A stretch of DNA of 54,948 nucleotides from Proteus faecis (GTDB lineage Bacteria > Pseudomonadota > Gammaproteobacteria > Enterobacterales > Enterobacteriaceae). Shown piece after piece: positions 1 through 54,948 of this stretch. The stretch spans positions 1 through 54,948 of the forward strand of contig NZ_PENZ01000030.1 of assembly GCF_003144395.1 (NCBI RefSeq), given 5' to 3'. The position numbers were made by a program, and so were the translations under genes. The notes beneath the pieces were generated by a model that had not been told where the DNA came from, did not search any database, and saw only the letters and a program-made list of their open reading frames with translations. The first letter of the stretch is position 1, and each line of letters starts with the position of its first letter.

Positions 1-3000
1 AAGACGGTTTTTATCTTTGTCCGCAGTGGAAGCCATCACCGCACCATCAAGTTGAGTGTGCTCTTTGACGCTGACATCAAAGCCACCTTTGCCGGCAAAA
101 ATACCGGTTTGTTCTTTCACACTGTCGTAGTTGCTGTGTATCTTGTCTTTGCTTGCACTGATGTTGATGTTTGGTGTGCCACCTATCGTGTAGCCACCAC
201 CGACGCTGACTTCTTGCTGTTTGGCATCATAGCGGTCACTGTCTTGCTCACTTTGTAAGGTGAGGTCGCGACCGACATTGACGGTGACTTGCTCACCGCT
301 GACCTGTGCGCCTTTGAGGGTGGTGTCCTGTCCGCTGTTTAAGGTGAGTTTATGGCCGGCATCCAGCGTGGTTTCGGTGTGGGTATGGCCATTGCCTTTT
401 TCATGCCCCTTACCAACATTAACCCCCGCAGAAACGGTAATGCCATACCCTCCTGAACCGACGCCAATACCGATACCCACGTTACTACCCTGACTGCTGT
501 TTTTACCGGTGGTCTGTTCGGTATTTTGCGCGGAAACCAGATTGATATCTTGTGTGGCAGACAGTGATAAGTCTTTTCCGGCTTTGAGTTCACTGCCGGC
601 GACCGTGATATTGCCGCTGTCTGGGTTGCTGTCTTTATTTTTACCCATTGCGGTAATCGACAGGTTCTGACCCGCGTTTAACGTGCTGCCTTGGGACTGA
701 CGGCTATTAGTATAGGTTTCACTTTTCGATGACTGGCTACCGTAAGACACGCTGACGCCAACTGTATTGGTCTCGCCTTTTTGGTAGCCGTCATTGCTCG
801 GTTTGAGATTATTTGCAGTATTGTAGTCATTGGCGGCCTCGGTTTTAAGACCATCCAGTTCATAGGCTTGCTGAGCCTGTACACCGGATAAGACCGCTTT
901 GGTATTTTGCAGAGCACTTAATCGACCATCACTTTCTTTTCTCGCCTGCTGAGCGGTACTCACCGCAGTGTTGAGAGCACCGCCAACCGTGCCTGATAAC
1001 GCCAGCGTCAGGCCACTTTGTTTGGTTTCAAAGGTTTCAGTACGGGTACGCTCATCATAACCTGGATCTATTTGGACGCTGTCACCGGTGAGGTTTAAGT
1101 CTTTCTGGGCAATCAGGTCAGCACCACCCACATGCAGTTTATTCCCCGCGGTGATATTGACATCACCTTGTGTGCTACCAATAGTGCTAACACTCTGACT
1201 TTGTGTGGTGCCTTTCTCATCCACTTCATGACGGGTGGATTGTTTACCGAAAGTAAATCCGAGCCCACCGCCACTAAACAGACCGCTTTTCTTCTTCTCT
1301 TCCAGAAAGTAATGCGAGTCCGTTTCAGTGGCCGCCGTGATATCCACATTATTACCCGCATTTAACGTGACATCCTGTTCAGCAACCACGGAAGACCCTG
1401 TTACAGTTAAGTTATTACCTGCATTAACAGTCACTTTTTCTCCGCTCAGGAGACTCTCTCTTTCACGTGTGGTTTCATCGTTTTGGATAGTATGCTCACT
1501 GCGGGAGCTTAAAAAGCCTTTTTTGCTGCGGTGTGTTTCCAGATAGGATTGGGTTTCTTCGGTCGCTGTGTTCAGCACCACATTATTCTGAGCATTAAGA
1601 TTGACGGCGCCTTTTTCACTGTGAATAGCACTGCCTGTCACGGTAATATCGTCAGCACGCGCCGTGATATCAACACCCTTCTGCCCGCTGAACGTACTAC
1701 CGGTAACAGTGTGTGATGAGGTTTCATCAATTCGTGAGCCATTGCTCTTCCGACTGAAACGAGTTTTCTCATAATCCTGTGCGGAGATATCCTGTGTAGC
1801 AGCAGTAATACTCACCTCTTTCGCACTGACAGCGACGTTTCCTTCACGGCTGTCAACCTGAGCACCTTCTGCGAGGAAATCATTACCTGCATTTAGGGAA
1901 ACACCTTTATCTCCGCTTAATGTACTGAGTAATAAACGTTCTTCCTCCCGGATATTGCTGACAGAAGATGTTCTGCTACCTGCTTCAAGATGCGTTTTTG
2001 TGGTCGTCGTATCAGACAGAATATTGAGATTATGCCCCGCATCCGCAGCGAGTTGCCCACCGGCTTTTGCCTGACTTCCCTGAAGCGTAATATTCTGCCC
2101 TGCTTTCAGGGTAAGGTTACCACCAGCATTCAGTTCACTGCCTTGTGATCGCTGCCATTCACCACTGATATGTGCAAGACGATGTTCACCCGCTTTTTCA
2201 AGCCCGTCACGGGTACGGTTACCCATCGCCCCCGAAATAACACGGATATCTCCAGAATGTGTGCTTCTTGCAGACGTAATAGATAAATTATCGCGGGCAG
2301 TAACACTGATATCGTTTAATGCCGCAAGTTTAGCGCCCTGCAACTGAATATCATGTCCATTGAGACTGATGTCCGTTGCACTTAAAGAAGCCTGGCGTAA
2401 TGCATCCTGTAGATTGGTGCTCAGCGTAATGCTGTCCGCCTGAATATTAATGCGTTCTGCACCGATATCCCCCCCATGATGTAAGAACTGTTCTGCATTA
2501 ACTTCCAGCCCTTTGTCAGCGAGGAGTTGCCCTGCGTTATTGACACTTTCAGCTGAAAGTTGCAGATTTTTACCGCTGATCACCGCGCCACTACTCAGCA
2601 GACGCAATGTTGTGTTGGCTAGGTAAACCTTTGGAACCCAAACAGTCTGAGGTCCGTTCGCTGTTTCAACCGTTTCACTGACTAACCAGACAATATCCTG
2701 CTGTAGAGCTGCAATTTGGGCTGGGGTTAATTCAACCCCAGGACGTAAGCGAAAGTCTTCCGCGACTTTAATCCCGTTATTCATCAGATATTGATACTGG
2801 GCCATCGCATCTTCTTCACGCAGAGATGCGCGACCGGTGAGTTTTAATACTTGCTCGCGCACCAGACGTTGCTCATAAAAACCATCGCCTAAACGTTTAT
2901 GAACATCTGCCGGAGAGTAACCCACACGAGCCAGTAGATAGTCACTGCTGATAAATTTATCCCTGTCAGTAAACCGTTTATCAGTCACCACCAAATATGG

Positions 3001-6000
3001 ACTATCCGGCGTTAAATTCTGACGAAATAAACCATTATCAGGAATAAAGGTGGCAACATTACTGATATGCTGTTTCTTTGTAAGTGCCAGTTCTGAAGGT
3101 AGTAAAGGACGCCCAGAGGGCGATATAGCCTCAGAATACGTTAAATCCGATTTATCGCTCGCAGAAAAATCCGCATTCAATATCGGTTTACCAGTACCTT
3201 CAATATGAAAAGCCAGCGGATTACGTGCAAACTCAGCACGCTCAGCTTTTACCGCATTTAATGCTGCTTCAATTTCACCGATTTGAGCGGAATTTACTGT
3301 TGTATTGGTAATTGACTGACCATTAATAACAACATTTCCGTTACCTGAAATAATACCGTCGATGGTTTTCAGCGCTATCGTTTCATCGTGTTCAAAAGTC
3401 GGATACCAATGCCGGGTATCTCTGTCATAGTGATCTACAATATGCTCCCGGCGATGCTCATTCACTGAATAACCTTTATTCTCAAACCGTCCATTTCCCC
3501 TCTTATGGAGATCACCGGCAGAAGTGATCGTACTGGCATCATTAAGTAAGGACCCAGTAATAGTCAGCACCATATTCCCACCAGAAAGAATACGAGCTCC
3601 CGTTCCTTCCGAAATAAGTTTATCGCGACTGATAGTTCCTTCGACTGAACGCTCGCGTAAGTTGTTATAATCTGTTACATATGGAATATCAGCAAGATCA
3701 AGATGTAATGCAGGATCCCATTGTTCAATAAACCCGATGTCATGCTCACGCCACACGGTATTGTGATAAGGCGTAGGAGGGGTATTCTGACGCCAGCCCC
3801 GGGTTTCATAGAATGTCATGGTATAACCGCCATCACTGTCAGGCGTTAATGCCAGATAATTGACCCAAACATCCGTTAACTGACCATCCTTATTTTTTAC
3901 ACGTACCTGCGCGCGTTTATTGCTCGCATCAATATTTAATAACGTACCATAAGGATTTGTGGTTGCCGCGATATCGTTTTTAAATGTCAGTTTCTGAGTT
4001 GTCGGGTCAATAGTCGTTTTATCGGTATTCACACCAGATCCGTAAGAGCGCCAGTTATAACTATAACGATGCCACCGGTAATCACTTTTTTCTACATCAC
4101 GTTGAATTTCCAGTCCTTTACGCAAATTATTGAGTAACCGTGCAGTAATGGAAACAGCACCATCGGCCTCAATAAAGCTGGCATTATTTTCAATTAAATT
4201 ATCACTGGTGAGTGTGAGAGTATCACCACTATAAATCAGCGCCTGATCACGGTTAGTGAGCGTGTTTTCTGTATGCAGGTCAATGTGTTTTGCTGCAGCA
4301 ATAACCGCCATTTTTCCCTGATTATCCAGAGTGTTAGCTTTAACACGGATATCATCTCCCATTAAAGTGGCGCTATTGTTCAGGGTATCTACATTAAGCG
4401 TCATCTTATCGGCTTCTAACCGATTAAGGTTATTCAACTGACCCGTAGTGACTACGAGGTTTTTACTGACCAGCGAGCCTTGGTTAATGAAGTTCAGTCC
4501 CGAAAAGGTGAAATCCCCCGGTAATAACCAGTCAGTGAGGTTGGTCAGCGCACCCGCAATATTCAGCGTGACCGATTGATTACTGGTGAGGGTATCGCCT
4601 GCGCGGTGCATATAGTCCTGTGCAGCAGTCAACGAAAGTGCTCTCTGGCTTTGGATTGTTCCGTTCTGATTGTTAATGGACTGAGTGTTGATGGCGAGTG
4701 CCGAACCACTTTGTAAAGTACCTTGTTGATTCAAAAGAACAAGCTTCGCAGAAGTGGAAGCCTCATCGGTGTTGATTGCAATATTCCCATTAGCTAAAAC
4801 CTGACCGGATTGATTATTGAGAGTATTCACCCCCGAAAATGTCAGGCTTTCGTTACTTTGCAGTCGACCTGTCGTGTTTTCGATATTTTTGATGGTCAGC
4901 GTAGTTTCTTTACTGCCGTGAACCAACCCGTTTTCGCGATTATCTAAGGTATTCAACAACGCCCTGAGGCTACCCTGACTGCTTAGAATACCGTTATGTC
5001 GGTTATCCAGCGTGAGCGCAATCAGTTTCAGCGCCTTAGTGGAAACCAGTTGTCCTTGTTGGTTTTGGATATCAGAAGTGGTTAGCGTTAGGGTATCGCC
5101 ACCATGAATTTTTCCCTGCGTGTTATTGATCTGTGCGATATTGTAAGAGCCCGCCTGCTGACTAATGACAGTTCCCTGACTGTTATCGAGTTGTGTTGCG
5201 TTCAGGACAAGTTGATCGAGGCTGCTGACAGTACCTTCACGGTTGTTAAATGTTTTTGTTTCCAGTTGTTGATTTTGATTACTGCGGATCACTCCCGAGG
5301 CATTATCAATTCGTTCTGTACCAGTAAGGCTCAACGTTTGCTGGCTTTCGATTTTGCCGGAGGTATTGTCTAATACTTTACTGGTTAATATGAGATTTTC
5401 GCCACTTTGCAGTTTGCCCAGAGTGTTATTGAACGCATTTTCAATGGATAACAACAACTGTTTTTGACTATATAGTAAACCACTTTGTGAGTTATCGGCA
5501 TTCGATACACTGAGCTGTAATGTGCCACCCGAGAGCAATTGCCCTTGCCGGTTTCTGACGGATTGCCCTGTGGCAACGAGGTTTTGCCCCGCACTGATTT
5601 TACCTTCAGTATTATTGATTTCGTTAGCAATCAAGAGCGAAGCAGAGGCACCTGCTTGTAATTTACCTTGTAGGTTTCCCAGTGTGTTTGCTGTGAGTTC
5701 AATCTCTTTTTGGCTTTGGATTTCACCATTTTGGTTATTAAACATCTGAGCAGTGGCTTTCCAACAGTCCAAACTACCTATCCACCCCTGCTGGTTGAAA
5801 ATATTTTGTGCTTGTAATGTTTGTGCCTGCTGGCTGAAGATACGCCCATCGCGGTTATCGAGCTGTTGTACTACCCGAACCGTTAAACGCCCAAGGGCAT
5901 TAAGTACCCCTTTCACATTATTAATGAGGTTTGCATTAATGACGGTATCACCTTGGCTGGTAAAAATACCGGTTTGGTTATTAAAATCACCATTGAGAGT

Positions 6001-8985
6001 GAATAACAGCGCATTCTGGCTGAGTATCTGACCTTCTTGCTGATTACTCAGTTGTTCTCCCGTCAAGGCTAAGGTGCCACCACTTTGCAACAAACCTGCG
6101 TTATTATTGAAAGAGTGACCTTTCCATTGCAATGCGTTACCGGCACTGACTTTACCTTGGCTGTTCTTAAGATCATTTTGTGTGTTTAAGGTGAGCTGGC
6201 TACCTGATAACAACTGGCCCTGAGTGTTATCGATGCTTTGTGTACTGAGGTTCGCCTGTTGTCCTGCCTGAATCGTACCTTGCAGGTTAGCAATATCCCT
6301 TTGAGTATCGAGGGTTAATTGATTGCCCGCTTCTAATAAGCCAGACTGATTATTCACATCACCTTGACTGATGAGGTTGAGATTTTGGGTTGCAATCACT
6401 TTACCGGTTTGGTTATCCAGTTGGGCGGTATGGATATTAACGTTTTGACTGCTGACTTCGCCTTTAGCATTATCAATTTGTGTCGTGGTTGCAATATCGA
6501 GTTTTTGGCCAGATAGCACTTGCCCATCACGATTATCCAGTGTGTTGGTGGTGATAGCTGTTTGCTTACCACCTTGCAATAAACCCGCTTGGTTGGAGAG
6601 TTGCTGTCCGACAGACGTGGTTAGAATCTCATTGGCAATCACTTTTCCTTTCGTGTTATCTAAAGCATTTTTTACTTTGATATCAACAGTGTTTTCACCA
6701 ACAATCTGTCCTTGCTGATTTTTAATATTGTCAGCAGTCAGTACAATATCTTTGCCGGAAAGTGCGCCATTTTGGTTATCAAGATCGGTGACCGTATTAA
6801 GAACAAGTTGCTTACCGGACAATATGTTGCCACTTTGGTTATCAACACGTTGCGCCCCAACAATAAGCTGAATGTCACTTTGCATTGTACCTTGTTGGTT
6901 ATTAACCACATCTTGCGCTGTTAAAGTTAATTTATCCCCCGCCCCTATAAACCCGCCGGTGTTATTCACCCGCTGGCGAGCGACAACATCAAGAGTGGTT
7001 TGGCTAATCAGTCTACCCAGCGAATTATTGAGATTGCCAGTATTGACGGTAACTTTCTGGCTATTAATGATACCAGATTGATTATTCAGTAATTTGTCTG
7101 CCTGCAAATCGACTGAATTTCCTGCGACAAGGTTACCGGTAGTATTATCAATCTGTTGTTTAGCTTCTAAGCTTAAGTGGGTTTGGCTTTTAATCGTGCC
7201 TGATTGGTTATCAATTGCGTTTGCGGTAAGGGTTAAGTTCCCATTTGCCCCGATTTCGCCTTGTGGGTTAGTAAGAGTATTTTTGACCAGCCAATCTTGC
7301 TGAGTATTGCTTAACGCAACTAATCGGCCAGCTTGATTGTTCAGTGAATCAGCACTGAATTTGAGGCGATTGGCTTCAATCACACCACCCTGGTTATTCA
7401 GCTGCCCTGAAAGCGCAAATTGACTCTCGTTTGCCCCAGTTTGTACCCACGCACCTTTCTGATTAAACAGGTTATTTGCATTGACCTGCCACTGTTCTGC
7501 TTTGACTTGCACTTGTCCGGCGTGAATATCTCGTGCACTGTGGAATTTGACGTGATTAGCATCAATCTTGTCTTGGATGAGGGCAATGTCCCCTTGTTTG
7601 GCGGTGAGTGCCAAAGCAGAGGCGGCGATTTGTGTCTGGCTTAAATCCAGAGATTGACCTGTCGCGGTAACATTTTTTTTACTTAATAGAGCACCTCGGG
7701 TACCAATTGTACCATCACTGTTTAGAGCAATATCAGCATTATTGATAATGTTGCTTTTATTATCACTGCCTGCGAGCAGGTTACCCTGACTGAGAATATC
7801 GCCTTTCGCATTGATTTTAACATCTTGCAGAGCAGCCAGCGTGCCCGTGTTGCTCACCGAGCCTGTTTGGCTTTCAAGGTTTAAGGTACCGCCACTGTGC
7901 AATTTACCTTGGTGCCCAATGGTGTCTTTGGCTATCAAAGTAATATCACTGCCTGCTTGGGTGGTGGCTTGTTGTGATTCGCTTCCCCAAATTAGCTTAC
8001 CGTTGCTATTAACTGTCAATGTCTTATCCGATTGGATGTGCCCGCCTTGGTTACGCACGCCCACGCCTTTTTCGGTACCCACCATTTGGATATAACCGCT
8101 GTACATGCCCCCCATTTGCCCCATGTCGATGGCAAATTTAGGTTGCGCGGTTTGGCTCTCTATCCGAGTGGCTTTATTTTGCGTATCAACTTTGTTTTTA
8201 CCCGCAACAACGGCGATTTTTTCTTTTGCCCACACGCCTGAGTTAATTTCAACTGCACGGGCAAGCAGGTCAACATATTGAGTATCGTGACGACTGTCAG
8301 CATTCAGTCCTCCACCTTCAACGCGAATAATTCCGCGCTCAACCTGATATCCGGCAAGACTGCCATCCGGATTAAATTGGGGTTTACCAGTAGTGAGGGT
8401 CATGCGACCTGCGTTGATGGTGCCACAACCATTACAAATAATTCCCGAGGGGTTAGCAACAATCACTTGTGCTTTACCACCGGCGACTTCAAGAAAACCT
8501 TTGATCTGGCTCGGGTTATTGCTGTTAACTTCATTGAGAATGATACGAGCAGGCGCTTTGTTTGGATCAAGGTTCGGATTACCCTGGATCACGCCTGCAA
8601 TTTGTGTTGAAGTCATCACCGCGGAGTTATTGAGCACAGCACCACGATTATCGACATCAAATTGTTTATATTGGTTATGGGAAATTCCCGAATCATTCGG
8701 TGCTACAATATTGACTTGTGGAATACCATTTTGCGTATTGATCACCTCAGGGCGCTGGTTTGGAAGTGCATTATTATCGGCAATAATGTTGCCCGCCATG
8801 GCAGAGCTTCCCCACAAGGCCAGCCACAGCAGCAACGAAGTACGGCGCAAAGTGACCCACAAGCGACAGCCATTTGCGCCTCGCGTTTGGCCTGAGTCAG
8901 TGCTACAGCTTTTAGCTAGTTCCGATACGACACGTAATTCCCCATGAGTGCGACTGAAAATTAAACGATAACAATGCTTATTCAT
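1..8985 (-). CDS. Giant CdiA/filamentous-haemagglutinin-family two-partner secretion exoprotein (TpsA), 3' end outside window
   Basis: The minus-strand frame is open from an ATG at 8985 to base 1, giving 2995 codons with no stop; the C-terminus is missing. Start is supported by AAGGAAT about 9 nt upstream. Residues 1-24 form an extended signal peptide region (MNKHCYRLIFSRTHGEL...), with signal peptidase cleavage likely after AMA near residue 64. The TPS secretion domain follows, with NPNL at 136-139 and NPSGI at 178-182. About residues 435-1450 are degenerate 21-22-residue haemagglutinin repeats. Residues about 1500-2200 are non-repetitive, as in the receptor-binding/YP part of CdiA, and about 2200-2995 resemble the second haemagglutinin repeat block, ending near a FAGKGGFDVSV segment. 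The TpsB partner lies 79 nt upstream. Family knowledge: cell-surface filament exported by TpsB; may deliver a C-terminal toxin. Whether it is a contact-dependent inhibitor, adhesin or haemolysin cannot be decided without the missing C-terminus. Confidence 0.93.
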   Translation of the reverse strand, partial: MNKHCYRLIFSRTHGELRVVSELAKSCSTDSGQTRGANGCRLWVTLRRTSLLLWLALWGSSAMAGNIIADNNALPNQRPEVINTQNGIPQVNIVAPNDSGISHNQYKQFDVDNRGAVLNNSAVMTSTQIAGVIQGNPNLDPNKAPARIILNEVNSNNPSQIKGFLEVAGGKAQVIVANPSGIICNGCGTINAGRMTLTTGKPQFNPDGSLAGYQVERGIIRVEGGGLNADSRHDTQYVDLLARAVEINSGVWAKEKIAVVAGKNKVDTQNKATRIESQTAQPKFAIDMGQMGGMYSGYIQMVGTEKGVGVRNQGGHIQSDKTLTVNSNGKLIWGSESQQATTQAGSDITLIAKDTIGHQGKLHSGGTLNLESQTGSVSNTGTLAALQDVKINAKGDILSQGNLLAGSDNKSNIINNADIALNSDGTIGTRGALLSKKNVTATGQSLDLSQTQIAASALALTAKQGDIALIQDKIDANHVKFHSARDIHAGQVQVKAEQWQVNANNLFNQKGAWVQTGANESQFALSGQLNNQGGVIEANRLKFSADSLNNQAGRLVALSNTQQDWLVKNTLTNPQGEIGANGNLTLTANAIDNQSGTIKSQTHLSLEAKQQIDNTTGNLVAGNSVDLQADKLLNNQSGIINSQKVTVNTGNLNNSLGRLISQTTLDVVARQRVNNTGGFIGAGDKLTLTAQDVVNNQQGTMQSDIQLIVGAQRVDNQSGNILSGKQLVLNTVTDLDNQNGALSGKDIVLTADNIKNQQGQIVGENTVDIKVKNALDNTKGKVIANEILTTSVGQQLSNQAGLLQGGKQTAITTNTLDNRDGQVLSGQKLDIATTTQIDNAKGEVSSQNVNIHTAQLDNQTGKVIATQNLNLISQGDVNNQSGLLEAGNQLTLDTQRDIANLQGTIQAGQQANLSTQSIDNTQGQLLSGSQLTLNTQNDLKNSQGKVSAGNALQWKGHSFNNNAGLLQSGGTLALTGEQLSNQQEGQILSQNALLFTLNGDFNNQTGIFTSQGDTVINANLINNVKGVLNALGRLTVRVVQQLDNRDGRIFSQQAQTLQAQNIFNQQGWIGSLDCWKATAQMFNNQNGEIQSQKEIELTANTLGNLQGKLQAGASASLLIANEINNTEGKISAGQNLVATGQSVRNRQGQLLSGGTLQLSVSNADNSQSGLLYSQKQLLLSIENAFNNTLGKLQSGENLILTSKVLDNTSGKIESQQTLSLTGTERIDNASGVIRSNQNQQLETKTFNNREGTVSSLDQLVLNATQLDNSQGTVISQQAGSYNIAQINNTQGKIHGGDTLTLTTSDIQNQQGQLVSTKALKLIALTLDNRHNGILSSQGSLRALLNTLDNRENGLVHGSKETTLTIKNIENTTGRLQSNESLTFSGVNTLNNQSGQVLANGNIAINTDEASTSAKLVLLNQQGTLQSGSALAINTQSINNQNGTIQSQRALSLTAAQDYMHRAGDTLTSNQSVTLNIAGALTNLTDWLLPGDFTFSGLNFINQGSLVSKNLVVTTGQLNNLNRLEADKMTLNVDTLNNSATLMGDDIRVKANTLDNQGKMAVIAAAKHIDLHTENTLTNRDQALIYSGDTLTLTSDNLIENNASFIEADGAVSITARLLNNLRKGLEIQRDVEKSDYRWHRYSYNWRSYGSGVNTDKTTIDPTTQKLTFKNDIAATTNPYGTLLNIDASNKRAQVRVKNKDGQLTDVWVNYLALTPDSDGGYTMTFYETRGWRQNTPPTPYHNTVWREHDIGFIEQWDPALHLDLADIPYVTDYNNLRERSVEGTISRDKLISEGTGARILSGGNMVLTITGSLLNDASTITSAGDLHKRGNGRFENKGYSVNEHRREHIVDHYDRDTRHWYPTFEHDETIALKTIDGIISGNGNVVINGQSITNTTVNSAQIGEIEAALNAVKAERAEFARNPLAFHIEGTGKPILNADFSASDKSDLTYSEAISPSGRPLLPSELALTKKQHISNVATFIPDNGLFRQNLTPDSPYLVVTDKRFTDRDKFISSDYLLARVGYSPADVHKRLGDGFYEQRLVREQVLKLTGRASLREEDAMAQYQYLMNNGIKVAEDFRLRPGVELTPAQIAALQQDIVWLVSETVETANGPQTVWVPKVYLANTTLRLLSSGAVISGKNLQLSAESVNNAGQLLADKGLEVNAEQFLHHGGDIGAERINIQADSITLSTNLQDALRQASLSATDISLNGHDIQLQGAKLAALNDISVTARDNLSITSARSTHSGDIRVISGAMGNRTRDGLEKAGEHRLAHISGEWQRSQGSELNAGGNLTLKAGQNITLQGSQAKAGGQLAADAGHNLNILSDTTTTKTHLEAGSRTSSVSNIREEERLLLSTLSGDKGVSLNAGNDFLAEGAQVDSREGNVAVSAKEVSITAATQDISAQDYEKTRFSRKSNGSRIDETSSHTVTGSTFSGQKGVDITARADDITVTGSAIHSEKGAVNLNAQNNVVLNTATEETQSYLETHRSKKGFLSSRSEHTIQNDETTRERESLLSGEKVTVNAGNNLTVTGSSVVAEQDVTLNAGNNVDITAATETDSHYFLEEKKKSGLFSGGGLGFTFGKQSTRHEVDEKGTTQSQSVSTIGSTQGDVNITAGNKLHVGGADLIAQKDLNLTGDSVQIDPGYDERTRTETFETKQSGLTLALSGTVGGALNTAVSTAQQARKESDGRLSALQNTKAVLSGVQAQQAYELDGLKTEAANDYNTANNLKPSNDGYQKGETNTVGVSVSYGSQSSKSETYTNSRQSQGSTLNAGQNLSITAMGKNKDSNPDSGNITVAGSELKAGKDLSLSATQDINLVSAQNTEQTTGKNSSQGSNVGIGIGVGSGGYGITVSAGVNVGKGHEKGNGHTHTETTLDAGHKLTLNSGQDTTLKGAQVSGEQVTVNVGRDLTLQSEQDSDRYDAKQQEVSVGGGYTIGGTPNINISASKDKIHSNYDSVKEQTGIFAGKGGFDVSVKEHTQLDGAVMASTADKDKNRL
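4630..7680 (-). repeat. Degenerate tandem haemagglutinin (FHA-1 type) repeat array inside the exoprotein gene
   Basis: The coding strand carries roughly 45 imperfect repeats of 63-66 nt. Each encodes a unit of the form LDNQ-x-G-x-I-x-S-x(3)-L-x-L-x-A-x(3)-L-N. Family knowledge: such units stack into a right-handed beta-helix that makes the extended fibre. The units are too diverged at DNA level to be a young tandem duplication, and the boundaries given are approximate. Confidence 0.8.
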
Positions 8986-9064
8986 AATGGAATTCCTTCA
9001 AGAAACAGTACAAACATGGGTAAAACTGAAAATGTCTACTGGCTATCAAATCAATAAAATGCGA

Positions 9065-10780
9065 TTAAATTTCAAGGTTGAGGCTAAAACCAGCCGTCGC
9101 CCCTGATGTATCGAATTTTTTCGGCTTATATAACGGCACGCCGACAAACAGGTCGTAGCTTAAACACGATGAAATTGAGCCACGAAGCCCCAATGCGGTA
9201 CCCGCGAGTTGACGCCCCACAAGGTATTGAGTACTTTGGCCTTCAACACGCCCGTAATCAGCGGCTAAATACAGCTCTTGTCCTTTAGCAAAAACATTCC
9301 AAACCAGTTCGTTGCGCCATAACAGACCTTTTTCACCCGACAGCACTTGCTCACCGTCAAAACCACGAACGGTATAGCGACCACCGATAGACATGCGTTC
9401 CTGAGGGGTTAAAGCATGTTGAGTCCATTGTCCTCGTAGTGCGGTATTCCAGCGCCAGGGTTGTTCACCTAATGTGAATGGTTGATTGAAACTGATATCG
9501 CCAAGGAAAATACCCACGCGAGCACTGCCGCTGTGAGTGTCTTCTTCTGGTGCACGGCGTGCGCCATAGGCACCTGTTCCGCGACGCCAGTTAACATTGG
9601 CATCAAGCGTCGCGTTGCCTAAAAAGCTACGCTGGTTAACACCCACTTCCCATCCCGCGGTACGTCGGCGTTGCTGCTCAATATCAATGTCATTAACTGC
9701 ATTACTGGCTGTTTTTCGGTAGGTGCGTAAGTTAAGGGTGGTTTTATGAATTTGATTGCGAAACAGTAACCGTGACACCGTAAGTTGTGCGGTATCGCTC
9801 TTGCCACTATAACGTAGCACTTCGTTCGCATTAGGAATATTTTGGTGATAATTATATTTATTGTAATTAACGTTAAAGCCCCAATTGCCTACAGGGATAA
9901 AATAGTTCAGGGTGTAAGAGCGGTTACCAAAAGGGCCTTTATCAAATAAGTCTTTGCTAATATTGGCATAAAACATATCATTTTGAGCAAATGGCGCATC
10001 TATGGCTAAAGTAGTAGAACCTAAATAGCGCCCGGTACTTTTTGAACCACTGTCATCAAGACCTAAACTAAGCCGTACAGGACGTTTTTCCTGCCAGCTG
10101 ACCACTAAGTCACTGGTACCATCAATCGGACCGGGCTCAATACGAATATCCGCTGTTACATTAGGTACGCGTTTAAAGTTTTCCAGCCCTTGTTCAATAT
10201 CACGCAAATTCAAAATATTACCGGACGAGGCAGGGATAGCATTCCACAAACGTCCACGCCATGAAGTGCCGTCATTAAAACGAATGGCATTAATTCGTCC
10301 TGGCTGAAGCGTGAGAACCAACTCCCCCCGGGTTAAATCCTGCTCTTGTGCCATTACGCGAGTGGTCACATAACCTTTTTCTAAAATGGCATTTTGTACC
10401 TTATTAAGAACCAGCAGAACTCCCTGGCTACCAAGGCATCGGCCTTTAGCCTCGTTAACAGCATTCAATGCCCAATGAAAATTCTCAGCTTCCTCACCTA
10501 CAAGTTGAATGGAAGAAATAGTAAAGCAAGGGTGTTCATTTTGCGGGTAATCCGGTAGTGATAAATCTGGCTGCTGGATATGCATGTCCACAGCGGGCAT
10601 GTTTTGTTTCTGTAATAAGCGCTCTCTTTCCTGCTGGCGTTGCTGTTCTCTGGCATCAACAGATAATGCGTGTTGCTCCGGTTGATTTAATGGCTCGGCT
10701 AACAACGGCATCGCAACAAAACATCCACCTAACAACCACCACTGATACTGCTTTTTATACTTAAAAAGTTTGTTTGTCAT
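9065..10780 (-). CDS. Two-partner secretion outer-membrane transporter, TpsB/CdiB/ShlB family
   Basis: This 571-residue Omp85-superfamily protein would secrete the exoprotein encoded immediately downstream. It has a signal peptide (hydrophobic WWLLGGCFVAMPLLA, residues about 14-28), an N-terminal helix and linker, POTRA-like segments at about 80-235, and a C-terminal 16-strand barrel region. The conserved VRGF motif of the lid loop is visible as GGRYTVRGFDGE, and the protein ends in alternating barrel residues (AGFSLNLEI). Length fits ShlB/HpmB/CdiB (about 550-590). It is transcribed in the same direction as the exoprotein gene with a 79-nt gap, the usual B-then-A order of CDI and haemolysin loci. 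The ribosome site is weak (GGTTGGTTT before ATG). Confidence 0.93.
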   Translation of the reverse strand: MTNKLFKYKKQYQWWLLGGCFVAMPLLAEPLNQPEQHALSVDAREQQRQQERERLLQKQNMPAVDMHIQQPDLSLPDYPQNEHPCFTISSIQLVGEEAENFHWALNAVNEAKGRCLGSQGVLLVLNKVQNAILEKGYVTTRVMAQEQDLTRGELVLTLQPGRINAIRFNDGTSWRGRLWNAIPASSGNILNLRDIEQGLENFKRVPNVTADIRIEPGPIDGTSDLVVSWQEKRPVRLSLGLDDSGSKSTGRYLGSTTLAIDAPFAQNDMFYANISKDLFDKGPFGNRSYTLNYFIPVGNWGFNVNYNKYNYHQNIPNANEVLRYSGKSDTAQLTVSRLLFRNQIHKTTLNLRTYRKTASNAVNDIDIEQQRRRTAGWEVGVNQRSFLGNATLDANVNWRRGTGAYGARRAPEEDTHSGSARVGIFLGDISFNQPFTLGEQPWRWNTALRGQWTQHALTPQERMSIGGRYTVRGFDGEQVLSGEKGLLWRNELVWNVFAKGQELYLAADYGRVEGQSTQYLVGRQLAGTALGLRGSISSCLSYDLFVGVPLYKPKKFDTSGATAGFSLNLEI

Positions 10781-11240
10781 AAACCAACCGAAAATTTATC
10801 CGTTGACAAGCATTCTCACTGTCAAAAACTGACCTTAAATTTACACTTCATTACATTAATAAAATTAAACTTAACCAAACGTGCTTTAGATCAAATTTCA
10901 GAATAAAAGATCGAATTAATAAACTAATTCAAAGTAAAGATCTAAGATATAACACCAAATAAGAGTATTAATCTGTATCATTTTTTTGCGCACAAATTTT
11001 TTCTGTGTAAATTGATATGAAAATGAAGAAAAACAGATAAAAAACTGGATACATGCAAGTCTAAATCAGTAAAAAAACTGCTTATTAAAAGAAAGTTTCG
11101 ATTGAGGATGCTGAAAACAAAAATCGAACGACTTTTGATGGTTAATCAAATAAGGAATAATGATATCAAATGACCTATTTTTACCAGAATTCTCATTCGT
11201 ATAACATTCATTATATAATGAGACTGATTTGTGTTTTATA
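10781..11240. other. AT-rich intergenic region upstream of the two-partner secretion operon
   Basis: This stretch of about 460 bases separates the TPS pair from the sialic acid island. I see no gene in it. Its right part marks a change from moderate-GC sequence (TPS genes) to very AT-rich sequence. The only structure noted is an inverted repeat close to the tpsB start, listed separately. Confidence 0.6.
10803..10825 (-). promoter_or_regulatory. Inverted repeat and -35-like box just upstream of tpsB
   Basis: TTGACA and TGTCAA face each other across 11 nt, 23-45 nt before the tpsB ATG. On the minus strand the left arm reads as a perfect -35 hexamer, with GATAAAT about 19 nt downstream as a poor -10. 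It could be a promoter, an operator, or both. If it is the promoter the leader would be very short. Confidence 0.3.
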
Positions 11241-11411
11241 TTAACTACCGCTCAAACCATTACTGTATTTGAATTTATAAAATTCACATGTGTTTCCCCC
11301 ATTAGTTATAATACCCCTTCCTTTTTCACATGCGATATCTATTTCAAAGCAAATATTAAAATCAGAAGATGAATTATGTTTTACTATTTCAATAATTCCA
11401 ACATTATACAT
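11241..11411 (-). other. Short open frame of 56 codons, possible gene remnant
   Basis: An ATG at 11411 opens 56 codons ending in GLSGS; a TTG start at 11453 would add 14 residues but overlaps the transporter gene. The peptide has natural-looking composition (DFNICFEIDIACEKG, two cysteines, then TNGGNTCEFYKF). I do not recognise the family and see no good ribosome site. It may be the tail of a decayed gene between the TPS locus and the nan island, or chance. Confidence 0.25.
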
Positions 11412-11421
11412 AAATACCTGA

Positions 11422-12309
11422 CTATCGCTTTGTTGCAAAAACACATCCAGCAATGATAATCACCGCGCCTATTGCCTGAATAACATCAACTTTTTCCCCT
11501 AAAGTGAAGTATCCAAAAACTCCTGTTGATACGGGGATTAATAATTGTGTAACATTGAAAATAGTTACCCCCTGTGTTTTTACAATATAAAATGCCATAA
11601 GCATACCTGTGAACATTCCATATATACCAGCAAGAACTAATAATATTAATAGATCTTTAGATGTTACTGATAATTCAGAGATAACACCTGTTTTTATAGC
11701 TAATAATAAAAACATCAATCCTGAAATAGTTGCTGTTGACGCACTAATTACAATTGCGGGAAGGTATTGCGCTACTATTTTAACAATGACATTTTGTATC
11801 GATTGAATACAAATAGCGATGGTTAAAAAGATAAATCCTATATAATTAAATGAGCTAGAACTTAAAGAGTGGTCATTAAAAATAAAAAGAAACGATCCTA
11901 ATATTGCAATTAATGCACCTGTTATAAATTTATAGTTAAATGCTCTTTCTCGTTCATCAATAAAAAACAAACTGGCAACGAGAATACCTAGTGGCATTGC
12001 CAATATACTAAAAACACTCCCTGATAAGGCTGATGTATTCTTTATCCCATTAATGAAAAAGAACATATTGCATGTCATAAATATGGAAAGAACAAAAAGT
12101 AGTAGCGCTGTTTTAATATTTATCTTTTTTAAGTGGTTTTTGTACTTTAATAAACAAAAAATACAAAAAAGAACTCCCCCAGAGATAAATCTGACCGCAT
12201 TATTATTTAATGTATCAAAGTTTAGGCTCATATATCTCATGATAGGAAAACCTAGTCCCATCAGAATTACATACATACAACGGACTAAAAAATAGTTTTG
12301 ATTGTTCAT
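11422..12309 (-). CDS. EamA/DMT-superfamily inner-membrane transporter
   Basis: The protein is 295 residues from the ATG at 12309, preceded by a very strong ribosome site (AAAGGAGGAAGG); a longer frame reaching 12372 lacks such a site and adds a non-hydrophobic N-terminus. About ten hydrophobic segments in two similar halves are visible, with the duplicated EamA pattern (first-half GLGFPIMRYMSL and second-half GTGMLMAFYIVKTQGV type segments). Family knowledge: drug/metabolite transporters moving small metabolites or exporting them; substrate cannot be read from sequence. It lies 180 nt downstream of nanS on the same strand, so it may belong to the sialic acid island, perhaps handling a sugar or by-product, but no direct link is visible. 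Confidence 0.85.
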   Translation of the reverse strand: MNNQNYFLVRCMYVILMGLGFPIMRYMSLNFDTLNNNAVRFISGGVLFCIFCLLKYKNHLKKINIKTALLLFVLSIFMTCNMFFFINGIKNTSALSGSVFSILAMPLGILVASLFFIDERERAFNYKFITGALIAILGSFLFIFNDHSLSSSSFNYIGFIFLTIAICIQSIQNVIVKIVAQYLPAIVISASTATISGLMFLLLAIKTGVISELSVTSKDLLILLVLAGIYGMFTGMLMAFYIVKTQGVTIFNVTQLLIPVSTGVFGYFTLGEKVDVIQAIGAVIIIAGCVFATKR

Positions 12310-12489
12310 CCTTCCTCCTTTATCCTGTATTAATAAAATAAAGTCGCAGGCACGCTGTGCACAGAAAAGCAAGCGCTCTCAATTAATCTTTTATTTGCCA
12401 AAAAACTAAAAAATCACAGCCAACTAATAATTATATCAAATGAAGTTTCCATTTTTTAATCCCCCCTCCCCTCCCATGCTATCAATATA

Positions 12490-13506
12490 TTAATTAACTA
12501 ATAATAATCTTTTTGCTATAAAATTAGAAAAAGATGTAGAAACAATCCCTCTACGTGCCTGTGAATTAAAATGGGAATTTCTTAAGTCCGTGGTCCAATT
12601 ACTTTTATCTCTCCATGAAGAACCTAAATAACCTTTATATGTTCCATCAGGATCTTCGGAAGGTTCATTAGTTAAACCTCTTTCATTATTTTCTTGAAAT
12701 TGTAAAAAATAAATTTCTTTATCTTCATGACAGCGATAATTACCATATACAAAGTCATACTCTTTTTTATATTTCTCTTTCCAATACCATGTAGTATCAC
12801 CACATAGCCAAGGTACTTTATCAATATTATTATCAATACATTGAGCTGAATAATCACTCAAATCATTTCTAAATCTTTCCACCATAGCATTAAATAATTT
12901 AGGTTGTTCATAATAATGCTCCGATGCTAAATCAAATTCGCCTTGCATCCAGCAAACCGCTATTAACTTATTTAATGGATTGTAATCAAGAGCAAATTTT
13001 ACTCTAGTTAATAAATCAAAATATAAAGGTGTATCAATCCCCCAACGTAATGAATCAGGACTGGCTCCTGTAGCTAAATTAAAAGAACCGTTCAAACCAA
13101 TAGTAAAAGCGGCTCCGCCCCTACAACAAGGAACAAGCAAAATACCTGCGTTGTCAGGTATATATGGAAGAATTTTTTTAGCTATATGCAATCCCTGACC
13201 GACACAACCATATTCACCATTTGTTAAGTTAGCTTTAGGATGATGAAATAAGCTCATATCTTGCACATCATGAAGACAATGATCGGCAGGAATAATTTCA
13301 TTATACTGGCAGGGTTTTCCTCCAGGAGTGATTGTACTTCTTCTAGCCAATTGTTTAATTCTTGGATTCGGGCAGTCAAGCGTTTGCGGGAGTGGAAGCC
13401 CCTCCCCATAAGCCATACCATTAGATTGTCCTGCCAGAGGTAGCACATACCAGAATTCAACTTTAGCGCCCCCATTGTTTTTTCCTTCTAAATCAGAGCT
13501 ATACAT
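12490..13506 (-). CDS. nanS: Sialate O-acetylesterase (NanS, SGNH/SASA family)
   Basis: This 338-residue protein closely matches the E. coli NanS family (326 residues). Family knowledge: NanS removes 9-O-acetyl groups from sialic acids such as Neu5,9Ac2 so the sugar can be catabolised. Visible landmarks are LAGQSNGMAYGEGLPLP with candidate nucleophile Ser28, PRIKQLAR, the ILLVPCCRGGAAFTIG block, WMQGEFDL, CGDTTWYWKE and a C-terminal SHFNSQARRGI with candidate catalytic His312. No signal peptide is apparent. It is transcribed divergently from nanR across a 104-nt gap, so both could share NanR control. The first about 17 residues are unusual relative to E. coli and an internal start is not excluded. 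Confidence 0.92.
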   Translation of the reverse strand: MYSSDLEGKNNGGAKVEFWYVLPLAGQSNGMAYGEGLPLPQTLDCPNPRIKQLARRSTITPGGKPCQYNEIIPADHCLHDVQDMSLFHHPKANLTNGEYGCVGQGLHIAKKILPYIPDNAGILLVPCCRGGAAFTIGLNGSFNLATGASPDSLRWGIDTPLYFDLLTRVKFALDYNPLNKLIAVCWMQGEFDLASEHYYEQPKLFNAMVERFRNDLSDYSAQCIDNNIDKVPWLCGDTTWYWKEKYKKEYDFVYGNYRCHEDKEIYFLQFQENNERGLTNEPSEDPDGTYKGYLGSSWRDKSNWTTDLRNSHFNSQARRGIVSTSFSNFIAKRLLLVN

Positions 13507-13531
13507 ACTCTTATATCCTCACTTCATTATT

Positions 13532-13560
13532 TTGTATAATCTTTAATGTTTTCTTATAAT
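13532..13560 (+). promoter_or_regulatory. Candidate sigma-70 promoter for nanR
   Basis: TTGTAT at 13532-13537 and TATAAT at 13555-13560 are separated by 17 nt in the nanS-nanR gap. A start about 7 nt further gives a leader of some 45 nt ending in the GGAG ribosome site before nanR. No clear copy of the nanA palindrome is seen here. Confidence 0.5.
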
Positions 13561-13610
13561 GTGTCACCATTCTCTTTACTATTTTTGGGCGTAAAAATAC
13601 GGAGTAACAG

Positions 13611-14312
13611 ATGTTGACCACTAAAAGAAAACCACTGGTAACAAAAAAGTTATCTGAAATTGTTGCTGATGAGTTAGAAAGTATGATCCGACGTGATGAG
13701 ATCAAAGAAGGAGAATATCTTCCTTCCGAACGTGAACTTATGGATTTCTTTGGCGTTGGTCGACCATCAATCAGAGAAGCATTATCTGTATTAAGGCACA
13801 AAGGTCTTATAAAATATAATAAGGGTGAAAAAGCCAGTGTATGTCGACCTTCTGCGGAAATGATTATCAACAGTTTATCTGGCATAGTTACCGATTTTCT
13901 CTCTACCTCAGAAGGTGTTAGTGACTTTGAAAGACTACGCATATTTTTTGAAACTCATCTAGTCAGATATGCAGCTAAACATGCAACCGAAAAAGATTTA
14001 GAAAAACTAGAGAAAATACTAGACATTCATCATAATTCATTAAGAACACCTGATGCCTATGCACAATATGATATTGAATTTCATAAAATATTAGCCGATA
14101 TTCCACAAAATAAGATCCTCAAAACACTTCACTCTGCACTATCGGAATGGCTTATCTCGGCTAAGCCTCTTGAAAAAAATAAAATGACCTATGAGAATAA
14201 TAAAAAAACACATACTCAACACATTGAAATCTTTCAAGCTATAGCCAATCACGATGCAGAAAAAGCAGAATTATTGATGGAAAATCATTTAAAACATCGT
14301 ATCAAATTATGA
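13611..14312 (+). CDS. nanR: NanR-type GntR/FadR-family transcriptional repressor of sialic acid genes
   Basis: This 233-residue protein has an N-terminal winged helix-turn-helix (about residues 12-78; LPSERELMDFFGVGRPSIREALSVLRHKGLI) and a C-terminal all-helical FCD ligand-binding domain (about 90-228), the FadR-subfamily architecture. E. coli NanR is 263 residues; this copy lacks most of the N-terminal extension. Family knowledge: NanR binds operators in nan promoters and is released by N-acetylneuraminate. Context is decisive, since it sits between nanS and the other sialic acid genes and is the only regulator in the island. The start has GGAGTAACAG just upstream. It ends 24 nt from the convergent esterase gene. 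A palindrome before nanA is the best candidate target. Confidence 0.88.
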   Translation: MLTTKRKPLVTKKLSEIVADELESMIRRDEIKEGEYLPSERELMDFFGVGRPSIREALSVLRHKGLIKYNKGEKASVCRPSAEMIINSLSGIVTDFLSTSEGVSDFERLRIFFETHLVRYAAKHATEKDLEKLEKILDIHHNSLRTPDAYAQYDIEFHKILADIPQNKILKTLHSALSEWLISAKPLEKNKMTYENNKKTHTQHIEIFQAIANHDAEKAELLMENHLKHRIKL

Positions 14313-14336
14313 TCCAATAATATTAATGCCTTATAC

Positions 14337-15269
14337 TCAATATATTATTTTTGACTCAATCCAATTTATAAATAGTTCAGGCCATCTTTTTACTGGTAAA
14401 TCAGAAGTCCATTGAATACCAAAACCATGGCCCCCCTTCTCATAAATATGCATCTCTGTTGGTACATTATATTTTATAAGGGAGTCGAACATTAATAAGC
14501 TATTTTCGACAGGCACTAAAGGGTCATCGCAACAATGCAATAGAAAAACGGGTGGTAGTTTTGAATTAACATTACATTCTGCGCTATAATTTTTTATATT
14601 AATATCATCAGTATCATGACTAATTAATTTATCTTTTGAGCCTTTATGTGTGATTGAATCACTCATTGATATAACAGGATATATTAATCCGGCAAAGTTA
14701 GGCATAATTAAGTTAATATCAATTTTTTCATTAGATAAAATACAACTATCAGCATTATATGCTTGGGTAATAAGCATTGCCGCTACATGACCTCCAGCAG
14801 AAAACCCCATAATTCCAATGCGATCTTTTTCAATTTTCCATTTAGATGCATTTTTTCTTATATACATCATTGCCAAAATAGCATCATTAAATGGGCGATT
14901 AATATCGTCAGAAAATAAAGGTGACGGTAATCGATATGTCAGAACAAATATTGTGTAACCCTTAGATAAGAAAAAAGGCGCTAATGCAGTACCTTCTTTA
15001 TCAAACATAACTGCCTGATATCCCCCACCGGGTATCACTAAAATACCACATCCATTAGAATGTTCTGGAGTAAAAATAGTTAATTGTGGATGAGATATAT
15101 TTGTAACGACTCTATCAAGAGAATATTCACCATTGTGTTCAGGATCTTGATAAACAAGTTCACCTAGAGGTTCATTAAATAGAACATTTGATGTAATTAA
15201 ATCTATTCTTGTCGATTTTTCAAATAAATCCACCATCATTTCATTTAGTTTTTCATTTATGATTTCCAT
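14337..15269 (-). CDS. Alpha/beta-hydrolase, acetylesterase-like, in the sialic acid island (copy 1)
   Basis: This 310-residue protein belongs to the alpha/beta-hydrolase (BD-FAE/acetyl esterase-like) group. It shows the oxyanion segment IPGGGY (79-84), the nucleophile elbow GFSAGG with Ser157, an acid in CCDDPLVP (Asp249) and the catalytic histidine in GGHGFG (His281). There is no signal peptide, so it is probably cytoplasmic. It is a clear paralogue of the protein at 17290-18138, with the same order of motifs including LIYPVISM and PPVFLLH. The setting among nan genes suggests it removes O-acetyl groups from sialic acids, perhaps at positions NanS does not handle; that is inference. It follows the terminator behind nanM and so may have its own promoter. 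Confidence 0.85.
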   Translation of the reverse strand: MEIINEKLNEMMVDLFEKSTRIDLITSNVLFNEPLGELVYQDPEHNGEYSLDRVVTNISHPQLTIFTPEHSNGCGILVIPGGGYQAVMFDKEGTALAPFFLSKGYTIFVLTYRLPSPLFSDDINRPFNDAILAMMYIRKNASKWKIEKDRIGIMGFSAGGHVAAMLITQAYNADSCILSNEKIDINLIMPNFAGLIYPVISMSDSITHKGSKDKLISHDTDDINIKNYSAECNVNSKLPPVFLLHCCDDPLVPVENSLLMFDSLIKYNVPTEMHIYEKGGHGFGIQWTSDLPVKRWPELFINWIESKIIY

Positions 15270-15366
15270 ATACGCCTCGATACCATAATAATAAAAGTTT
15301 TAATAAATTAAATTCCAGTAGAGTGATTAATGTTTAATAAAACATCTATATTTAATTTAAAATAAA

Positions 15367-15391
15367 AGCCTATATTTTTATAATATAGGCT
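15367..15391 (-). terminator. Hairpin terminator after nanM
   Basis: AGCCTATATT and AATATAGGCT form a perfect 10-bp stem with a 5-nt loop, followed on the minus strand by TTTTATTTT. It lies 11 nt after the nanM stop and would end most transcription of nanA-nanT-hydrolase-nanC-nanM. Confidence 0.65.
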
Positions 15392-15401
15392 ATTTATTAT
15401 T

Positions 15402-16505
15402 CTATTTAATGACTTTTACGTCATCACCATTTTGTTTCAAGAAAAATATATCGGATATTGCCTCTCCGTTACCTTTTTCACCACCAATAATAAGCATTCC
15501 ATCTTTCCACGGAAGTGATACACCGTATGCAATTCCTTCCGGCAAAGAAGCAACTCTGATCCATTTATCATTTCTCAGTTGATAAATATCCTTGGAATAA
15601 TGTTTTATTAAACCTTTATGAGACCAGTATAACCCTTTGTTATAATTATCAATCGCGCCAGGGAAATAAGCCCCTCCAGCGAGAGTTAAATTACCATTAA
15701 TAAAAGCACCATATGCTCCAGATACACCATCAGGTACTGCAACAGAAGGAAGTTTTGACCACTCAATAGTTCTATCTTTTATATTACCAGCCCACACAGA
15801 TGTTGAACGAAGACCTGGCTTACGCTCGCCTGCAAGAAGAAAAATGCGATTATTGTCGGTCACAACAGAAGAACCTGCCGTGCCAGCAAATGGTAATATT
15901 CCAAAATTCATCCAAAGATTATTATCAGGACTAAATGAAATAATCTGCTTGTTTAAAAAATAATCTTCCTCAGGTTTACTAAAGTAATTTTCATTTATTT
16001 TATCTTTTAGCGAAGTATTATTATTTGCATAATTTATATCATGAAATAATCCATTAAATATATTAGCATTCACTCCACCAAAGGATATTATTTGATCTTT
16101 ATAGGCAAAAGAAATATGTCCAGCAAGACTCACAGGAGGACGGGTTAATAATTTCTCCCACTTATCCTTTTTGATATCATAAACATAAACATATTCTTGT
16201 ACTTTTGTCAGGCCCGAATTATCTTTACCAATTCCACCTAAAATATAAATTTTATTATTTAAAGTAATCGCAGTTGCCTGTTCTCTTGGAACATCAGGGA
16301 AAGATGCAATTTTGACCCACTGATTATTTTCTGAATTGGCATCTATCTTATACCAATTCTGCCCCATACTTCCTAACCCAACATAAATATTATTATTTAC
16401 AGCAACACCAACTCCATACTTCAATGGTTCAGGAAGATTAGGTAGAACAGAAGCATACGCACTTACATTACATATTAAAACCAATAGCAAAGTTAATATT
16501 CTCAT
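15402..16505 (-). CDS. nanM: N-acetylneuraminate epimerase (mutarotase) NanM, kelch-repeat periplasmic protein
   Basis: This 367-residue protein has the length of E. coli NanM (368). A signal peptide is visible (MRILTLLLVLICNVSAYA), so it is periplasmic. The mature part contains kelch repeats forming a beta-propeller, seen as recurring units such as NNIYVGLGSMGQNWYKID, NKIYILGGIGKD and MLIIGGEKGNGEAISDIF. Family knowledge: NanM speeds conversion of alpha- to beta-N-acetylneuraminate, helping uptake of sialic acid released by sialidases. It lies 16 nt downstream of the porin gene and ahead of a terminator, making it the last gene of the probable nanA operon. Assignment is strong from length, repeats and context. 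Confidence 0.92.
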   Translation of the reverse strand: MRILTLLLVLICNVSAYASVLPNLPEPLKYGVGVAVNNNIYVGLGSMGQNWYKIDANSENNQWVKIASFPDVPREQATAITLNNKIYILGGIGKDNSGLTKVQEYVYVYDIKKDKWEKLLTRPPVSLAGHISFAYKDQIISFGGVNANIFNGLFHDINYANNNTSLKDKINENYFSKPEEDYFLNKQIISFSPDNNLWMNFGILPFAGTAGSSVVTDNNRIFLLAGERKPGLRSTSVWAGNIKDRTIEWSKLPSVAVPDGVSGAYGAFINGNLTLAGGAYFPGAIDNYNKGLYWSHKGLIKHYSKDIYQLRNDKWIRVASLPEGIAYGVSLPWKDGMLIIGGEKGNGEAISDIFFLKQNGDDVKVIK

Positions 16506-16521
16506 ATATTATCCTTACTTA

Positions 16522-17229
16522 TTAAAAGTTTATAAGAACACCAATACGATAACTATTTTCGTGTAAATTATCCCGACCAAGATAGGCACCTTGCTTATCA
16601 AGATAGTCATATTCAACATATGGTGTAATAGTTGGTGAGAATTTATATTGAACAACAAATGCATTTTCTGTTGCTGTTTTTTTATGATTCCCGTATCTGA
16701 AGTTATTCGCTTTTGTATATGCTGTTGTCTGCCAAGCAAATAACCACGAATCGTTTATCCTGTATGTGAAATATCCATCAATTTGGTATTGATTATTTCT
16801 TGAGGAATTTCCATCAAGATCTGTTTGTCGAAACGCTTTCCAATCATAACGAAGACGAACACCGAGATTAATATCAGGATTGACTTGATAAGATAATTTA
16901 AGATAAGGATTGTATTGGCTACCTGCAGACATCCATTGAGTTTGGATCCCTGGGATTAAGCTCCACTTATCATTAAGTTTATATGTTTTATTTAAATCTA
17001 TTTTGCTGTAATTCAGAGCAAGCAATTCATTACTATTGTCATGAATTTTATTCCAACTAGTAGATTCAAAACTCGCCCACCAACCATTGCTCCATCCATG
17101 ACTAACTTGTACCAATGATTCATAAGCATGACTAGCGCTTCGATATCCTCCTCTTAAGTTTAGCGTTAAAGCCTGCGAACAAAAAGGAATGCTAAGAAGC
17201 GCTAATAATAGCGTTGATTTATATTTCAT
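16522..17229 (-). CDS. nanC: KdgM/NanC-family oligogalacturonate/sialic acid-specific outer-membrane porin
   Basis: This 235-residue protein has a signal peptide (MKYKSTLLLALLSIPFCSQA) and then a short beta-barrel: TLNLRGGYRSASHAYESLVQVSHGW, alternating aromatic strands, and a terminal strand SYRIGVLINF ending in Phe as in outer-membrane porins. Length matches NanC and KdgM (about 215-240, 12 strands). Family knowledge: these porins pass acidic sugars, and NanC passes N-acetylneuraminate. The gene lies between the permease/hydrolase genes and nanM in the same direction, so sialic acid or its O-acetylated forms is the likely substrate. KdgM-like oligogalacturonate specificity is the alternative, but no pectin gene is nearby. 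Confidence 0.88.
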   Translation of the reverse strand: MKYKSTLLLALLSIPFCSQALTLNLRGGYRSASHAYESLVQVSHGWSNGWWASFESTSWNKIHDNSNELLALNYSKIDLNKTYKLNDKWSLIPGIQTQWMSAGSQYNPYLKLSYQVNPDINLGVRLRYDWKAFRQTDLDGNSSRNNQYQIDGYFTYRINDSWLFAWQTTAYTKANNFRYGNHKKTATENAFVVQYKFSPTITPYVEYDYLDKQGAYLGRDNLHENSYRIGVLINF

Positions 17230-17289
17230 AATTACCCTTATATTTAAAATAAGATTTTTATCATATGAGATATTTCATACAGCATTGTT

Positions 17290-18138
17290 TTAAAATTTTT
17301 TAGCTTCAAACCAATCTAAGAATAAATATTTCCATTTTTCAGAAGGTGTTTTTTTTAATTCAGAAATACCAAAACCATGCCCTCCTTTTTCAAATAAGTG
17401 TAAATCAACAGATAATTTCTTTTTATATAACTCCATAAAGAATCGATACGAGTGGTTAAATGAAACATCCGTATCATCTATTGAGTGAATAATAAAAACT
17501 GGAGGCATCTCCTCGGGAATGTTTAATTCCGCACTATATATATTTTCTTTTGATGAATTACCTATAAGATTGAATTTACACCCCAAATGTGCAATATCTT
17601 TTTGCATAGATATCACCGGGTAAACCAATGCTAAATAATCTGGTTTTATATTTATATCCACCTTATTTAAATAACACTGAATAACCAAATTACTTGCTAT
17701 ATGCCCACCCGCTGAAAACCCCATGACTCCTACACTATTCAACTTAATATTTTGTTTTTCCTCCCATCGTTTTATAAATTGCAACGAATTAAATGCATCA
17801 ATAAAAGGAAAAGGAAAAGAATTTATTTTAAAATCGGACATTCGATAAGATAAAATAAATGATGTATATCCTTTTGATGCAAACCATTTAGCAACAGATA
17901 ATCCTTCTATACCATATACAACTCTACGATATCCTCCACCTGGAATAATGATAATACCGTGTTTATTACTTACATATGGCTGAACAACTGTTACAATAGG
18001 TTTTTTAATATTGTATAAAATAGCATTTTCACAGAAATGTTCCGTTGACTCGCTAATTGATAACAATTTATCTTTTTCTAAAAAATAATGTTTTATTGTA
18101 TATTCTTTGAATTTAAGCAGTATATTTCCTTTCATCAT
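17290..18138 (-). CDS. Alpha/beta-hydrolase, acetylesterase-like, in the sialic acid operon (copy 2)
   Basis: This 282-residue hydrolase is a paralogue of the one at 14337-15269. The visible catalytic set is IPGGGYRRVVYG (about 65-76), GFSAGGH with Ser142, SIDDTDVSF with Asp222 and GGHGFG with His254. No signal peptide is present. It lies 9 nt downstream of nanT and about 60 nt upstream of the porin gene, so it is embedded in the nan operon. Family knowledge: relatives deacetylate carbohydrates. I infer a sialic acid O-acetylesterase role; the acyl position and substrate are unknown. Relative to copy 1 it is shorter at the N-terminus and lacks part of the loop after the nucleophile elbow, so the two may differ in specificity. 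Confidence 0.86.
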   Translation of the reverse strand: MMKGNILLKFKEYTIKHYFLEKDKLLSISESTEHFCENAILYNIKKPIVTVVQPYVSNKHGIIIIPGGGYRRVVYGIEGLSVAKWFASKGYTSFILSYRMSDFKINSFPFPFIDAFNSLQFIKRWEEKQNIKLNSVGVMGFSAGGHIASNLVIQCYLNKVDINIKPDYLALVYPVISMQKDIAHLGCKFNLIGNSSKENIYSAELNIPEEMPPVFIIHSIDDTDVSFNHSYRFFMELYKKKLSVDLHLFEKGGHGFGISELKKTPSEKWKYLFLDWFEAKKF

Positions 18139-18147
18139 AGACCTGCT

Positions 18148-19620
18148 TTATATATCTATTTTTTGTTTATTCTTTTTAGCTCCATAAAAAGGTTTTCCAT
18201 CGACTGTATCGAACTCTAAAGCAACCTCTGGATTAATCCAGCGTTGAACTCTTGATGGCATATCAAATCCAATAAGAATCAATACAACAAATGTTAAAAT
18301 AAACGCAAGAGAACACATTGCGGTTCCTAAACTAAATTGTGATGCGAGCATTGCGCCTAATATAGGTGCACAAGCCCCACCCAAAGAACCGACATTATAG
18401 ATAAACCCTAAACTTGCAGCTCGTTGTTCCACTTCAAAATAGCCACTAATAATTTTAGGTACCAGAGCACCGATACCCTGACCAAATACCTGTTGAGTGA
18501 ATATAAGCAGACCGAGTAACCATACATATTCCCTATCTACTAAAAAAACTGGAATTATGACAAGTTGCCCAATAAGAAGAGAAATCACATATGCTTTACG
18601 GGTTCCCCACCAATCCCCCATAAATCCGCCAATACAACTTCCAACAGCAGAACCAAAGCCAGCTAATGTAAATATCAACGCAACAGTTTCAGGTGAATAC
18701 TGCATATCAACCTTCAACCACGTTGGCAGAAACGCCTGTAGTGGCCATCCATAAAGGAAGCAAAACATCACGACTAACATTAGCATGACACCTGTTGGCC
18801 AACGTTTTCCCATACTCTGGCAGATAAAGCTAATAAACACCCCAGCACAGCACAATGCCATTATCGTAATTAATAACGCGTTTGCAGTTACACCTGAAAA
18901 ACAGACATAAAGACAGGTAAATGCAACACCAGACAATAAGATGTTTTTATACTTATTTTTTTCTTTGTATAAAATATCAATCATTGTTCTTATAGGTTTA
19001 TTTTCAGCCTGACGTTTTTTCCAGTCATCTGATTCTGGTAAATTTTTTCTGAGATAAAATGCAAAGAAAATTGGTATAATTCCAACAAAGAAAAGAGAGC
19101 GCCATCCCCATTCAGGAACAATTAAGCTATAAACCTGAGCAGCAAGCCCTCCTCCGATTGAAAACCCCGATATCAAAAAACCACTTGCTTTATTTCTTAA
19201 CCTGACTGGCCAACTTTCAATAACATATGTGACACTAGAACCATACTCTCCAGCCATTCCAAGCCCAATAACAATACGGGCAATAAACATAACTGTATAG
19301 CCAGGTGCTAAACCGCAAGCTAAAGTACCAAGAGAGAAAAGGACAATACTTAAAACCATTGCCATTTTCCGCCCCCACTTATCAGAAAGCGCCCCTATAA
19401 CCAGCCCACCAAACCATCTAGATATAAATGCAGCAGAGATTAAACTGGCAGCTTCAACTGTTGTCAGTCCAAACTCATGTTGAACCTCTGTAAGAACCAA
19501 AGAAATTAATACAAAATCAAAGCCATCAAGTAAATATCCAGTCCATGCTGCTGCAAATATTTTCCATTGTCGAGGCGAGAGATGTTTATACCAAACCTTT
19601 TTTTGCATATCAGATTCCAT
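18148..19620 (-). CDS. nanT: Sialic acid transporter NanT (MFS, inner membrane)
   Basis: From the ATG at 19620 the protein is 490 residues; GGGG about 6 nt upstream supports this start over one 51 nt further out. E. coli NanT is 496. It has the long MFS arrangement with an extra pair of central membrane segments. Recognisable blocks are [65 protein letters not shown] and [10 protein letters not shown], all characteristic of NanT. Family knowledge: proton-linked symport of N-acetylneuraminate. The gene follows nanA after a 132-nt gap containing a hairpin, and is followed closely by a hydrolase gene. High confidence. Confidence 0.95.
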
Positions 19621-19699
19621 ATATGACCCCATATAAATATATAAATGAATAAGGAAGTATATTAAGTTCAAAATATTATTTATTAATCACCTTTAGAGT

Positions 19700-19737
19700 A
19701 GGCTCATTCCATTTAACAAAAACAATAAAATGAGCCT
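19700..19737 (-). terminator. Intercistronic hairpin between nanA and nanT
   Basis: AGGCTCATT and AATGAGCCT pair perfectly across a 20-nt loop in the 132-nt gap. There is no good U-run after it, so it is more likely an mRNA-stability element or weak attenuator that lowers nanT relative to nanA than a full terminator. Confidence 0.4.
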
Positions 19738-19752
19738 TCATAATAATAAGGA

Positions 19753-20652
19753 TTAATAGCTATTTTTTTCTTCCAATAATTTTCTAGCCAAGATATTTAA
19801 TTCAGGAAGATATTTTTCATCAACAGGAGAGAATGGCGATCTGCATACAGGATAATTAATTACCCCCATATATTTTAATAAAACTTTAATACCAGCAAGC
19901 ACACCTGTTTTAATTAATGTATCAATAACTCTATTACAATCACTTTGGATTTTTTGAGCACCTAATACATCACCAGACATTAATAAAGAATATATTTTCT
20001 TATAACGCCATCCCATAATATTATAAGTACTACCAATCCCGCCATTCGCACCCGCAATTATTCCAGATGCAAATATTTCATCGAAACCATTATATAGGGT
20101 CAAACTAGGATGGGCTCTTCTGATTTGTTCCATTTGAAATAAATCCCCAGATGTTTGTTTTAATGCACATACACCTGGTAATTCAATCAACATATTCATT
20201 TGTTCTAAGGATAATCGAACACCACTTAATACTGGTATGTTATAAACTACCATAGGTAATCCATCAGCAGCATTAATAATAGATTTATAGTGCTCACAGA
20301 TTTCTTGAAATGAAAATGGATAATAAAAAGGAGTCACCGCAGAGACAGCATCAAAGCCATATTTTTTAGCTGCTTTTGCTAATTCCTGACTTTCACGAGA
20401 ACTAATTCCTCCAACATGTGCAATTAAAGCTAATTTTCCTTTTGCTTCTTCTGCAACAACCTCAAAAACAGCTTCTCTTTCTTTAGCATTTTGCAAAAAT
20501 GCTTCCCCTGTAGAACCACCTACATATAAACCATGCATATTTTGCTCAATATTAAAGCGTACTAGGCGCCTGAGACTATCCACATCAACATTTTGTTCAC
20601 TATCAAATGGAGTTGGTAATGCTGAAATAACGCCATTGAGTACTGATGTCAT
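19753..20652 (-). CDS. nanA: N-acetylneuraminate lyase NanA
   Basis: From the ATG at 20652 (GGAGATAAGT directly upstream) the protein is 299 residues, as in E. coli NanA (297). It is a DapA-type TIM barrel. Key residues sit at the classical numbers: GGSTGE at 45-50, Tyr137 in VVYNIPV and the Schiff-base Lys165 in CALKQTSGD. Reaction: N-acetylneuraminate to N-acetylmannosamine and pyruvate in the cytoplasm. It is the first gene of the minus-strand nan operon. A near-perfect palindrome 54 nt upstream and a CRP-like site further out suggest induction by sialic acid through NanR and catabolite control. A longer frame to 20703 has no ribosome site and adds residues absent from the family. Confidence 0.96.
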
Positions 20653-20705
20653 ACTTATCTCCGAATTTATCTGTATATAGTTGCTTCTTTGTTTGCAAGG
20701 CAAAA

Positions 20706-20726
20706 TTGGTATACCTAGTACACCAA
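20706..20726. promoter_or_regulatory. Palindrome before nanA, candidate NanR operator
   Basis: Arms TTGGTATAC and GTACACCAA flank CTA; they match at 8 of 9 positions, and one further A/T pair extends the palindrome at each end. It lies 54-74 nt before the nanA ATG and contains GGTATA, the core of the E. coli NanR site, although E. coli uses direct repeats. It is the only such palindrome I noticed in the island. Confidence 0.5.
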
Positions 20727-20762
20727 TCTATGCCTAAAAAAACCACATAAAAAAAAATATTA

Positions 20763-20778
20763 TGTGATCTTTTTCAAA
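20763..20778. promoter_or_regulatory. CRP-like binding site upstream of nanA
   Basis: TGTGA-TCTTTT-TCAAA matches the CRP consensus TGTGA-N6-TCACA at nine of ten conserved positions. It lies about 37 nt upstream of the NanR-like palindrome, a sensible place for activation of the nanA promoter, as known for E. coli nan genes. Confidence 0.45.
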
Positions 20779-21448
20779 TTATTTTTGCATGAAAAATAAA
20801 ATATCCTTATAATTCAATTGATAACAAAGAAAACAACGTTCTAAGTATGAAGCTATATTGTTAGCTCAATGACATGAAAATTTAGTGCTCTAGATAAACA
20901 TATTTTTCTTAATAGTAAATTTACTAATTAAGTGACAGAGATTAATACTATCCAATACCTAAATTTTATAAATAGTGCTCGATATAACCATTCCATCTAT
21001 TTATAAAATTATTAATACAAATAAAAAAATTTAATTACACGGTACATTTAGCATAAAATTTGAATGATCCATTTATCTAAAAAAATAATAAACTCAAAAA
21101 GATAAAATAAAAAAACATTATTCGTACTAATTATTATTTTCATTTAAATCTTAAAATATTTAGTTTTTTTTATATATAAAATAAAAGCGATCTGTTTTAT
21201 AACATTTATCATACAATTTAAATTCATTTAAGAAATACTCCAGATATATATCTCACTTTAATTAATACCTACCTCACAGAATATGAAATTCCCCCTAATT
21301 ATCATTGACGAAATATAACTTCAGCAGTAAATATAATAAGTAATGATTATAAAAACAGTGACCATCTTTGAAGATGGCTTTTTTAATCCTCAAATTGTCT
21401 CATTTTTTAGACAAAGAGATATTACAGAAACCACGGGAGAATTTTCGT
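20779..21448. other. Very AT-rich divergent intergenic region, nanA to amidohydrolase
   Basis: Beyond the operator and CRP-like site, about 670 bases hold no gene that I can support. A frame start at 21368 is open in phase with the amidohydrolase but lacks a ribosome site and adds residues foreign to the family. The region must contain the promoter of the amidohydrolase; no clear hexamer pair stands out from the AT background. Confidence 0.5.
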
Positions 21449-22705
21449 ATGACTCAACAAGATACAGCAACTCATTATTCGATTGATGATATGAAAGCAT
21501 TAATCGAGACAATGCAAATTTATAAAAAAGATAACAGTGGCAAGGGGATCACTCGTATTGCCTATGGCGAAGAAGATGAAGCCGCTCATCTGTATCTTGC
21601 TAGTTTAATGAAAGAAGCGGGTCTTGAAGTTTATCGTGATGGTATTGGTACACTTTATGCACGATTACCAGGACAAGATCGTTCACTACCCGCGGTAGGT
21701 ACAGGATCTCATCTTGATACCGTTCCTCAAGGTGGCGCTTATGATGGAGCATTAGGTGTTATCGCAGGATTTTATGCCTTAATGCAATACAAACCACAAC
21801 AACTTAAACGTGACCTTGAACTAGTTGTTTTCCGCGCAGAAGAGTCTAGTCGTTTTGGCTTTTCCTGTATTGGCAGTAAAGTATTAACAGGAAAAATAGA
21901 TAAAGAACGTTGGGAACAAAATAGAGATGATGACGGCAATAACTTCTTTGAAGTGCTAAAATCTTTGGGCTATCAGCATGATAATTTTGATGATTGCTTA
22001 ATCACAAAAGATCGTTTTAGTGCCTTTGTTGAGCTTCATATTGAACAAGGTAAACGCCTCGAGAATGACAAAAAAACTATTGGTATTGTCAATGGTATTG
22101 CAGCACCGACACGTTTTTCAGTTACTGTTAATGGCCATGCTGATCACTCTGGTGCAACACCAATGTATCAACGTCAAGATGCTTTAGTAGCAAGTGCAGA
22201 GATTATTACTGATATTAACCGTGCAGCATGTACTGAAGCCGTCTATGGCACAGTAGGTACAGTGGGTAAACTCAATGTTACCCCTAACTCTATGAATGTC
22301 ATTCCAGGGCAAGTAAAATTTTCGGTTGATATTCGAGGTATTGATACAGAAAGTATTCAACGTGTTGTACAGCGCCTAAATAATAGTGTTGAAAAAGCAG
22401 AAAAAGATTTTGGTGTCGCTATTGATGTTCAACCGATTTCTGCTGAATCGCCAGTCAAATTAGATGATTCAATTTGCCAAGTTATTGAAAGCTTGTGCCA
22501 AAAACACGATATCAGCTATATGACAATGCTAAGTGGCGCAGGCCATGACTCAATGAATATAGCGCCACTTTATCCGACTGCAATGATCTTTACACCTTCA
22601 GTTGCTGGTATTAGTCATCACCCTGATGAATTTACCGAATTTAGTGATATTGCTGTCGCTGCAGATTTATTAGCAGAAACATTAGGCACATTAGCAAATC
22701 AATAA
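21449..22705 (+). CDS. Zn-dependent M20-family amidohydrolase (allantoate amidohydrolase / N-carbamoyl-L-amino acid hydrolase group)
   Basis: From the ATG at 21449 (GGGAGA 8 nt upstream) the protein is 418 residues, the length of AllC and carbamoylases. The binuclear metal set is visible: His88 in GSHLDTV, Asp99 in GGAYDGALG, Glu132 in FRAEESSRFG, His197 in VELHIEQG and the C-terminal His in SHHPDEF. The central dimerisation insert (NGHADHSGATPM onward) is present. Reaction class: hydrolysis of an N-carbamoyl or ureido amide, releasing ammonia or an amino acid. No allantoin, hydantoin or pyrimidine genes accompany it, so the substrate is not determined. It overlaps the convergent XRE regulator gene by 7 nt at the 3' ends. 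Confidence 0.88.
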   Translation: MTQQDTATHYSIDDMKALIETMQIYKKDNSGKGITRIAYGEEDEAAHLYLASLMKEAGLEVYRDGIGTLYARLPGQDRSLPAVGTGSHLDTVPQGGAYDGALGVIAGFYALMQYKPQQLKRDLELVVFRAEESSRFGFSCIGSKVLTGKIDKERWEQNRDDDGNNFFEVLKSLGYQHDNFDDCLITKDRFSAFVELHIEQGKRLENDKKTIGIVNGIAAPTRFSVTVNGHADHSGATPMYQRQDALVASAEIITDINRAACTEAVYGTVGTVGKLNVTPNSMNVIPGQVKFSVDIRGIDTESIQRVVQRLNNSVEKAEKDFGVAIDVQPISAESPVKLDDSICQVIESLCQKHDISYMTMLSGAGHDSMNIAPLYPTAMIFTPSVAGISHHPDEFTEFSDIAVAADLLAETLGTLANQ

Positions 22706-23583
22706 TTACTAACTATTTGTTTTAAAAGGTTAATTGCATCATTTCCCTTGGTCGCTTTTAACCATAACTTATCAAAAAGAGATTGATATTGAAATATCGC
22801 CTCAGTTGAAGAAGTTACAGTGGCAATGCCCGTACTGACATTAGGGAATTCACCTAAGCGGAACGGGCTAACGGCTAGAGAAAGCGGTACTTTATCTTGA
22901 TAAAATAATTGGAAAGTTAAAGACGGCATAGTGTCTGAAATGATTGCAATATTAAGATAACTATTTTTTTGTTCTAACTTTTCAATTAAATGAAGAATTT
23001 CATTTTTTGCCCGTTTTTTTCTTTCTTGTTGCAGTGTTTTAGTTAAATTAACCGAACCTAACATGCCAACATAAAGAAATTTCTCAATTTGTTGCTGGCT
23101 AATAAGGTTATAAATATGAGGTGAATGTAAGGACTGATGTTTCTTACGCTCTTTTAAAATAGACAAAACTTCTTGTTGTTTCTCAGACAAAAGGTTTAAA
23201 GGTGATGCCTCTGTTAACATTTCAACCAATGTTTTGTCATAACAATCTGAAGTTAATAAGTAAGAGAAAGGTTCGAAGTGGGTATAAATATGTGAAGATT
23301 GAGTTTCAAGTTGGCGCATTCGTTCAAAAAAGCCATTTGCACTTGAATAATATTCAGTATTAATGCCCAACAAACTGGTTAATGAGGTATTTAATAATCT
23401 AGCAAGATTATCAAGTGTTTCAATTTTAACAATTTCGCCTTTTTCTAACCGATATACAGCAGCACGAGAAATACCCAAGCTTTCTGCTACATCTTCAGCT
23501 TTTAATGAAGAGGCTATGCGGTAAGCACGCAAGCGATATCCAATGGATTGGTAATCTATTTTTTCTCTAGGTATGTAAGGCAT
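22699..23583 (-). CDS. XRE-family transcriptional regulator with large C-terminal domain
   Basis: The protein is 294 residues from the ATG at 23583 (a longer frame begins at 23634). An N-terminal helix-turn-helix is clear at about residues 14-70 (IGYRLRAYRIASSLKAEDVAESLGISRAAVYRLEKGE). The rest, about 220 residues, is a probable ligand-sensing or oligomerisation region that I do not recognise; its end (TGIATVTSSTEAIFQYQSLFDKLW) may bind a small molecule. It is convergent with the amidohydrolase gene and overlaps its last 7 nt. The pairing suggests it controls the amidohydrolase, but no operator was identified. Confident in the regulator class, not in the regulon. Confidence 0.8.
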   Translation of the reverse strand: MPYIPREKIDYQSIGYRLRAYRIASSLKAEDVAESLGISRAAVYRLEKGEIVKIETLDNLARLLNTSLTSLLGINTEYYSSANGFFERMRQLETQSSHIYTHFEPFSYLLTSDCYDKTLVEMLTEASPLNLLSEKQQEVLSILKERKKHQSLHSPHIYNLISQQQIEKFLYVGMLGSVNLTKTLQQERKKRAKNEILHLIEKLEQKNSYLNIAIISDTMPSLTFQLFYQDKVPLSLAVSPFRLGEFPNVSTGIATVTSSTEAIFQYQSLFDKLWLKATKGNDAINLLKQIVSNY

Positions 23584-23689
23584 ATTTATAATTGGCTCCC
23601 AAATGCACAAAGTACTAGGGTAAAGTAACGGCACAATAATAAGACGTCAGTTCAGATAGTTTAAATTAAACCAAAAATAAAAAGAATCA

Positions 23690-23847
23690 CCTTCCTCACA
23701 ATGAGGTAAATAAAAGTAGTTTGCAGTAAAAAGTTAGTCTATATCAATAAACCTGCTTTTAGCAGGTAACCTCACCAGGGTTAAAGTAGTAAAAATTAAC
23801 AATAAAAAAACAAAAAGTGCTGTTAATGGATATAACAGCACTTTTTT
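23690..23847 (+). ncRNA. Candidate small RNA ending at an orphan intrinsic terminator
   Basis: Two short GC-containing hairpins (23693-23705 and 23752-23766) precede a perfect terminator hairpin, in a gap between two divergent genes where neither gene needs a terminator. The layout is that of a trans-acting small RNA. The 5' end is a guess, no convincing promoter was found, and the minus orientation is equally possible because the hairpin is bidirectional. Confidence 0.3.
23812..23847. terminator. Strong bidirectional intrinsic terminator without an obvious gene
   Basis: GTGCTGTTA pairs perfectly with TAACAGCAC across a 7-nt loop, flanked by five A on the left and six T on the right, so it works in both directions. 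On the minus strand a 54-codon frame (23734-23898) also reads through it, but that reading has no good ribosome site. Confidence 0.75.
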
Positions 23848-24116
23848 ATTATTCATTAACTCACATTTATTAATCCATAAAAGATCAATCAAACACATAT
23901 AAGTTGCTCATTAAATGAGCCCACGATGTAAATGCATAAATAAAAAATCATACAATATCATTATTATATAATAATAAAGTTTATCTTCTTTCACTCTAAC
24001 ACTAATTCACAAGATTAATTAACTTCAAAATAATTTAAAATATTTCTTTTTTGAAAGGCATTTAGCCGGTTATCGATAAACTACCCGCCGCTCAAAAAAA
24101 TAAAGGAGTATTAATC

Positions 24117-25916
24117 ATGAATAAGTATTCAAAAAATATATCACCTAATTTTCATTACATTTACAACATAATGAAAATAAACGAAAAATATAATAAATGG
24201 GATAATTATAATATCGAAAAAGGTTATACTGAAATAACCTATAGCTTTCCTAACTGGTCTGCATTAAGAGGTAATAAATATAAAACAATTACAACATTTA
24301 CAGAAAAAGGAAAAGATTTAGTTAGAGAAAAACTCCAACAATGGGAAGATGTTGCAAATATTAAATTTATTGAAGTAAGTGGGGAACAAGATACAGACAT
24401 TAAATTTGGTCTGTATAATAATATTAATGAACTTGGAGGTTACTCAAGCTATACAACAAAAGGATTTGCCTATAAACCAAACAGTTTAGAAAAAAATAAT
24501 AAAATAATAAAAAATAAAATAGAGAAAGTTGAAGATTATAGTTTTAGTGGACAAGTTTGGATAAATATTTCAGACATGAATGTCATTGAATACATAAGTA
24601 AATCAACAATAACCCCTGAACAAAAAATAAGAGTAAATCAATTTAATTCTAAAAATAATAATATTGATTATATAGTTGATGAAAACAATAGCTATTATTT
24701 TCTACTAAAAAATAATAATGCTCGGGCTCATATTGATAATACAGAAAATGTACTTAAAGAAGGCTCTAATATACAGCGAGTAATTAATCATGAATTAGGA
24801 CATGCTCTTGGTTTAAATCATACATTTACTAATAAAAACACAACTAACCATGCAGAAAACACCACTAAATACTCAATAATGGCATATAATTATCCTGAAT
24901 TTAAAGATGCTGATTTTAAAGGCATGACTCCATTAACCCTTCAGTTAATGGATATTTACGCTATTCAAGAAACATATGGACAGAATAAAGCTACACGCAT
25001 TGGTAATACCATTTATGGTTTTAATTCTAATACAAAAAAAGATTGTTATTCATTAAAAACATCTGAAGATAAACTTATTACATGTATTTGGGATGCTGGT
25101 GGCATAGATACATTAGATTTTTCAAAATATAACGTTAATCAAAAAATAGATCTGAATGAAGGGAGTTTTTCTGATGTAGGAGGATTACGTGCAAATATAT
25201 CTATTGCCTATGATACTGTTATTGAAAACGCAATAGGAGGTAGTCAAACAGATATCATATCTGGGAATAATGCTAATAACAGCCTATTTGGTGAACTTGG
25301 TGATGACACTTTATACGGTAAAAGAGGTAATGATATCTTATATGGTGGAGAAGGAAATGATTATCTTTATGGAGAAGAAGGCAATGATTACTTATATGGA
25401 GAACAAGGAAATGATTCTCTGATAGGTTCCGCTGGCAACGATTACTTATATGGTGGGCAAGGAAATGATTATCTTTGGGATCACGAAGGGAATAATACTC
25501 TTGATGGTGGATTAGGTAATGATATTTTACTTAGTTCTGAAGGGGATGATGTACTTAATGGGGGAGAAGGCAATGATTATTTAGATGCAGGGATGGGTAA
25601 TAACAAATTAACAGGTGGTACAGGTTATGATACCTTTAGTTTCAATATTAAAGATAATAATTCTTCAAATTTAATTACTGATTTTGAATCAAGTATTGAT
25701 AAAATCTTTTTTTATGAAAAAACAGATAATGGTAATATTATAAAGAACATTAATATTGTTAATTCAAATTATCTAAATAATGATGAAGGAAATCTTCATT
25801 ATGACAATATTAATAACATTACAAAGTTAAAAATAAACACAGCAGATAAATTAACGCCTAAATATTTAAATATTGAACTCGTCGGAAAATACGAACATGA
25901 AGATTTATTCTGTTAA
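24117..25916 (+). CDS. Serralysin-type RTX zinc metalloprotease, enlarged ZapA paralogue (ZapE-like)
   Basis: This 599-residue protein has the metzincin site HELGHALGLNH at 225-235 and Met-turn SIMAY at 253-257, followed by about 13 RTX nonapeptides (GGxGNDxLY type) between about 381 and 505 that bind calcium. It is secreted without an N-terminal signal by the neighbouring type I exporter. Compared with ZapA downstream it has a lysine- and asparagine-rich insertion of roughly 60-70 residues before the active site (about 115-215), about three times as many RTX units, and a C-terminus EDLFC instead of the usual acidic residue plus four hydrophobic residues. Start is preceded by AAAGGAGT. Literature describes a second protease gene in the zap locus (zapE); I equate it only tentatively. 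Confidence 0.88.
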   Translation: MNKYSKNISPNFHYIYNIMKINEKYNKWDNYNIEKGYTEITYSFPNWSALRGNKYKTITTFTEKGKDLVREKLQQWEDVANIKFIEVSGEQDTDIKFGLYNNINELGGYSSYTTKGFAYKPNSLEKNNKIIKNKIEKVEDYSFSGQVWINISDMNVIEYISKSTITPEQKIRVNQFNSKNNNIDYIVDENNSYYFLLKNNNARAHIDNTENVLKEGSNIQRVINHELGHALGLNHTFTNKNTTNHAENTTKYSIMAYNYPEFKDADFKGMTPLTLQLMDIYAIQETYGQNKATRIGNTIYGFNSNTKKDCYSLKTSEDKLITCIWDAGGIDTLDFSKYNVNQKIDLNEGSFSDVGGLRANISIAYDTVIENAIGGSQTDIISGNNANNSLFGELGDDTLYGKRGNDILYGGEGNDYLYGEEGNDYLYGEQGNDSLIGSAGNDYLYGGQGNDYLWDHEGNNTLDGGLGNDILLSSEGDDVLNGGEGNDYLDAGMGNNKLTGGTGYDTFSFNIKDNNSSNLITDFESSIDKIFFYEKTDNGNIIKNINIVNSNYLNNDEGNLHYDNINNITKLKINTADKLTPKYLNIELVGKYEHEDLFC

Positions 25917-26264
25917 TTAAAATATCGCTATTACTTCCTATATTACTTGATAATAAATTATCAAGTAATATATTAAACACTTTTAGTTATAAGAATATTC
26001 CATAAAAGAATAGAAAGTCTTATTTAAAATAATAATAACAATAAAAAAAATCGCCACAGAAAAAGTAACTTTAGATTTATTTACATCATTAAATTATTCT
26101 GACTTAAAACACCCCTGACTTCACAATTATTTAAAATCATATTTTACCCCTCTAGATTAATATCAATAAATGTCTATCTTTATTATTTCTGGCACTAGCC
26201 AGATAATAAAACTATTTTCAATGTGAAAATAAACTTAAATTAAACTTGATATCCGGAGGATATT
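25917..26264. other. Intergenic region between the two protease genes
   Basis: About 350 AT-rich bases. The first part holds a 14-bp hairpin (listed separately); the remainder presumably carries the zapA promoter, but no convincing hexamers stand out. The zapA ribosome site (CGGAGGATATT) is at the right end. Confidence 0.5.
25940..25971 (+). terminator. Hairpin after the first protease gene
   Basis: ATATTACTTGATAA pairs perfectly with TTATCAAGTAATAT across a 4-nt loop, 23 nt after the stop codon. The stem is AT-rich and the following U-run poor, so termination is probably partial; it separates the first protease from zapA transcription. Confidence 0.45.
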
Positions 26265-27719
26265 ATGGGTTCTTCTTTATTAAAAAAAGCAGTAGGACTA
26301 TCTAATGTTTCTGATTTATTAGATAAAAGTGATATTTTTTATAATTTCTCAGCTATAACTCTACGTTCTTTTAATTATGATGATGCAGGAAAACATATTG
26401 CACGTGAAAATTCCACATGGAATGGAAAGTCTGTTATTGGACAAGCGGCTGAGGTGACATATTCATTCCCAACTTGGGCGGGTAAAAAGTTTAATGATTT
26501 CGGTGATAAAGATCCCTATGGATTTAATTCAAAACAAAAAGATCATGCAAGGCAATCTTTAGATGCATGGTCTGATATTGCAAATATCAAATTTACCGAA
26601 GTAGCGCCAGATGTAAAATCAGATATTACTTTTGGTAATATTACTGATCCAAACGGCAAATTCCAAGCTTATGCAACACTACCAAACACACCTAGTTATT
26701 ATGGACGTGATATTTCAGGTCAAACTTGGTTTAGTGACAATTATTATGCAGGTAATACAACACCTGAATTAGGTAATTATGGTCGTTTAACTATTATCCA
26801 TGAAATTGGTCATGCACTTGGCTTAAAGCATCCTGGCGATTATAACGCAGGGCAAAATGTACCTGGTTATTTAAAATCTGATTACGCTGAAGATAGTCGC
26901 CAATATACTGTTATGAGCTATTGGGATGAAAAAGAAACTGGGGCACATTTCCAAGGTGCTTATGCTGGCGCTCCTCTACTTCATGATATTTCAGCCATGC
27001 AATACCTTTATGGCGCAAATACAACAACAAGAGTTGGTGATGATGTTTACGGTTTTAATTCAAATACAGGTATTAATTATTACACGGCAACAAGCAGTAA
27101 TGATAAATTAATATTCTCAGTTTGGGATAGTAGTGGTAACGATACTTTTGACTTCTCAGGATATTATCAAGATCAAGTTATTGATTTACGTGAAGGTCAT
27201 TTCTCTGATGTTGGCGGACTACAGAAAAACGTTTCTATTGCACAAGGCGTTACAATAGAAAATGCAATCGGTGGCTCTGGTAATGATATTATCTATGGAA
27301 ATGATGCTGATAATATTCTCATCGGTGGCAGTGGTGACGATCAACTGCATGGTGGCCGTGGTAACGACATACTGTATGGTGGCAGTGGTCAAGATATATT
27401 ATGGGGCGATGATGGTAGCAATACTTTTATTTATAAAGAAATCTCCGACTCTCTAGCCTATGCTGCTGACAAGATAATGGACTTCAAATCGGGTATTGAT
27501 AAGATTGATTTATCAGAATTAATCGAAAATACCTTTAGCCATAAATTCCTTAATTTTGTTGATAACTTTACAGATCGCTCGAATGAAGCAACCATTAAAT
27601 ATGATCAATCAGCAAACTCAAGCGAACTCACTATTAATGCTTCTGCTTATGGATATAGCCATGATTTCAAAATTGACATTATAGGATTTGTTAATTACGA
27701 AACTGACATTATTGTTTAA
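26265..27719 (+). CDS. zapA: ZapA (mirabilysin), secreted serralysin-family metalloprotease
   Basis: This 484-residue protein matches the Proteus ZapA family (about 490). It shows a short propeptide-like N-terminus, the zinc site HEIGHALGLKH at 179-189, Met-turn VMSY at 216-219, RTX repeats at about 340-390 (GGSGNDIIYG, GGRGNDILYG) and the type I secretion tail ending TDIIV. Family knowledge: ZapA degrades IgA, IgG and antimicrobial peptides and is produced during swarming and infection by P. mirabilis. It is followed by a hairpin and the zapBCD exporter genes, the conserved order. The ribosome site CGGAGG precedes the start. Divergence from the P. mirabilis protein as recalled suggests another Proteus species. 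Confidence 0.93.
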   Translation: MGSSLLKKAVGLSNVSDLLDKSDIFYNFSAITLRSFNYDDAGKHIARENSTWNGKSVIGQAAEVTYSFPTWAGKKFNDFGDKDPYGFNSKQKDHARQSLDAWSDIANIKFTEVAPDVKSDITFGNITDPNGKFQAYATLPNTPSYYGRDISGQTWFSDNYYAGNTTPELGNYGRLTIIHEIGHALGLKHPGDYNAGQNVPGYLKSDYAEDSRQYTVMSYWDEKETGAHFQGAYAGAPLLHDISAMQYLYGANTTTRVGDDVYGFNSNTGINYYTATSSNDKLIFSVWDSSGNDTFDFSGYYQDQVIDLREGHFSDVGGLQKNVSIAQGVTIENAIGGSGNDIIYGNDADNILIGGSGDDQLHGGRGNDILYGGSGQDILWGDDGSNTFIYKEISDSLAYAADKIMDFKSGIDKIDLSELIENTFSHKFLNFVDNFTDRSNEATIKYDQSANSSELTINASAYGYSHDFKIDIIGFVNYETDIIV

Positions 27720-27730
27720 TTTATAATTGA

Positions 27731-27764
27731 GTAGGAGAAAGACATTTCTCCTACCTTTCTTTTA
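27731..27764 (+). terminator. Attenuator-like terminator between zapA and zapB
   Basis: GTAGGAGAAA pairs perfectly with TTTCTCCTAC across GACA, followed by CTTTCTTTT. It starts 12 nt after the zapA stop. Partial readthrough would give abundant protease and less exporter. Confidence 0.7.
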
Positions 27765-27886
27765 CCTATAAGGAGTTATTTTTATATTATCTTATTAAAA
27801 AAAAGATAGAGTGTTCACTCTTTATTGATAGAAAAAATGCAGTAAATAGCAATAAAACAGATAAAAATAAAATCAGGAATAACATT

Positions 27887-29620
27887 ATGTCAGTAAGCAA
27901 AAATAATAATGAAATAACAGATATTATAAAAGAGAGAAAAAAGGTATTTCTTTCCATTGGAATATTTACAGCCTTAATAAATATTTTAATGTTAGTTCCA
28001 TCCATTTATATGTTACAAGTTTACGATCGAGTATTACCTTCAGGTAATGAAATGACTTTATTAATGCTAACACTTATTATGTTAGCATTATTTATTTTTA
28101 TGGGAGGGTTAGAATACTTAAGAAGTATTATTGTCATTAGAATGAGTAACAAGCTTGATTTATCTTTAAACTCAAGAATTTATACTGCTGCATATCAAGC
28201 AAAATTAAACAAAACCCCCGGAATTAATTCTTCTTTAGCATTTAATGACTTAGTGACTATTAGGCAATTTATTACAAGTCACGCCATTTTTACTTTTTTT
28301 GATTTACCATGGTTCCCTATTTACCTTCTTGTTATTGCATTATTTAATCCATGGTTAGGATTATTTGCATTGTGTGGTGCACTCGTTTTATTTTCCTTGG
28401 CAATTCTTAATGAATATTTATCTCGATCATCATTAAAAAGCGCCAATGATTTTGCTAATCAAGCACAAGTAATACAAAGTCATCATTTTGAACACCCACA
28501 GCCTATTGAAGCAATGGGAATGTTGGGTTATTTACGTAATCAATGGCAAATTACTCACTTTAAATATCTACAGGCACAAACTCACGCGAGTGATAATGCA
28601 GCTGGTGTTAATGCAATAACGAAAGTGACTCGAATGGCACTGCAATCTTTAATGCTAGGATTAGGTGGATGGTTAGCAATAGATAATACAATTAGCCCAG
28701 GAATGATGATCGCAGGATCAATACTATTAGGTCGTGCTTTAGCGCCAATTGAACAAGTTATTGCTGTATGGAAAAACTGGGATAGTAGTAAAGAAGCTTA
28801 TAAAAGGTTAACCACACTATTAAAAACGTATCCTGAAGAAAATAAAAAAATGGCGCTACCGGCTCCTAAAGGTGAATTGACAGTAAATATTAATCAAGCT
28901 CAATACCCTCAAACAGAACGCACACTATTAAATAATATTCATTTTTCACTAAGTCCCAGCGATGTACTTGGCATTATTGGCCCTAGTGCTTCGGGTAAAT
29001 CCTCTTTAGCTAAATTTATTGTTGGTATATGGGAAGTTAAAACTGGTGCCATACGTCTTGATAATGCAGATATATATCAATGGAATAAAAGTGAAGTTGG
29101 CCAATATATTGGATACCTTCCCCAAGAAATTGCCCTTTTCCCCGGAACAATTGCCGAAAATATTGCCCGATTTTCTGAAATAGATCCTCAAAAAGTCACT
29201 CAAGCAGCGATGATGGCAAATGTTCATGAAATGATTTTACGTTTTCCTGATGGCTATGAAACCGTTATTGGCGCTCATGGCGAAGGATTGTCAGGAGGAC
29301 AACAACAACGTATAGCATTAGCTCGTGCATTGTATGGTGATCCTACTCTAGTTGTTTTAGATGAACCCAATTCTAATTTAGATGACTTAGGTATTAAGGC
29401 TTTAATACAAGCAATTCAAATACTTAAACAGAATAAAAAAACCGTCATATTAATCACACATCAAAAACAATTACTCTCAGTAACCAATAAACTCTTAGTA
29501 CTGTTCGATGGTCACACCAAATTATTTGGTTCAACAACAGCAGTTATTGCAGAGTTAAATAAATCATCAGTAATCAAAAGTACACCAACAACAACGCCTA
29601 TTACACAAAGCAATATTTAA
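27887..29620 (+). CDS. zapB: ZapB, type I secretion ABC transporter (permease/ATPase)
   Basis: This 577-residue PrtD-type half-transporter has an N-terminal membrane domain (about residues 20-320, first segments SIGIFTALINILMLVPSIYML and LIMLALFIFMGG) and a C-terminal ATPase. Visible motifs are Walker A GPSASGKSS near 365, the signature LSGGQQQR near 468 and Walker B LVVLDEP near 488. It lacks a C39-like peptidase domain, as expected for protease exporters. Family knowledge: it drives ATP-dependent export of RTX proteases straight to the medium with the HlyD- and TolC-type partners encoded next. The start has AGGAATAACATT before it; zapC begins 16 nt after its stop. Confidence 0.93.
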   Translation: MSVSKNNNEITDIIKERKKVFLSIGIFTALINILMLVPSIYMLQVYDRVLPSGNEMTLLMLTLIMLALFIFMGGLEYLRSIIVIRMSNKLDLSLNSRIYTAAYQAKLNKTPGINSSLAFNDLVTIRQFITSHAIFTFFDLPWFPIYLLVIALFNPWLGLFALCGALVLFSLAILNEYLSRSSLKSANDFANQAQVIQSHHFEHPQPIEAMGMLGYLRNQWQITHFKYLQAQTHASDNAAGVNAITKVTRMALQSLMLGLGGWLAIDNTISPGMMIAGSILLGRALAPIEQVIAVWKNWDSSKEAYKRLTTLLKTYPEENKKMALPAPKGELTVNINQAQYPQTERTLLNNIHFSLSPSDVLGIIGPSASGKSSLAKFIVGIWEVKTGAIRLDNADIYQWNKSEVGQYIGYLPQEIALFPGTIAENIARFSEIDPQKVTQAAMMANVHEMILRFPDGYETVIGAHGEGLSGGQQQRIALARALYGDPTLVVLDEPNSNLDDLGIKALIQAIQILKQNKKTVILITHQKQLLSVTNKLLVLFDGHTKLFGSTTAVIAELNKSSVIKSTPTTTPITQSNI

Positions 29621-29636
29621 TATTGAGAAGACTATT

Positions 29637-30962
29637 ATGATCACAAAAAAAAATGAAATCGATATTGTTCATGGTATTTCAGATGATCCTAGAAAATTCT
29701 TAATAATAGGATGGTCAGTTATTCTTTTAGGTCTTGCTATTTTTATTTTTTGGGCAGCCTTTGCACCTTTAGATAAAGGCGTCTCTACGAAAGGTAATGT
29801 TTCAATTTCGGGTAATAAAAAGAGTGTTCAAGCTTCAGTAGAAGGTATTATTACTGACATTTTAGTGAAGAATGGCGATAACGTAGTCGAAGGGCAAACG
29901 CTTATTCAATTAAGTCCTATTCAATCAAAAGCCTTAGTAAAATCCTTATCAGAACAATATGATAATTTACTTGTTACTCAACAACGCTTATATGCTCAAT
30001 TAAATGAAAAAACAGAATTTATCCTAGATCCTAATGAAACGTATTATTCTCATTCAGAAAATTTAAATAAATTATCCCAACTACAAAATAAATTACTTAA
30101 TGAAAAGTATATTGAATTACATAGTGAAATAAATGGCTACAATGCGATTATTGATGGTATTTCTAATCGCTTAGTTCATTTAAAAAAATCTACGCTAAAT
30201 AAACAGCATCAAATTAATAGCCTACAAAAACAGATCAAAGATTTATACACACTTGCTAATGAGGGTTATATTCCTCGTCATCGTTATCAAGAAATTGAGC
30301 GAGAACTCGCTGAAAATAATAACCATCTTAATGATACATATGGGCAAATAAGTACATTAGAAAAACAAAAATTGGAATACCAGCAAAAAATATTGCAGCG
30401 TAATGCTAATTTTTACCAATCAGCACGTACTGAACTTAACCAAGTTCAGTTACAAATAAGTGAAACAGAAAAACAACTTATCATTGAAATAGATAAACTA
30501 AAAAAGATGCAAATTACTGCACCCATTTCGGGAATAGTAATGGATTTATCTGTTTTTACTCAAGGTGGTGTTGTAAGAACAGGTCAAACATTAATGGAAG
30601 TCGTTCCTCAAGATCATCAATTAATTATTGAGGCACGCTTAGCTCCTCACCTTATTGATAAAGTTACTCTTGGTCTTCCTGTTGATTTAATGTTTAGTGC
30701 ATTCAATCAAAATACAACACCTAAAATTCCTGGAGAGGTAACATTAATCTCAGCGGATAGACTGATTGATGAAAGAACAACAGAACCTTATTACCAAGTG
30801 TTTATTAATGTTAAAGATAATAATCTTCTTACAGATGATAAAAATAAATTAAAGGCAGGAATGCCGGTTGATGTATTTATTAATACAGGTGATCGTTCAT
30901 TACTAAATTATCTCTTCAAGCCTGTTTTAGATAGGATCCACACTTCATTGACGGAAGAATAA
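29637..30962 (+). CDS. zapC: ZapC, HlyD-family membrane-fusion protein of the type I exporter
   Basis: This 441-residue periplasmic adaptor has one N-terminal membrane segment (about residues 22-46, FLIIGWSVILLGLAIFIFWAAFAPL), a lipoyl-type half (VEGIITDILVKNGDNVVEGQ), a long coiled coil (about 95-285) and the second lipoyl half plus beta-barrel (ITAPISGIVMDLSVFTQGGVVRTGQTLMEVVP). This is the PrtE/HlyD architecture and length. It links the ABC transporter ZapB with the outer-membrane channel ZapD. The gene is tightly packed, 2 nt ahead of zapD, so the three are one transcription unit. Confidence 0.93.
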   Translation: MITKKNEIDIVHGISDDPRKFLIIGWSVILLGLAIFIFWAAFAPLDKGVSTKGNVSISGNKKSVQASVEGIITDILVKNGDNVVEGQTLIQLSPIQSKALVKSLSEQYDNLLVTQQRLYAQLNEKTEFILDPNETYYSHSENLNKLSQLQNKLLNEKYIELHSEINGYNAIIDGISNRLVHLKKSTLNKQHQINSLQKQIKDLYTLANEGYIPRHRYQEIERELAENNNHLNDTYGQISTLEKQKLEYQQKILQRNANFYQSARTELNQVQLQISETEKQLIIEIDKLKKMQITAPISGIVMDLSVFTQGGVVRTGQTLMEVVPQDHQLIIEARLAPHLIDKVTLGLPVDLMFSAFNQNTTPKIPGEVTLISADRLIDERTTEPYYQVFINVKDNNLLTDDKNKLKAGMPVDVFINTGDRSLLNYLFKPVLDRIHTSLTEE

Positions 30963-30964
30963 TA

Positions 30965-32314
30965 ATGCGAATAAAAAAACTCTCTATCATTTTATTTATA
31001 TGGATGCTAAGTTTTCACGCTTTTGCGATCACACTTTCCGATCTCTATTTCTTAGCAATAAAAAATGACCCTACATTTAATGCTGCGATTAAAGAGCAGA
31101 TTGCGGGTAAAGAGTATGAGAATATTGGGTTATCACAATTACTTCCAAGTATACATGTAAACTATCAAAATAACCCTCGAAATTGGCAACGAAAAGTTTA
31201 TCCTATTAATACGAATCAAGGAGAAATAGAAAGAACAGAATATCAAAACTATCAAAGCCATTCTGTCAGTGCAATTATTAGCCAACCGCTTTTTGATTAC
31301 ACCGCATTTAGTGATTATAAATCATCAATAATCAAAACATTATTATCAGACAGCCGTTATCAAGTGAAATTTTCTGAGCTTGTGATCAGATTAGTGGATA
31401 ATTATATAGAATTGGCTTATGCGCAGGATAAATTATTATTAAATCTTTCACAGCAAGAAATTTATAAAAAGCAACTAACATCAAGTCAGCGTTTATTCGA
31501 ATTAGGTGAAGGGACAATAACTGATATTTCAGAGATCCAAACACGATTATATTTAACTCAATCTCAATATACGGATATCCAGCTTGAGTTAGATAATGCT
31601 AAAAATAAACTAAGTTCAATGATTGGCACGCCATTGCCTTACGCAGAACATATAGCGAAATTAAGTAATAATAGTTTTATATTACAACCTATCACACCCA
31701 ATAATTACGAATCATGGGAAAATGAGGTTATGCAAAACAACCTCGATATTCAAACAGCCCGTTATGAAATGGCAATAGCAAAACAAGAAGTAGAAAAAAA
31801 TAGAGGTGAATTTTTCCCAACAGTGCAACTCTATGCTTCTTATTCTAATAGTGATTCTGATAGCAATAATACCGTAAATCAAAAATATCAATCAGCAAAC
31901 GTTGGATTTTATGTCAGCTTGCCTTTATTTAATGGTGGAAAAACAACAGCTTCAATGCGTCAATCTACTGCCTTGTATCAAATGAGTGCTTTTGAAAGAG
32001 ATGCCATTATCCAACAAATCACGCAAGAATTACGTCATCAATACCAAATATGTACAACTAGTAACATTAAATTGAATGCCTATGAGCAATCTGTTTCCTC
32101 TGCAAAATTGCAATTAGATGCAACTCAAAAAAGTTATATTGGCGGGCAGAGAACAATGGTTGATGTTCTTAATGCTGAAGAATTATTATATCGTTCTCAA
32201 CAAGATTTAATTAAAGCTAAATATGATTACATTCAGGCTTGGGCATTATTACATCAATATACTAATACATTAGATATTGAAAAAATAAAATTAATTGAAG
32301 GCTATTTTCAATAG
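30965..32314 (+). CDS. zapD: ZapD, TolC-family outer-membrane channel of the type I exporter
   Basis: This 449-residue protein has a signal peptide (MRIKKLSIILFIWMLSFHAFA) and the duplicated TolC-like helical/barrel pattern, with typical blocks LSDLYFLAIKNDPTFNAA, SAIISQPLFDY, SSQRLFELGEGTITDISEIQTRL, VGFYVSLPLFNGGKT and SYIGGQRTMVDVLNAEELLYRSQQDL. Length fits PrtF-like channels. It completes the ZapBCD exporter and is the last gene of the operon, followed after about 40 nt by a hairpin terminator. Confidence 0.92.
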   Translation: MRIKKLSIILFIWMLSFHAFAITLSDLYFLAIKNDPTFNAAIKEQIAGKEYENIGLSQLLPSIHVNYQNNPRNWQRKVYPINTNQGEIERTEYQNYQSHSVSAIISQPLFDYTAFSDYKSSIIKTLLSDSRYQVKFSELVIRLVDNYIELAYAQDKLLLNLSQQEIYKKQLTSSQRLFELGEGTITDISEIQTRLYLTQSQYTDIQLELDNAKNKLSSMIGTPLPYAEHIAKLSNNSFILQPITPNNYESWENEVMQNNLDIQTARYEMAIAKQEVEKNRGEFFPTVQLYASYSNSDSDSNNTVNQKYQSANVGFYVSLPLFNGGKTTASMRQSTALYQMSAFERDAIIQQITQELRHQYQICTTSNIKLNAYEQSVSSAKLQLDATQKSYIGGQRTMVDVLNAEELLYRSQQDLIKAKYDYIQAWALLHQYTNTLDIEKIKLIEGYFQ

Positions 32315-32354
32315 AGTTGATAATTTCTTTGATAACATATATGAAGATAATTAT

Positions 32355-32389
32355 AAAAGTCCTAGATCGTGTGTAGATATAGGACTTTT
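32355..32389. terminator. Bidirectional hairpin terminator after zapD
   Basis: AAAAGTCCTA pairs with TAGGACTTTT across a 15-nt loop. It serves zapD on the plus strand and, read from the other side, the small gene at 32435-32527. The U-runs are short (TTTT), so strength is moderate. Confidence 0.55.
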
Positions 32390-32434
32390 AATTATAAGCA
32401 ATCGTTAATTACTTATTTTAGCTAGCGGGTATCA

Positions 32435-32527
32435 TCACTTCTTTTTATTACCGTACAACGTTAATACACGGTGAGTAAGAGCAATTGATGCTAGACCGAT
32501 AAAACACTCAGCTAGGAAAATCAGCAT
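32435..32527 (-). CDS. 30-residue single-span membrane protein
   Basis: The minus strand encodes MLIFLAECFIGLASIALTHR followed by VLTLYGNKKK and a TGA stop. It has one hydrophobic span (residues 2-18) and a basic tail, typical of small inner-membrane proteins of enterobacteria. GGGGGT lies 5 nt before the ATG as ribosome site. A complementary ACCCCC 25 nt further upstream could mask it. The gene shares a bidirectional hairpin with zapD downstream. I do not recognise the family; no function is proposed. The match of start, strong ribosome site, hydrophobic span and terminator makes it more than a chance frame. Confidence 0.6.
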   Translation of the reverse strand: MLIFLAECFIGLASIALTHRVLTLYGNKKK

Positions 32528-32532
32528 AAATT

Positions 32533-32569
32533 ACCCCCATTCATAAGTACATTTTGTTTGGGCGGGGGT
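32533..32569 (-). promoter_or_regulatory. Leader hairpin that could sequester the ribosome site of the small membrane protein gene
   Basis: In the minus-strand transcript ACCCCC (32569-32564) can pair with GGGGGT (32538-32533), the ribosome site of the 30-codon gene, across 25 nt. All six pairs include five G-C pairs, conspicuous in a region that is otherwise very AT-rich. Confidence 0.4.
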
Positions 32570-32803
32570 TCTGATAAAGTAAAGTGACTTGTCATATAAT
32601 GCTTAGCTAACTCCGATTTAATGGACACATTTTAAACCTACCATTAAAACCCAAAAGAGCAAAATATATTTTTCAACAAAATCCATTTTTGGACTTTGAT
32701 CACATAAAAACAACACAAAAAATCAAATCTATGTCATTTTAAAAGTTAAATTTATTTGCTCTTTTATAACCGCCTTGTAAAAAATAAATAATTTTAAAAT
32801 CAG
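32570..32803. other. Intergenic sequence between the small gene and arnT
   Basis: No gene is seen. It should hold the promoter of the small membrane protein gene; a CATTATATGAC segment near 32600-32610 (minus strand) could be a -10 region. A partial CRP-like TGTGATCAAAGTCCAA lies near 32690-32705. Confidence 0.4.
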
Positions 32804-34450
32804 TTAATTAAAGAAAACAAATGTTAAATCACCCTGCTTTTCTACAATAGGTTTTACCTTTAACTGGCTTATAATAGATAATATCTCTTTTCGCTCTGGA
32901 CGAACTAAAATAATCGCAATTCCTTGATAGTTATTCTCTTCAATTAAATTAACTAGTTGCTTAAGATCATAATATTTATTTTGTACATCAGGGTATGCTA
33001 GACCATAAGCCAACTCTCCTTTCGTCTCTGTTAAACGAATATCAGTGCGTTTTAAACCCCATGCTAAAGACGTACCAATCCCAACTTCATCTGTTAAAAG
33101 ATAAGGCTTATTTGCTAGCTCACTATAATAGTGATTAATTACCTTTTCAGGAGTGCTTTTGCTTTCTACTTTATGAGGAATAGCATATCCAATTACTAGA
33201 CTTAATCCTATCGAGCAAAATAAAGTCAGTAACCGTGTAGGTTTAAAGAATGAAGCAATTCCCATCACACTCCAGCATAAAAAGCCAGCAATACCCAGCA
33301 ATATTTTATATTGCTCATTGGTTTCATATAACGTAAATCGTGTAGAGAAAAGTGAATAAACAATAATAGAGACACCTACAAGCCCAAAAAGTGTATTTAT
33401 GATCGCATTAATATTATGAATTTTCTCATTTTGTTTATTTCTTAGTTCTTCTATGTAATGTGCAATCAAGATAGAAAGTGGCACAAAGCAAGGTAACATA
33501 TAGGTTAATAACTTACCGCTAGAGGCAGAAAAAAAAGCAAAAAATAGAAATAACCAAAACGAAAAATAAAGAGTTCCTTTTTTCAATAAAATAGCTGATT
33601 TAATAGCCCCAAATAAGAATCCTAACCAAGGCAAAATACCCAAAATAATAATAGGTAAATAAAACCACATAGGTTGTGATCTTGCTGTTCCTTTTTCAAC
33701 AAAGCGTTGAACATGCTCAACCCAAAAGAAATAGTGCCAATAATCAGGAGCTTGAAGCGCAACTGAAATAACCCATGGGCCAGCAATAATAAGCATAGAA
33801 ATAAGCGCTATTGGTGCATAACAAAGGACTTCTTTAAAACGAGATAAGCTAATTGCAGTTACAACAAAAACTAATGCCGGTAATACAACAGCAATAAAAC
33901 CTTTAGTTAAAAAACCTAATCCACAGAAAACACCAACTAAAAGATAAGCGCTGATTTTTGATTTTCTATTCTGTGCAGATAATCCACTTAAAAAATAATA
34001 CATCGCAATAGTGACAAACATTGTCACAATAGGATCAAGAATATTATAGGTACCAATAGCTAATACAAGAAACGAGGATAAAAACACGACCAGTGCATTA
34101 AACGCCAAATTACGGTTATGCCAAACTAGCATCGCAGCACGATAAACAAATAAGCCAGTTAATAAAGTTGAAGTGACAACGACAATACGAACAGAAAAAT
34201 TACCACCACCAAATAACCATTGTGCAATACTGTTAAGCCAATACCCCAACACTGGCTTTTCAAAATAGCGAATATCCAGCATGTAAGGTACAGACCAATC
34301 ACCTGATACAAGCATTTCTCGACTAATTTCAGCATAGCGGATCTCATCTGGTTGCCAGAGTAGTCGCGTTTCGAGAGGAATGAAATAAGTTAAAAGTATA
34401 AAAATAAAAAGTAGAAACCATTTATATCTTTCTACAAAATCAACACGCAT
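32804..34450 (-). CDS. arnT: ArnT-family lipid A 4-amino-4-deoxy-L-arabinose transferase
   Basis: From the ATG at 34450, preceded by GAGGAATAT, the protein is 548 residues; E. coli ArnT is 550. It is a GT-C fold polytopic membrane enzyme. The N-terminal loop has the family blocks ETRLLWQPDEIRYAEISREML (Asp35/Glu36 region) and RYFEKPVLGYW; a dozen hydrophobic segments follow, and a C-terminal periplasmic domain ends the protein. Family knowledge: it moves L-Ara4N from undecaprenyl phosphate to lipid A, giving resistance to polymyxin and cationic peptides, which is intrinsic in Proteus. No arnBCADEF genes are adjacent, so this is an orphan or second copy; a related lipid or glycan acceptor is possible. 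Confidence 0.87.
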   Translation of the reverse strand: MRVDFVERYKWFLLFIFILLTYFIPLETRLLWQPDEIRYAEISREMLVSGDWSVPYMLDIRYFEKPVLGYWLNSIAQWLFGGGNFSVRIVVVTSTLLTGLFVYRAAMLVWHNRNLAFNALVVFLSSFLVLAIGTYNILDPIVTMFVTIAMYYFLSGLSAQNRKSKISAYLLVGVFCGLGFLTKGFIAVVLPALVFVVTAISLSRFKEVLCYAPIALISMLIIAGPWVISVALQAPDYWHYFFWVEHVQRFVEKGTARSQPMWFYLPIIILGILPWLGFLFGAIKSAILLKKGTLYFSFWLFLFFAFFSASSGKLLTYMLPCFVPLSILIAHYIEELRNKQNEKIHNINAIINTLFGLVGVSIIVYSLFSTRFTLYETNEQYKILLGIAGFLCWSVMGIASFFKPTRLLTLFCSIGLSLVIGYAIPHKVESKSTPEKVINHYYSELANKPYLLTDEVGIGTSLAWGLKRTDIRLTETKGELAYGLAYPDVQNKYYDLKQLVNLIEENNYQGIAIILVRPERKEILSIISQLKVKPIVEKQGDLTFVFFN

Positions 34451-34832
34451 ATATTCCTCGTCAAAATAAAACAATATCACTTTATACAAACCATTCACTT
34501 AGAATAGCTATCCTATAAAAGATTCAATTATTATTTATTAAATTATAATTAATTAATGTATTGCTTTATTTTTAACCAAAGATAATGAGTGTCAAAAAGC
34601 AGGATCTTCAATATTAATCAATATGATAAACTGTAATTCAGTTTGAAAGTTAAATTATGCATCATTAATCTTTTATTAGTAGCAATGAGTTTTTATCAAA
34701 CGATTAATCTAATTAGTATTAAAATAAAAAAATAGAAGGTAAAACCAAACATAAACAACAGATAAACAAAAAACCAGAAGGAATTTATTCTGGTTTTTGA
34801 TTGCTTTATTAAATTATATGATAATAAAGTTC
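34451..34832. other. Intergenic region between arnT and the CMD gene
   Basis: About 380 AT-rich bases with no gene seen. It contains the terminator of the CMD gene at its right end; the arnT promoter must be near its left end but is not distinguishable from AT-rich background. Confidence 0.5.
34770..34798 (-). terminator. Terminator of the CMD-family gene
   Basis: AACCAGAA pairs with TTCTGGTT across 8 nt with A-rich and T-rich flanks. Read on the minus strand, about 35 nt beyond the CMD stop, it ends in TTTTTT; it would also work on the plus strand. Confidence 0.6.
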
Positions 34833-35171
34833 TTATTTACTAAACTCTTTAAAAGCACCCATGGTGTTAGACGCATACATAACTGAAGGGCCTCCGCCCA
34901 TATAAATAGCAACACCTAATGCTTCAGCGAGTTCTTGTTCTGTTGTACCGAGCTCTACAAGTGTTTTTGTATGAAAACCAATACAACCATCACAACGATT
35001 TGCAACAGCAATCGCAATAGCGATCAATTCCTTCGTTTTTGCATCTAAAGCACCTTCTTTACCACCCGCTTTTGTCGTGCTCATAAAAGCTTTCATTACG
35101 TCTGGAATATTTTGAGACAATGTCCCCATGTTGCTGGCAATGTCTGTTACTATTTCTTTGTACTTGCTCAT
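34833..35171 (-). CDS. Carboxymuconolactone decarboxylase family protein (AhpD-like fold)
   Basis: This 112-residue protein is a single CMD domain. The AhpD-type redox motif CDGCIGFH is present with Cys60, Cys63 and His67, preceded by the helix LDAKTKELIAIAIAVANR. Family knowledge: proteins of this type act as thiol peroxidase or disulfide relay partners, often as hexamers; the physiological role of such short stand-alone members is mostly unknown. AGGGATC precedes the start. The gene is divergent from the DUF1992 gene with a 129-nt gap and has its own terminator, so it is probably monocistronic. Confidence 0.88.
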   Translation of the reverse strand: MSKYKEIVTDIASNMGTLSQNIPDVMKAFMSTTKAGGKEGALDAKTKELIAIAIAVANRCDGCIGFHTKTLVELGTTEQELAEALGVAIYMGGGPSVMYASNTMGAFKEFSK

Positions 35172-35300
35172 TTTTGATCCCTTACAATATATTTATTTAT
35201 ATAATATAAAAACATAATATCAAATTATATAATCTAAGCAAGTCAATTTAATCTAAGGTGATCTTTTCTATTATGATAGTTACCGAAAAAGAGGTTTAAA

Positions 35301-35693
35301 GTGTCTATTTTAGATGAGTGGGCTGAACGCCATATCGAAAAAGCATTACAAAAAGGAGAACTTTCGTCACTTAAAGGCGAAGGAAAACCGTTGATCATTG
35401 ATGATAATAGCCATGTTCCAGAGTCATTGAGAGCAAGCTATCATTTATTAAAAAATGCAGGTTTTTTACCCCCTGAAATGCAAGATAGAAAAGAAGCCTT
35501 ATCTCTAGCTGAGATCCTAAGCACACTAAATGGAACAGGAACAGAACACGAATCACTGCAAAAACGTTTGGCATTACTTGAGTTGAAATTGCAACAGGCA
35601 GGCTTAAATACTCAATTTTTACATGCAGACTATGCTACACAACTAACAGAAAAATTGGCAAATCATAAAAAAGAAACCGATCAAAAAGAATGA
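35301..35693 (+). CDS. yhdN: DUF1992 / DnaJ-homologue subfamily C member 28-like protein (YhdN-like)
   Basis: This 130-residue protein carries one DUF1992 domain near the N-terminus: LDEWAERHIEKALQKGELSSLKGEGKPL and the HVPESLRASYHLLKNAGFLPPEMQ block are diagnostic, followed by a helical C-terminal part. It closely resembles E. coli YhdN (about 122 residues). The name refers to a human J-domain protein sharing this domain; no J domain is present. Function is not established. An AAAGAGG ribosome site precedes the start. A perfect hairpin terminator follows, so it is probably transcribed alone. Confidence 0.87.
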   Translation: MSILDEWAERHIEKALQKGELSSLKGEGKPLIIDDNSHVPESLRASYHLLKNAGFLPPEMQDRKEALSLAEILSTLNGTGTEHESLQKRLALLELKLQQAGLNTQFLHADYATQLTEKLANHKKETDQKE

Positions 35694-35706
35694 AATTTCA
35701 AAATAG

Positions 35707-35739
35707 AAAAAGCTTATACATCCTTGTATAAGCTTTTTT
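35707..35739. terminator. Intrinsic terminator after the DUF1992 gene
   Basis: AAGCTTATACA pairs perfectly with TGTATAAGCTT across TCCT, with A-run and T-run flanks. It sits between two convergent genes (DUF1992 and the AbgT-type transporter) and can serve both. Confidence 0.85.
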
Positions 35740-35751
35740 CATCGCAGAAAA

Positions 35752-37329
35752 TTAACCTGCTGTTGGAGAATAGTACGTTGGTGAACCTGGCCCTACAGGT
35801 AAGTTAAATACAAATACCCATAAGTAGAATAATAATGACCAACCAATTAAGAAAATAATGGAATATGGCAACATCATAGAGATCATCGTGCCAATGCCTG
35901 TGTCTTTCTTATATTTTGTTGCAACGGCTAATATCAAACCAAAATAACTCATCATTGGTGTAATGATATTAGTGACAGAATCTCCTATTCGATAGGCTGC
36001 TTGGATTGTCTCTGGTGCATAACCTGCAAGCATTAACATTGGTACAAAGATAGGTGCGGTTACCGCCCATTGTGCTGATGCTGAACCAATCATTAAGTTA
36101 ATAAATGCACAGATTAAAATAAACCCTAAGAACAGTAATCCACTTGGCATATCAATGCTATTAAGTAGTGCTGCACCCTTAACAGCAATAACCTGACCGA
36201 TATTTGTCCAACCAAAGAACGCAACAAACTGAGCCGCAAAGAAAATAATCACTAAATAGAGCCCAAGCGTACTCATCGAATTCGCCATAGCATCAACGAT
36301 ATCTTTATCTGTACGCATTGTCTTAGCAATCCATCCATAAACAATACCCGGAATTGCAAAGAATAAGAAAATAAAGACAACAATAGATTTTAAGAAAGGA
36401 GAATTACCAATTAGCCCTGTCTCTTGGTTTCTCAATATGCCGTTTTCAGGAACAACCGTTAGCGCTAAAATCGCCCCCATAATAATAAAGGTTCCTGTTG
36501 CCGCCCATAATGCTCTTTTTTCTAGTGGTGTAACTTCAGCAGCATTCCTTAAATCATTTTCTTCATCATCAAGTTCATTACCGTTATAAGGCCCTAGTTG
36601 AGGCTCAACGATTTTTTCTGTAATGAAGTAACCTAAGAAAGTAATAAGGAATGTACTGACAAACATAAAGTACCAGTTTGCTTCAGCACCAACGATATAA
36701 GTTGGATCTATAATGCGCGCTGCTTGCTGCGTAATACCTGATAATAATGGATCTATCGTCCCTAAAAGTAAGTTAGCAGAATAACCACCAGAAACCCCTG
36801 CAAATGCAGCCGCTAAACCAGCAAGAGGATGCCGTCCTAACGAATGGAAGATAATTGCTGATAACGGTATTAGTACAACATAACCTAATTCAGCCGCAGT
36901 ATTAGACATAATACCGGCAAAAACAATTGCCATAGTGGTCATTTTACGTGGCGCTTTCATTACCACTAAACGCATAACCGCAGATAATAAACCTGCACGT
37001 TCAGCAATACCGACACCTAATAACGCCACCAGCACCGTACCTAATGGTGCAAACCCTGTAAAGTTTGTGACAATATTTGCCAATATACGACGAATACCAT
37101 CTGCATCTAGCAGACTAATAATGTGAATATAGCCATCTTCTGCGCGTCCTTTGGCACCTTCTGGTCGGGGATCTTGTACCGTAACACCGAAGTATTCACC
37201 AACTGCAGAAGAGACAAGTAAAATAGCAATTAAAATAATAAATAAAATAACGGGATGGGGTAGCGCATTTCCAAGCCATTCCACTGTGCGTAGAAAGCGA
37301 CTGCCTCCCTGTTTTTTTGTTTGCATCAT
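35752..37329 (-). CDS. abgT: AbgT-family transporter (p-aminobenzoyl-glutamate type)
   Basis: This 525-residue inner-membrane protein matches the AbgT family (E. coli AbgT 508). Recognisable segments are RTVEWLGNALPHPVILFIILI, FAPLGTVLVALLGVGIAERAGLL, SNTAAELGYVVLIPL, GVSGGYSANLL and SVTNIITPMMSYFGLILA, the last part of the conserved core. Family knowledge: members take up p-aminobenzoyl-glutamate or, in other species, export sulfonamides. No abgA or abgB peptidase gene adjoins it, so uptake of the folate catabolite is not certain. Two adjacent ATG codons follow AAGGAT; either may start. Confidence 0.87.
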   Translation of the reverse strand: MMQTKKQGGSRFLRTVEWLGNALPHPVILFIILIAILLVSSAVGEYFGVTVQDPRPEGAKGRAEDGYIHIISLLDADGIRRILANIVTNFTGFAPLGTVLVALLGVGIAERAGLLSAVMRLVVMKAPRKMTTMAIVFAGIMSNTAAELGYVVLIPLSAIIFHSLGRHPLAGLAAAFAGVSGGYSANLLLGTIDPLLSGITQQAARIIDPTYIVGAEANWYFMFVSTFLITFLGYFITEKIVEPQLGPYNGNELDDEENDLRNAAEVTPLEKRALWAATGTFIIMGAILALTVVPENGILRNQETGLIGNSPFLKSIVVFIFLFFAIPGIVYGWIAKTMRTDKDIVDAMANSMSTLGLYLVIIFFAAQFVAFFGWTNIGQVIAVKGAALLNSIDMPSGLLFLGFILICAFINLMIGSASAQWAVTAPIFVPMLMLAGYAPETIQAAYRIGDSVTNIITPMMSYFGLILAVATKYKKDTGIGTMISMMLPYSIIFLIGWSLLFYLWVFVFNLPVGPGSPTYYSPTAG

Positions 37330-37940
37330 TTATCCTTTTTATAAAAAAAACAGAAAATGCACAGTACACAACCCTTTTTATTATGACTATCTGTTAATCC
37401 TATTTATAATCACATTATTTTAGATAAATATCAGTGTAAAATTATCAAATTAAATATTTTTTATGTTAATAAACAATAAAATAAAAGAAATTAATACAAT
37501 TACAGATCACTTACATTAAAATTAATTTATAATATCTAAAATTAAAAAATGTGCATAAGGTAACATTTTTTAACATATTTGTGATTATTTATTAACCCGC
37601 GATAGATAAAAATACCTTAAATTAATAATCAGAAATGATTAAATACTCAGGTAAACCTGATAGTAACGGTTGTAATTACTATAAAAGAAAAAACAATGAC
37701 GAATAAATGGTCAAATTAGGTTAAAACTTTAGATTATTTGTAACATTTGCAAGTGATTTTGCAGTAGATATTGAACGTATTATTATACATAGAATAAAGA
37801 ATTGCTGGTCTAAAAAAGAAAATTAGAAATCGTAAAATAGATATAAAAAAAACTATGTCGTAGATATTTTAAAGATAAAAAAGAGGGTAAGAATAACCTT
37901 ACCCTCTTTATCTACCACTCAATGAGAAAATCTTTGTTGA
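37330..37940. other. AT-rich intergenic region between abgT and the mrp-prime operon
   Basis: About 610 bases. Apart from the operon terminator at 37880-37909, I find no gene or repeat in it. It must carry the abgT promoter on the minus strand. Confidence 0.55.
37880..37909 (-). terminator. Terminator of the mrp-prime operon
   Basis: AAGAGGGTAAG pairs perfectly with CTTACCCTCTT across 6 nt; on the minus strand TTTTTT follows. It lies about 30 nt after the stop of the MrpJ-type gene. Confidence 0.85.
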
Positions 37941-38258
37941 TTAGAAGATAATATCTGGCGTAGATTCCGCCGTAAAGTATATACACTTACTTGCGTGTCT
38001 ATCTTCAATCTCTTCTTCAATATGAAAACAATCTTCAAAAAACCAGTAAATGGGCGTTTTTAAATAGATGGCCAATATCACAAGGTAACTCAAATCTATT
38101 TTATTTAACCCACGCTCATAACGTGAAAACTGTTGTTGGCTAATTCCTAATTTATCGGCAATGTGAACGCCGGTATAGCCAAGCTCTTTACGTTTTTTCT
38201 GTATTCTTTTACCAACTAGCTCATTCACATTGATGTTTATAAGATCATAATCCATCAT
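37941..38258 (-). CDS. mrp'J: MrpJ-type XRE regulator, last gene of the mrp-prime operon
   Basis: This 105-residue protein consists mainly of an HTH_3 domain (about residues 12-66; VGKRIQKKRKELGYTGVHIADKLGISQQQFSRYERG) and a short divergent tail. It is nearly the same as MrpJ at 47348-47668 through the HTH and differs after residue about 75. Family knowledge: MrpJ and its paralogues at the ends of Proteus fimbrial operons repress flhDC and so motility when fimbriae are made. Position as ninth gene, 21 nt after the adhesin gene and before a terminator, fits. The recognition helix (SQQQFSRYERG) is unchanged, so target overlap with MrpJ is expected. Confidence 0.9.
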   Translation of the reverse strand: MMDYDLININVNELVGKRIQKKRKELGYTGVHIADKLGISQQQFSRYERGLNKIDLSYLVILAIYLKTPIYWFFEDCFHIEEEIEDRHASKCIYFTAESTPDIIF

Positions 38259-38279
38259 GCTTTAACCTTATATAACCGA

Positions 38280-39131
38280 CTATGGTAATGTTAAAATAAG
38301 CGCACCAGAGCCTGAGAAAAATCCTGCATCAACACGACCATTTGTATGTAATACAGAACTGACTGATACCGATGTCGCTCTACCTTTGGGAACAAAAATA
38401 ATTGCGCCGTCTTCCCCTGGATATTCCCCATTAAGGGTTCCTAAATATAAATTTGCATATAAGCTATTATCTGAGCGTAAAGGTATACGATCACTGACCA
38501 TACCTGTTGCAATCACTTTTACACTCATATCTTTATTGCATGTGATATTGATATTTTTTGAACGACGTGCATTATTTAATTCGTTTTCATTAATTTCGCC
38601 ATAGTCTAAATTCACTGAACCATCAATGATTTGACAAGCACCCACTGGAGGAGGCGCTATACCACAAGAGGATCCGGGCAATAGACGGCCACTCTTAGCA
38701 ATACCACTTGACTCTTCTTGATAAAATAATCCCACACATTCCTGAAGAAGAGAGGGATCAACCCCTCTGTGTACGGCTTTTCTAGGGCCATAAGGTAACG
38801 CTAATTTAGCCAAAACGGCTTCGCGTAATTGTTCCATAGTGCGATAATTTTGTGCATTATTTAATATCACTTTTGTTGCTGTACCGCCTGAACCATCAGC
38901 TTCGTGTCGGTGGTTAATCGTGATATAACATCTTTTCGTTCCATAACATGGATTTAATGTAGAGGGAGGTTCTGGATCCCAACGTTGAATAATAAAGGTG
39001 TAGTCAGCACCTTTTGCACCAACAAGCTTAGATTCAGTTATATAAGAGAAAATTGCCGCCATTGATGATGTTGAAAATAACATCATCATACTAAATACAA
39101 ATAATGCTGATAATCGTTTTGGGGTAAACAT
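38280..39131 (-). CDS. mrp'H: MrpH-type fimbrial tip adhesin, mrp-prime operon
   Basis: This 283-residue protein has a signal peptide (to about residue 25), an N-terminal receptor-binding domain starting IFSYITESK, and a C-terminal pilin domain ending SGALILTLP. Residues equivalent to the reported zinc ligands of P. mirabilis MrpH are kept as His74 and His76 in NHRH and His121 in AVHRGVD. Four cysteines expected for the adhesin domain are visible (PCYGTKRCYI, ECVGLFY, SSCGIAPP). Family knowledge: it caps the fimbria and mediates haemagglutination, surface binding and biofilm. It differs from MrpH here in the binding-domain loops, so receptor preference may differ. Confidence 0.9.
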   Translation of the reverse strand: MFTPKRLSALFVFSMMMLFSTSSMAAIFSYITESKLVGAKGADYTFIIQRWDPEPPSTLNPCYGTKRCYITINHRHEADGSGGTATKVILNNAQNYRTMEQLREAVLAKLALPYGPRKAVHRGVDPSLLQECVGLFYQEESSGIAKSGRLLPGSSCGIAPPPVGACQIIDGSVNLDYGEINENELNNARRSKNINITCNKDMSVKVIATGMVSDRIPLRSDNSLYANLYLGTLNGEYPGEDGAIIFVPKGRATSVSVSSVLHTNGRVDAGFFSGSGALILTLP

Positions 39132-39151
39132 ATTAACCTCAATCTTAAGGA

Positions 39152-39709
39152 TTAATCATAATTCAGGTGGAATGTGGCTATTGCACTAAAACGGCCTCGT
39201 TTTATTGATTCATTGGCAATAGCATTAGGCTCTGCTTGTATAAAGGCTCGAAACCTTAAAATCGAATCCCCTGAATTTAAGGCGATATTGCTGGTTTCTT
39301 GATTAATCCGTAGCGGTGTACCATCTGAGTTTTCCAATCCGATAGCAATACCTTCAGCTTGGCTTCCCGCACTTAAAGCAAGAAACCCCTGCCCAACCAT
39401 TGCCTGATTTTCAGTACCACTAAATGTCACTCTCACTTTTTTATTAATCGAAAGATCACATTCTGATAAATGAATTTGAAAGTTTTGGCTATTTGTTCTT
39501 CCTGCACCAATATAGAATGTTTTATCAGGCACATTACCGAATTCAAGTGAAATGGTTTCATCACCCGGCTTAATCACACAAGGTTCATCAACCAATGTGC
39601 CATAAAGTCGCATATTATTCGGTGCTGCATTGGCTGTTGTAAATATTCCTATTAAAAGCGTAAGCCCGCAAATAACAGGAAGCGACAATGTTTTAAGCTT
39701 CATTTTCAC
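39152..39709 (-). CDS. mrp'G: MrpG-type minor fimbrial subunit, mrp-prime operon
   Basis: This 185-residue pilin has a signal peptide ending at about ANA (residue 28), a pilin pair of cysteines (EPCVIKPGDE and LSECDLSI) and a C-terminal strand FSAIATFHLNYD with the penultimate-tyrosine pattern of donor-strand pilins. It is highly similar to MrpG at 48538-49086. Family knowledge: minor subunit near the tip adhesin. The gene follows mrp'F by 4 nt and precedes the adhesin gene by 20 nt. Confidence 0.9.
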   Translation of the reverse strand: MKMKLKTLSLPVICGLTLLIGIFTTANAAPNNMRLYGTLVDEPCVIKPGDETISLEFGNVPDKTFYIGAGRTNSQNFQIHLSECDLSINKKVRVTFSGTENQAMVGQGFLALSAGSQAEGIAIGLENSDGTPLRINQETSNIALNSGDSILRFRAFIQAEPNAIANESIKRGRFSAIATFHLNYD

Positions 39710-39713
39710 ACTC

Positions 39714-40211
39714 CTATTGATATTCTGCGAGCAACGTTGCTGTTACTTCAAATGGACCTTCTACTAAGGTACTTCCCGGTTTTTTTACCGGAACAGCTTG
39801 AATAATAGGTGGCTTATCCGGTGAGATAACAAAACGCTCATTTAAAATAAAAGGCTCACCATTTCGTGTCATATGAATGGCTAAATCTGTAATATTGGTT
39901 TGTAATCCTGCATCATCAAACTGACTTTTGGGACCAATAATAGAAAGCCCCAAATCCCAGCCTTTAATATTGGGATCGCACTTTAATCTATAGTTAACTG
40001 GTTGGGTGTAATTAATCCCGTCAATTCTATGAATACCAACATTGTGACCAAAATAAACTTCAATTAAGTTATTATCTTCAATCACACAAGGAGGCGGAAT
40101 TAATAATGTGCCAAATAATTTCATATTAGGTTCATCTGCTGCGCTCACTGATAATGGGGCTATTACAAGTAGAGTCATCAAACAAACATTTTTCAATTTG
40201 CTATACATCAT
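39714..40211 (-). CDS. mrp'F: MrpF-type minor fimbrial subunit, mrp-prime operon
   Basis: This 165-residue pilin has a signal peptide (to about SAADEP), the block LFGTLLIPPPCVIEDNNLIEVYFG, a second cysteine in YRLKCDPN and the C-terminal strand VTATLLAEYQ. Such subunits polymerise by donor-strand exchange under control of the chaperone. It closely matches MrpF at 49097-49579. Placement between E and G subunits, 9 nt from one and 4 nt from the other, indicates translational coupling. Confidence 0.9.
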   Translation of the reverse strand: MMYSKLKNVCLMTLLVIAPLSVSAADEPNMKLFGTLLIPPPCVIEDNNLIEVYFGHNVGIHRIDGINYTQPVNYRLKCDPNIKGWDLGLSIIGPKSQFDDAGLQTNITDLAIHMTRNGEPFILNERFVISPDKPPIIQAVPVKKPGSTLVEGPFEVTATLLAEYQ

Positions 40212-40220
40212 TCAGACTCC

Positions 40221-40778
40221 TTACTGGTATTCCACACGAAGCGTTGCAGTAGCACTAAAATCACCGCCCGTTAATTTTGCTGAATAATCACGAACAGGAA
40301 TTGCTTCAAGAGTAGGAGCATTAGGATAAGTAAAGTTTATCGTCTGCCCTAAACGTAATGTTTTATTTTGATAAAGAATACGAACCCCTAATCCTGTGAT
40401 ATTAGTTCTTAACGCATTGCTATCAAAACCTGTACTATTGCCACCTACCGAGATTTTCATCATATTAGTTGGCATTTTTGTACATTCAACTTTATAGACA
40501 ACAGGCTGTTTATAGTTGCTACCATCAATTCTGGTACTCATTATCTCACCAAAATTAACCTCAACCATTTGCCCATTATTAATAACACAAGGCGGAGGAG
40601 CGATAACATAACCTGTAATATTTACAGGAACCATGCCTGGTGAAACGCTAGCCGCTTTAGGTGCGAACATACTTGATGATGTATTTGCAACAGCAGTCGA
40701 ACTCAGGACACCAGTAAATGTTGTCATTAATAAAATCAACACTGCTTTGCTTGTGTTAAACCGCTGTTCCATATCCAT
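40221..40778 (-). CDS. mrp'E: MrpE-type minor fimbrial subunit, mrp-prime operon
   Basis: From the ATG at 40778 (MDMEQRF, aligning with MKMEQRF of mrpE) the protein is 185 residues; a longer frame to 40823 would overlap the chaperone gene. It has a signal peptide, the IAPPPCVINNGQMVEVNFGE block, a second cysteine in YKVECTKM and the end strand ATATLRVEYQ. Family knowledge: minor structural pilin. It lies 11 nt after the chaperone gene. Confidence 0.88.
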   Translation of the reverse strand: MDMEQRFNTSKAVLILLMTTFTGVLSSTAVANTSSSMFAPKAASVSPGMVPVNITGYVIAPPPCVINNGQMVEVNFGEIMSTRIDGSNYKQPVVYKVECTKMPTNMMKISVGGNSTGFDSNALRTNITGLGVRILYQNKTLRLGQTINFTYPNAPTLEAIPVRDYSAKLTGGDFSATATLRVEYQ

Positions 40779-40789
40779 AAATAAACCTA

Positions 40790-41548
40790 TTAATTTCCGA
40801 TTGCTGTTTCTACAACCTTGCACTCATTACCACTACAACTAAATTTCAAACGAGGGCGTCCACCATAATCGTTGATATAACTTAATACCGGTGAGGCACC
40901 AAGTGTAGAGGCTTTCAAATTAAGGTCCGCACTACTTTTTGGATCAACCATTAAAGGCGTAAACCCGGTAATACTTTCACCTTTTAACCCAGTTAACCCA
41001 TCAACGATTGTTACAAAGTAAGGGGTTGGATTATTAACCTGATAGGTATCCCCTTTTTTCGTTAGGGTAATTTTTTCCTGCCATGGATTTGTTAAATCCG
41101 TTTGTGTCGCATAAATCGCAGTAGGGCGATAAAACAATTTAATTCGTGTTTGTAATGCAATTTGCAGTACATTTGGCTTATCACTACGTGGTGGAATCTC
41201 ACGCAAGTTAAAATAGAACACACTTTCCCTGTCTTGAGGCAATTTAGATACATCAGGCAATGCCTGTATTTTTATTTGGCTTTTATCACCTGGTTCAATA
41301 CGTTGAATCGGTGGCAGCACGATTAATGGACTTTCCACTTTTTGTCCATTTACATCTTCCATCCAACCTTGAGCTAAATAAGGCAGATCTTTATTTTGAT
41401 TACTGACATTAAGGCTAACTGATTTATCAGCTCCATTAAAAATGACACGAGTTCTATCCAATGCAATCGCAGCAATAGCTTGTTGAGTAAATACCATGCC
41501 CGTCAATAATGTGGTTGCTACAATGAATGAGCGCTTTAATAACATCAT
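40790..41548 (-). CDS. mrp'D: Periplasmic fimbrial chaperone (MrpD type), mrp-prime operon
   Basis: This 252-residue protein has a signal peptide ending near residue 27 (AIA), two immunoglobulin-like domains and the family hallmarks IALDRTRVIFNGADKSVSLNVSNQ, the proline-rich loop LPPIQRIEPGDKSQIKIQ, ESVFYFNLREIPP and KLFYRP. Family knowledge: PapD-like chaperone that completes the pilin fold by donor-strand complementation and delivers subunits to the usher. It is almost identical in plan to MrpD at 50150-50908. A C-terminal cysteine pair (KFSCSGNECKV) is kept in both copies. Confidence 0.93.
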   Translation of the reverse strand: MMLLKRSFIVATTLLTGMVFTQQAIAAIALDRTRVIFNGADKSVSLNVSNQNKDLPYLAQGWMEDVNGQKVESPLIVLPPIQRIEPGDKSQIKIQALPDVSKLPQDRESVFYFNLREIPPRSDKPNVLQIALQTRIKLFYRPTAIYATQTDLTNPWQEKITLTKKGDTYQVNNPTPYFVTIVDGLTGLKGESITGFTPLMVDPKSSADLNLKASTLGASPVLSYINDYGGRPRLKFSCSGNECKVVETAIGN

Positions 41549-41592
41549 CTTTAATTACTCTTTTGTTTATAAAATCGTTTAATTTTCCCTTC

Positions 41593-44214
41593 TCAACCTT
41601 CAGTTTTAATTAACTGTGGTTGAGATGGTGATTCAGTTCTCTCTTGTGCAGAATAAGAGATTGATGGAGTGTCCCCACACGTTAATAATAGAGAAGAGAT
41701 AAAGAAACCTTCATCTAATTGAGGTATTTGTACTTCACATTGTTTTTTACCACTCCAACGTACATCTAAAATATCACCCGAATTTATTCCACTTAAATAA
41801 ACATTACCGCTATCATTCACAATACCCAGCTCTCGTCCTTTTGCTGTAGTAATGCTAGCGCCAAATGGTGGGTAACTACCGTCTTTCAAGCGAATAATCG
41901 CCATCGCTTTTTGCCCTGAAATAACGTCAAACTCACGGTAGCCTATTGCCCCTTCTGTTAGGGTTAATTGTTGAATTGAACGCACGGCATCAACATCATC
42001 AGGTAATTTATCTAAATCAATTGTCGCACTACTACGATAGTAATTATTGATATCTGGCAGTACTGCTTTACCAAAATAGTTAGTATGGCTCACAGCCCCT
42101 AAACTTCTAACCGGCACATCAGCCACACCATTAGTATCAACTAATAAACGCGCGGCACCTGGCATTGCGGTACGATGGAATGCTCCACCTTTTGCTGTTA
42201 ACGTTGCTCCACCTTGTAAAGAAAGTGACGCTGAGGTATTTTCACCTTGAGTATGACTCGCACTTGCTGTTACCAGTGCTGTATCCCCATAACGCGTATA
42301 ATAAGCATCGGCAGATGGACGACCACGGCTACTTAACCCTGCACCTAAGCGATAGTTATTATTATCATCAAGGCGGTCAAAATAACTTACATTATGTGAG
42401 TTACCATGCTTATTAATGACCGTGTTATAACTAATTGTCGCTTTATCACTCCATGGCATACTAACATTCAGATAAACACCATCATCATTCGTGCCATTAA
42501 ATTTGTTTCGATAAGCAGATAAATTAAAATTGATATTTTTAAAACTACCAATATCCATAAATTTAGATAAAGATAAGTTGTAATAATCGTTATTGGGTTT
42601 ATTCCAATAGGTTTGGTGATTATAATTAAGATAAGCGCTCATTCCCCAGTCTGGGAATTGCTTACTTAATGTAATCGTATAAAGTTCTTTATTATTATCG
42701 CGATTGTTATCACGATAACGACGATCTAAATATTGATCCATACTCATAAAATCACGTTCAGAGAAACGATAACCAGCGAAAGTTACCTGACCATTAATAG
42801 CCTCAAAACGTTTAGAGTAACTCACTCGATAAGAGCCACCATGATAGCGTTTATCATCATTTGGAATTTTTGCCCAAGAGTGCGTCGCATCAAATGAAAT
42901 GGCTCCTAATGCCATCAAATCACGACCAATACCTAAAGAAACAGAGTTATAATCTCCCGCAACTAATGAGCCGCCATAGAGTGACCAACCATTGCTAACC
43001 CCCCATGAAAACTCACCCATTGCAAAAACGGGCCCTTCTGTCTTGTGATCCATATCAGAAGGTTTACCTGCTGATAATTTATATTGCACTCGACCCGGAC
43101 GTGTTAGGTAAGGGATACTTGCTGTATCCATTTGATATTCTTGTACTGAGCCATCCTGCTCTTCAACGCGAACATCCAACTTACCACTGACGGCATCATT
43201 AAGATTTTGAATACGGAATGGACCCGGTGCGACCTGTGTTTCGTAGATCACACGACCTTGCTGACTAATTGTCACTTTCGCATTCGTTTTTGCAACACCA
43301 GTTACTTCAGGTGCATAACCTCTTAAATTAGGAGGCAACATCTGATCATCTGTTAATAAACTGATACCAGTGAAACGGAAGTTATCAAAAATATCAGAGC
43401 GCGAATAAGTCTCACCCATAACAAGGCGAGCCCCCCACTGGGTTATTGCTCTATAAAGATAATATTGACTCCAATCCCAATTATTCTCAGTACTACCACT
43501 CACACCTGTTGTGTGTTGATAGTTTGCTTGCCAATCAGCACGAAAACGCCAAACCCCTAAATTAGCACCCGCAGTACCGCTACCCGTAACTTGTTGTCTT
43601 TGTTTGCCATTATTGGGATCGGTTACATTTGCATTCAGGTTATAGTCAAAAATAAGTCCTGAAATACCTTCATCCCAACGAGAAGGTGGATCCCAATCTT
43701 CAGTAGCATACTCAACATAGGCTTGAGGAATAGTCACAATAAAACTACCTGCACCTAAGTTAGTACTTGTTGTCATACCAGGTATCGATGACTCATCAAG
43801 ACAGGCACCGCCATCTTTCCAAGTTACCGCTTTGAGCCACTCGGGTTTTAACGTAAATTGATTCACTAATTCGCGAGGAATACAAGGAATACTCGCTTTA
43901 GGATCATTTTCGGGAACAATATAATTAATGGTATAGAGATCCGGTAATTCATTATTGTTAACTTTAACAATAAATTCATACTTACCGGGCATAATATAAC
44001 CAGCACGAGAGAAATCAGATAAGTCGATATTTTGCTTATCTTTTAGATCAAGAATATCAGAGTTAAACTCAATATCACCGGCTGCAAATGCCATGCTAGA
44101 GGCGCTGGCCATACCAGCAATAATTAAATAGATCAGTGCTGCAACAGGTCGAATTGTATGCTGATTACTCTTTTTTTCTGCTTTTATTGAAGCAGTTTTG
44201 AATGATTTAGCCAT
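41593..44214 (-). CDS. mrp'C: Outer-membrane fimbrial usher (MrpC type), mrp-prime operon
   Basis: From the ATG at 44214 (MAKSFKT, matching MVRTFKT of mrpC) the protein is 873 residues. It has a long signal sequence (to about residue 44), an N-terminal chaperone-binding domain (about 45-170), a 24-strand barrel with the plug domain inserted (GYAPEVTGVAKTNAKVTISQQ) and two C-terminal domains ending in a cysteine pair (KKQCEV and LLTC). Family knowledge: it assembles and secretes the fimbria. Order A-B-C-D is as in mrp. A start at 44229 is possible but less consistent with the paralogue. Confidence 0.93.
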   Translation of the reverse strand: MAKSFKTASIKAEKKSNQHTIRPVAALIYLIIAGMASASSMAFAAGDIEFNSDILDLKDKQNIDLSDFSRAGYIMPGKYEFIVKVNNNELPDLYTINYIVPENDPKASIPCIPRELVNQFTLKPEWLKAVTWKDGGACLDESSIPGMTTSTNLGAGSFIVTIPQAYVEYATEDWDPPSRWDEGISGLIFDYNLNANVTDPNNGKQRQQVTGSGTAGANLGVWRFRADWQANYQHTTGVSGSTENNWDWSQYYLYRAITQWGARLVMGETYSRSDIFDNFRFTGISLLTDDQMLPPNLRGYAPEVTGVAKTNAKVTISQQGRVIYETQVAPGPFRIQNLNDAVSGKLDVRVEEQDGSVQEYQMDTASIPYLTRPGRVQYKLSAGKPSDMDHKTEGPVFAMGEFSWGVSNGWSLYGGSLVAGDYNSVSLGIGRDLMALGAISFDATHSWAKIPNDDKRYHGGSYRVSYSKRFEAINGQVTFAGYRFSERDFMSMDQYLDRRYRDNNRDNNKELYTITLSKQFPDWGMSAYLNYNHQTYWNKPNNDYYNLSLSKFMDIGSFKNINFNLSAYRNKFNGTNDDGVYLNVSMPWSDKATISYNTVINKHGNSHNVSYFDRLDDNNNYRLGAGLSSRGRPSADAYYTRYGDTALVTASASHTQGENTSASLSLQGGATLTAKGGAFHRTAMPGAARLLVDTNGVADVPVRSLGAVSHTNYFGKAVLPDINNYYRSSATIDLDKLPDDVDAVRSIQQLTLTEGAIGYREFDVISGQKAMAIIRLKDGSYPPFGASITTAKGRELGIVNDSGNVYLSGINSGDILDVRWSGKKQCEVQIPQLDEGFFISSLLLTCGDTPSISYSAQERTESPSQPQLIKTEG

Positions 44215-44234
44215 AAATAATCCAACCAATCCAT

Positions 44235-44795
44235 TTAATAATATTCGAGTTTAAAACGCAGGGTTGCTTGATAATTACCTGCTCGTGGAATGTCATTATT
44301 TTTAACAAGTCGTGCTTGATACAACAAAGACAACGATTTAGTATCGATATCCACAGGAGGTAAAGGCTTCCCTGGTATTGCCAATCTTCCATAACGGTCA
44401 GCAATAGCTAACGAAGCACCTTTCGCGTCGCCGAAAAGTTGGAATAATCCGTTCTGTGCAGGGCCTTCAAAAGTAGCAATAAAACGAGGACGTTCAGCTT
44501 GTGTACCTTTTTGGTCAACAAGGGAACATTCTGTTAATCGAATAGAGAAATATTCAATAGGTCCTTGGCCTTCAACGGCTAAGGTCGGAATAGACACAGT
44601 ACTTAAAGAGATAACTTGCTCTCGACTTCCTGCCGAAATAGTACATGTTGGCTCTAATATAGAACCTTGTAGACTCACTACACCGAATCGCTGATGTGAT
44701 TTTACATCTTGTTTTATGTCAGTCACTGCTATTACAGGCTTAACAAACAATCCTGTTGCAACAAGTAATAATAGTGACACCATTTTGCGATTCAT
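44235..44795 (-). CDS. mrp'B: MrpB-type fimbrial subunit, mrp-prime operon
   Basis: This 186-residue pilin has a signal peptide (MNRKMVSLLLLVATGLFVKPVIA), an SILEPTCTISAGSREQVI block with the first cysteine, the second cysteine in LTECSL and the strand TLRFKLEYY at the end. It is close to MrpB at 53601-54161. The gene is separated from mrp'A by 86 nt containing a hairpin and is followed closely by the usher gene, so its expression is probably lower than that of the major pilin. Family knowledge: proposed base or terminating minor subunit. Confidence 0.9.
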   Translation of the reverse strand: MNRKMVSLLLLVATGLFVKPVIAVTDIKQDVKSHQRFGVVSLQGSILEPTCTISAGSREQVISLSTVSIPTLAVEGQGPIEYFSIRLTECSLVDQKGTQAERPRFIATFEGPAQNGLFQLFGDAKGASLAIADRYGRLAIPGKPLPPVDIDTKSLSLLYQARLVKNNDIPRAGNYQATLRFKLEYY

Positions 44796-44840
44796 TATTT
44801 TCTACTCCATAAGATAAACCATAAAATAAAACTAAAAATG

Positions 44841-44868
44841 AAGCCCTATACATCCTTATACAGGGCTT
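44841..44868 (-). terminator. Intercistronic hairpin between mrp'A and mrp'B
   Basis: AAGCCCT and AGGGCTT plus an imperfect upper stem close on TCCT. It lies 13 nt after the mrp'A stop. It probably ends or protects most transcripts after the major pilin gene. A matching hairpin is at the same place in mrp. Confidence 0.65.
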
Positions 44869-44881
44869 AAAAACAGATCTA

Positions 44882-45409
44882 TTATTGGTAAGTTAATGCG
44901 AAAGTTGCGATCGCAGTAAAGTCACCAGGTACAGCTGCATCTGTTGCAGAACCTTGTAAGTAAGCAGCAAAGTTCAGGTCATTTGAACCATCACGAATAG
45001 TTTGAGCTTTTGTTGGTTCACCTAATTTAATTTGTGTACCACCAGCATCTGTAATAACAACAGCTGCGTTTTTAGCTAAACCTTCGATACCTAAAGAGCC
45101 AGGCAGAATAGCCGCTGCTTCAGCACCAGTGAAAGTTGTTTGAACTGTTTTATAAGTTTCAGTAGAGCATTGAAGTAATTTAATTTTAAATGTGTTAGAT
45201 ACGCTACGGCCGCCATCTTTCAGCGCATTTGCTGAAACTTGTCCTAATGGAACACGTTGGTCACCTGAGTTAGGATCAATTGAACATGGAGCATCGATGA
45301 TTGAACCCCAAAATTCTACAGTACCATGACCTTGATCAGCAGCGAATGCAGAACCAGCAGCAACAGTTAAGCCTAAACCTAAAACTAAACCTAATTTATT
45401 TAATTTCAT
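44882..45409 (-). CDS. mrp'A: MrpA-type major fimbrial subunit, mrp-prime operon
   Basis: From the ATG at 45409, preceded by AGGAAAC, the protein is 175 residues, the length of MrpA. Signal peptide MKLNKLGLVLGLGLTVAAGS...FA is followed by ADQGHGTVEFWGSIIDAPCS, the second cysteine in KLLQCSTETY and the terminal strand FTAIATFALTYQ. It shares most of its sequence with MrpA (54245-54772), with differences clustered in the exposed parts. Family knowledge: structural pilin forming the shaft. It is the first gene of the mrp-prime operon. Confidence 0.93.
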   Translation of the reverse strand: MKLNKLGLVLGLGLTVAAGSAFAADQGHGTVEFWGSIIDAPCSIDPNSGDQRVPLGQVSANALKDGGRSVSNTFKIKLLQCSTETYKTVQTTFTGAEAAAILPGSLGIEGLAKNAAVVITDAGGTQIKLGEPTKAQTIRDGSNDLNFAAYLQGSATDAAVPGDFTAIATFALTYQ

Positions 45410-45457
45410 CTTTATGTTTCCTGAAAATATAAGAACGAAGATATTTAAAATAATAAA

Positions 45458-45487
45458 ATTCAATATAAGCAAATTGCTTAAATGAAT
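45458..45487 (-). promoter_or_regulatory. Leader hairpin upstream of mrp'A
   Basis: ATTCA and TGAAT form an outer stem and TAAGCA with TGCTTA an inner stem (loop AAT), 49 nt before the ATG. The same outer stem with a different inner stem (TTAGGA/TCCTAA) occurs upstream of mrpA, suggesting a conserved structure kept by compensatory change. Confidence 0.45.
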
Positions 45488-46991
45488 GACACACTAAATA
45501 GAGTTTCTATATTTTGATAAAATTCATCCAGCCAATTTCATATTTAATTATGAAATTAGATAAAGGAATCGAATCAAGTTGGATATATTATTCTCTCCGG
45601 TTTTATTTAAGTCAAACCACCCAAATTTCATTAAGTCTATTTTTATTAATTTACTGATATTATGTGTATTTTTTACATTTACATACAAAATATTACTTTT
45701 TCAAAACACCTCAAACGGATTTTAAAACCAAAACATTACTCCTAAAAAGAGTAATTTAAGATTTAAATTTTAACAATTTGAAATTTAAAGTGAAAAGATC
45801 TAATTGTCTTTTTACGAATAGGAATAATATCCAGTTAAATAACATTTCCTGATTTATCTATTTTAACGCAATATAACCAAATATTTACATAATGAAACAA
45901 ATCAAATTTAACTAATTGAATTATAAGAAGATCAAAATAATGAATTTGTTAATTTATTTATTATCATTATTTACTCTCATACAAAAAGCACATTAAACAA
46001 GCCTTTTAATGATACTCTTAATTTGAATTAAATATTAAAAATAGAATATCAAAAACGTATAACTCATTGTATTTAATGGATTAATCAATAATTACATTTT
46101 TTATAATCACATATGTTTATAATATAAAACATAAAAAGTTCAAAAAAAACGTAACTAATTGATTTTAAATTAGTTATATAAATAAGATAATCAAGAATGG
46201 AATATTTTGGTAATAATTTAACACTTGAATGTAAGTATTTACACTTAGGAAATTGATGTCAAAAAGTGAGTTTTTTGTACAATTTATATTTTTTGATTCA
46301 GAACCATCTCGCAATTTAACTAACTGATAATTCAAAAAAGAAATTCGTGTAACGCCCATTTTTTCCTCAAAAAAAAACAAGATTTTAATCATTTGATTAA
46401 GAATAGTTACACGTTTTTTGGGTAAAATTTTTAATGTATTTATTAAGGACTGCTTCAAATATTTAAATTATTTATTTATTAAATTATTGACTATTTTACG
46501 TATTACTACTAATTTTATTATTAGCTCATTCATATTATTGCACTCCCATAGAACCCACATATTTTTATCCAAACAGAAACACAATAAAATACACTTTTTT
46601 TACATTATAAACATATTGAATTAACATTACTCAGATAATGCGTATACATTTTAGTCATTATTACTCGTTTTTTTAATTATCAAATACTTTTCAATAAGAA
46701 TATTGGCGTTTTTTTATATTTCAGATAAATTAGGAATTGTTTTACCTTATTTGAATAAAATTAACTCTTTCTAGAATAGTTAATTAATTCTAAGAAGTAA
46801 GTTTTAAGGTATATATTGGAAATAACCTTTTATCGACCGAATTATAATAAGTTAATAAATTAAATAAAAATGAAGGATTACATTAATAATATTTAATTAT
46901 TCAACAAATTGTCTCTTAATAAGAATATCATTATTGGAAGATCTTTATTTAATAAATAAAATTAATATTATTTATCTTTTTCATGATGCAA

Positions 46992-47014
46992 TAAAAAAAA
47001 GGCATGTATAGCCT
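46992..47014 (-). terminator. Weak terminator-like stem in the inter-operon gap
   Basis: On the minus strand AGGC-TATACAT-GCCT is followed by eight T. The stem is only 4 bp, so this is a weak call; it would end any transcript through the doubtful frame at 47023-47229. Confidence 0.3.
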
Positions 47015-47022
47015 AACAAAAG

Positions 47023-47229
47023 TCAAAATTTGTCAAATACTCGTTTTAAGAGTATTCCTACCCCGCATTCCAAGAAAAATCCCTGTTTTAGATAATTATC
47101 ATCATCATAAAATGATAATTTTACCGTTATGACCAATTTTCGTCTCTTATAAAAAAGTAAAAATTGATTATCTATATCTGCTCTTTTGGCTGATTGTGCG
47201 ATTAATAACTCAAGTTTGGCTAACAGCAC
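47023..47229 (-). other. Doubtful 68-codon frame downstream of mrpJ
   Basis: A GTG at 47229 opens a frame (MLLAKLELLIAQSAKRADID... in translation) that ends just before the weak stem at 46992-47014. There is no ribosome site, an in-frame stop lies directly upstream, and I recognise no family. It may be a decayed gene tail or chance. Confidence 0.2.
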
Positions 47230-47245
47230 TTAGTCTTTTTTGCAT

Positions 47246-47270
47246 AAAAAAAAGCAGGGATGCCCCTGCC
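47246..47270 (-). terminator. Terminator of the mrp operon
   Basis: GCAGGG pairs with CCCTGC across ATGC; eight A on the left give a U-run on the minus-strand RNA. It lies about 80 nt after the mrpJ stop. Confidence 0.8.
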
Positions 47271-47347
47271 TTACCAATTTGGTAATCAATCAAAGAATAA
47301 GCATACGCTTTAAAACACCAATTTTGAGTATCCTTTAGTAATATGCA

Positions 47348-47668
47348 CTAGTATGAAAAAACATCAGGTGTTGCTTCAGCGATGATATTGCTACATTTAT
47401 CAATGCGCGAATGTTCTGATGAAGATTTTGGTATAAAACAGTCTTCAAAAAACCAATAAATAGGTGTATTAAGATAATTGGCTAATAAAACAAGATAACT
47501 TAAATCAATTTTATTCATGCCACGTTCATATCGAGAGAATTGCTGTTGGCTTACACCAATTTTTTCAGCAATTTGCATACCGGTGTAACCTAATTCTTTA
47601 CGCTTTTTCTGAATTCGTTTTCCAACTAACGCATTAACATCAATATCTGTAAAATCGTAATTCATCAT
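47348..47668 (-). CDS. mrpJ: MrpJ, XRE regulator of motility at the end of the mrp operon
   Basis: From the ATG at 47668 (AGGTGG just upstream) the protein is 106 residues. An HTH_3 domain covers about residues 14-68, with recognition segment SQQQFSRYERGMNKIDLSYL; the acidic, aromatic segment IYWFFEDCF and a variable tail follow. Family knowledge: in P. mirabilis MrpJ represses flhDC and hence swarming and flagella and affects fimbrial expression. It lies 20 nt after mrpH and before the operon terminator. The second copy in the mrp-prime operon shares the HTH. Confidence 0.93.
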   Translation of the reverse strand: MMNYDFTDIDVNALVGKRIQKKRKELGYTGMQIAEKIGVSQQQFSRYERGMNKIDLSYLVLLANYLNTPIYWFFEDCFIPKSSSEHSRIDKCSNIIAEATPDVFSY

Positions 47669-47688
47669 ATATCCACCTATTATCATGA

Positions 47689-48516
47689 TTAAGGCATCGT
47701 TAAAATAATTGAGCCCGAACCAGAGAAATAGCCCGGTGCAACGCGACCATTCGTGTGTAAAATTGATTTAACCTCTACAGGTATGGTTCCATTTGCAGGA
47801 ACATCAATTACTGTACCTTTTTCACCAGGATAATTATCAAGAAACAAATCGGCATAAAGGCTATTATCAGGTCGCAATGGTACTCGGCCACTGTCTGAGC
47901 CTGATGCAATAACCAGAACTTTCATTGCTAAATTACAAGTCACATTAATATTTTTAGCTCGTGTTGCATTTTCTAAACTAACTTCGTCAATATCACCATA
48001 ATTAAGGTTTACAGCCCCTTCTGTTATTTTGCATGCACCAACAGGTGGTGGTGCAATCCCACATAGTGATCCCGGTAATAAACGTCCATTTGGTGACCAG
48101 CCTCCTTCCTTAGATTCATAAAATAGCCCGACACATTCTTGGTTTGAGGTAAGCGGATCACCAACATGTCGCGCAGTGCCTTGTATTGGAAAACTTTCCA
48201 TTCGCATTACCGCATCACGAACGCCAGCTAAATAACGCTCTTTTTCAACACGGACAATGCTTCTTACTGCAGATCCTGGAGAACCATTAGCATCATGCTT
48301 ATGGTTAATTGTTATCCAGCATTGACTCCAGCCATAACAAGGATTTGGAGTGTAAGGATCTTCAGGATCCCAGCGTTGAATAACATAGGTATAGGTTGCA
48401 TTTGCTGGTGTTCCTGTTGATTCGGTTATATAAGAAAAGATAGATGCCATTGCGGGTGCCGAAAACAACAAACCTATTGCAATACATAAAGCCGGAAATC
48501 GCTTTAATATGGACAT
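47689..48516 (-). CDS. mrpH: MrpH, zinc-dependent fimbrial tip adhesin
   Basis: From the ATG at 48516 (GAGG upstream) the protein is 275 residues, the length I recall for MrpH. Signal peptide ends near AMA (residue 24). The three histidines reported as zinc ligands in P. mirabilis MrpH fall exactly at His72, His74 (NHKH) and His117 (ARHVGD). Adhesin cysteines are in NPCYGWSQCWI, QECVGLF and LCGIAPP; a pilin domain follows, ending SGSIILTMP. Family knowledge: tip adhesin needed for haemagglutination, surface binding and biofilm. A longer frame using TTG at 48528 is not preferred. Confidence 0.93.
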   Translation of the reverse strand: MSILKRFPALCIAIGLLFSAPAMASIFSYITESTGTPANATYTYVIQRWDPEDPYTPNPCYGWSQCWITINHKHDANGSPGSAVRSIVRVEKERYLAGVRDAVMRMESFPIQGTARHVGDPLTSNQECVGLFYESKEGGWSPNGRLLPGSLCGIAPPPVGACKITEGAVNLNYGDIDEVSLENATRAKNINVTCNLAMKVLVIASGSDSGRVPLRPDNSLYADLFLDNYPGEKGTVIDVPANGTIPVEVKSILHTNGRVAPGYFSGSGSIILTMP

Positions 48517-48537
48517 ATAAAACCTCAACCCTAATAA

Positions 48538-49086
48538 TTAGTCATAATTCAAATGGAATGTGGCGATTGCACTAAATGGGCCACGTTTAATGGATTGGTT
48601 AGCAATCGCATCTGGCTCCCCTTGAATAAAGGCATAAAAATTTAAAATCGTGTCATCCGCATTTAATGACATTTTGTCTGTTTCTTTATTAACAGGTAGC
48701 GCATTGCCGTTTTCAGATTCCAGCCCAACAGCAATACCCGACGCTTGACTACTTGGGCTAATGGCTAAAAAACCTTGCCCTGCCATGGCTTGATTTTCAT
48801 CCCCTTTGAAAGTGATCTTGACGCTTTTACCAATCGTTAAATCACATTCAGACAAGCGTATTTGAAACAACTTGCTTGGCGTTCTTTGATATGCATAAAG
48901 GTTTTTGTCCGGAATATTGCCAAAATCCAGCTCAACGGTTTCGTCACCGGGCTTTATGGTGCAAGGCTCGTCAACTAATATGCCGTGAAAACGCATATTG
49001 TCTGGCGCTGAAAAAGCCGTTGATGTTAATCCCGTAAATGTGGCTAGACCCAATATGAACGGGATCGATAATCTTTTAATATTCAT
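48538..49086 (-). CDS. mrpG: MrpG minor fimbrial subunit
   Basis: From the ATG at 49086, preceded by AGGAGCG, the protein is 182 residues; a longer frame to 49140 would overlap mrpF by 44 nt and lacks a better site. It has a signal peptide ending FSA, cysteines in EPCTIKPGDE and LSECDLTI, and end strand FSAIATFHLNYD. The role by family is a minor structural subunit near the tip. It is followed by mrpH after 21 nt. Confidence 0.92.
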   Translation of the reverse strand: MNIKRLSIPFILGLATFTGLTSTAFSAPDNMRFHGILVDEPCTIKPGDETVELDFGNIPDKNLYAYQRTPSKLFQIRLSECDLTIGKSVKITFKGDENQAMAGQGFLAISPSSQASGIAVGLESENGNALPVNKETDKMSLNADDTILNFYAFIQGEPDAIANQSIKRGPFSAIATFHLNYD

Positions 49087-49096
49087 CAATACGCTC

Positions 49097-49579
49097 CTAT
49101 TGGTATTCAGCAAGCAGTGTTGCCGAAACTTCAAAGGCACCTTCGGGCAAAGTGCTACCAGGTCTTTTAACTGGTACCGCTTGGATCACGGGGGGATTAT
49201 CCGGTGATATCGCAATACGCTCGTTTAATTTAAAAGGCTTACCATCTTGCGTAAGATGAATGCCTAGATCTGGAATATTGGTTTGTAGCGCAGCTTCATC
49301 AAACTGTGTTTTAGGGCCAATAATAGAAAGCCCTAAATCCCAACCTTTTAAATTTGGATCACAGACCAATTGATAATTAACCGATTCGGTATAGTTAATA
49401 CCATCTACTTTATGAATACCTACGTTGTGCCCAAAATAGACATCAATCAGTTCGTTGTTACTAATGACACAAGGAGGTGGTACCAATAATGTGCCAAATA
49501 ATTTCATATTAGGTGCGTCTGCGCTCATGACAGAATAAGAATTCAGTAATGCAATCAGACATAACTTTAATTTATTCAT
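49097..49579 (-). CDS. mrpF: MrpF minor fimbrial subunit
   Basis: This 160-residue pilin has a short signal peptide (to about MSA, residue 20), the LFGTLLVPPPCVISNNELIDVYFGHNV block, a second cysteine in YQLVCDPN and the final strand VSATLLAEYQ. It matches the mrp-prime copy strongly in the mature region while the signal peptides differ. It lies 11 nt after mrpE and 10 nt before mrpG, so the three minor pilin genes are translationally coupled. Confidence 0.92.
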   Translation of the reverse strand: MNKLKLCLIALLNSYSVMSADAPNMKLFGTLLVPPPCVISNNELIDVYFGHNVGIHKVDGINYTESVNYQLVCDPNLKGWDLGLSIIGPKTQFDEAALQTNIPDLGIHLTQDGKPFKLNERIAISPDNPPVIQAVPVKRPGSTLPEGAFEVSATLLAEYQ

Positions 49580-49590
49580 CTTCTGACCTC

Positions 49591-50136
49591 TTACTGATAA
49601 TCCACATGCAGTGTGCCACTTGCGACAAAATCACCACCCACTAAAGATTCATTCAGATCACGAACAGGAATAGCTTCTAATTCAGGTAAGTTGGGATAGG
49701 TAAAATTCACCGCCTTACCTAAATCTAATAATTTTCCCTGATACAAAATGCGCACCCCCAATCCAGTAATATTTGTTTGTAGCGCATTTGAATCGAATCC
49801 AGTTGCACTTCCCGTAACATAAACTTTCATGGCATTGGTTGGCATTTTTTGGCAAGTCGCTGTGTAGTGGATAGGCTCTTTATAACGAACACCATCAATA
49901 CGAGTACTCATCACCTCACCAAAATTAACTTCGATCATTTTGCCGTCATTAATTAAGCAAGGCGGTGGCGCAATGACATTCCCCGAAATATTGATATAAA
50001 CGATCCCAGGAATAGGATTGTTCACCGCTCTAGCGGGTAAATTCGCAACAGCAGTAAAACTTAGGCCTCCAGTAAACGTTGCCAAAATAAGAATCAACAC
50101 TGCTTTGCTTGGGCTAAACCGCTGTTCCATTTTCAT
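49591..50136 (-). CDS. mrpE: MrpE minor fimbrial subunit
   Basis: This 181-residue pilin starts MKMEQRF, has a signal peptide to about residue 31 (VANLPA), the IAPPPCLINDGKMIEVNFGE block, a second cysteine in YTATCQKM and the end strand ASGTLHVDYQ. The gene lies 13 nt after the chaperone gene mrpD. Family knowledge: minor component of the MR/P fimbria, related in plan to MrpF. Confidence 0.91.
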   Translation of the reverse strand: MKMEQRFSPSKAVLILILATFTGGLSFTAVANLPARAVNNPIPGIVYINISGNVIAPPPCLINDGKMIEVNFGEVMSTRIDGVRYKEPIHYTATCQKMPTNAMKVYVTGSATGFDSNALQTNITGLGVRILYQGKLLDLGKAVNFTYPNLPELEAIPVRDLNESLVGGDFVASGTLHVDYQ

Positions 50137-50149
50137 AAAATAGGCCTAT

Positions 50150-50908
50150 TTAGTTTCCTGCTGATGTTTCTGTAACTTTGCATTCATTGCCATTACAGGT
50201 GAATTTCATCTGTGGTCGTCCACCGTAATCATTGATATAACTGAGTACAGGTGATGCCCCAAACGCGGAAGCATGCAGATTTATCGTTCCTGTACTTTTA
50301 GGGGCAATCATGATCGGTTCAAAACCATCGAGGCTTTTTCCTTGTAACCCTGTTAACCCATCCACTAATGTCACGTAATAAGGTGTTGGGTTATTCACTT
50401 CATAGCGATCACCTTTCTTTGTTAAGGTGATTTTTTCCTGCCAAGGATGAGTAAGATCCGTTTGTGTGGCATAAATCGATGCAGGGCGATAAAACAACTT
50501 AATTCGTGTTTGTAATGCAATTTGCAATACATTGGGTTTATCACTACGAGGTGGAATTTCACGCAAGTTAAAATAGAAAACGCTTTCTCTATCTTGTGGT
50601 AATTTGGCAATATCGGGTAAGGACTGCACTTTTACTTGGCTTTTATCGCCTGGCTCAATACGCTGAATCGGTGGTAAAACTAATAATGGACTGTCAATAC
50701 GTTCTCCATTTTCATTTTCCATCCAACCTTGAGCCAAGTAAGGTAGCTCTTTGTTTTGATTGCTAATATTTAAGCTAATAGATTTATCAGCACCATTAAA
50801 AATGACACGCGTTCTATCTAAAGCAATCGCAGCAAGGGCTTGACTAGTAAAGACCATTCCAGTCAATAAAGTGGTTGTTACAATGAATAAGCGCTTTGAT
50901 AACATCAT
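50150..50908 (-). CDS. mrpD: MrpD periplasmic fimbrial chaperone
   Basis: This 252-residue PapD-like chaperone has a signal peptide (to about ALA, residue 26), and the family blocks IALDRTRVIFNGADKSISLNIS, VLPPIQRIEPGDKSQVKVQ, ESVFYFNLREIPPRSDK and IKLFYRP. It delivers pilins to the usher MrpC in the periplasm. It is more alike to the mrp-prime chaperone than most other pairs are to each other. The C-terminal cysteine pair (KFTCNGNECKV) is kept. Two adjacent ATG codons exist at the start. Confidence 0.94.
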   Translation of the reverse strand: MMLSKRLFIVTTTLLTGMVFTSQALAAIALDRTRVIFNGADKSISLNISNQNKELPYLAQGWMENENGERIDSPLLVLPPIQRIEPGDKSQVKVQSLPDIAKLPQDRESVFYFNLREIPPRSDKPNVLQIALQTRIKLFYRPASIYATQTDLTHPWQEKITLTKKGDRYEVNNPTPYYVTLVDGLTGLQGKSLDGFEPIMIAPKSTGTINLHASAFGASPVLSYINDYGGRPQMKFTCNGNECKVTETSAGN

Positions 50909-50963
50909 TTTAAATTACTCTTTTTGTCTGAAATTATTTTTATCTTTCCCTTCTTTCCTAACC

Positions 50964-53579
50964 TTATTTCGTAATCAGTTGAGGTTTAGGTAAGGGCTCT
51001 GCTCTTTGATTGATTGTCGAAGGTGTTACTTCTCCATCACTACAAGTCAGTAATAATGAAGACATAAATAGCCCTTCAACTAATGTTGGTATACGGACTT
51101 TGCACTGATCTTGACCATTCCAACGAACACTCAATACATCATCACTGTTAATCCCCGTCAGATAGACATTCCCACCATCATTGACAATGCCAAGCTCACG
51201 CCCTTTCTCAGTTGTGACACTGGCACCAAATGGCGGATAAGTTCCATCTTGTAAACGAATAACCGCCATGGCTTTTTGTCCCGATATCACATCAAAGTGT
51301 CGGTAGCCTATTGCGCCTTCTGTGAGGGTGAGTTGCTGAATTGAGCGTAATGCTTCAGCGTTATCAGGCATCTGATCAAGGTCGATGCTGGCACTACTGC
51401 GGTAATAATCATTGATATCAGGCAGTACCGCTTTACCAAAAGCGTTGGTACGCGTAATCGCGCCGATACTTTTCACTGGTACATCTGAAATACCATCTGT
51501 ATCAACCAGTAAACGAGTACTTCCTGTACGACTTGTACGGTGTAATGCACCACCTTTTGGTGTTAAGGTTGCCCCACCTTGTAGTGATAATGTGGCTGAT
51601 GTGTATTCACCATTAATATGGCTCGCACTCGCAGTAACCAATGCAGCATCCGCGTAATGCATGATATAAGCATCTGCGGATGGTTTACCGTTACTGCTTA
51701 AACCAGCCCCAACACGATAGCTACTATTGTCATCAATACGATCGTAATAACTGACATTATGTGAATTACCATGTTTATTAATCACAGTGTTATAGCTAAT
51801 GGTTGCGCGATCACTCCAAGGCATACTGACATTCATATAAACGCCATTATCATTGGTACCATTGAATTTATTGCGAAACGCCGACAGACTGAGGTTGATA
51901 TTTTTAAAGCTACCAATATCCATCGTTTTAGCTAATGACAAGTTATAGTTATCGTTATTAGGCTTATTCCAATAAGTCTGATGACTATAGTTTAAGTAAG
52001 CACTCAATCCCCATTCAGGGAACTGCTTACTAAACATAATGGTATAAAGCTCTTTATTGTTATCTTCTTCACCACCACGATAACGGCGATCTAAATATTG
52101 ATTCATACTCATAAAGTCACGTTCAGAGAATCGATAGCCTGCGAATGTCACCTGACTATTTATTTGTTCAAAACGTTTTGAGTAACTTAAGCGATAAGAA
52201 CCACCGTGATAACGCTTGTCATCACTTGGAATTTTTGCCCAAGAATGTGTCGCATCAAAAGAGATAGCACCCAGCGCCATAAGGTCTCGACCAATACCTG
52301 CAGATACCGAGTTATAATCGCCCGAGACTAATGAACCACCATAAAGTGACCAACCGTTACTGATCCCCCATGAGAATTCACCCATCCCAAAAATAGGACC
52401 TTCCATATTACGGTTCATATCCGACGGTTTACCCGCAGATAATTTATATTGCACTCGACCAGGACGTGTTAAATAAGGGATACTTGCTGTATCCATTTGG
52501 AATTCTTGAACCGAGCCATCTTGCTCTTCAATACGTACATCTAATTTGCCACTTACTGCATCATTGATGTCTTGAATGCGAAACGGTCCTGGAGCAACCT
52601 GAGTTTCATAGATCACACGGCCCTGCTGGCTAATCGTCACTTTCGCATTCGTTTTTGCTACACCTGTTACTTCAGGAGCATATCCTCTTAAGTTAGGTGG
52701 CAACATATTGTCATCCGTTGACAAGTTAATCCCAGTAAAACGGAAGTTATCAAAAATGTCAGAACGAGAGTAAGTCTCCCCCATCACAAGGCGAGCCCCT
52801 AATTGCGTGATTGCTCTATAAAGATAAAGCTGGTTCCATTTCCAACTATTTTCAGTGCTATCAGGAAGCCCCGTTGTATGCTGATAACTTGCTTGCCAAT
52901 CGGCACGGAAACGCCAAACACCAAGGTTTGCTCCCACGGTTCCTAAGCCTGTAACTTGTTGGCGCTGTTTTCCTTTAGCGGGATCAGTCACGTTAGCATT
53001 GACGTTATAGTCAAAAAGCACGCCTGAAATACCGTGATCCCAACGAGACGGTGGATCCCAGTTTGGTGCCGAATATTCAAGATACGCTTGAGGAATAGTA
53101 AGAATAAGATTGCCATTTCCCAGACTGGCATTTACCGTCATTCCGGGAATAGAAGAGATATCAAGACAGCTTCCATTATCTTGATATTTAACTTTTTCAG
53201 CCCATTCTGGTTTGAGCCCTATTTGGTGGATCAATTCTGGTGGTAAGCAAGCCTCACTACCCTTGGGATCATTGGCTGGTACAACATAATTAATGTTGTA
53301 GAGTTCAGGAAGTTCATTATTATTTACGCGAACAACAAACTCATATCGACCGGGCATAATATAGCCGGCACGAGAGAAATCTGATAAGTCAATATTTTGC
53401 TTATCTTTTAGATCCAAAATATCGGCATTAAATTCAATATCACTATTTGCTAAAGCTGAACTTGAAATACTGGAAACACCAGTAAGAATTAAATAGATCA
53501 GTACAGCAACAGGCCGAATAGTATGTTGTTTTTTCTTTTTTTCCGTCCCTAAACCAACGGTTTTGAATGTTCTAACCAT
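50964..53579 (-). CDS. mrpC: MrpC outer-membrane fimbrial usher
   Basis: This 871-residue usher begins MVRTFKTV with a long signal sequence (to about residue 44, ALA), then the N-terminal periplasmic domain, the barrel with plug (GYAPEVTGVAKTNAKVTISQQGR), a middle domain with SIPYLTRPGRVQYKLSAGKPSDM and C-terminal domains with the cysteine pair in QDQCKVRIP and LLTCSD. Length fits FimD/PapC-type ushers (about 830-880). It assembles the MR/P fimbria at the outer membrane. It follows mrpB by 21 nt. Confidence 0.94.
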   Translation of the reverse strand: MVRTFKTVGLGTEKKKKQHTIRPVAVLIYLILTGVSSISSSALANSDIEFNADILDLKDKQNIDLSDFSRAGYIMPGRYEFVVRVNNNELPELYNINYVVPANDPKGSEACLPPELIHQIGLKPEWAEKVKYQDNGSCLDISSIPGMTVNASLGNGNLILTIPQAYLEYSAPNWDPPSRWDHGISGVLFDYNVNANVTDPAKGKQRQQVTGLGTVGANLGVWRFRADWQASYQHTTGLPDSTENSWKWNQLYLYRAITQLGARLVMGETYSRSDIFDNFRFTGINLSTDDNMLPPNLRGYAPEVTGVAKTNAKVTISQQGRVIYETQVAPGPFRIQDINDAVSGKLDVRIEEQDGSVQEFQMDTASIPYLTRPGRVQYKLSAGKPSDMNRNMEGPIFGMGEFSWGISNGWSLYGGSLVSGDYNSVSAGIGRDLMALGAISFDATHSWAKIPSDDKRYHGGSYRLSYSKRFEQINSQVTFAGYRFSERDFMSMNQYLDRRYRGGEEDNNKELYTIMFSKQFPEWGLSAYLNYSHQTYWNKPNNDNYNLSLAKTMDIGSFKNINLSLSAFRNKFNGTNDNGVYMNVSMPWSDRATISYNTVINKHGNSHNVSYYDRIDDNSSYRVGAGLSSNGKPSADAYIMHYADAALVTASASHINGEYTSATLSLQGGATLTPKGGALHRTSRTGSTRLLVDTDGISDVPVKSIGAITRTNAFGKAVLPDINDYYRSSASIDLDQMPDNAEALRSIQQLTLTEGAIGYRHFDVISGQKAMAVIRLQDGTYPPFGASVTTEKGRELGIVNDGGNVYLTGINSDDVLSVRWNGQDQCKVRIPTLVEGLFMSSLLLTCSDGEVTPSTINQRAEPLPKPQLITK

Positions 53580-53600
53580 AAGTTATCCAACCCGATCCAT

Positions 53601-54161
53601 TTAATAGTATTCCAGCTTAAATCGCAGCGTTGTTCGGTAATTTCCAGCTTTGGGTATTTCGTTATTTTTGACTATTCGCGCTTGGTAAAGTAACGCCATT
53701 GATTTGGAGTCAATACCAACAGGAGGTAATGGCTTACCAGGAATTGCTCTCCTACCATAACGATCAGCTATCGCTAATGACGCACCTCTTGCTTCACCAG
53801 AAAGTGCAAAATTACCATTCTCGCTAGAGGGACCTTCAAACGTTGCAATAAAACGAGGGTTGTCCGCTTCCTGACCTTTTTGTTCAATTAGCGTACATTC
53901 CGTTAATCTGATAGAAAAATACTCAATAGGTCCTTGCCCTTCAGTCTCCAGCATTGGAATAGAAACAATTGTCAGTGGAATAACTTGTTCACCACTTCCT
54001 GCTGCAATCGTGCAAGATGGTTCTAAGATCGAGCCTGAAAGATTAAGTACCCCAAATCGCTGATGCATGTTTTTATCTTGTTTTACATCACTCGCTACTG
54101 CCTTTGGTATCAGTAAGCTGGCAATAAGGCATAGCCATAGTGGTGTCATCTTGCGATTCAT
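53601..54161 (-). CDS. mrpB: MrpB fimbrial subunit
   Basis: From the ATG at 54161, preceded by GGAGA, the protein is 186 residues, equal to the mrp-prime copy; the longer frame to 54221 lies over the intercistronic hairpin and is rejected. Signal peptide ends near AVA; cysteines are in SILEPSCTIAAG and LTECTL; the last strand is TLRFKLEYY. Family knowledge: minor subunit, possibly ending the fibre at its base. Separated from mrpA by 83 nt. Confidence 0.92.
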   Translation of the reverse strand: MNRKMTPLWLCLIASLLIPKAVASDVKQDKNMHQRFGVLNLSGSILEPSCTIAAGSGEQVIPLTIVSIPMLETEGQGPIEYFSIRLTECTLIEQKGQEADNPRFIATFEGPSSENGNFALSGEARGASLAIADRYGRRAIPGKPLPPVGIDSKSMALLYQARIVKNNEIPKAGNYRTTLRFKLEYY

Positions 54162-54208
54162 ATTTTTCTCCGTAAGAAAAAAATCGTTAAAAATAGACAC
54201 AGGAAATA

Positions 54209-54236
54209 AAGCTCTGTACATCCTTGTACAGAACTT
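54209..54236 (-). terminator. Intercistronic hairpin between mrpA and mrpB
   Basis: A 12-bp stem with one mismatch (arms from AAGCTCTGTACA and TGTACAGAACTT) closes on TCCT, directly after the mrpA stop. The U-run is short, fitting partial termination or 3'-end protection of mrpA mRNA. Confidence 0.65.
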
Positions 54237-54244
54237 ATTTTTTC

Positions 54245-54772
54245 TTACTGATAAGTCAGTGCGAAAGTTGCGATTGCAGTGAAGTCACCTGGAACAGCGG
54301 CTGCTGCAGAAGAACCTTGTAAGTAAGCAGCAAAGTTCAGATCGTTATTACCATCACGTAATGTTTGAGCTGCACTTGGTGTGCCTAATTTGATTTGTTT
54401 GCCACCCGCATCGGTGATAACAACAGCAGCATTTTTAGCGATACCTTCAATACCTAAAGAACCCGCTAAGATGTCTGCATCTTCTGAACCAGTGAAGGTT
54501 GTTTGAACAGTTTTATAAGTTTCTGTTGTGCAATTCTCTAAAGTAATTTTAAAATCACGAGAATTACTACGACCACCATCTTTTAATGCAGCAGTAGAAA
54601 TTTGACCTAATGGAACAGTTTGATTTTCTGAATCAGGATGAATAGAACAAGGTGCATCAATAATTGAACCAACAAATTTAACTGTACCGTGACCTTGATC
54701 AGCAGCAAATGCAGAACCTGCAGCAACAGATAAACCTAAGCCAAGAACTAACGCTAATTTATTTAATTTCAT
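54245..54772 (-). CDS. mrpA: MrpA major MR/P fimbrial subunit
   Basis: This 175-residue pilin has signal peptide MKLNKLALVLGLGLSVAAGS...FA, mature start ADQGHGTVKFVGSIIDAPCS, second cysteine in TLENCTTETY and end strand FTAIATFALTYQ. It is very close to P. mirabilis MrpA as I recall it. Family knowledge: shaft pilin of the mannose-resistant Proteus-like fimbria, phase variable in P. mirabilis through an invertible promoter and MrpI recombinase, neither of which is fully inside this window. The start follows AGGAAAC. It is the first gene of the operon. Confidence 0.95.
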   Translation of the reverse strand: MKLNKLALVLGLGLSVAAGSAFAADQGHGTVKFVGSIIDAPCSIHPDSENQTVPLGQISTAALKDGGRSNSRDFKITLENCTTETYKTVQTTFTGSEDADILAGSLGIEGIAKNAAVVITDAGGKQIKLGTPSAAQTLRDGNNDLNFAAYLQGSSAAAAVPGDFTAIATFALTYQ

Positions 54773-54948
54773 CTTTTTGTTTCCTAAAATATAAAGGACG
54801 AAGACATTAAAAATAATAAATTCATTAGGATTGAATTATTCCTAATTGAATGACTCATTTATTGAGTTTTTGAATTTTGGTATATTGATGCCCGTCCTAA
54901 ACGCAATTAAATATCGTTAGAAACAAAACAAAATACACCAAATTGTTT
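54773..54948 (-). promoter_or_regulatory. mrpA leader and part of its promoter region, window edge
   Basis: This 176-nt stretch holds the mrpA leader with a hairpin at 54820-54851 (outer stem ATTCA/TGAAT, inner stem TTAGGA/TCCTAA, one bulged T). In P. mirabilis an invertible element of about 250 bp lies in this position; only one end could be present here, and its partner repeat is outside the window, so phase switching cannot be judged. Confidence 0.5.

What the first reader, a model, noticed from the sequence alone, without database searches (positions are those of the whole stretch)
11422..20652. Sialic acid island with three separate esterases
One compact nan locus carries NanS plus two paralogous alpha/beta-hydrolases with intact Ser-Asp-His sets. 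E. coli has only NanS. None of the three shows a signal peptide. Three deacetylases of two folds suggest specialisation for heavily or variably O-acetylated sialic acids (4-O, 7-O, 9-O), such as those of gut mucin, or lactylated forms. The placement of one hydrolase within the operon and the other behind a terminator suggests separate control.
Basis: partly seen in the sequence, partly recalled or inferred. Interest (0 to 1): 0.72.

Follow-up and report, generated by a model that had tools for sequence, protein, structure and literature searches.

The report
Sialic-acid island with paired extra esterases
A gut-type bacterium carries an acquired sialic-acid gene island that, besides the known esterase NanS, holds a pair of different esterases also found on a few E. 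coli plasmids, which may strip acyl groups from host sugars that NanS cannot handle.

Summary
The window has a nan island: NanA, NanT, hydrolase HydB, NanC porin, NanM, a terminator, hydrolase HydA, NanR, NanS, EamA transporter. HydA and HydB are 41% identical alpha/beta-hydrolases with Ser-Asp-His and no room for a signal peptide. "E. coli has only NanS" is wrong: 20 of 5,426 complete E. coli genomes (19 on plasmids) carry a similar island with both hydrolases. At megablast sensitivity neither hydrolase was found in E. coli away from nan genes, and window and plasmid hydrolases group together in a tree (SH-aLRT 93). The wider PaeX/AxeA1-like family is found mainly outside nan loci; one distant Bacteroidota locus again puts such an esterase beside NanM-like and sialidase-like proteins. 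HydA and NanS are absent from 19 other genomes of the genus; one of these has 1.26 kb where the island lies. KdgM-linked PaeX-like relatives start with signal-peptide-like stretches; HydA and HydB do not, though neither does one relative outside nan loci. Most likely the pair removes O-acyl groups that NanS leaves from sialic acids (or from ManNAc); C4 is a candidate, since NanS is reported not to act there. No substrate was shown.

The parts
11422..12309 (-). EamA-family transporter (ATG start taken at 12309), outermost gene of the island; no counterpart in the plasmid islands
   Evidence: PF00892 1.8e-25; no tblastn match in L001-L003 at E 1e-3
12490..13506 (-). NanS, SGNH/SASA sialate O-acetylesterase
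   Evidence: PF03629 36.9 bits over cut-off 24.8; 3pt5 NanS 9.3e-126
13611..14312 (+). NanR, GntR/FCD repressor, divergent from NanS and convergent with HydA
   Evidence: NF003011 267 bits over 260; 6on4 NanR 1.9e-71
14337..15269 (-). HydA: alpha/beta-hydrolase, PaeX/AxeA1-like, Ser157-Asp249-His281, no signal peptide seen
   Evidence: AlphaFold2 mean pLDDT 88.7
15367..15391 (-). terminator-like hairpin between NanM and HydA
   Evidence: 10 pairs, 3 of them G-C, with T-rich tail; reported on both strands
15402..16505 (-). NanM, N-acetylneuraminate epimerase (mutarotase), with hydrophobic leader
   Evidence: NF010730 446.3 bits over 416; leader
16522..17229 (-). NanC, sialic-acid outer-membrane porin (KdgM family)
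   Evidence: 2wjq NanC 8.3e-87; PF06178
17290..18138 (-). HydB: second alpha/beta-hydrolase, between NanT and NanC, no signal peptide seen
   Evidence: AlphaFold2 mean pLDDT 88.7
18148..19620 (-). NanT, MFS sialate:H+ symporter (ATG start taken at 19620)
   Evidence: NF003024 817.6 bits over 604
19753..20652 (-). NanA, N-acetylneuraminate lyase (ATG start taken at 20652)
   Evidence: TIGR00683 449.2 bits over 382
20706..20726 (.). 21-nt palindrome upstream of nanA, candidate NanR operator
   Evidence: 29.6 bits; next best place in the window 12.3, best in 5 mononucleotide shuffles 13.7 (this site was one of three used to build the matrix, so its own score is circular)

Best explanation
This is a horizontally acquired accessory sialic-acid-processing island. 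It adds an outer-membrane porin (NanC), a mutarotase (NanM), a transporter (NanT), a lyase (NanA) and three esterases to a genome that already has, on another contig, nanK, nanE, yhcH, an SSS transporter and a NanA-like lyase. Proposed flow: O-acylated sialic acids enter through NanC, NanM sets the anomer, NanT imports; NanS and the HydA/HydB pair remove O-acyl groups, with HydA/HydB taking forms that NanS leaves (4-O-acetyl sialate, other acyl groups, or O-acetylated ManNAc released by NanA), so that NanA, NanK and NanE can finish the pathway. Shown: gene content, intact catalytic residues, lack of leaders, linkage of both hydrolases to nan genes in two genera, grouping of the pair in a tree, purifying selection between two plasmid variants. 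Inferred: substrate, division of labour, compartment, regulation by NanR.
For: Similar island in E. coli: HydA in 20 of 5,426 genomes, the same 20 records holding the nanS-nanM stretch; HydB in 21 of 5,426, the extra one on a truncated island. Tree of 122 sequences: the 8 island hydrolases (window plus three plasmids, two of them identical) form one group (SH-aLRT 93, below the tool's mark of 95), HydA orthologues 98, HydB orthologues 99. dN/dS between two plasmid variants 0.155 (HydA) and 0.219 (HydB). No leader on HydA or HydB in window or plasmids, but signal-peptide-like starts in 4 of 4 KdgM-linked relatives looked at, one of which passes the PaeX cut-off (678.7 over 550). Independent co-location in Niabella: family esterase, NANM-family protein, a protein with a BNR-neuraminidase N-terminal domain, two DHDPS-family proteins. 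NanK and NanE elsewhere in the genome over their cut-offs, with YhcH and an SSS transporter. HydA and NanS in 1 of 20 genus genomes, and a genus genome with 1.26 kb in place of the island. A review passage says NanS acts on C7/C8/C9 acetyls but not C4 (PMC8319020, passages read).
Against: No substrate was tested. The nearest named relatives act on pectin or xylan acetyl esters, and the relatives found lie mainly outside nan loci. 0 of 38 other NanM loci in the order sample carry such a hydrolase (12 of the 38 stretches were cut short). All orthologous linkage rests on one island type in two genera, so it is few independent events. A relative outside nan loci without KdgM, L119, also lacks a leader, so a leaderless form is not special to the nan pair. 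A review places NanS in the periplasm (PMC3658417, passages read) although the window NanS shows no leader, so absence of a leader does not settle location.
Confidence: 0.45

Rival explanations
1. HydA and HydB remove the same C7/C8/C9 O-acetyl groups as NanS and only add dose, a different compartment or different kinetics.
For: NanS is beside them, and many copies of sialate esterases are known in E. coli prophages (PMC3658417, Table 3 passage).
Against: They are kept as two diverged copies of another Pfam family next to an intact NanS; NanS is reported broad at C7-C9 already (PMC8319020, passages read).
Confidence: 0.22
2. HydA and HydB hydrolyse other esters of sialic acid or of its products: lactyl or methyl esters, lactones, or only O-acetyl groups on ManNAc after the NanA step.
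For: No leader, so a cytoplasmic substrate fits; an unidentified methyl esterase is postulated for E. coli, though in the periplasm (PMC3658417, passage read); a 9-O-acetyl would become a 6-O-acetyl on ManNAc and block NanK (chemistry, own knowledge).
Against: No direct evidence; the nearest named families are acetylesterases.
Confidence: 0.15
3. They are carbohydrate acetylesterases of the PaeX/AxeA1 kind that hitch-hike on the island and serve plant-glycan or other sugars.
Against: Below the PaeX and AxeA1 cut-offs (279.5 and 181.2 of 550; 167.2 and 119 of 700); no leader; the porin is NanC, not KdgM; the E. coli orthologues found are all in nan islands, one truncated.
Confidence: 0.13

Closest known systems
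E. coli NanR regulon (nanATEK-yhcH, nanCMS)
   Same: NanC, NanM, NanS, NanA, NanT and NanR present and clearly homologous
   Different: adds HydA and HydB; no nanE or nanK in the island; NanC, NanM and NanS are not one operon; NanR lies between HydA and NanS (K-12 order from PMC3658417 passages)
Plasmid nan island of E. coli (e.g. NZ_CP063519, NZ_CP010197)
   Same: HydA-NanR-NanS block and NanA-NanT-HydB-NanC-NanM block both present, 54-89% protein identity
   Different: blocks in the other order; the plasmid has NanK between NanA and NanT; the window has EamA; no palindrome found before window HydA
PaeX pectin acetylesterase, beside KdgM porin
   Same: same alpha/beta-hydrolase family; esterase next to a KdgM-family porin in 5 of 122 loci searched
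   Different: the four KdgM-linked relatives looked at have signal-peptide-like starts and one was shown to pass the PaeX cut-off; HydA and HydB do neither
NanS / NanS-p sialate O-acetylesterases
   Same: proposed reaction type; one true NanS is present
   Different: SASA family; HydA and HydB match BD-FAE and related families instead

Membership tests
Sialic-acid (nan) catabolic locus | NanA, NanT, NanR, NanM over curated cut-offs | tested here: met
   TIGR00683 449.2/382, NF003024 817.6/604, NF003011 267/260, NF010730 446.3/416
Sialic-acid (nan) catabolic locus | NanE and NanK in the same cluster | tested here: not met
   NanE family found once in the genome, on contig C45, beside NanK 468.7 bits over 450
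NanS sialate O-acetylesterase (12490-13506) | SASA domain and close similarity to solved NanS | tested here: met
NanS sialate O-acetylesterase (12490-13506) | activity on Neu5,9Ac2 | not testable with these tools
   needs an assay
BD-FAE (PF20434) for HydA and HydB | score over the gathering cut-off | tested here: met
   77.7 and 53.2 bits over 26.8
PaeX pectin acetylesterase for HydA and HydB | NCBIfam equivalog NF041902, cut-off 550 bits | tested here: not met
   279.5 and 181.2 bits; KdgM-linked L129 scores 678.7 and leaderless L119 453.2
PaeX pectin acetylesterase for HydA and HydB | exported protein with signal peptide | tested here: not met
   no hydrophobic leader and only 10 or 3 codons upstream; that PaeX is periplasmic is recalled, not from a call
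AxeA1 acetylxylan esterase for HydA and HydB | NCBIfam equivalog NF042968, cut-off 700 bits | tested here: not met
   167.2 and 119 bits
Sialate O-acetylesterase (function) for HydA and HydB | hydrolysis of an O-acyl sialic acid | not testable with these tools
   only genomic linkage
Sialate O-acetylesterase (function) for HydA and HydB | complete catalytic triad | tested here: met
   Ser157, Asp249, His281 in 58 of 58 rows; which Asp is catalytic is judged by conservation only

The most novel reading that the evidence does not exclude
HydA and HydB found a new fold class of cytoplasmic sialate (perhaps 4-O) or O-acetyl-ManNAc esterases that work after import, spread on plasmids and genomic islands, and extend the usable sialic acids beyond the C7-C9 range of NanS.
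Probability: 0.33. Interest if true: 0.7.

Novelty: new variant of a known kind. Interest (0 to 1): 0.5.

Why it matters
NanS is reported not to act on 4-O-acetyl sialic acid (PMC8319020 passages), and the bacterial sialate O-acetylesterases that I know of (recalled) are of the SGNH/SASA kind. A linked, selected pair of alpha/beta-hydrolases of another family inside a mobile nan island gives two concrete genes to test for the missing activity. It would also mean that the range of host sialic acids that a strain can use travels on plasmids. The same pair is on E. coli plasmids from mouse, human and pig sources, including the probiotic candidate CEC15, so the test is practical.

Tried and rejected
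Considered and rejected: a missed signal peptide on the three esterases (too few codons upstream). Degenerate paralogues (triads intact, dN/dS well below 1). PaeX or AxeA1 membership (below cut-offs). Wider occurrence: HydA in 1 of 20 genus genomes; in the order sample 9 of 394 genomes match HydA at E 1e-70, best other identity 50%; HydB in 1 of 369 genomes of the class sample at E 1e-45; plasmid HydB matches 72 of 392 family genomes at E 1e-40, 54% in the own genome and at most 43% in the others. The Vibrio tritonius plasmid relative (40%) lies beside KdgR, KduD and a GH88 protein, not nan genes. A NanR-like palindrome before window HydA or between NanS and NanR was sought and not found; TGGTATA alone is no more frequent in the window than chance (14 against a mean of 10.7). 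A third palindrome-like place before NanC in the plasmids scores 13.8, about the best of the shuffles (13.7), and was dropped. G+C of the island (0.32-0.35) is like that of the window to its right, so it gives no sign of foreign origin.

Literature: the listings showed no paper that I recognised as describing plasmid nan islands with these hydrolases. Several listings were cut (10 of 26, 12 of 14, 10 of 33), and most subscription papers are not held. The CEC15 genome paper (PMC10680302, passages only) mentions sialic acid once, about the comparison strain EcN.

Limits: the palindrome matrix was built from the sites it then finds, so those scores are circular; the independent fact is the likeness of the nanA and hydA upstream sites in the plasmids. 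In one search the window-plasmid NanT row used a wrong frame and the NanC row gave no dS; both are ignored, and dS in all window-plasmid rows is near saturation. The tree was the quick method; the placing of the island group in the wider family is weakly supported. A2 holds 56 of the 125 ORFs, chosen by hand, plus the two window proteins; the tree used 122 rows after five partial or double-length ORFs were dropped. 38 loci were fetched around hits, not all of its listed places. Of the 80 genome-contig loci (best 80 of a capped list of 589) only L074 and L040 were annotated by Pfam. PLSDB gene tables are incomplete: NanS is not listed in L001 and L003, where tblastn finds it at 68% with an open frame over the part examined. 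A5 was made and not used.
Full report
What is there. The window carries, on the minus strand, NanA (ATG taken at 20652), NanT, HydB, NanC, NanM, then a terminator-like hairpin at 15367-15391, then HydA. NanR on the plus strand is convergent with HydA and divergent from NanS, and an EamA transporter follows NanS. NanT and HydB are 9 bp apart, NanC and NanM 16 bp, so HydB sits inside an operon-like run. NanA, NanT, NanR and NanM exceed NCBIfam cut-offs, the porin is NanC rather than KdgM and the regulator matches solved NanR. The island has no nanE or nanK. These are on contig C45 and exceed their cut-offs, beside YhcH (N-acetylneuraminate anomerase, over its cut-off), an SSS transporter and a lyase that matches NanA but falls below the NanA cut-offs (150.1 of 281; 117 of 382). 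The island therefore widens sialic-acid use and depends on the C45 cluster for the later steps.

Linkage. In E. coli, HydA-like DNA is in 20 of 5,426 complete genomes, 19 on plasmids and one on a chromosome. The same 20 records hold at least 80% of the nanS-to-nanM stretch. HydB is in 21 of 5,426; the extra record has only the nanT-end to nanM part. These are megablast counts. By the source shown, 10 of the 20 are mouse or rodent, 7 human, 1 pig and 2 other or unstated; nine of the mouse ones bear one strain series, so this is no host preference. Protein identities of window to plasmids are 57% HydA, 54-56% HydB, 57-58% NanM, 68% NanS, 72-73% NanA, 75-76% NanR, 79-80% NanC, 88-89% NanT. A tree of 122 sequences joins the eight island hydrolases in one group (SH-aLRT 93, short of the 95 mark), with HydA and HydB orthologue groups at 98 and 99. 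One duplication before the window and plasmid lines parted is the simplest reading. Between two plasmid variants dN/dS is 0.155 for HydA and 0.219 for HydB, against 0.05-0.139 for five other island genes: constrained, but less so.

Results against a simple sialate-esterase family. The relatives found are mainly outside nan loci. In 38 loci around family-sample relatives, apart from the hydrolase itself only weak transporter matches (NanT 21-27% in seven loci) and one weak lyase match (NanA 32%) were seen. Of 80 genome-contig loci, seven had any match to a nan query at E 1e-8, all at 37% or less. Of these I annotated two. L074 (Niabella ginsengisoli) has a BD-FAE esterase before a NANM-family mutarotase, two DHDPS-family proteins and a protein with the N-terminal domain of BNR neuraminidases, a sialic-acid-like cluster; L040 has an SSF transporter and a fucose-isomerase protein instead. 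Of 38 other NanM loci in the order sample none has such a hydrolase and one has NanS; 12 of the 38 stretches were cut short.

Compartment. HydA and HydB have no hydrophobic leader and only 10 and 3 extra codons of open frame; their plasmid orthologues have 7 and 5. Four KdgM-linked relatives (L129, L130, L133, L134) start with signal-peptide-like stretches, and L129 passes the PaeX cut-off. An esterase next to a KdgM porin occurs in 5 of 122 loci searched. But L119, outside nan loci and not KdgM-linked, also lacks a leader, so this is not a mark of the nan pair alone. The pair looks cytoplasmic, which points to action after NanT, or even on acylated ManNAc after NanA. A caution is that a review places NanS in the periplasm (PMC3658417, passages read) although the NanS here shows no leader.

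Mobility. Among 20 genus genomes only this one matches HydA and NanS at E 1e-20. The gene to the right, allantoate-amidohydrolase-like, is in all 20, several of them single-contig assemblies, so the site is chromosomal. In G158 that gene and a two-partner-secretion transporter gene (74% identical to the one left of the island) lie so that the matching blocks are 1.26 kb apart, against 10.6 kb here, with no nan match in the 12-kb stretch. The five genus stretches compared match the window from 21.10-21.20 kb rightwards; only G158 also matches on the left, and two of them have short weak NanK-like matches.

Control. A 21-nt palindrome lies before nanA at 20706-20726; a similar one lies before nanA and another just before HydA in the plasmids. 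This suggests that NanR controls both blocks in plasmids; nothing of the kind was seen before window HydA.

Conclusion. What is new is the pair of alpha/beta-hydrolases tied to a mobile nan island, not the count of three. Removal of O-acyl groups that NanS leaves is the best-supported role, at moderate confidence; the exact substrate is open.

Noticed in passing
window 1-10780: Two-partner-secretion pair: an exoprotein of at least 2,995 aa with TPS, ESPR and haemagglutinin-repeat domains running off the window, and its ShlB/FhaC-type transporter; G+C 0.44-0.49 in windows 1-10000 against 0.32-0.35 in the nan island.
   Followed up: partly
window 24117-32314: Two serralysin-type metalloprotease ORFs with RTX repeats followed by a type I secretion set (ABC, HlyD, outer-membrane protein).
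   Followed up: no
window 38280-54772: Two fimbrial clusters in tandem, each with an MrpH-type adhesin and an usher.
   Followed up: partly
L074 9791-15844: Niabella ginsengisoli cluster with BD-FAE esterase, NANM-family protein, protein with a BNR-neuraminidase N-terminal domain and two DHDPS-family proteins: a second, distant link of this esterase family to sialic acid.
   Followed up: partly
L129, L130, L133, L134, L148: KdgM porin next to a PaeX-like esterase in five enterobacterial loci, a parallel to HydB beside NanC; in L148 the esterase match is split over two frames.
   Followed up: partly
NZ_CP075698.1 102486-105543: An E. coli plasmid record keeps only the nanT-end, HydB, NanC, NanM part of the island.
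   Followed up: no
L008 4463-5353 (G000:C45): The second lyase, beside nanK and nanE, is below the NanA cut-offs, while relatives at 72-74% sit beside nanE and nanK in L209-L211 and L213; its exact substrate is open.
   Followed up: no
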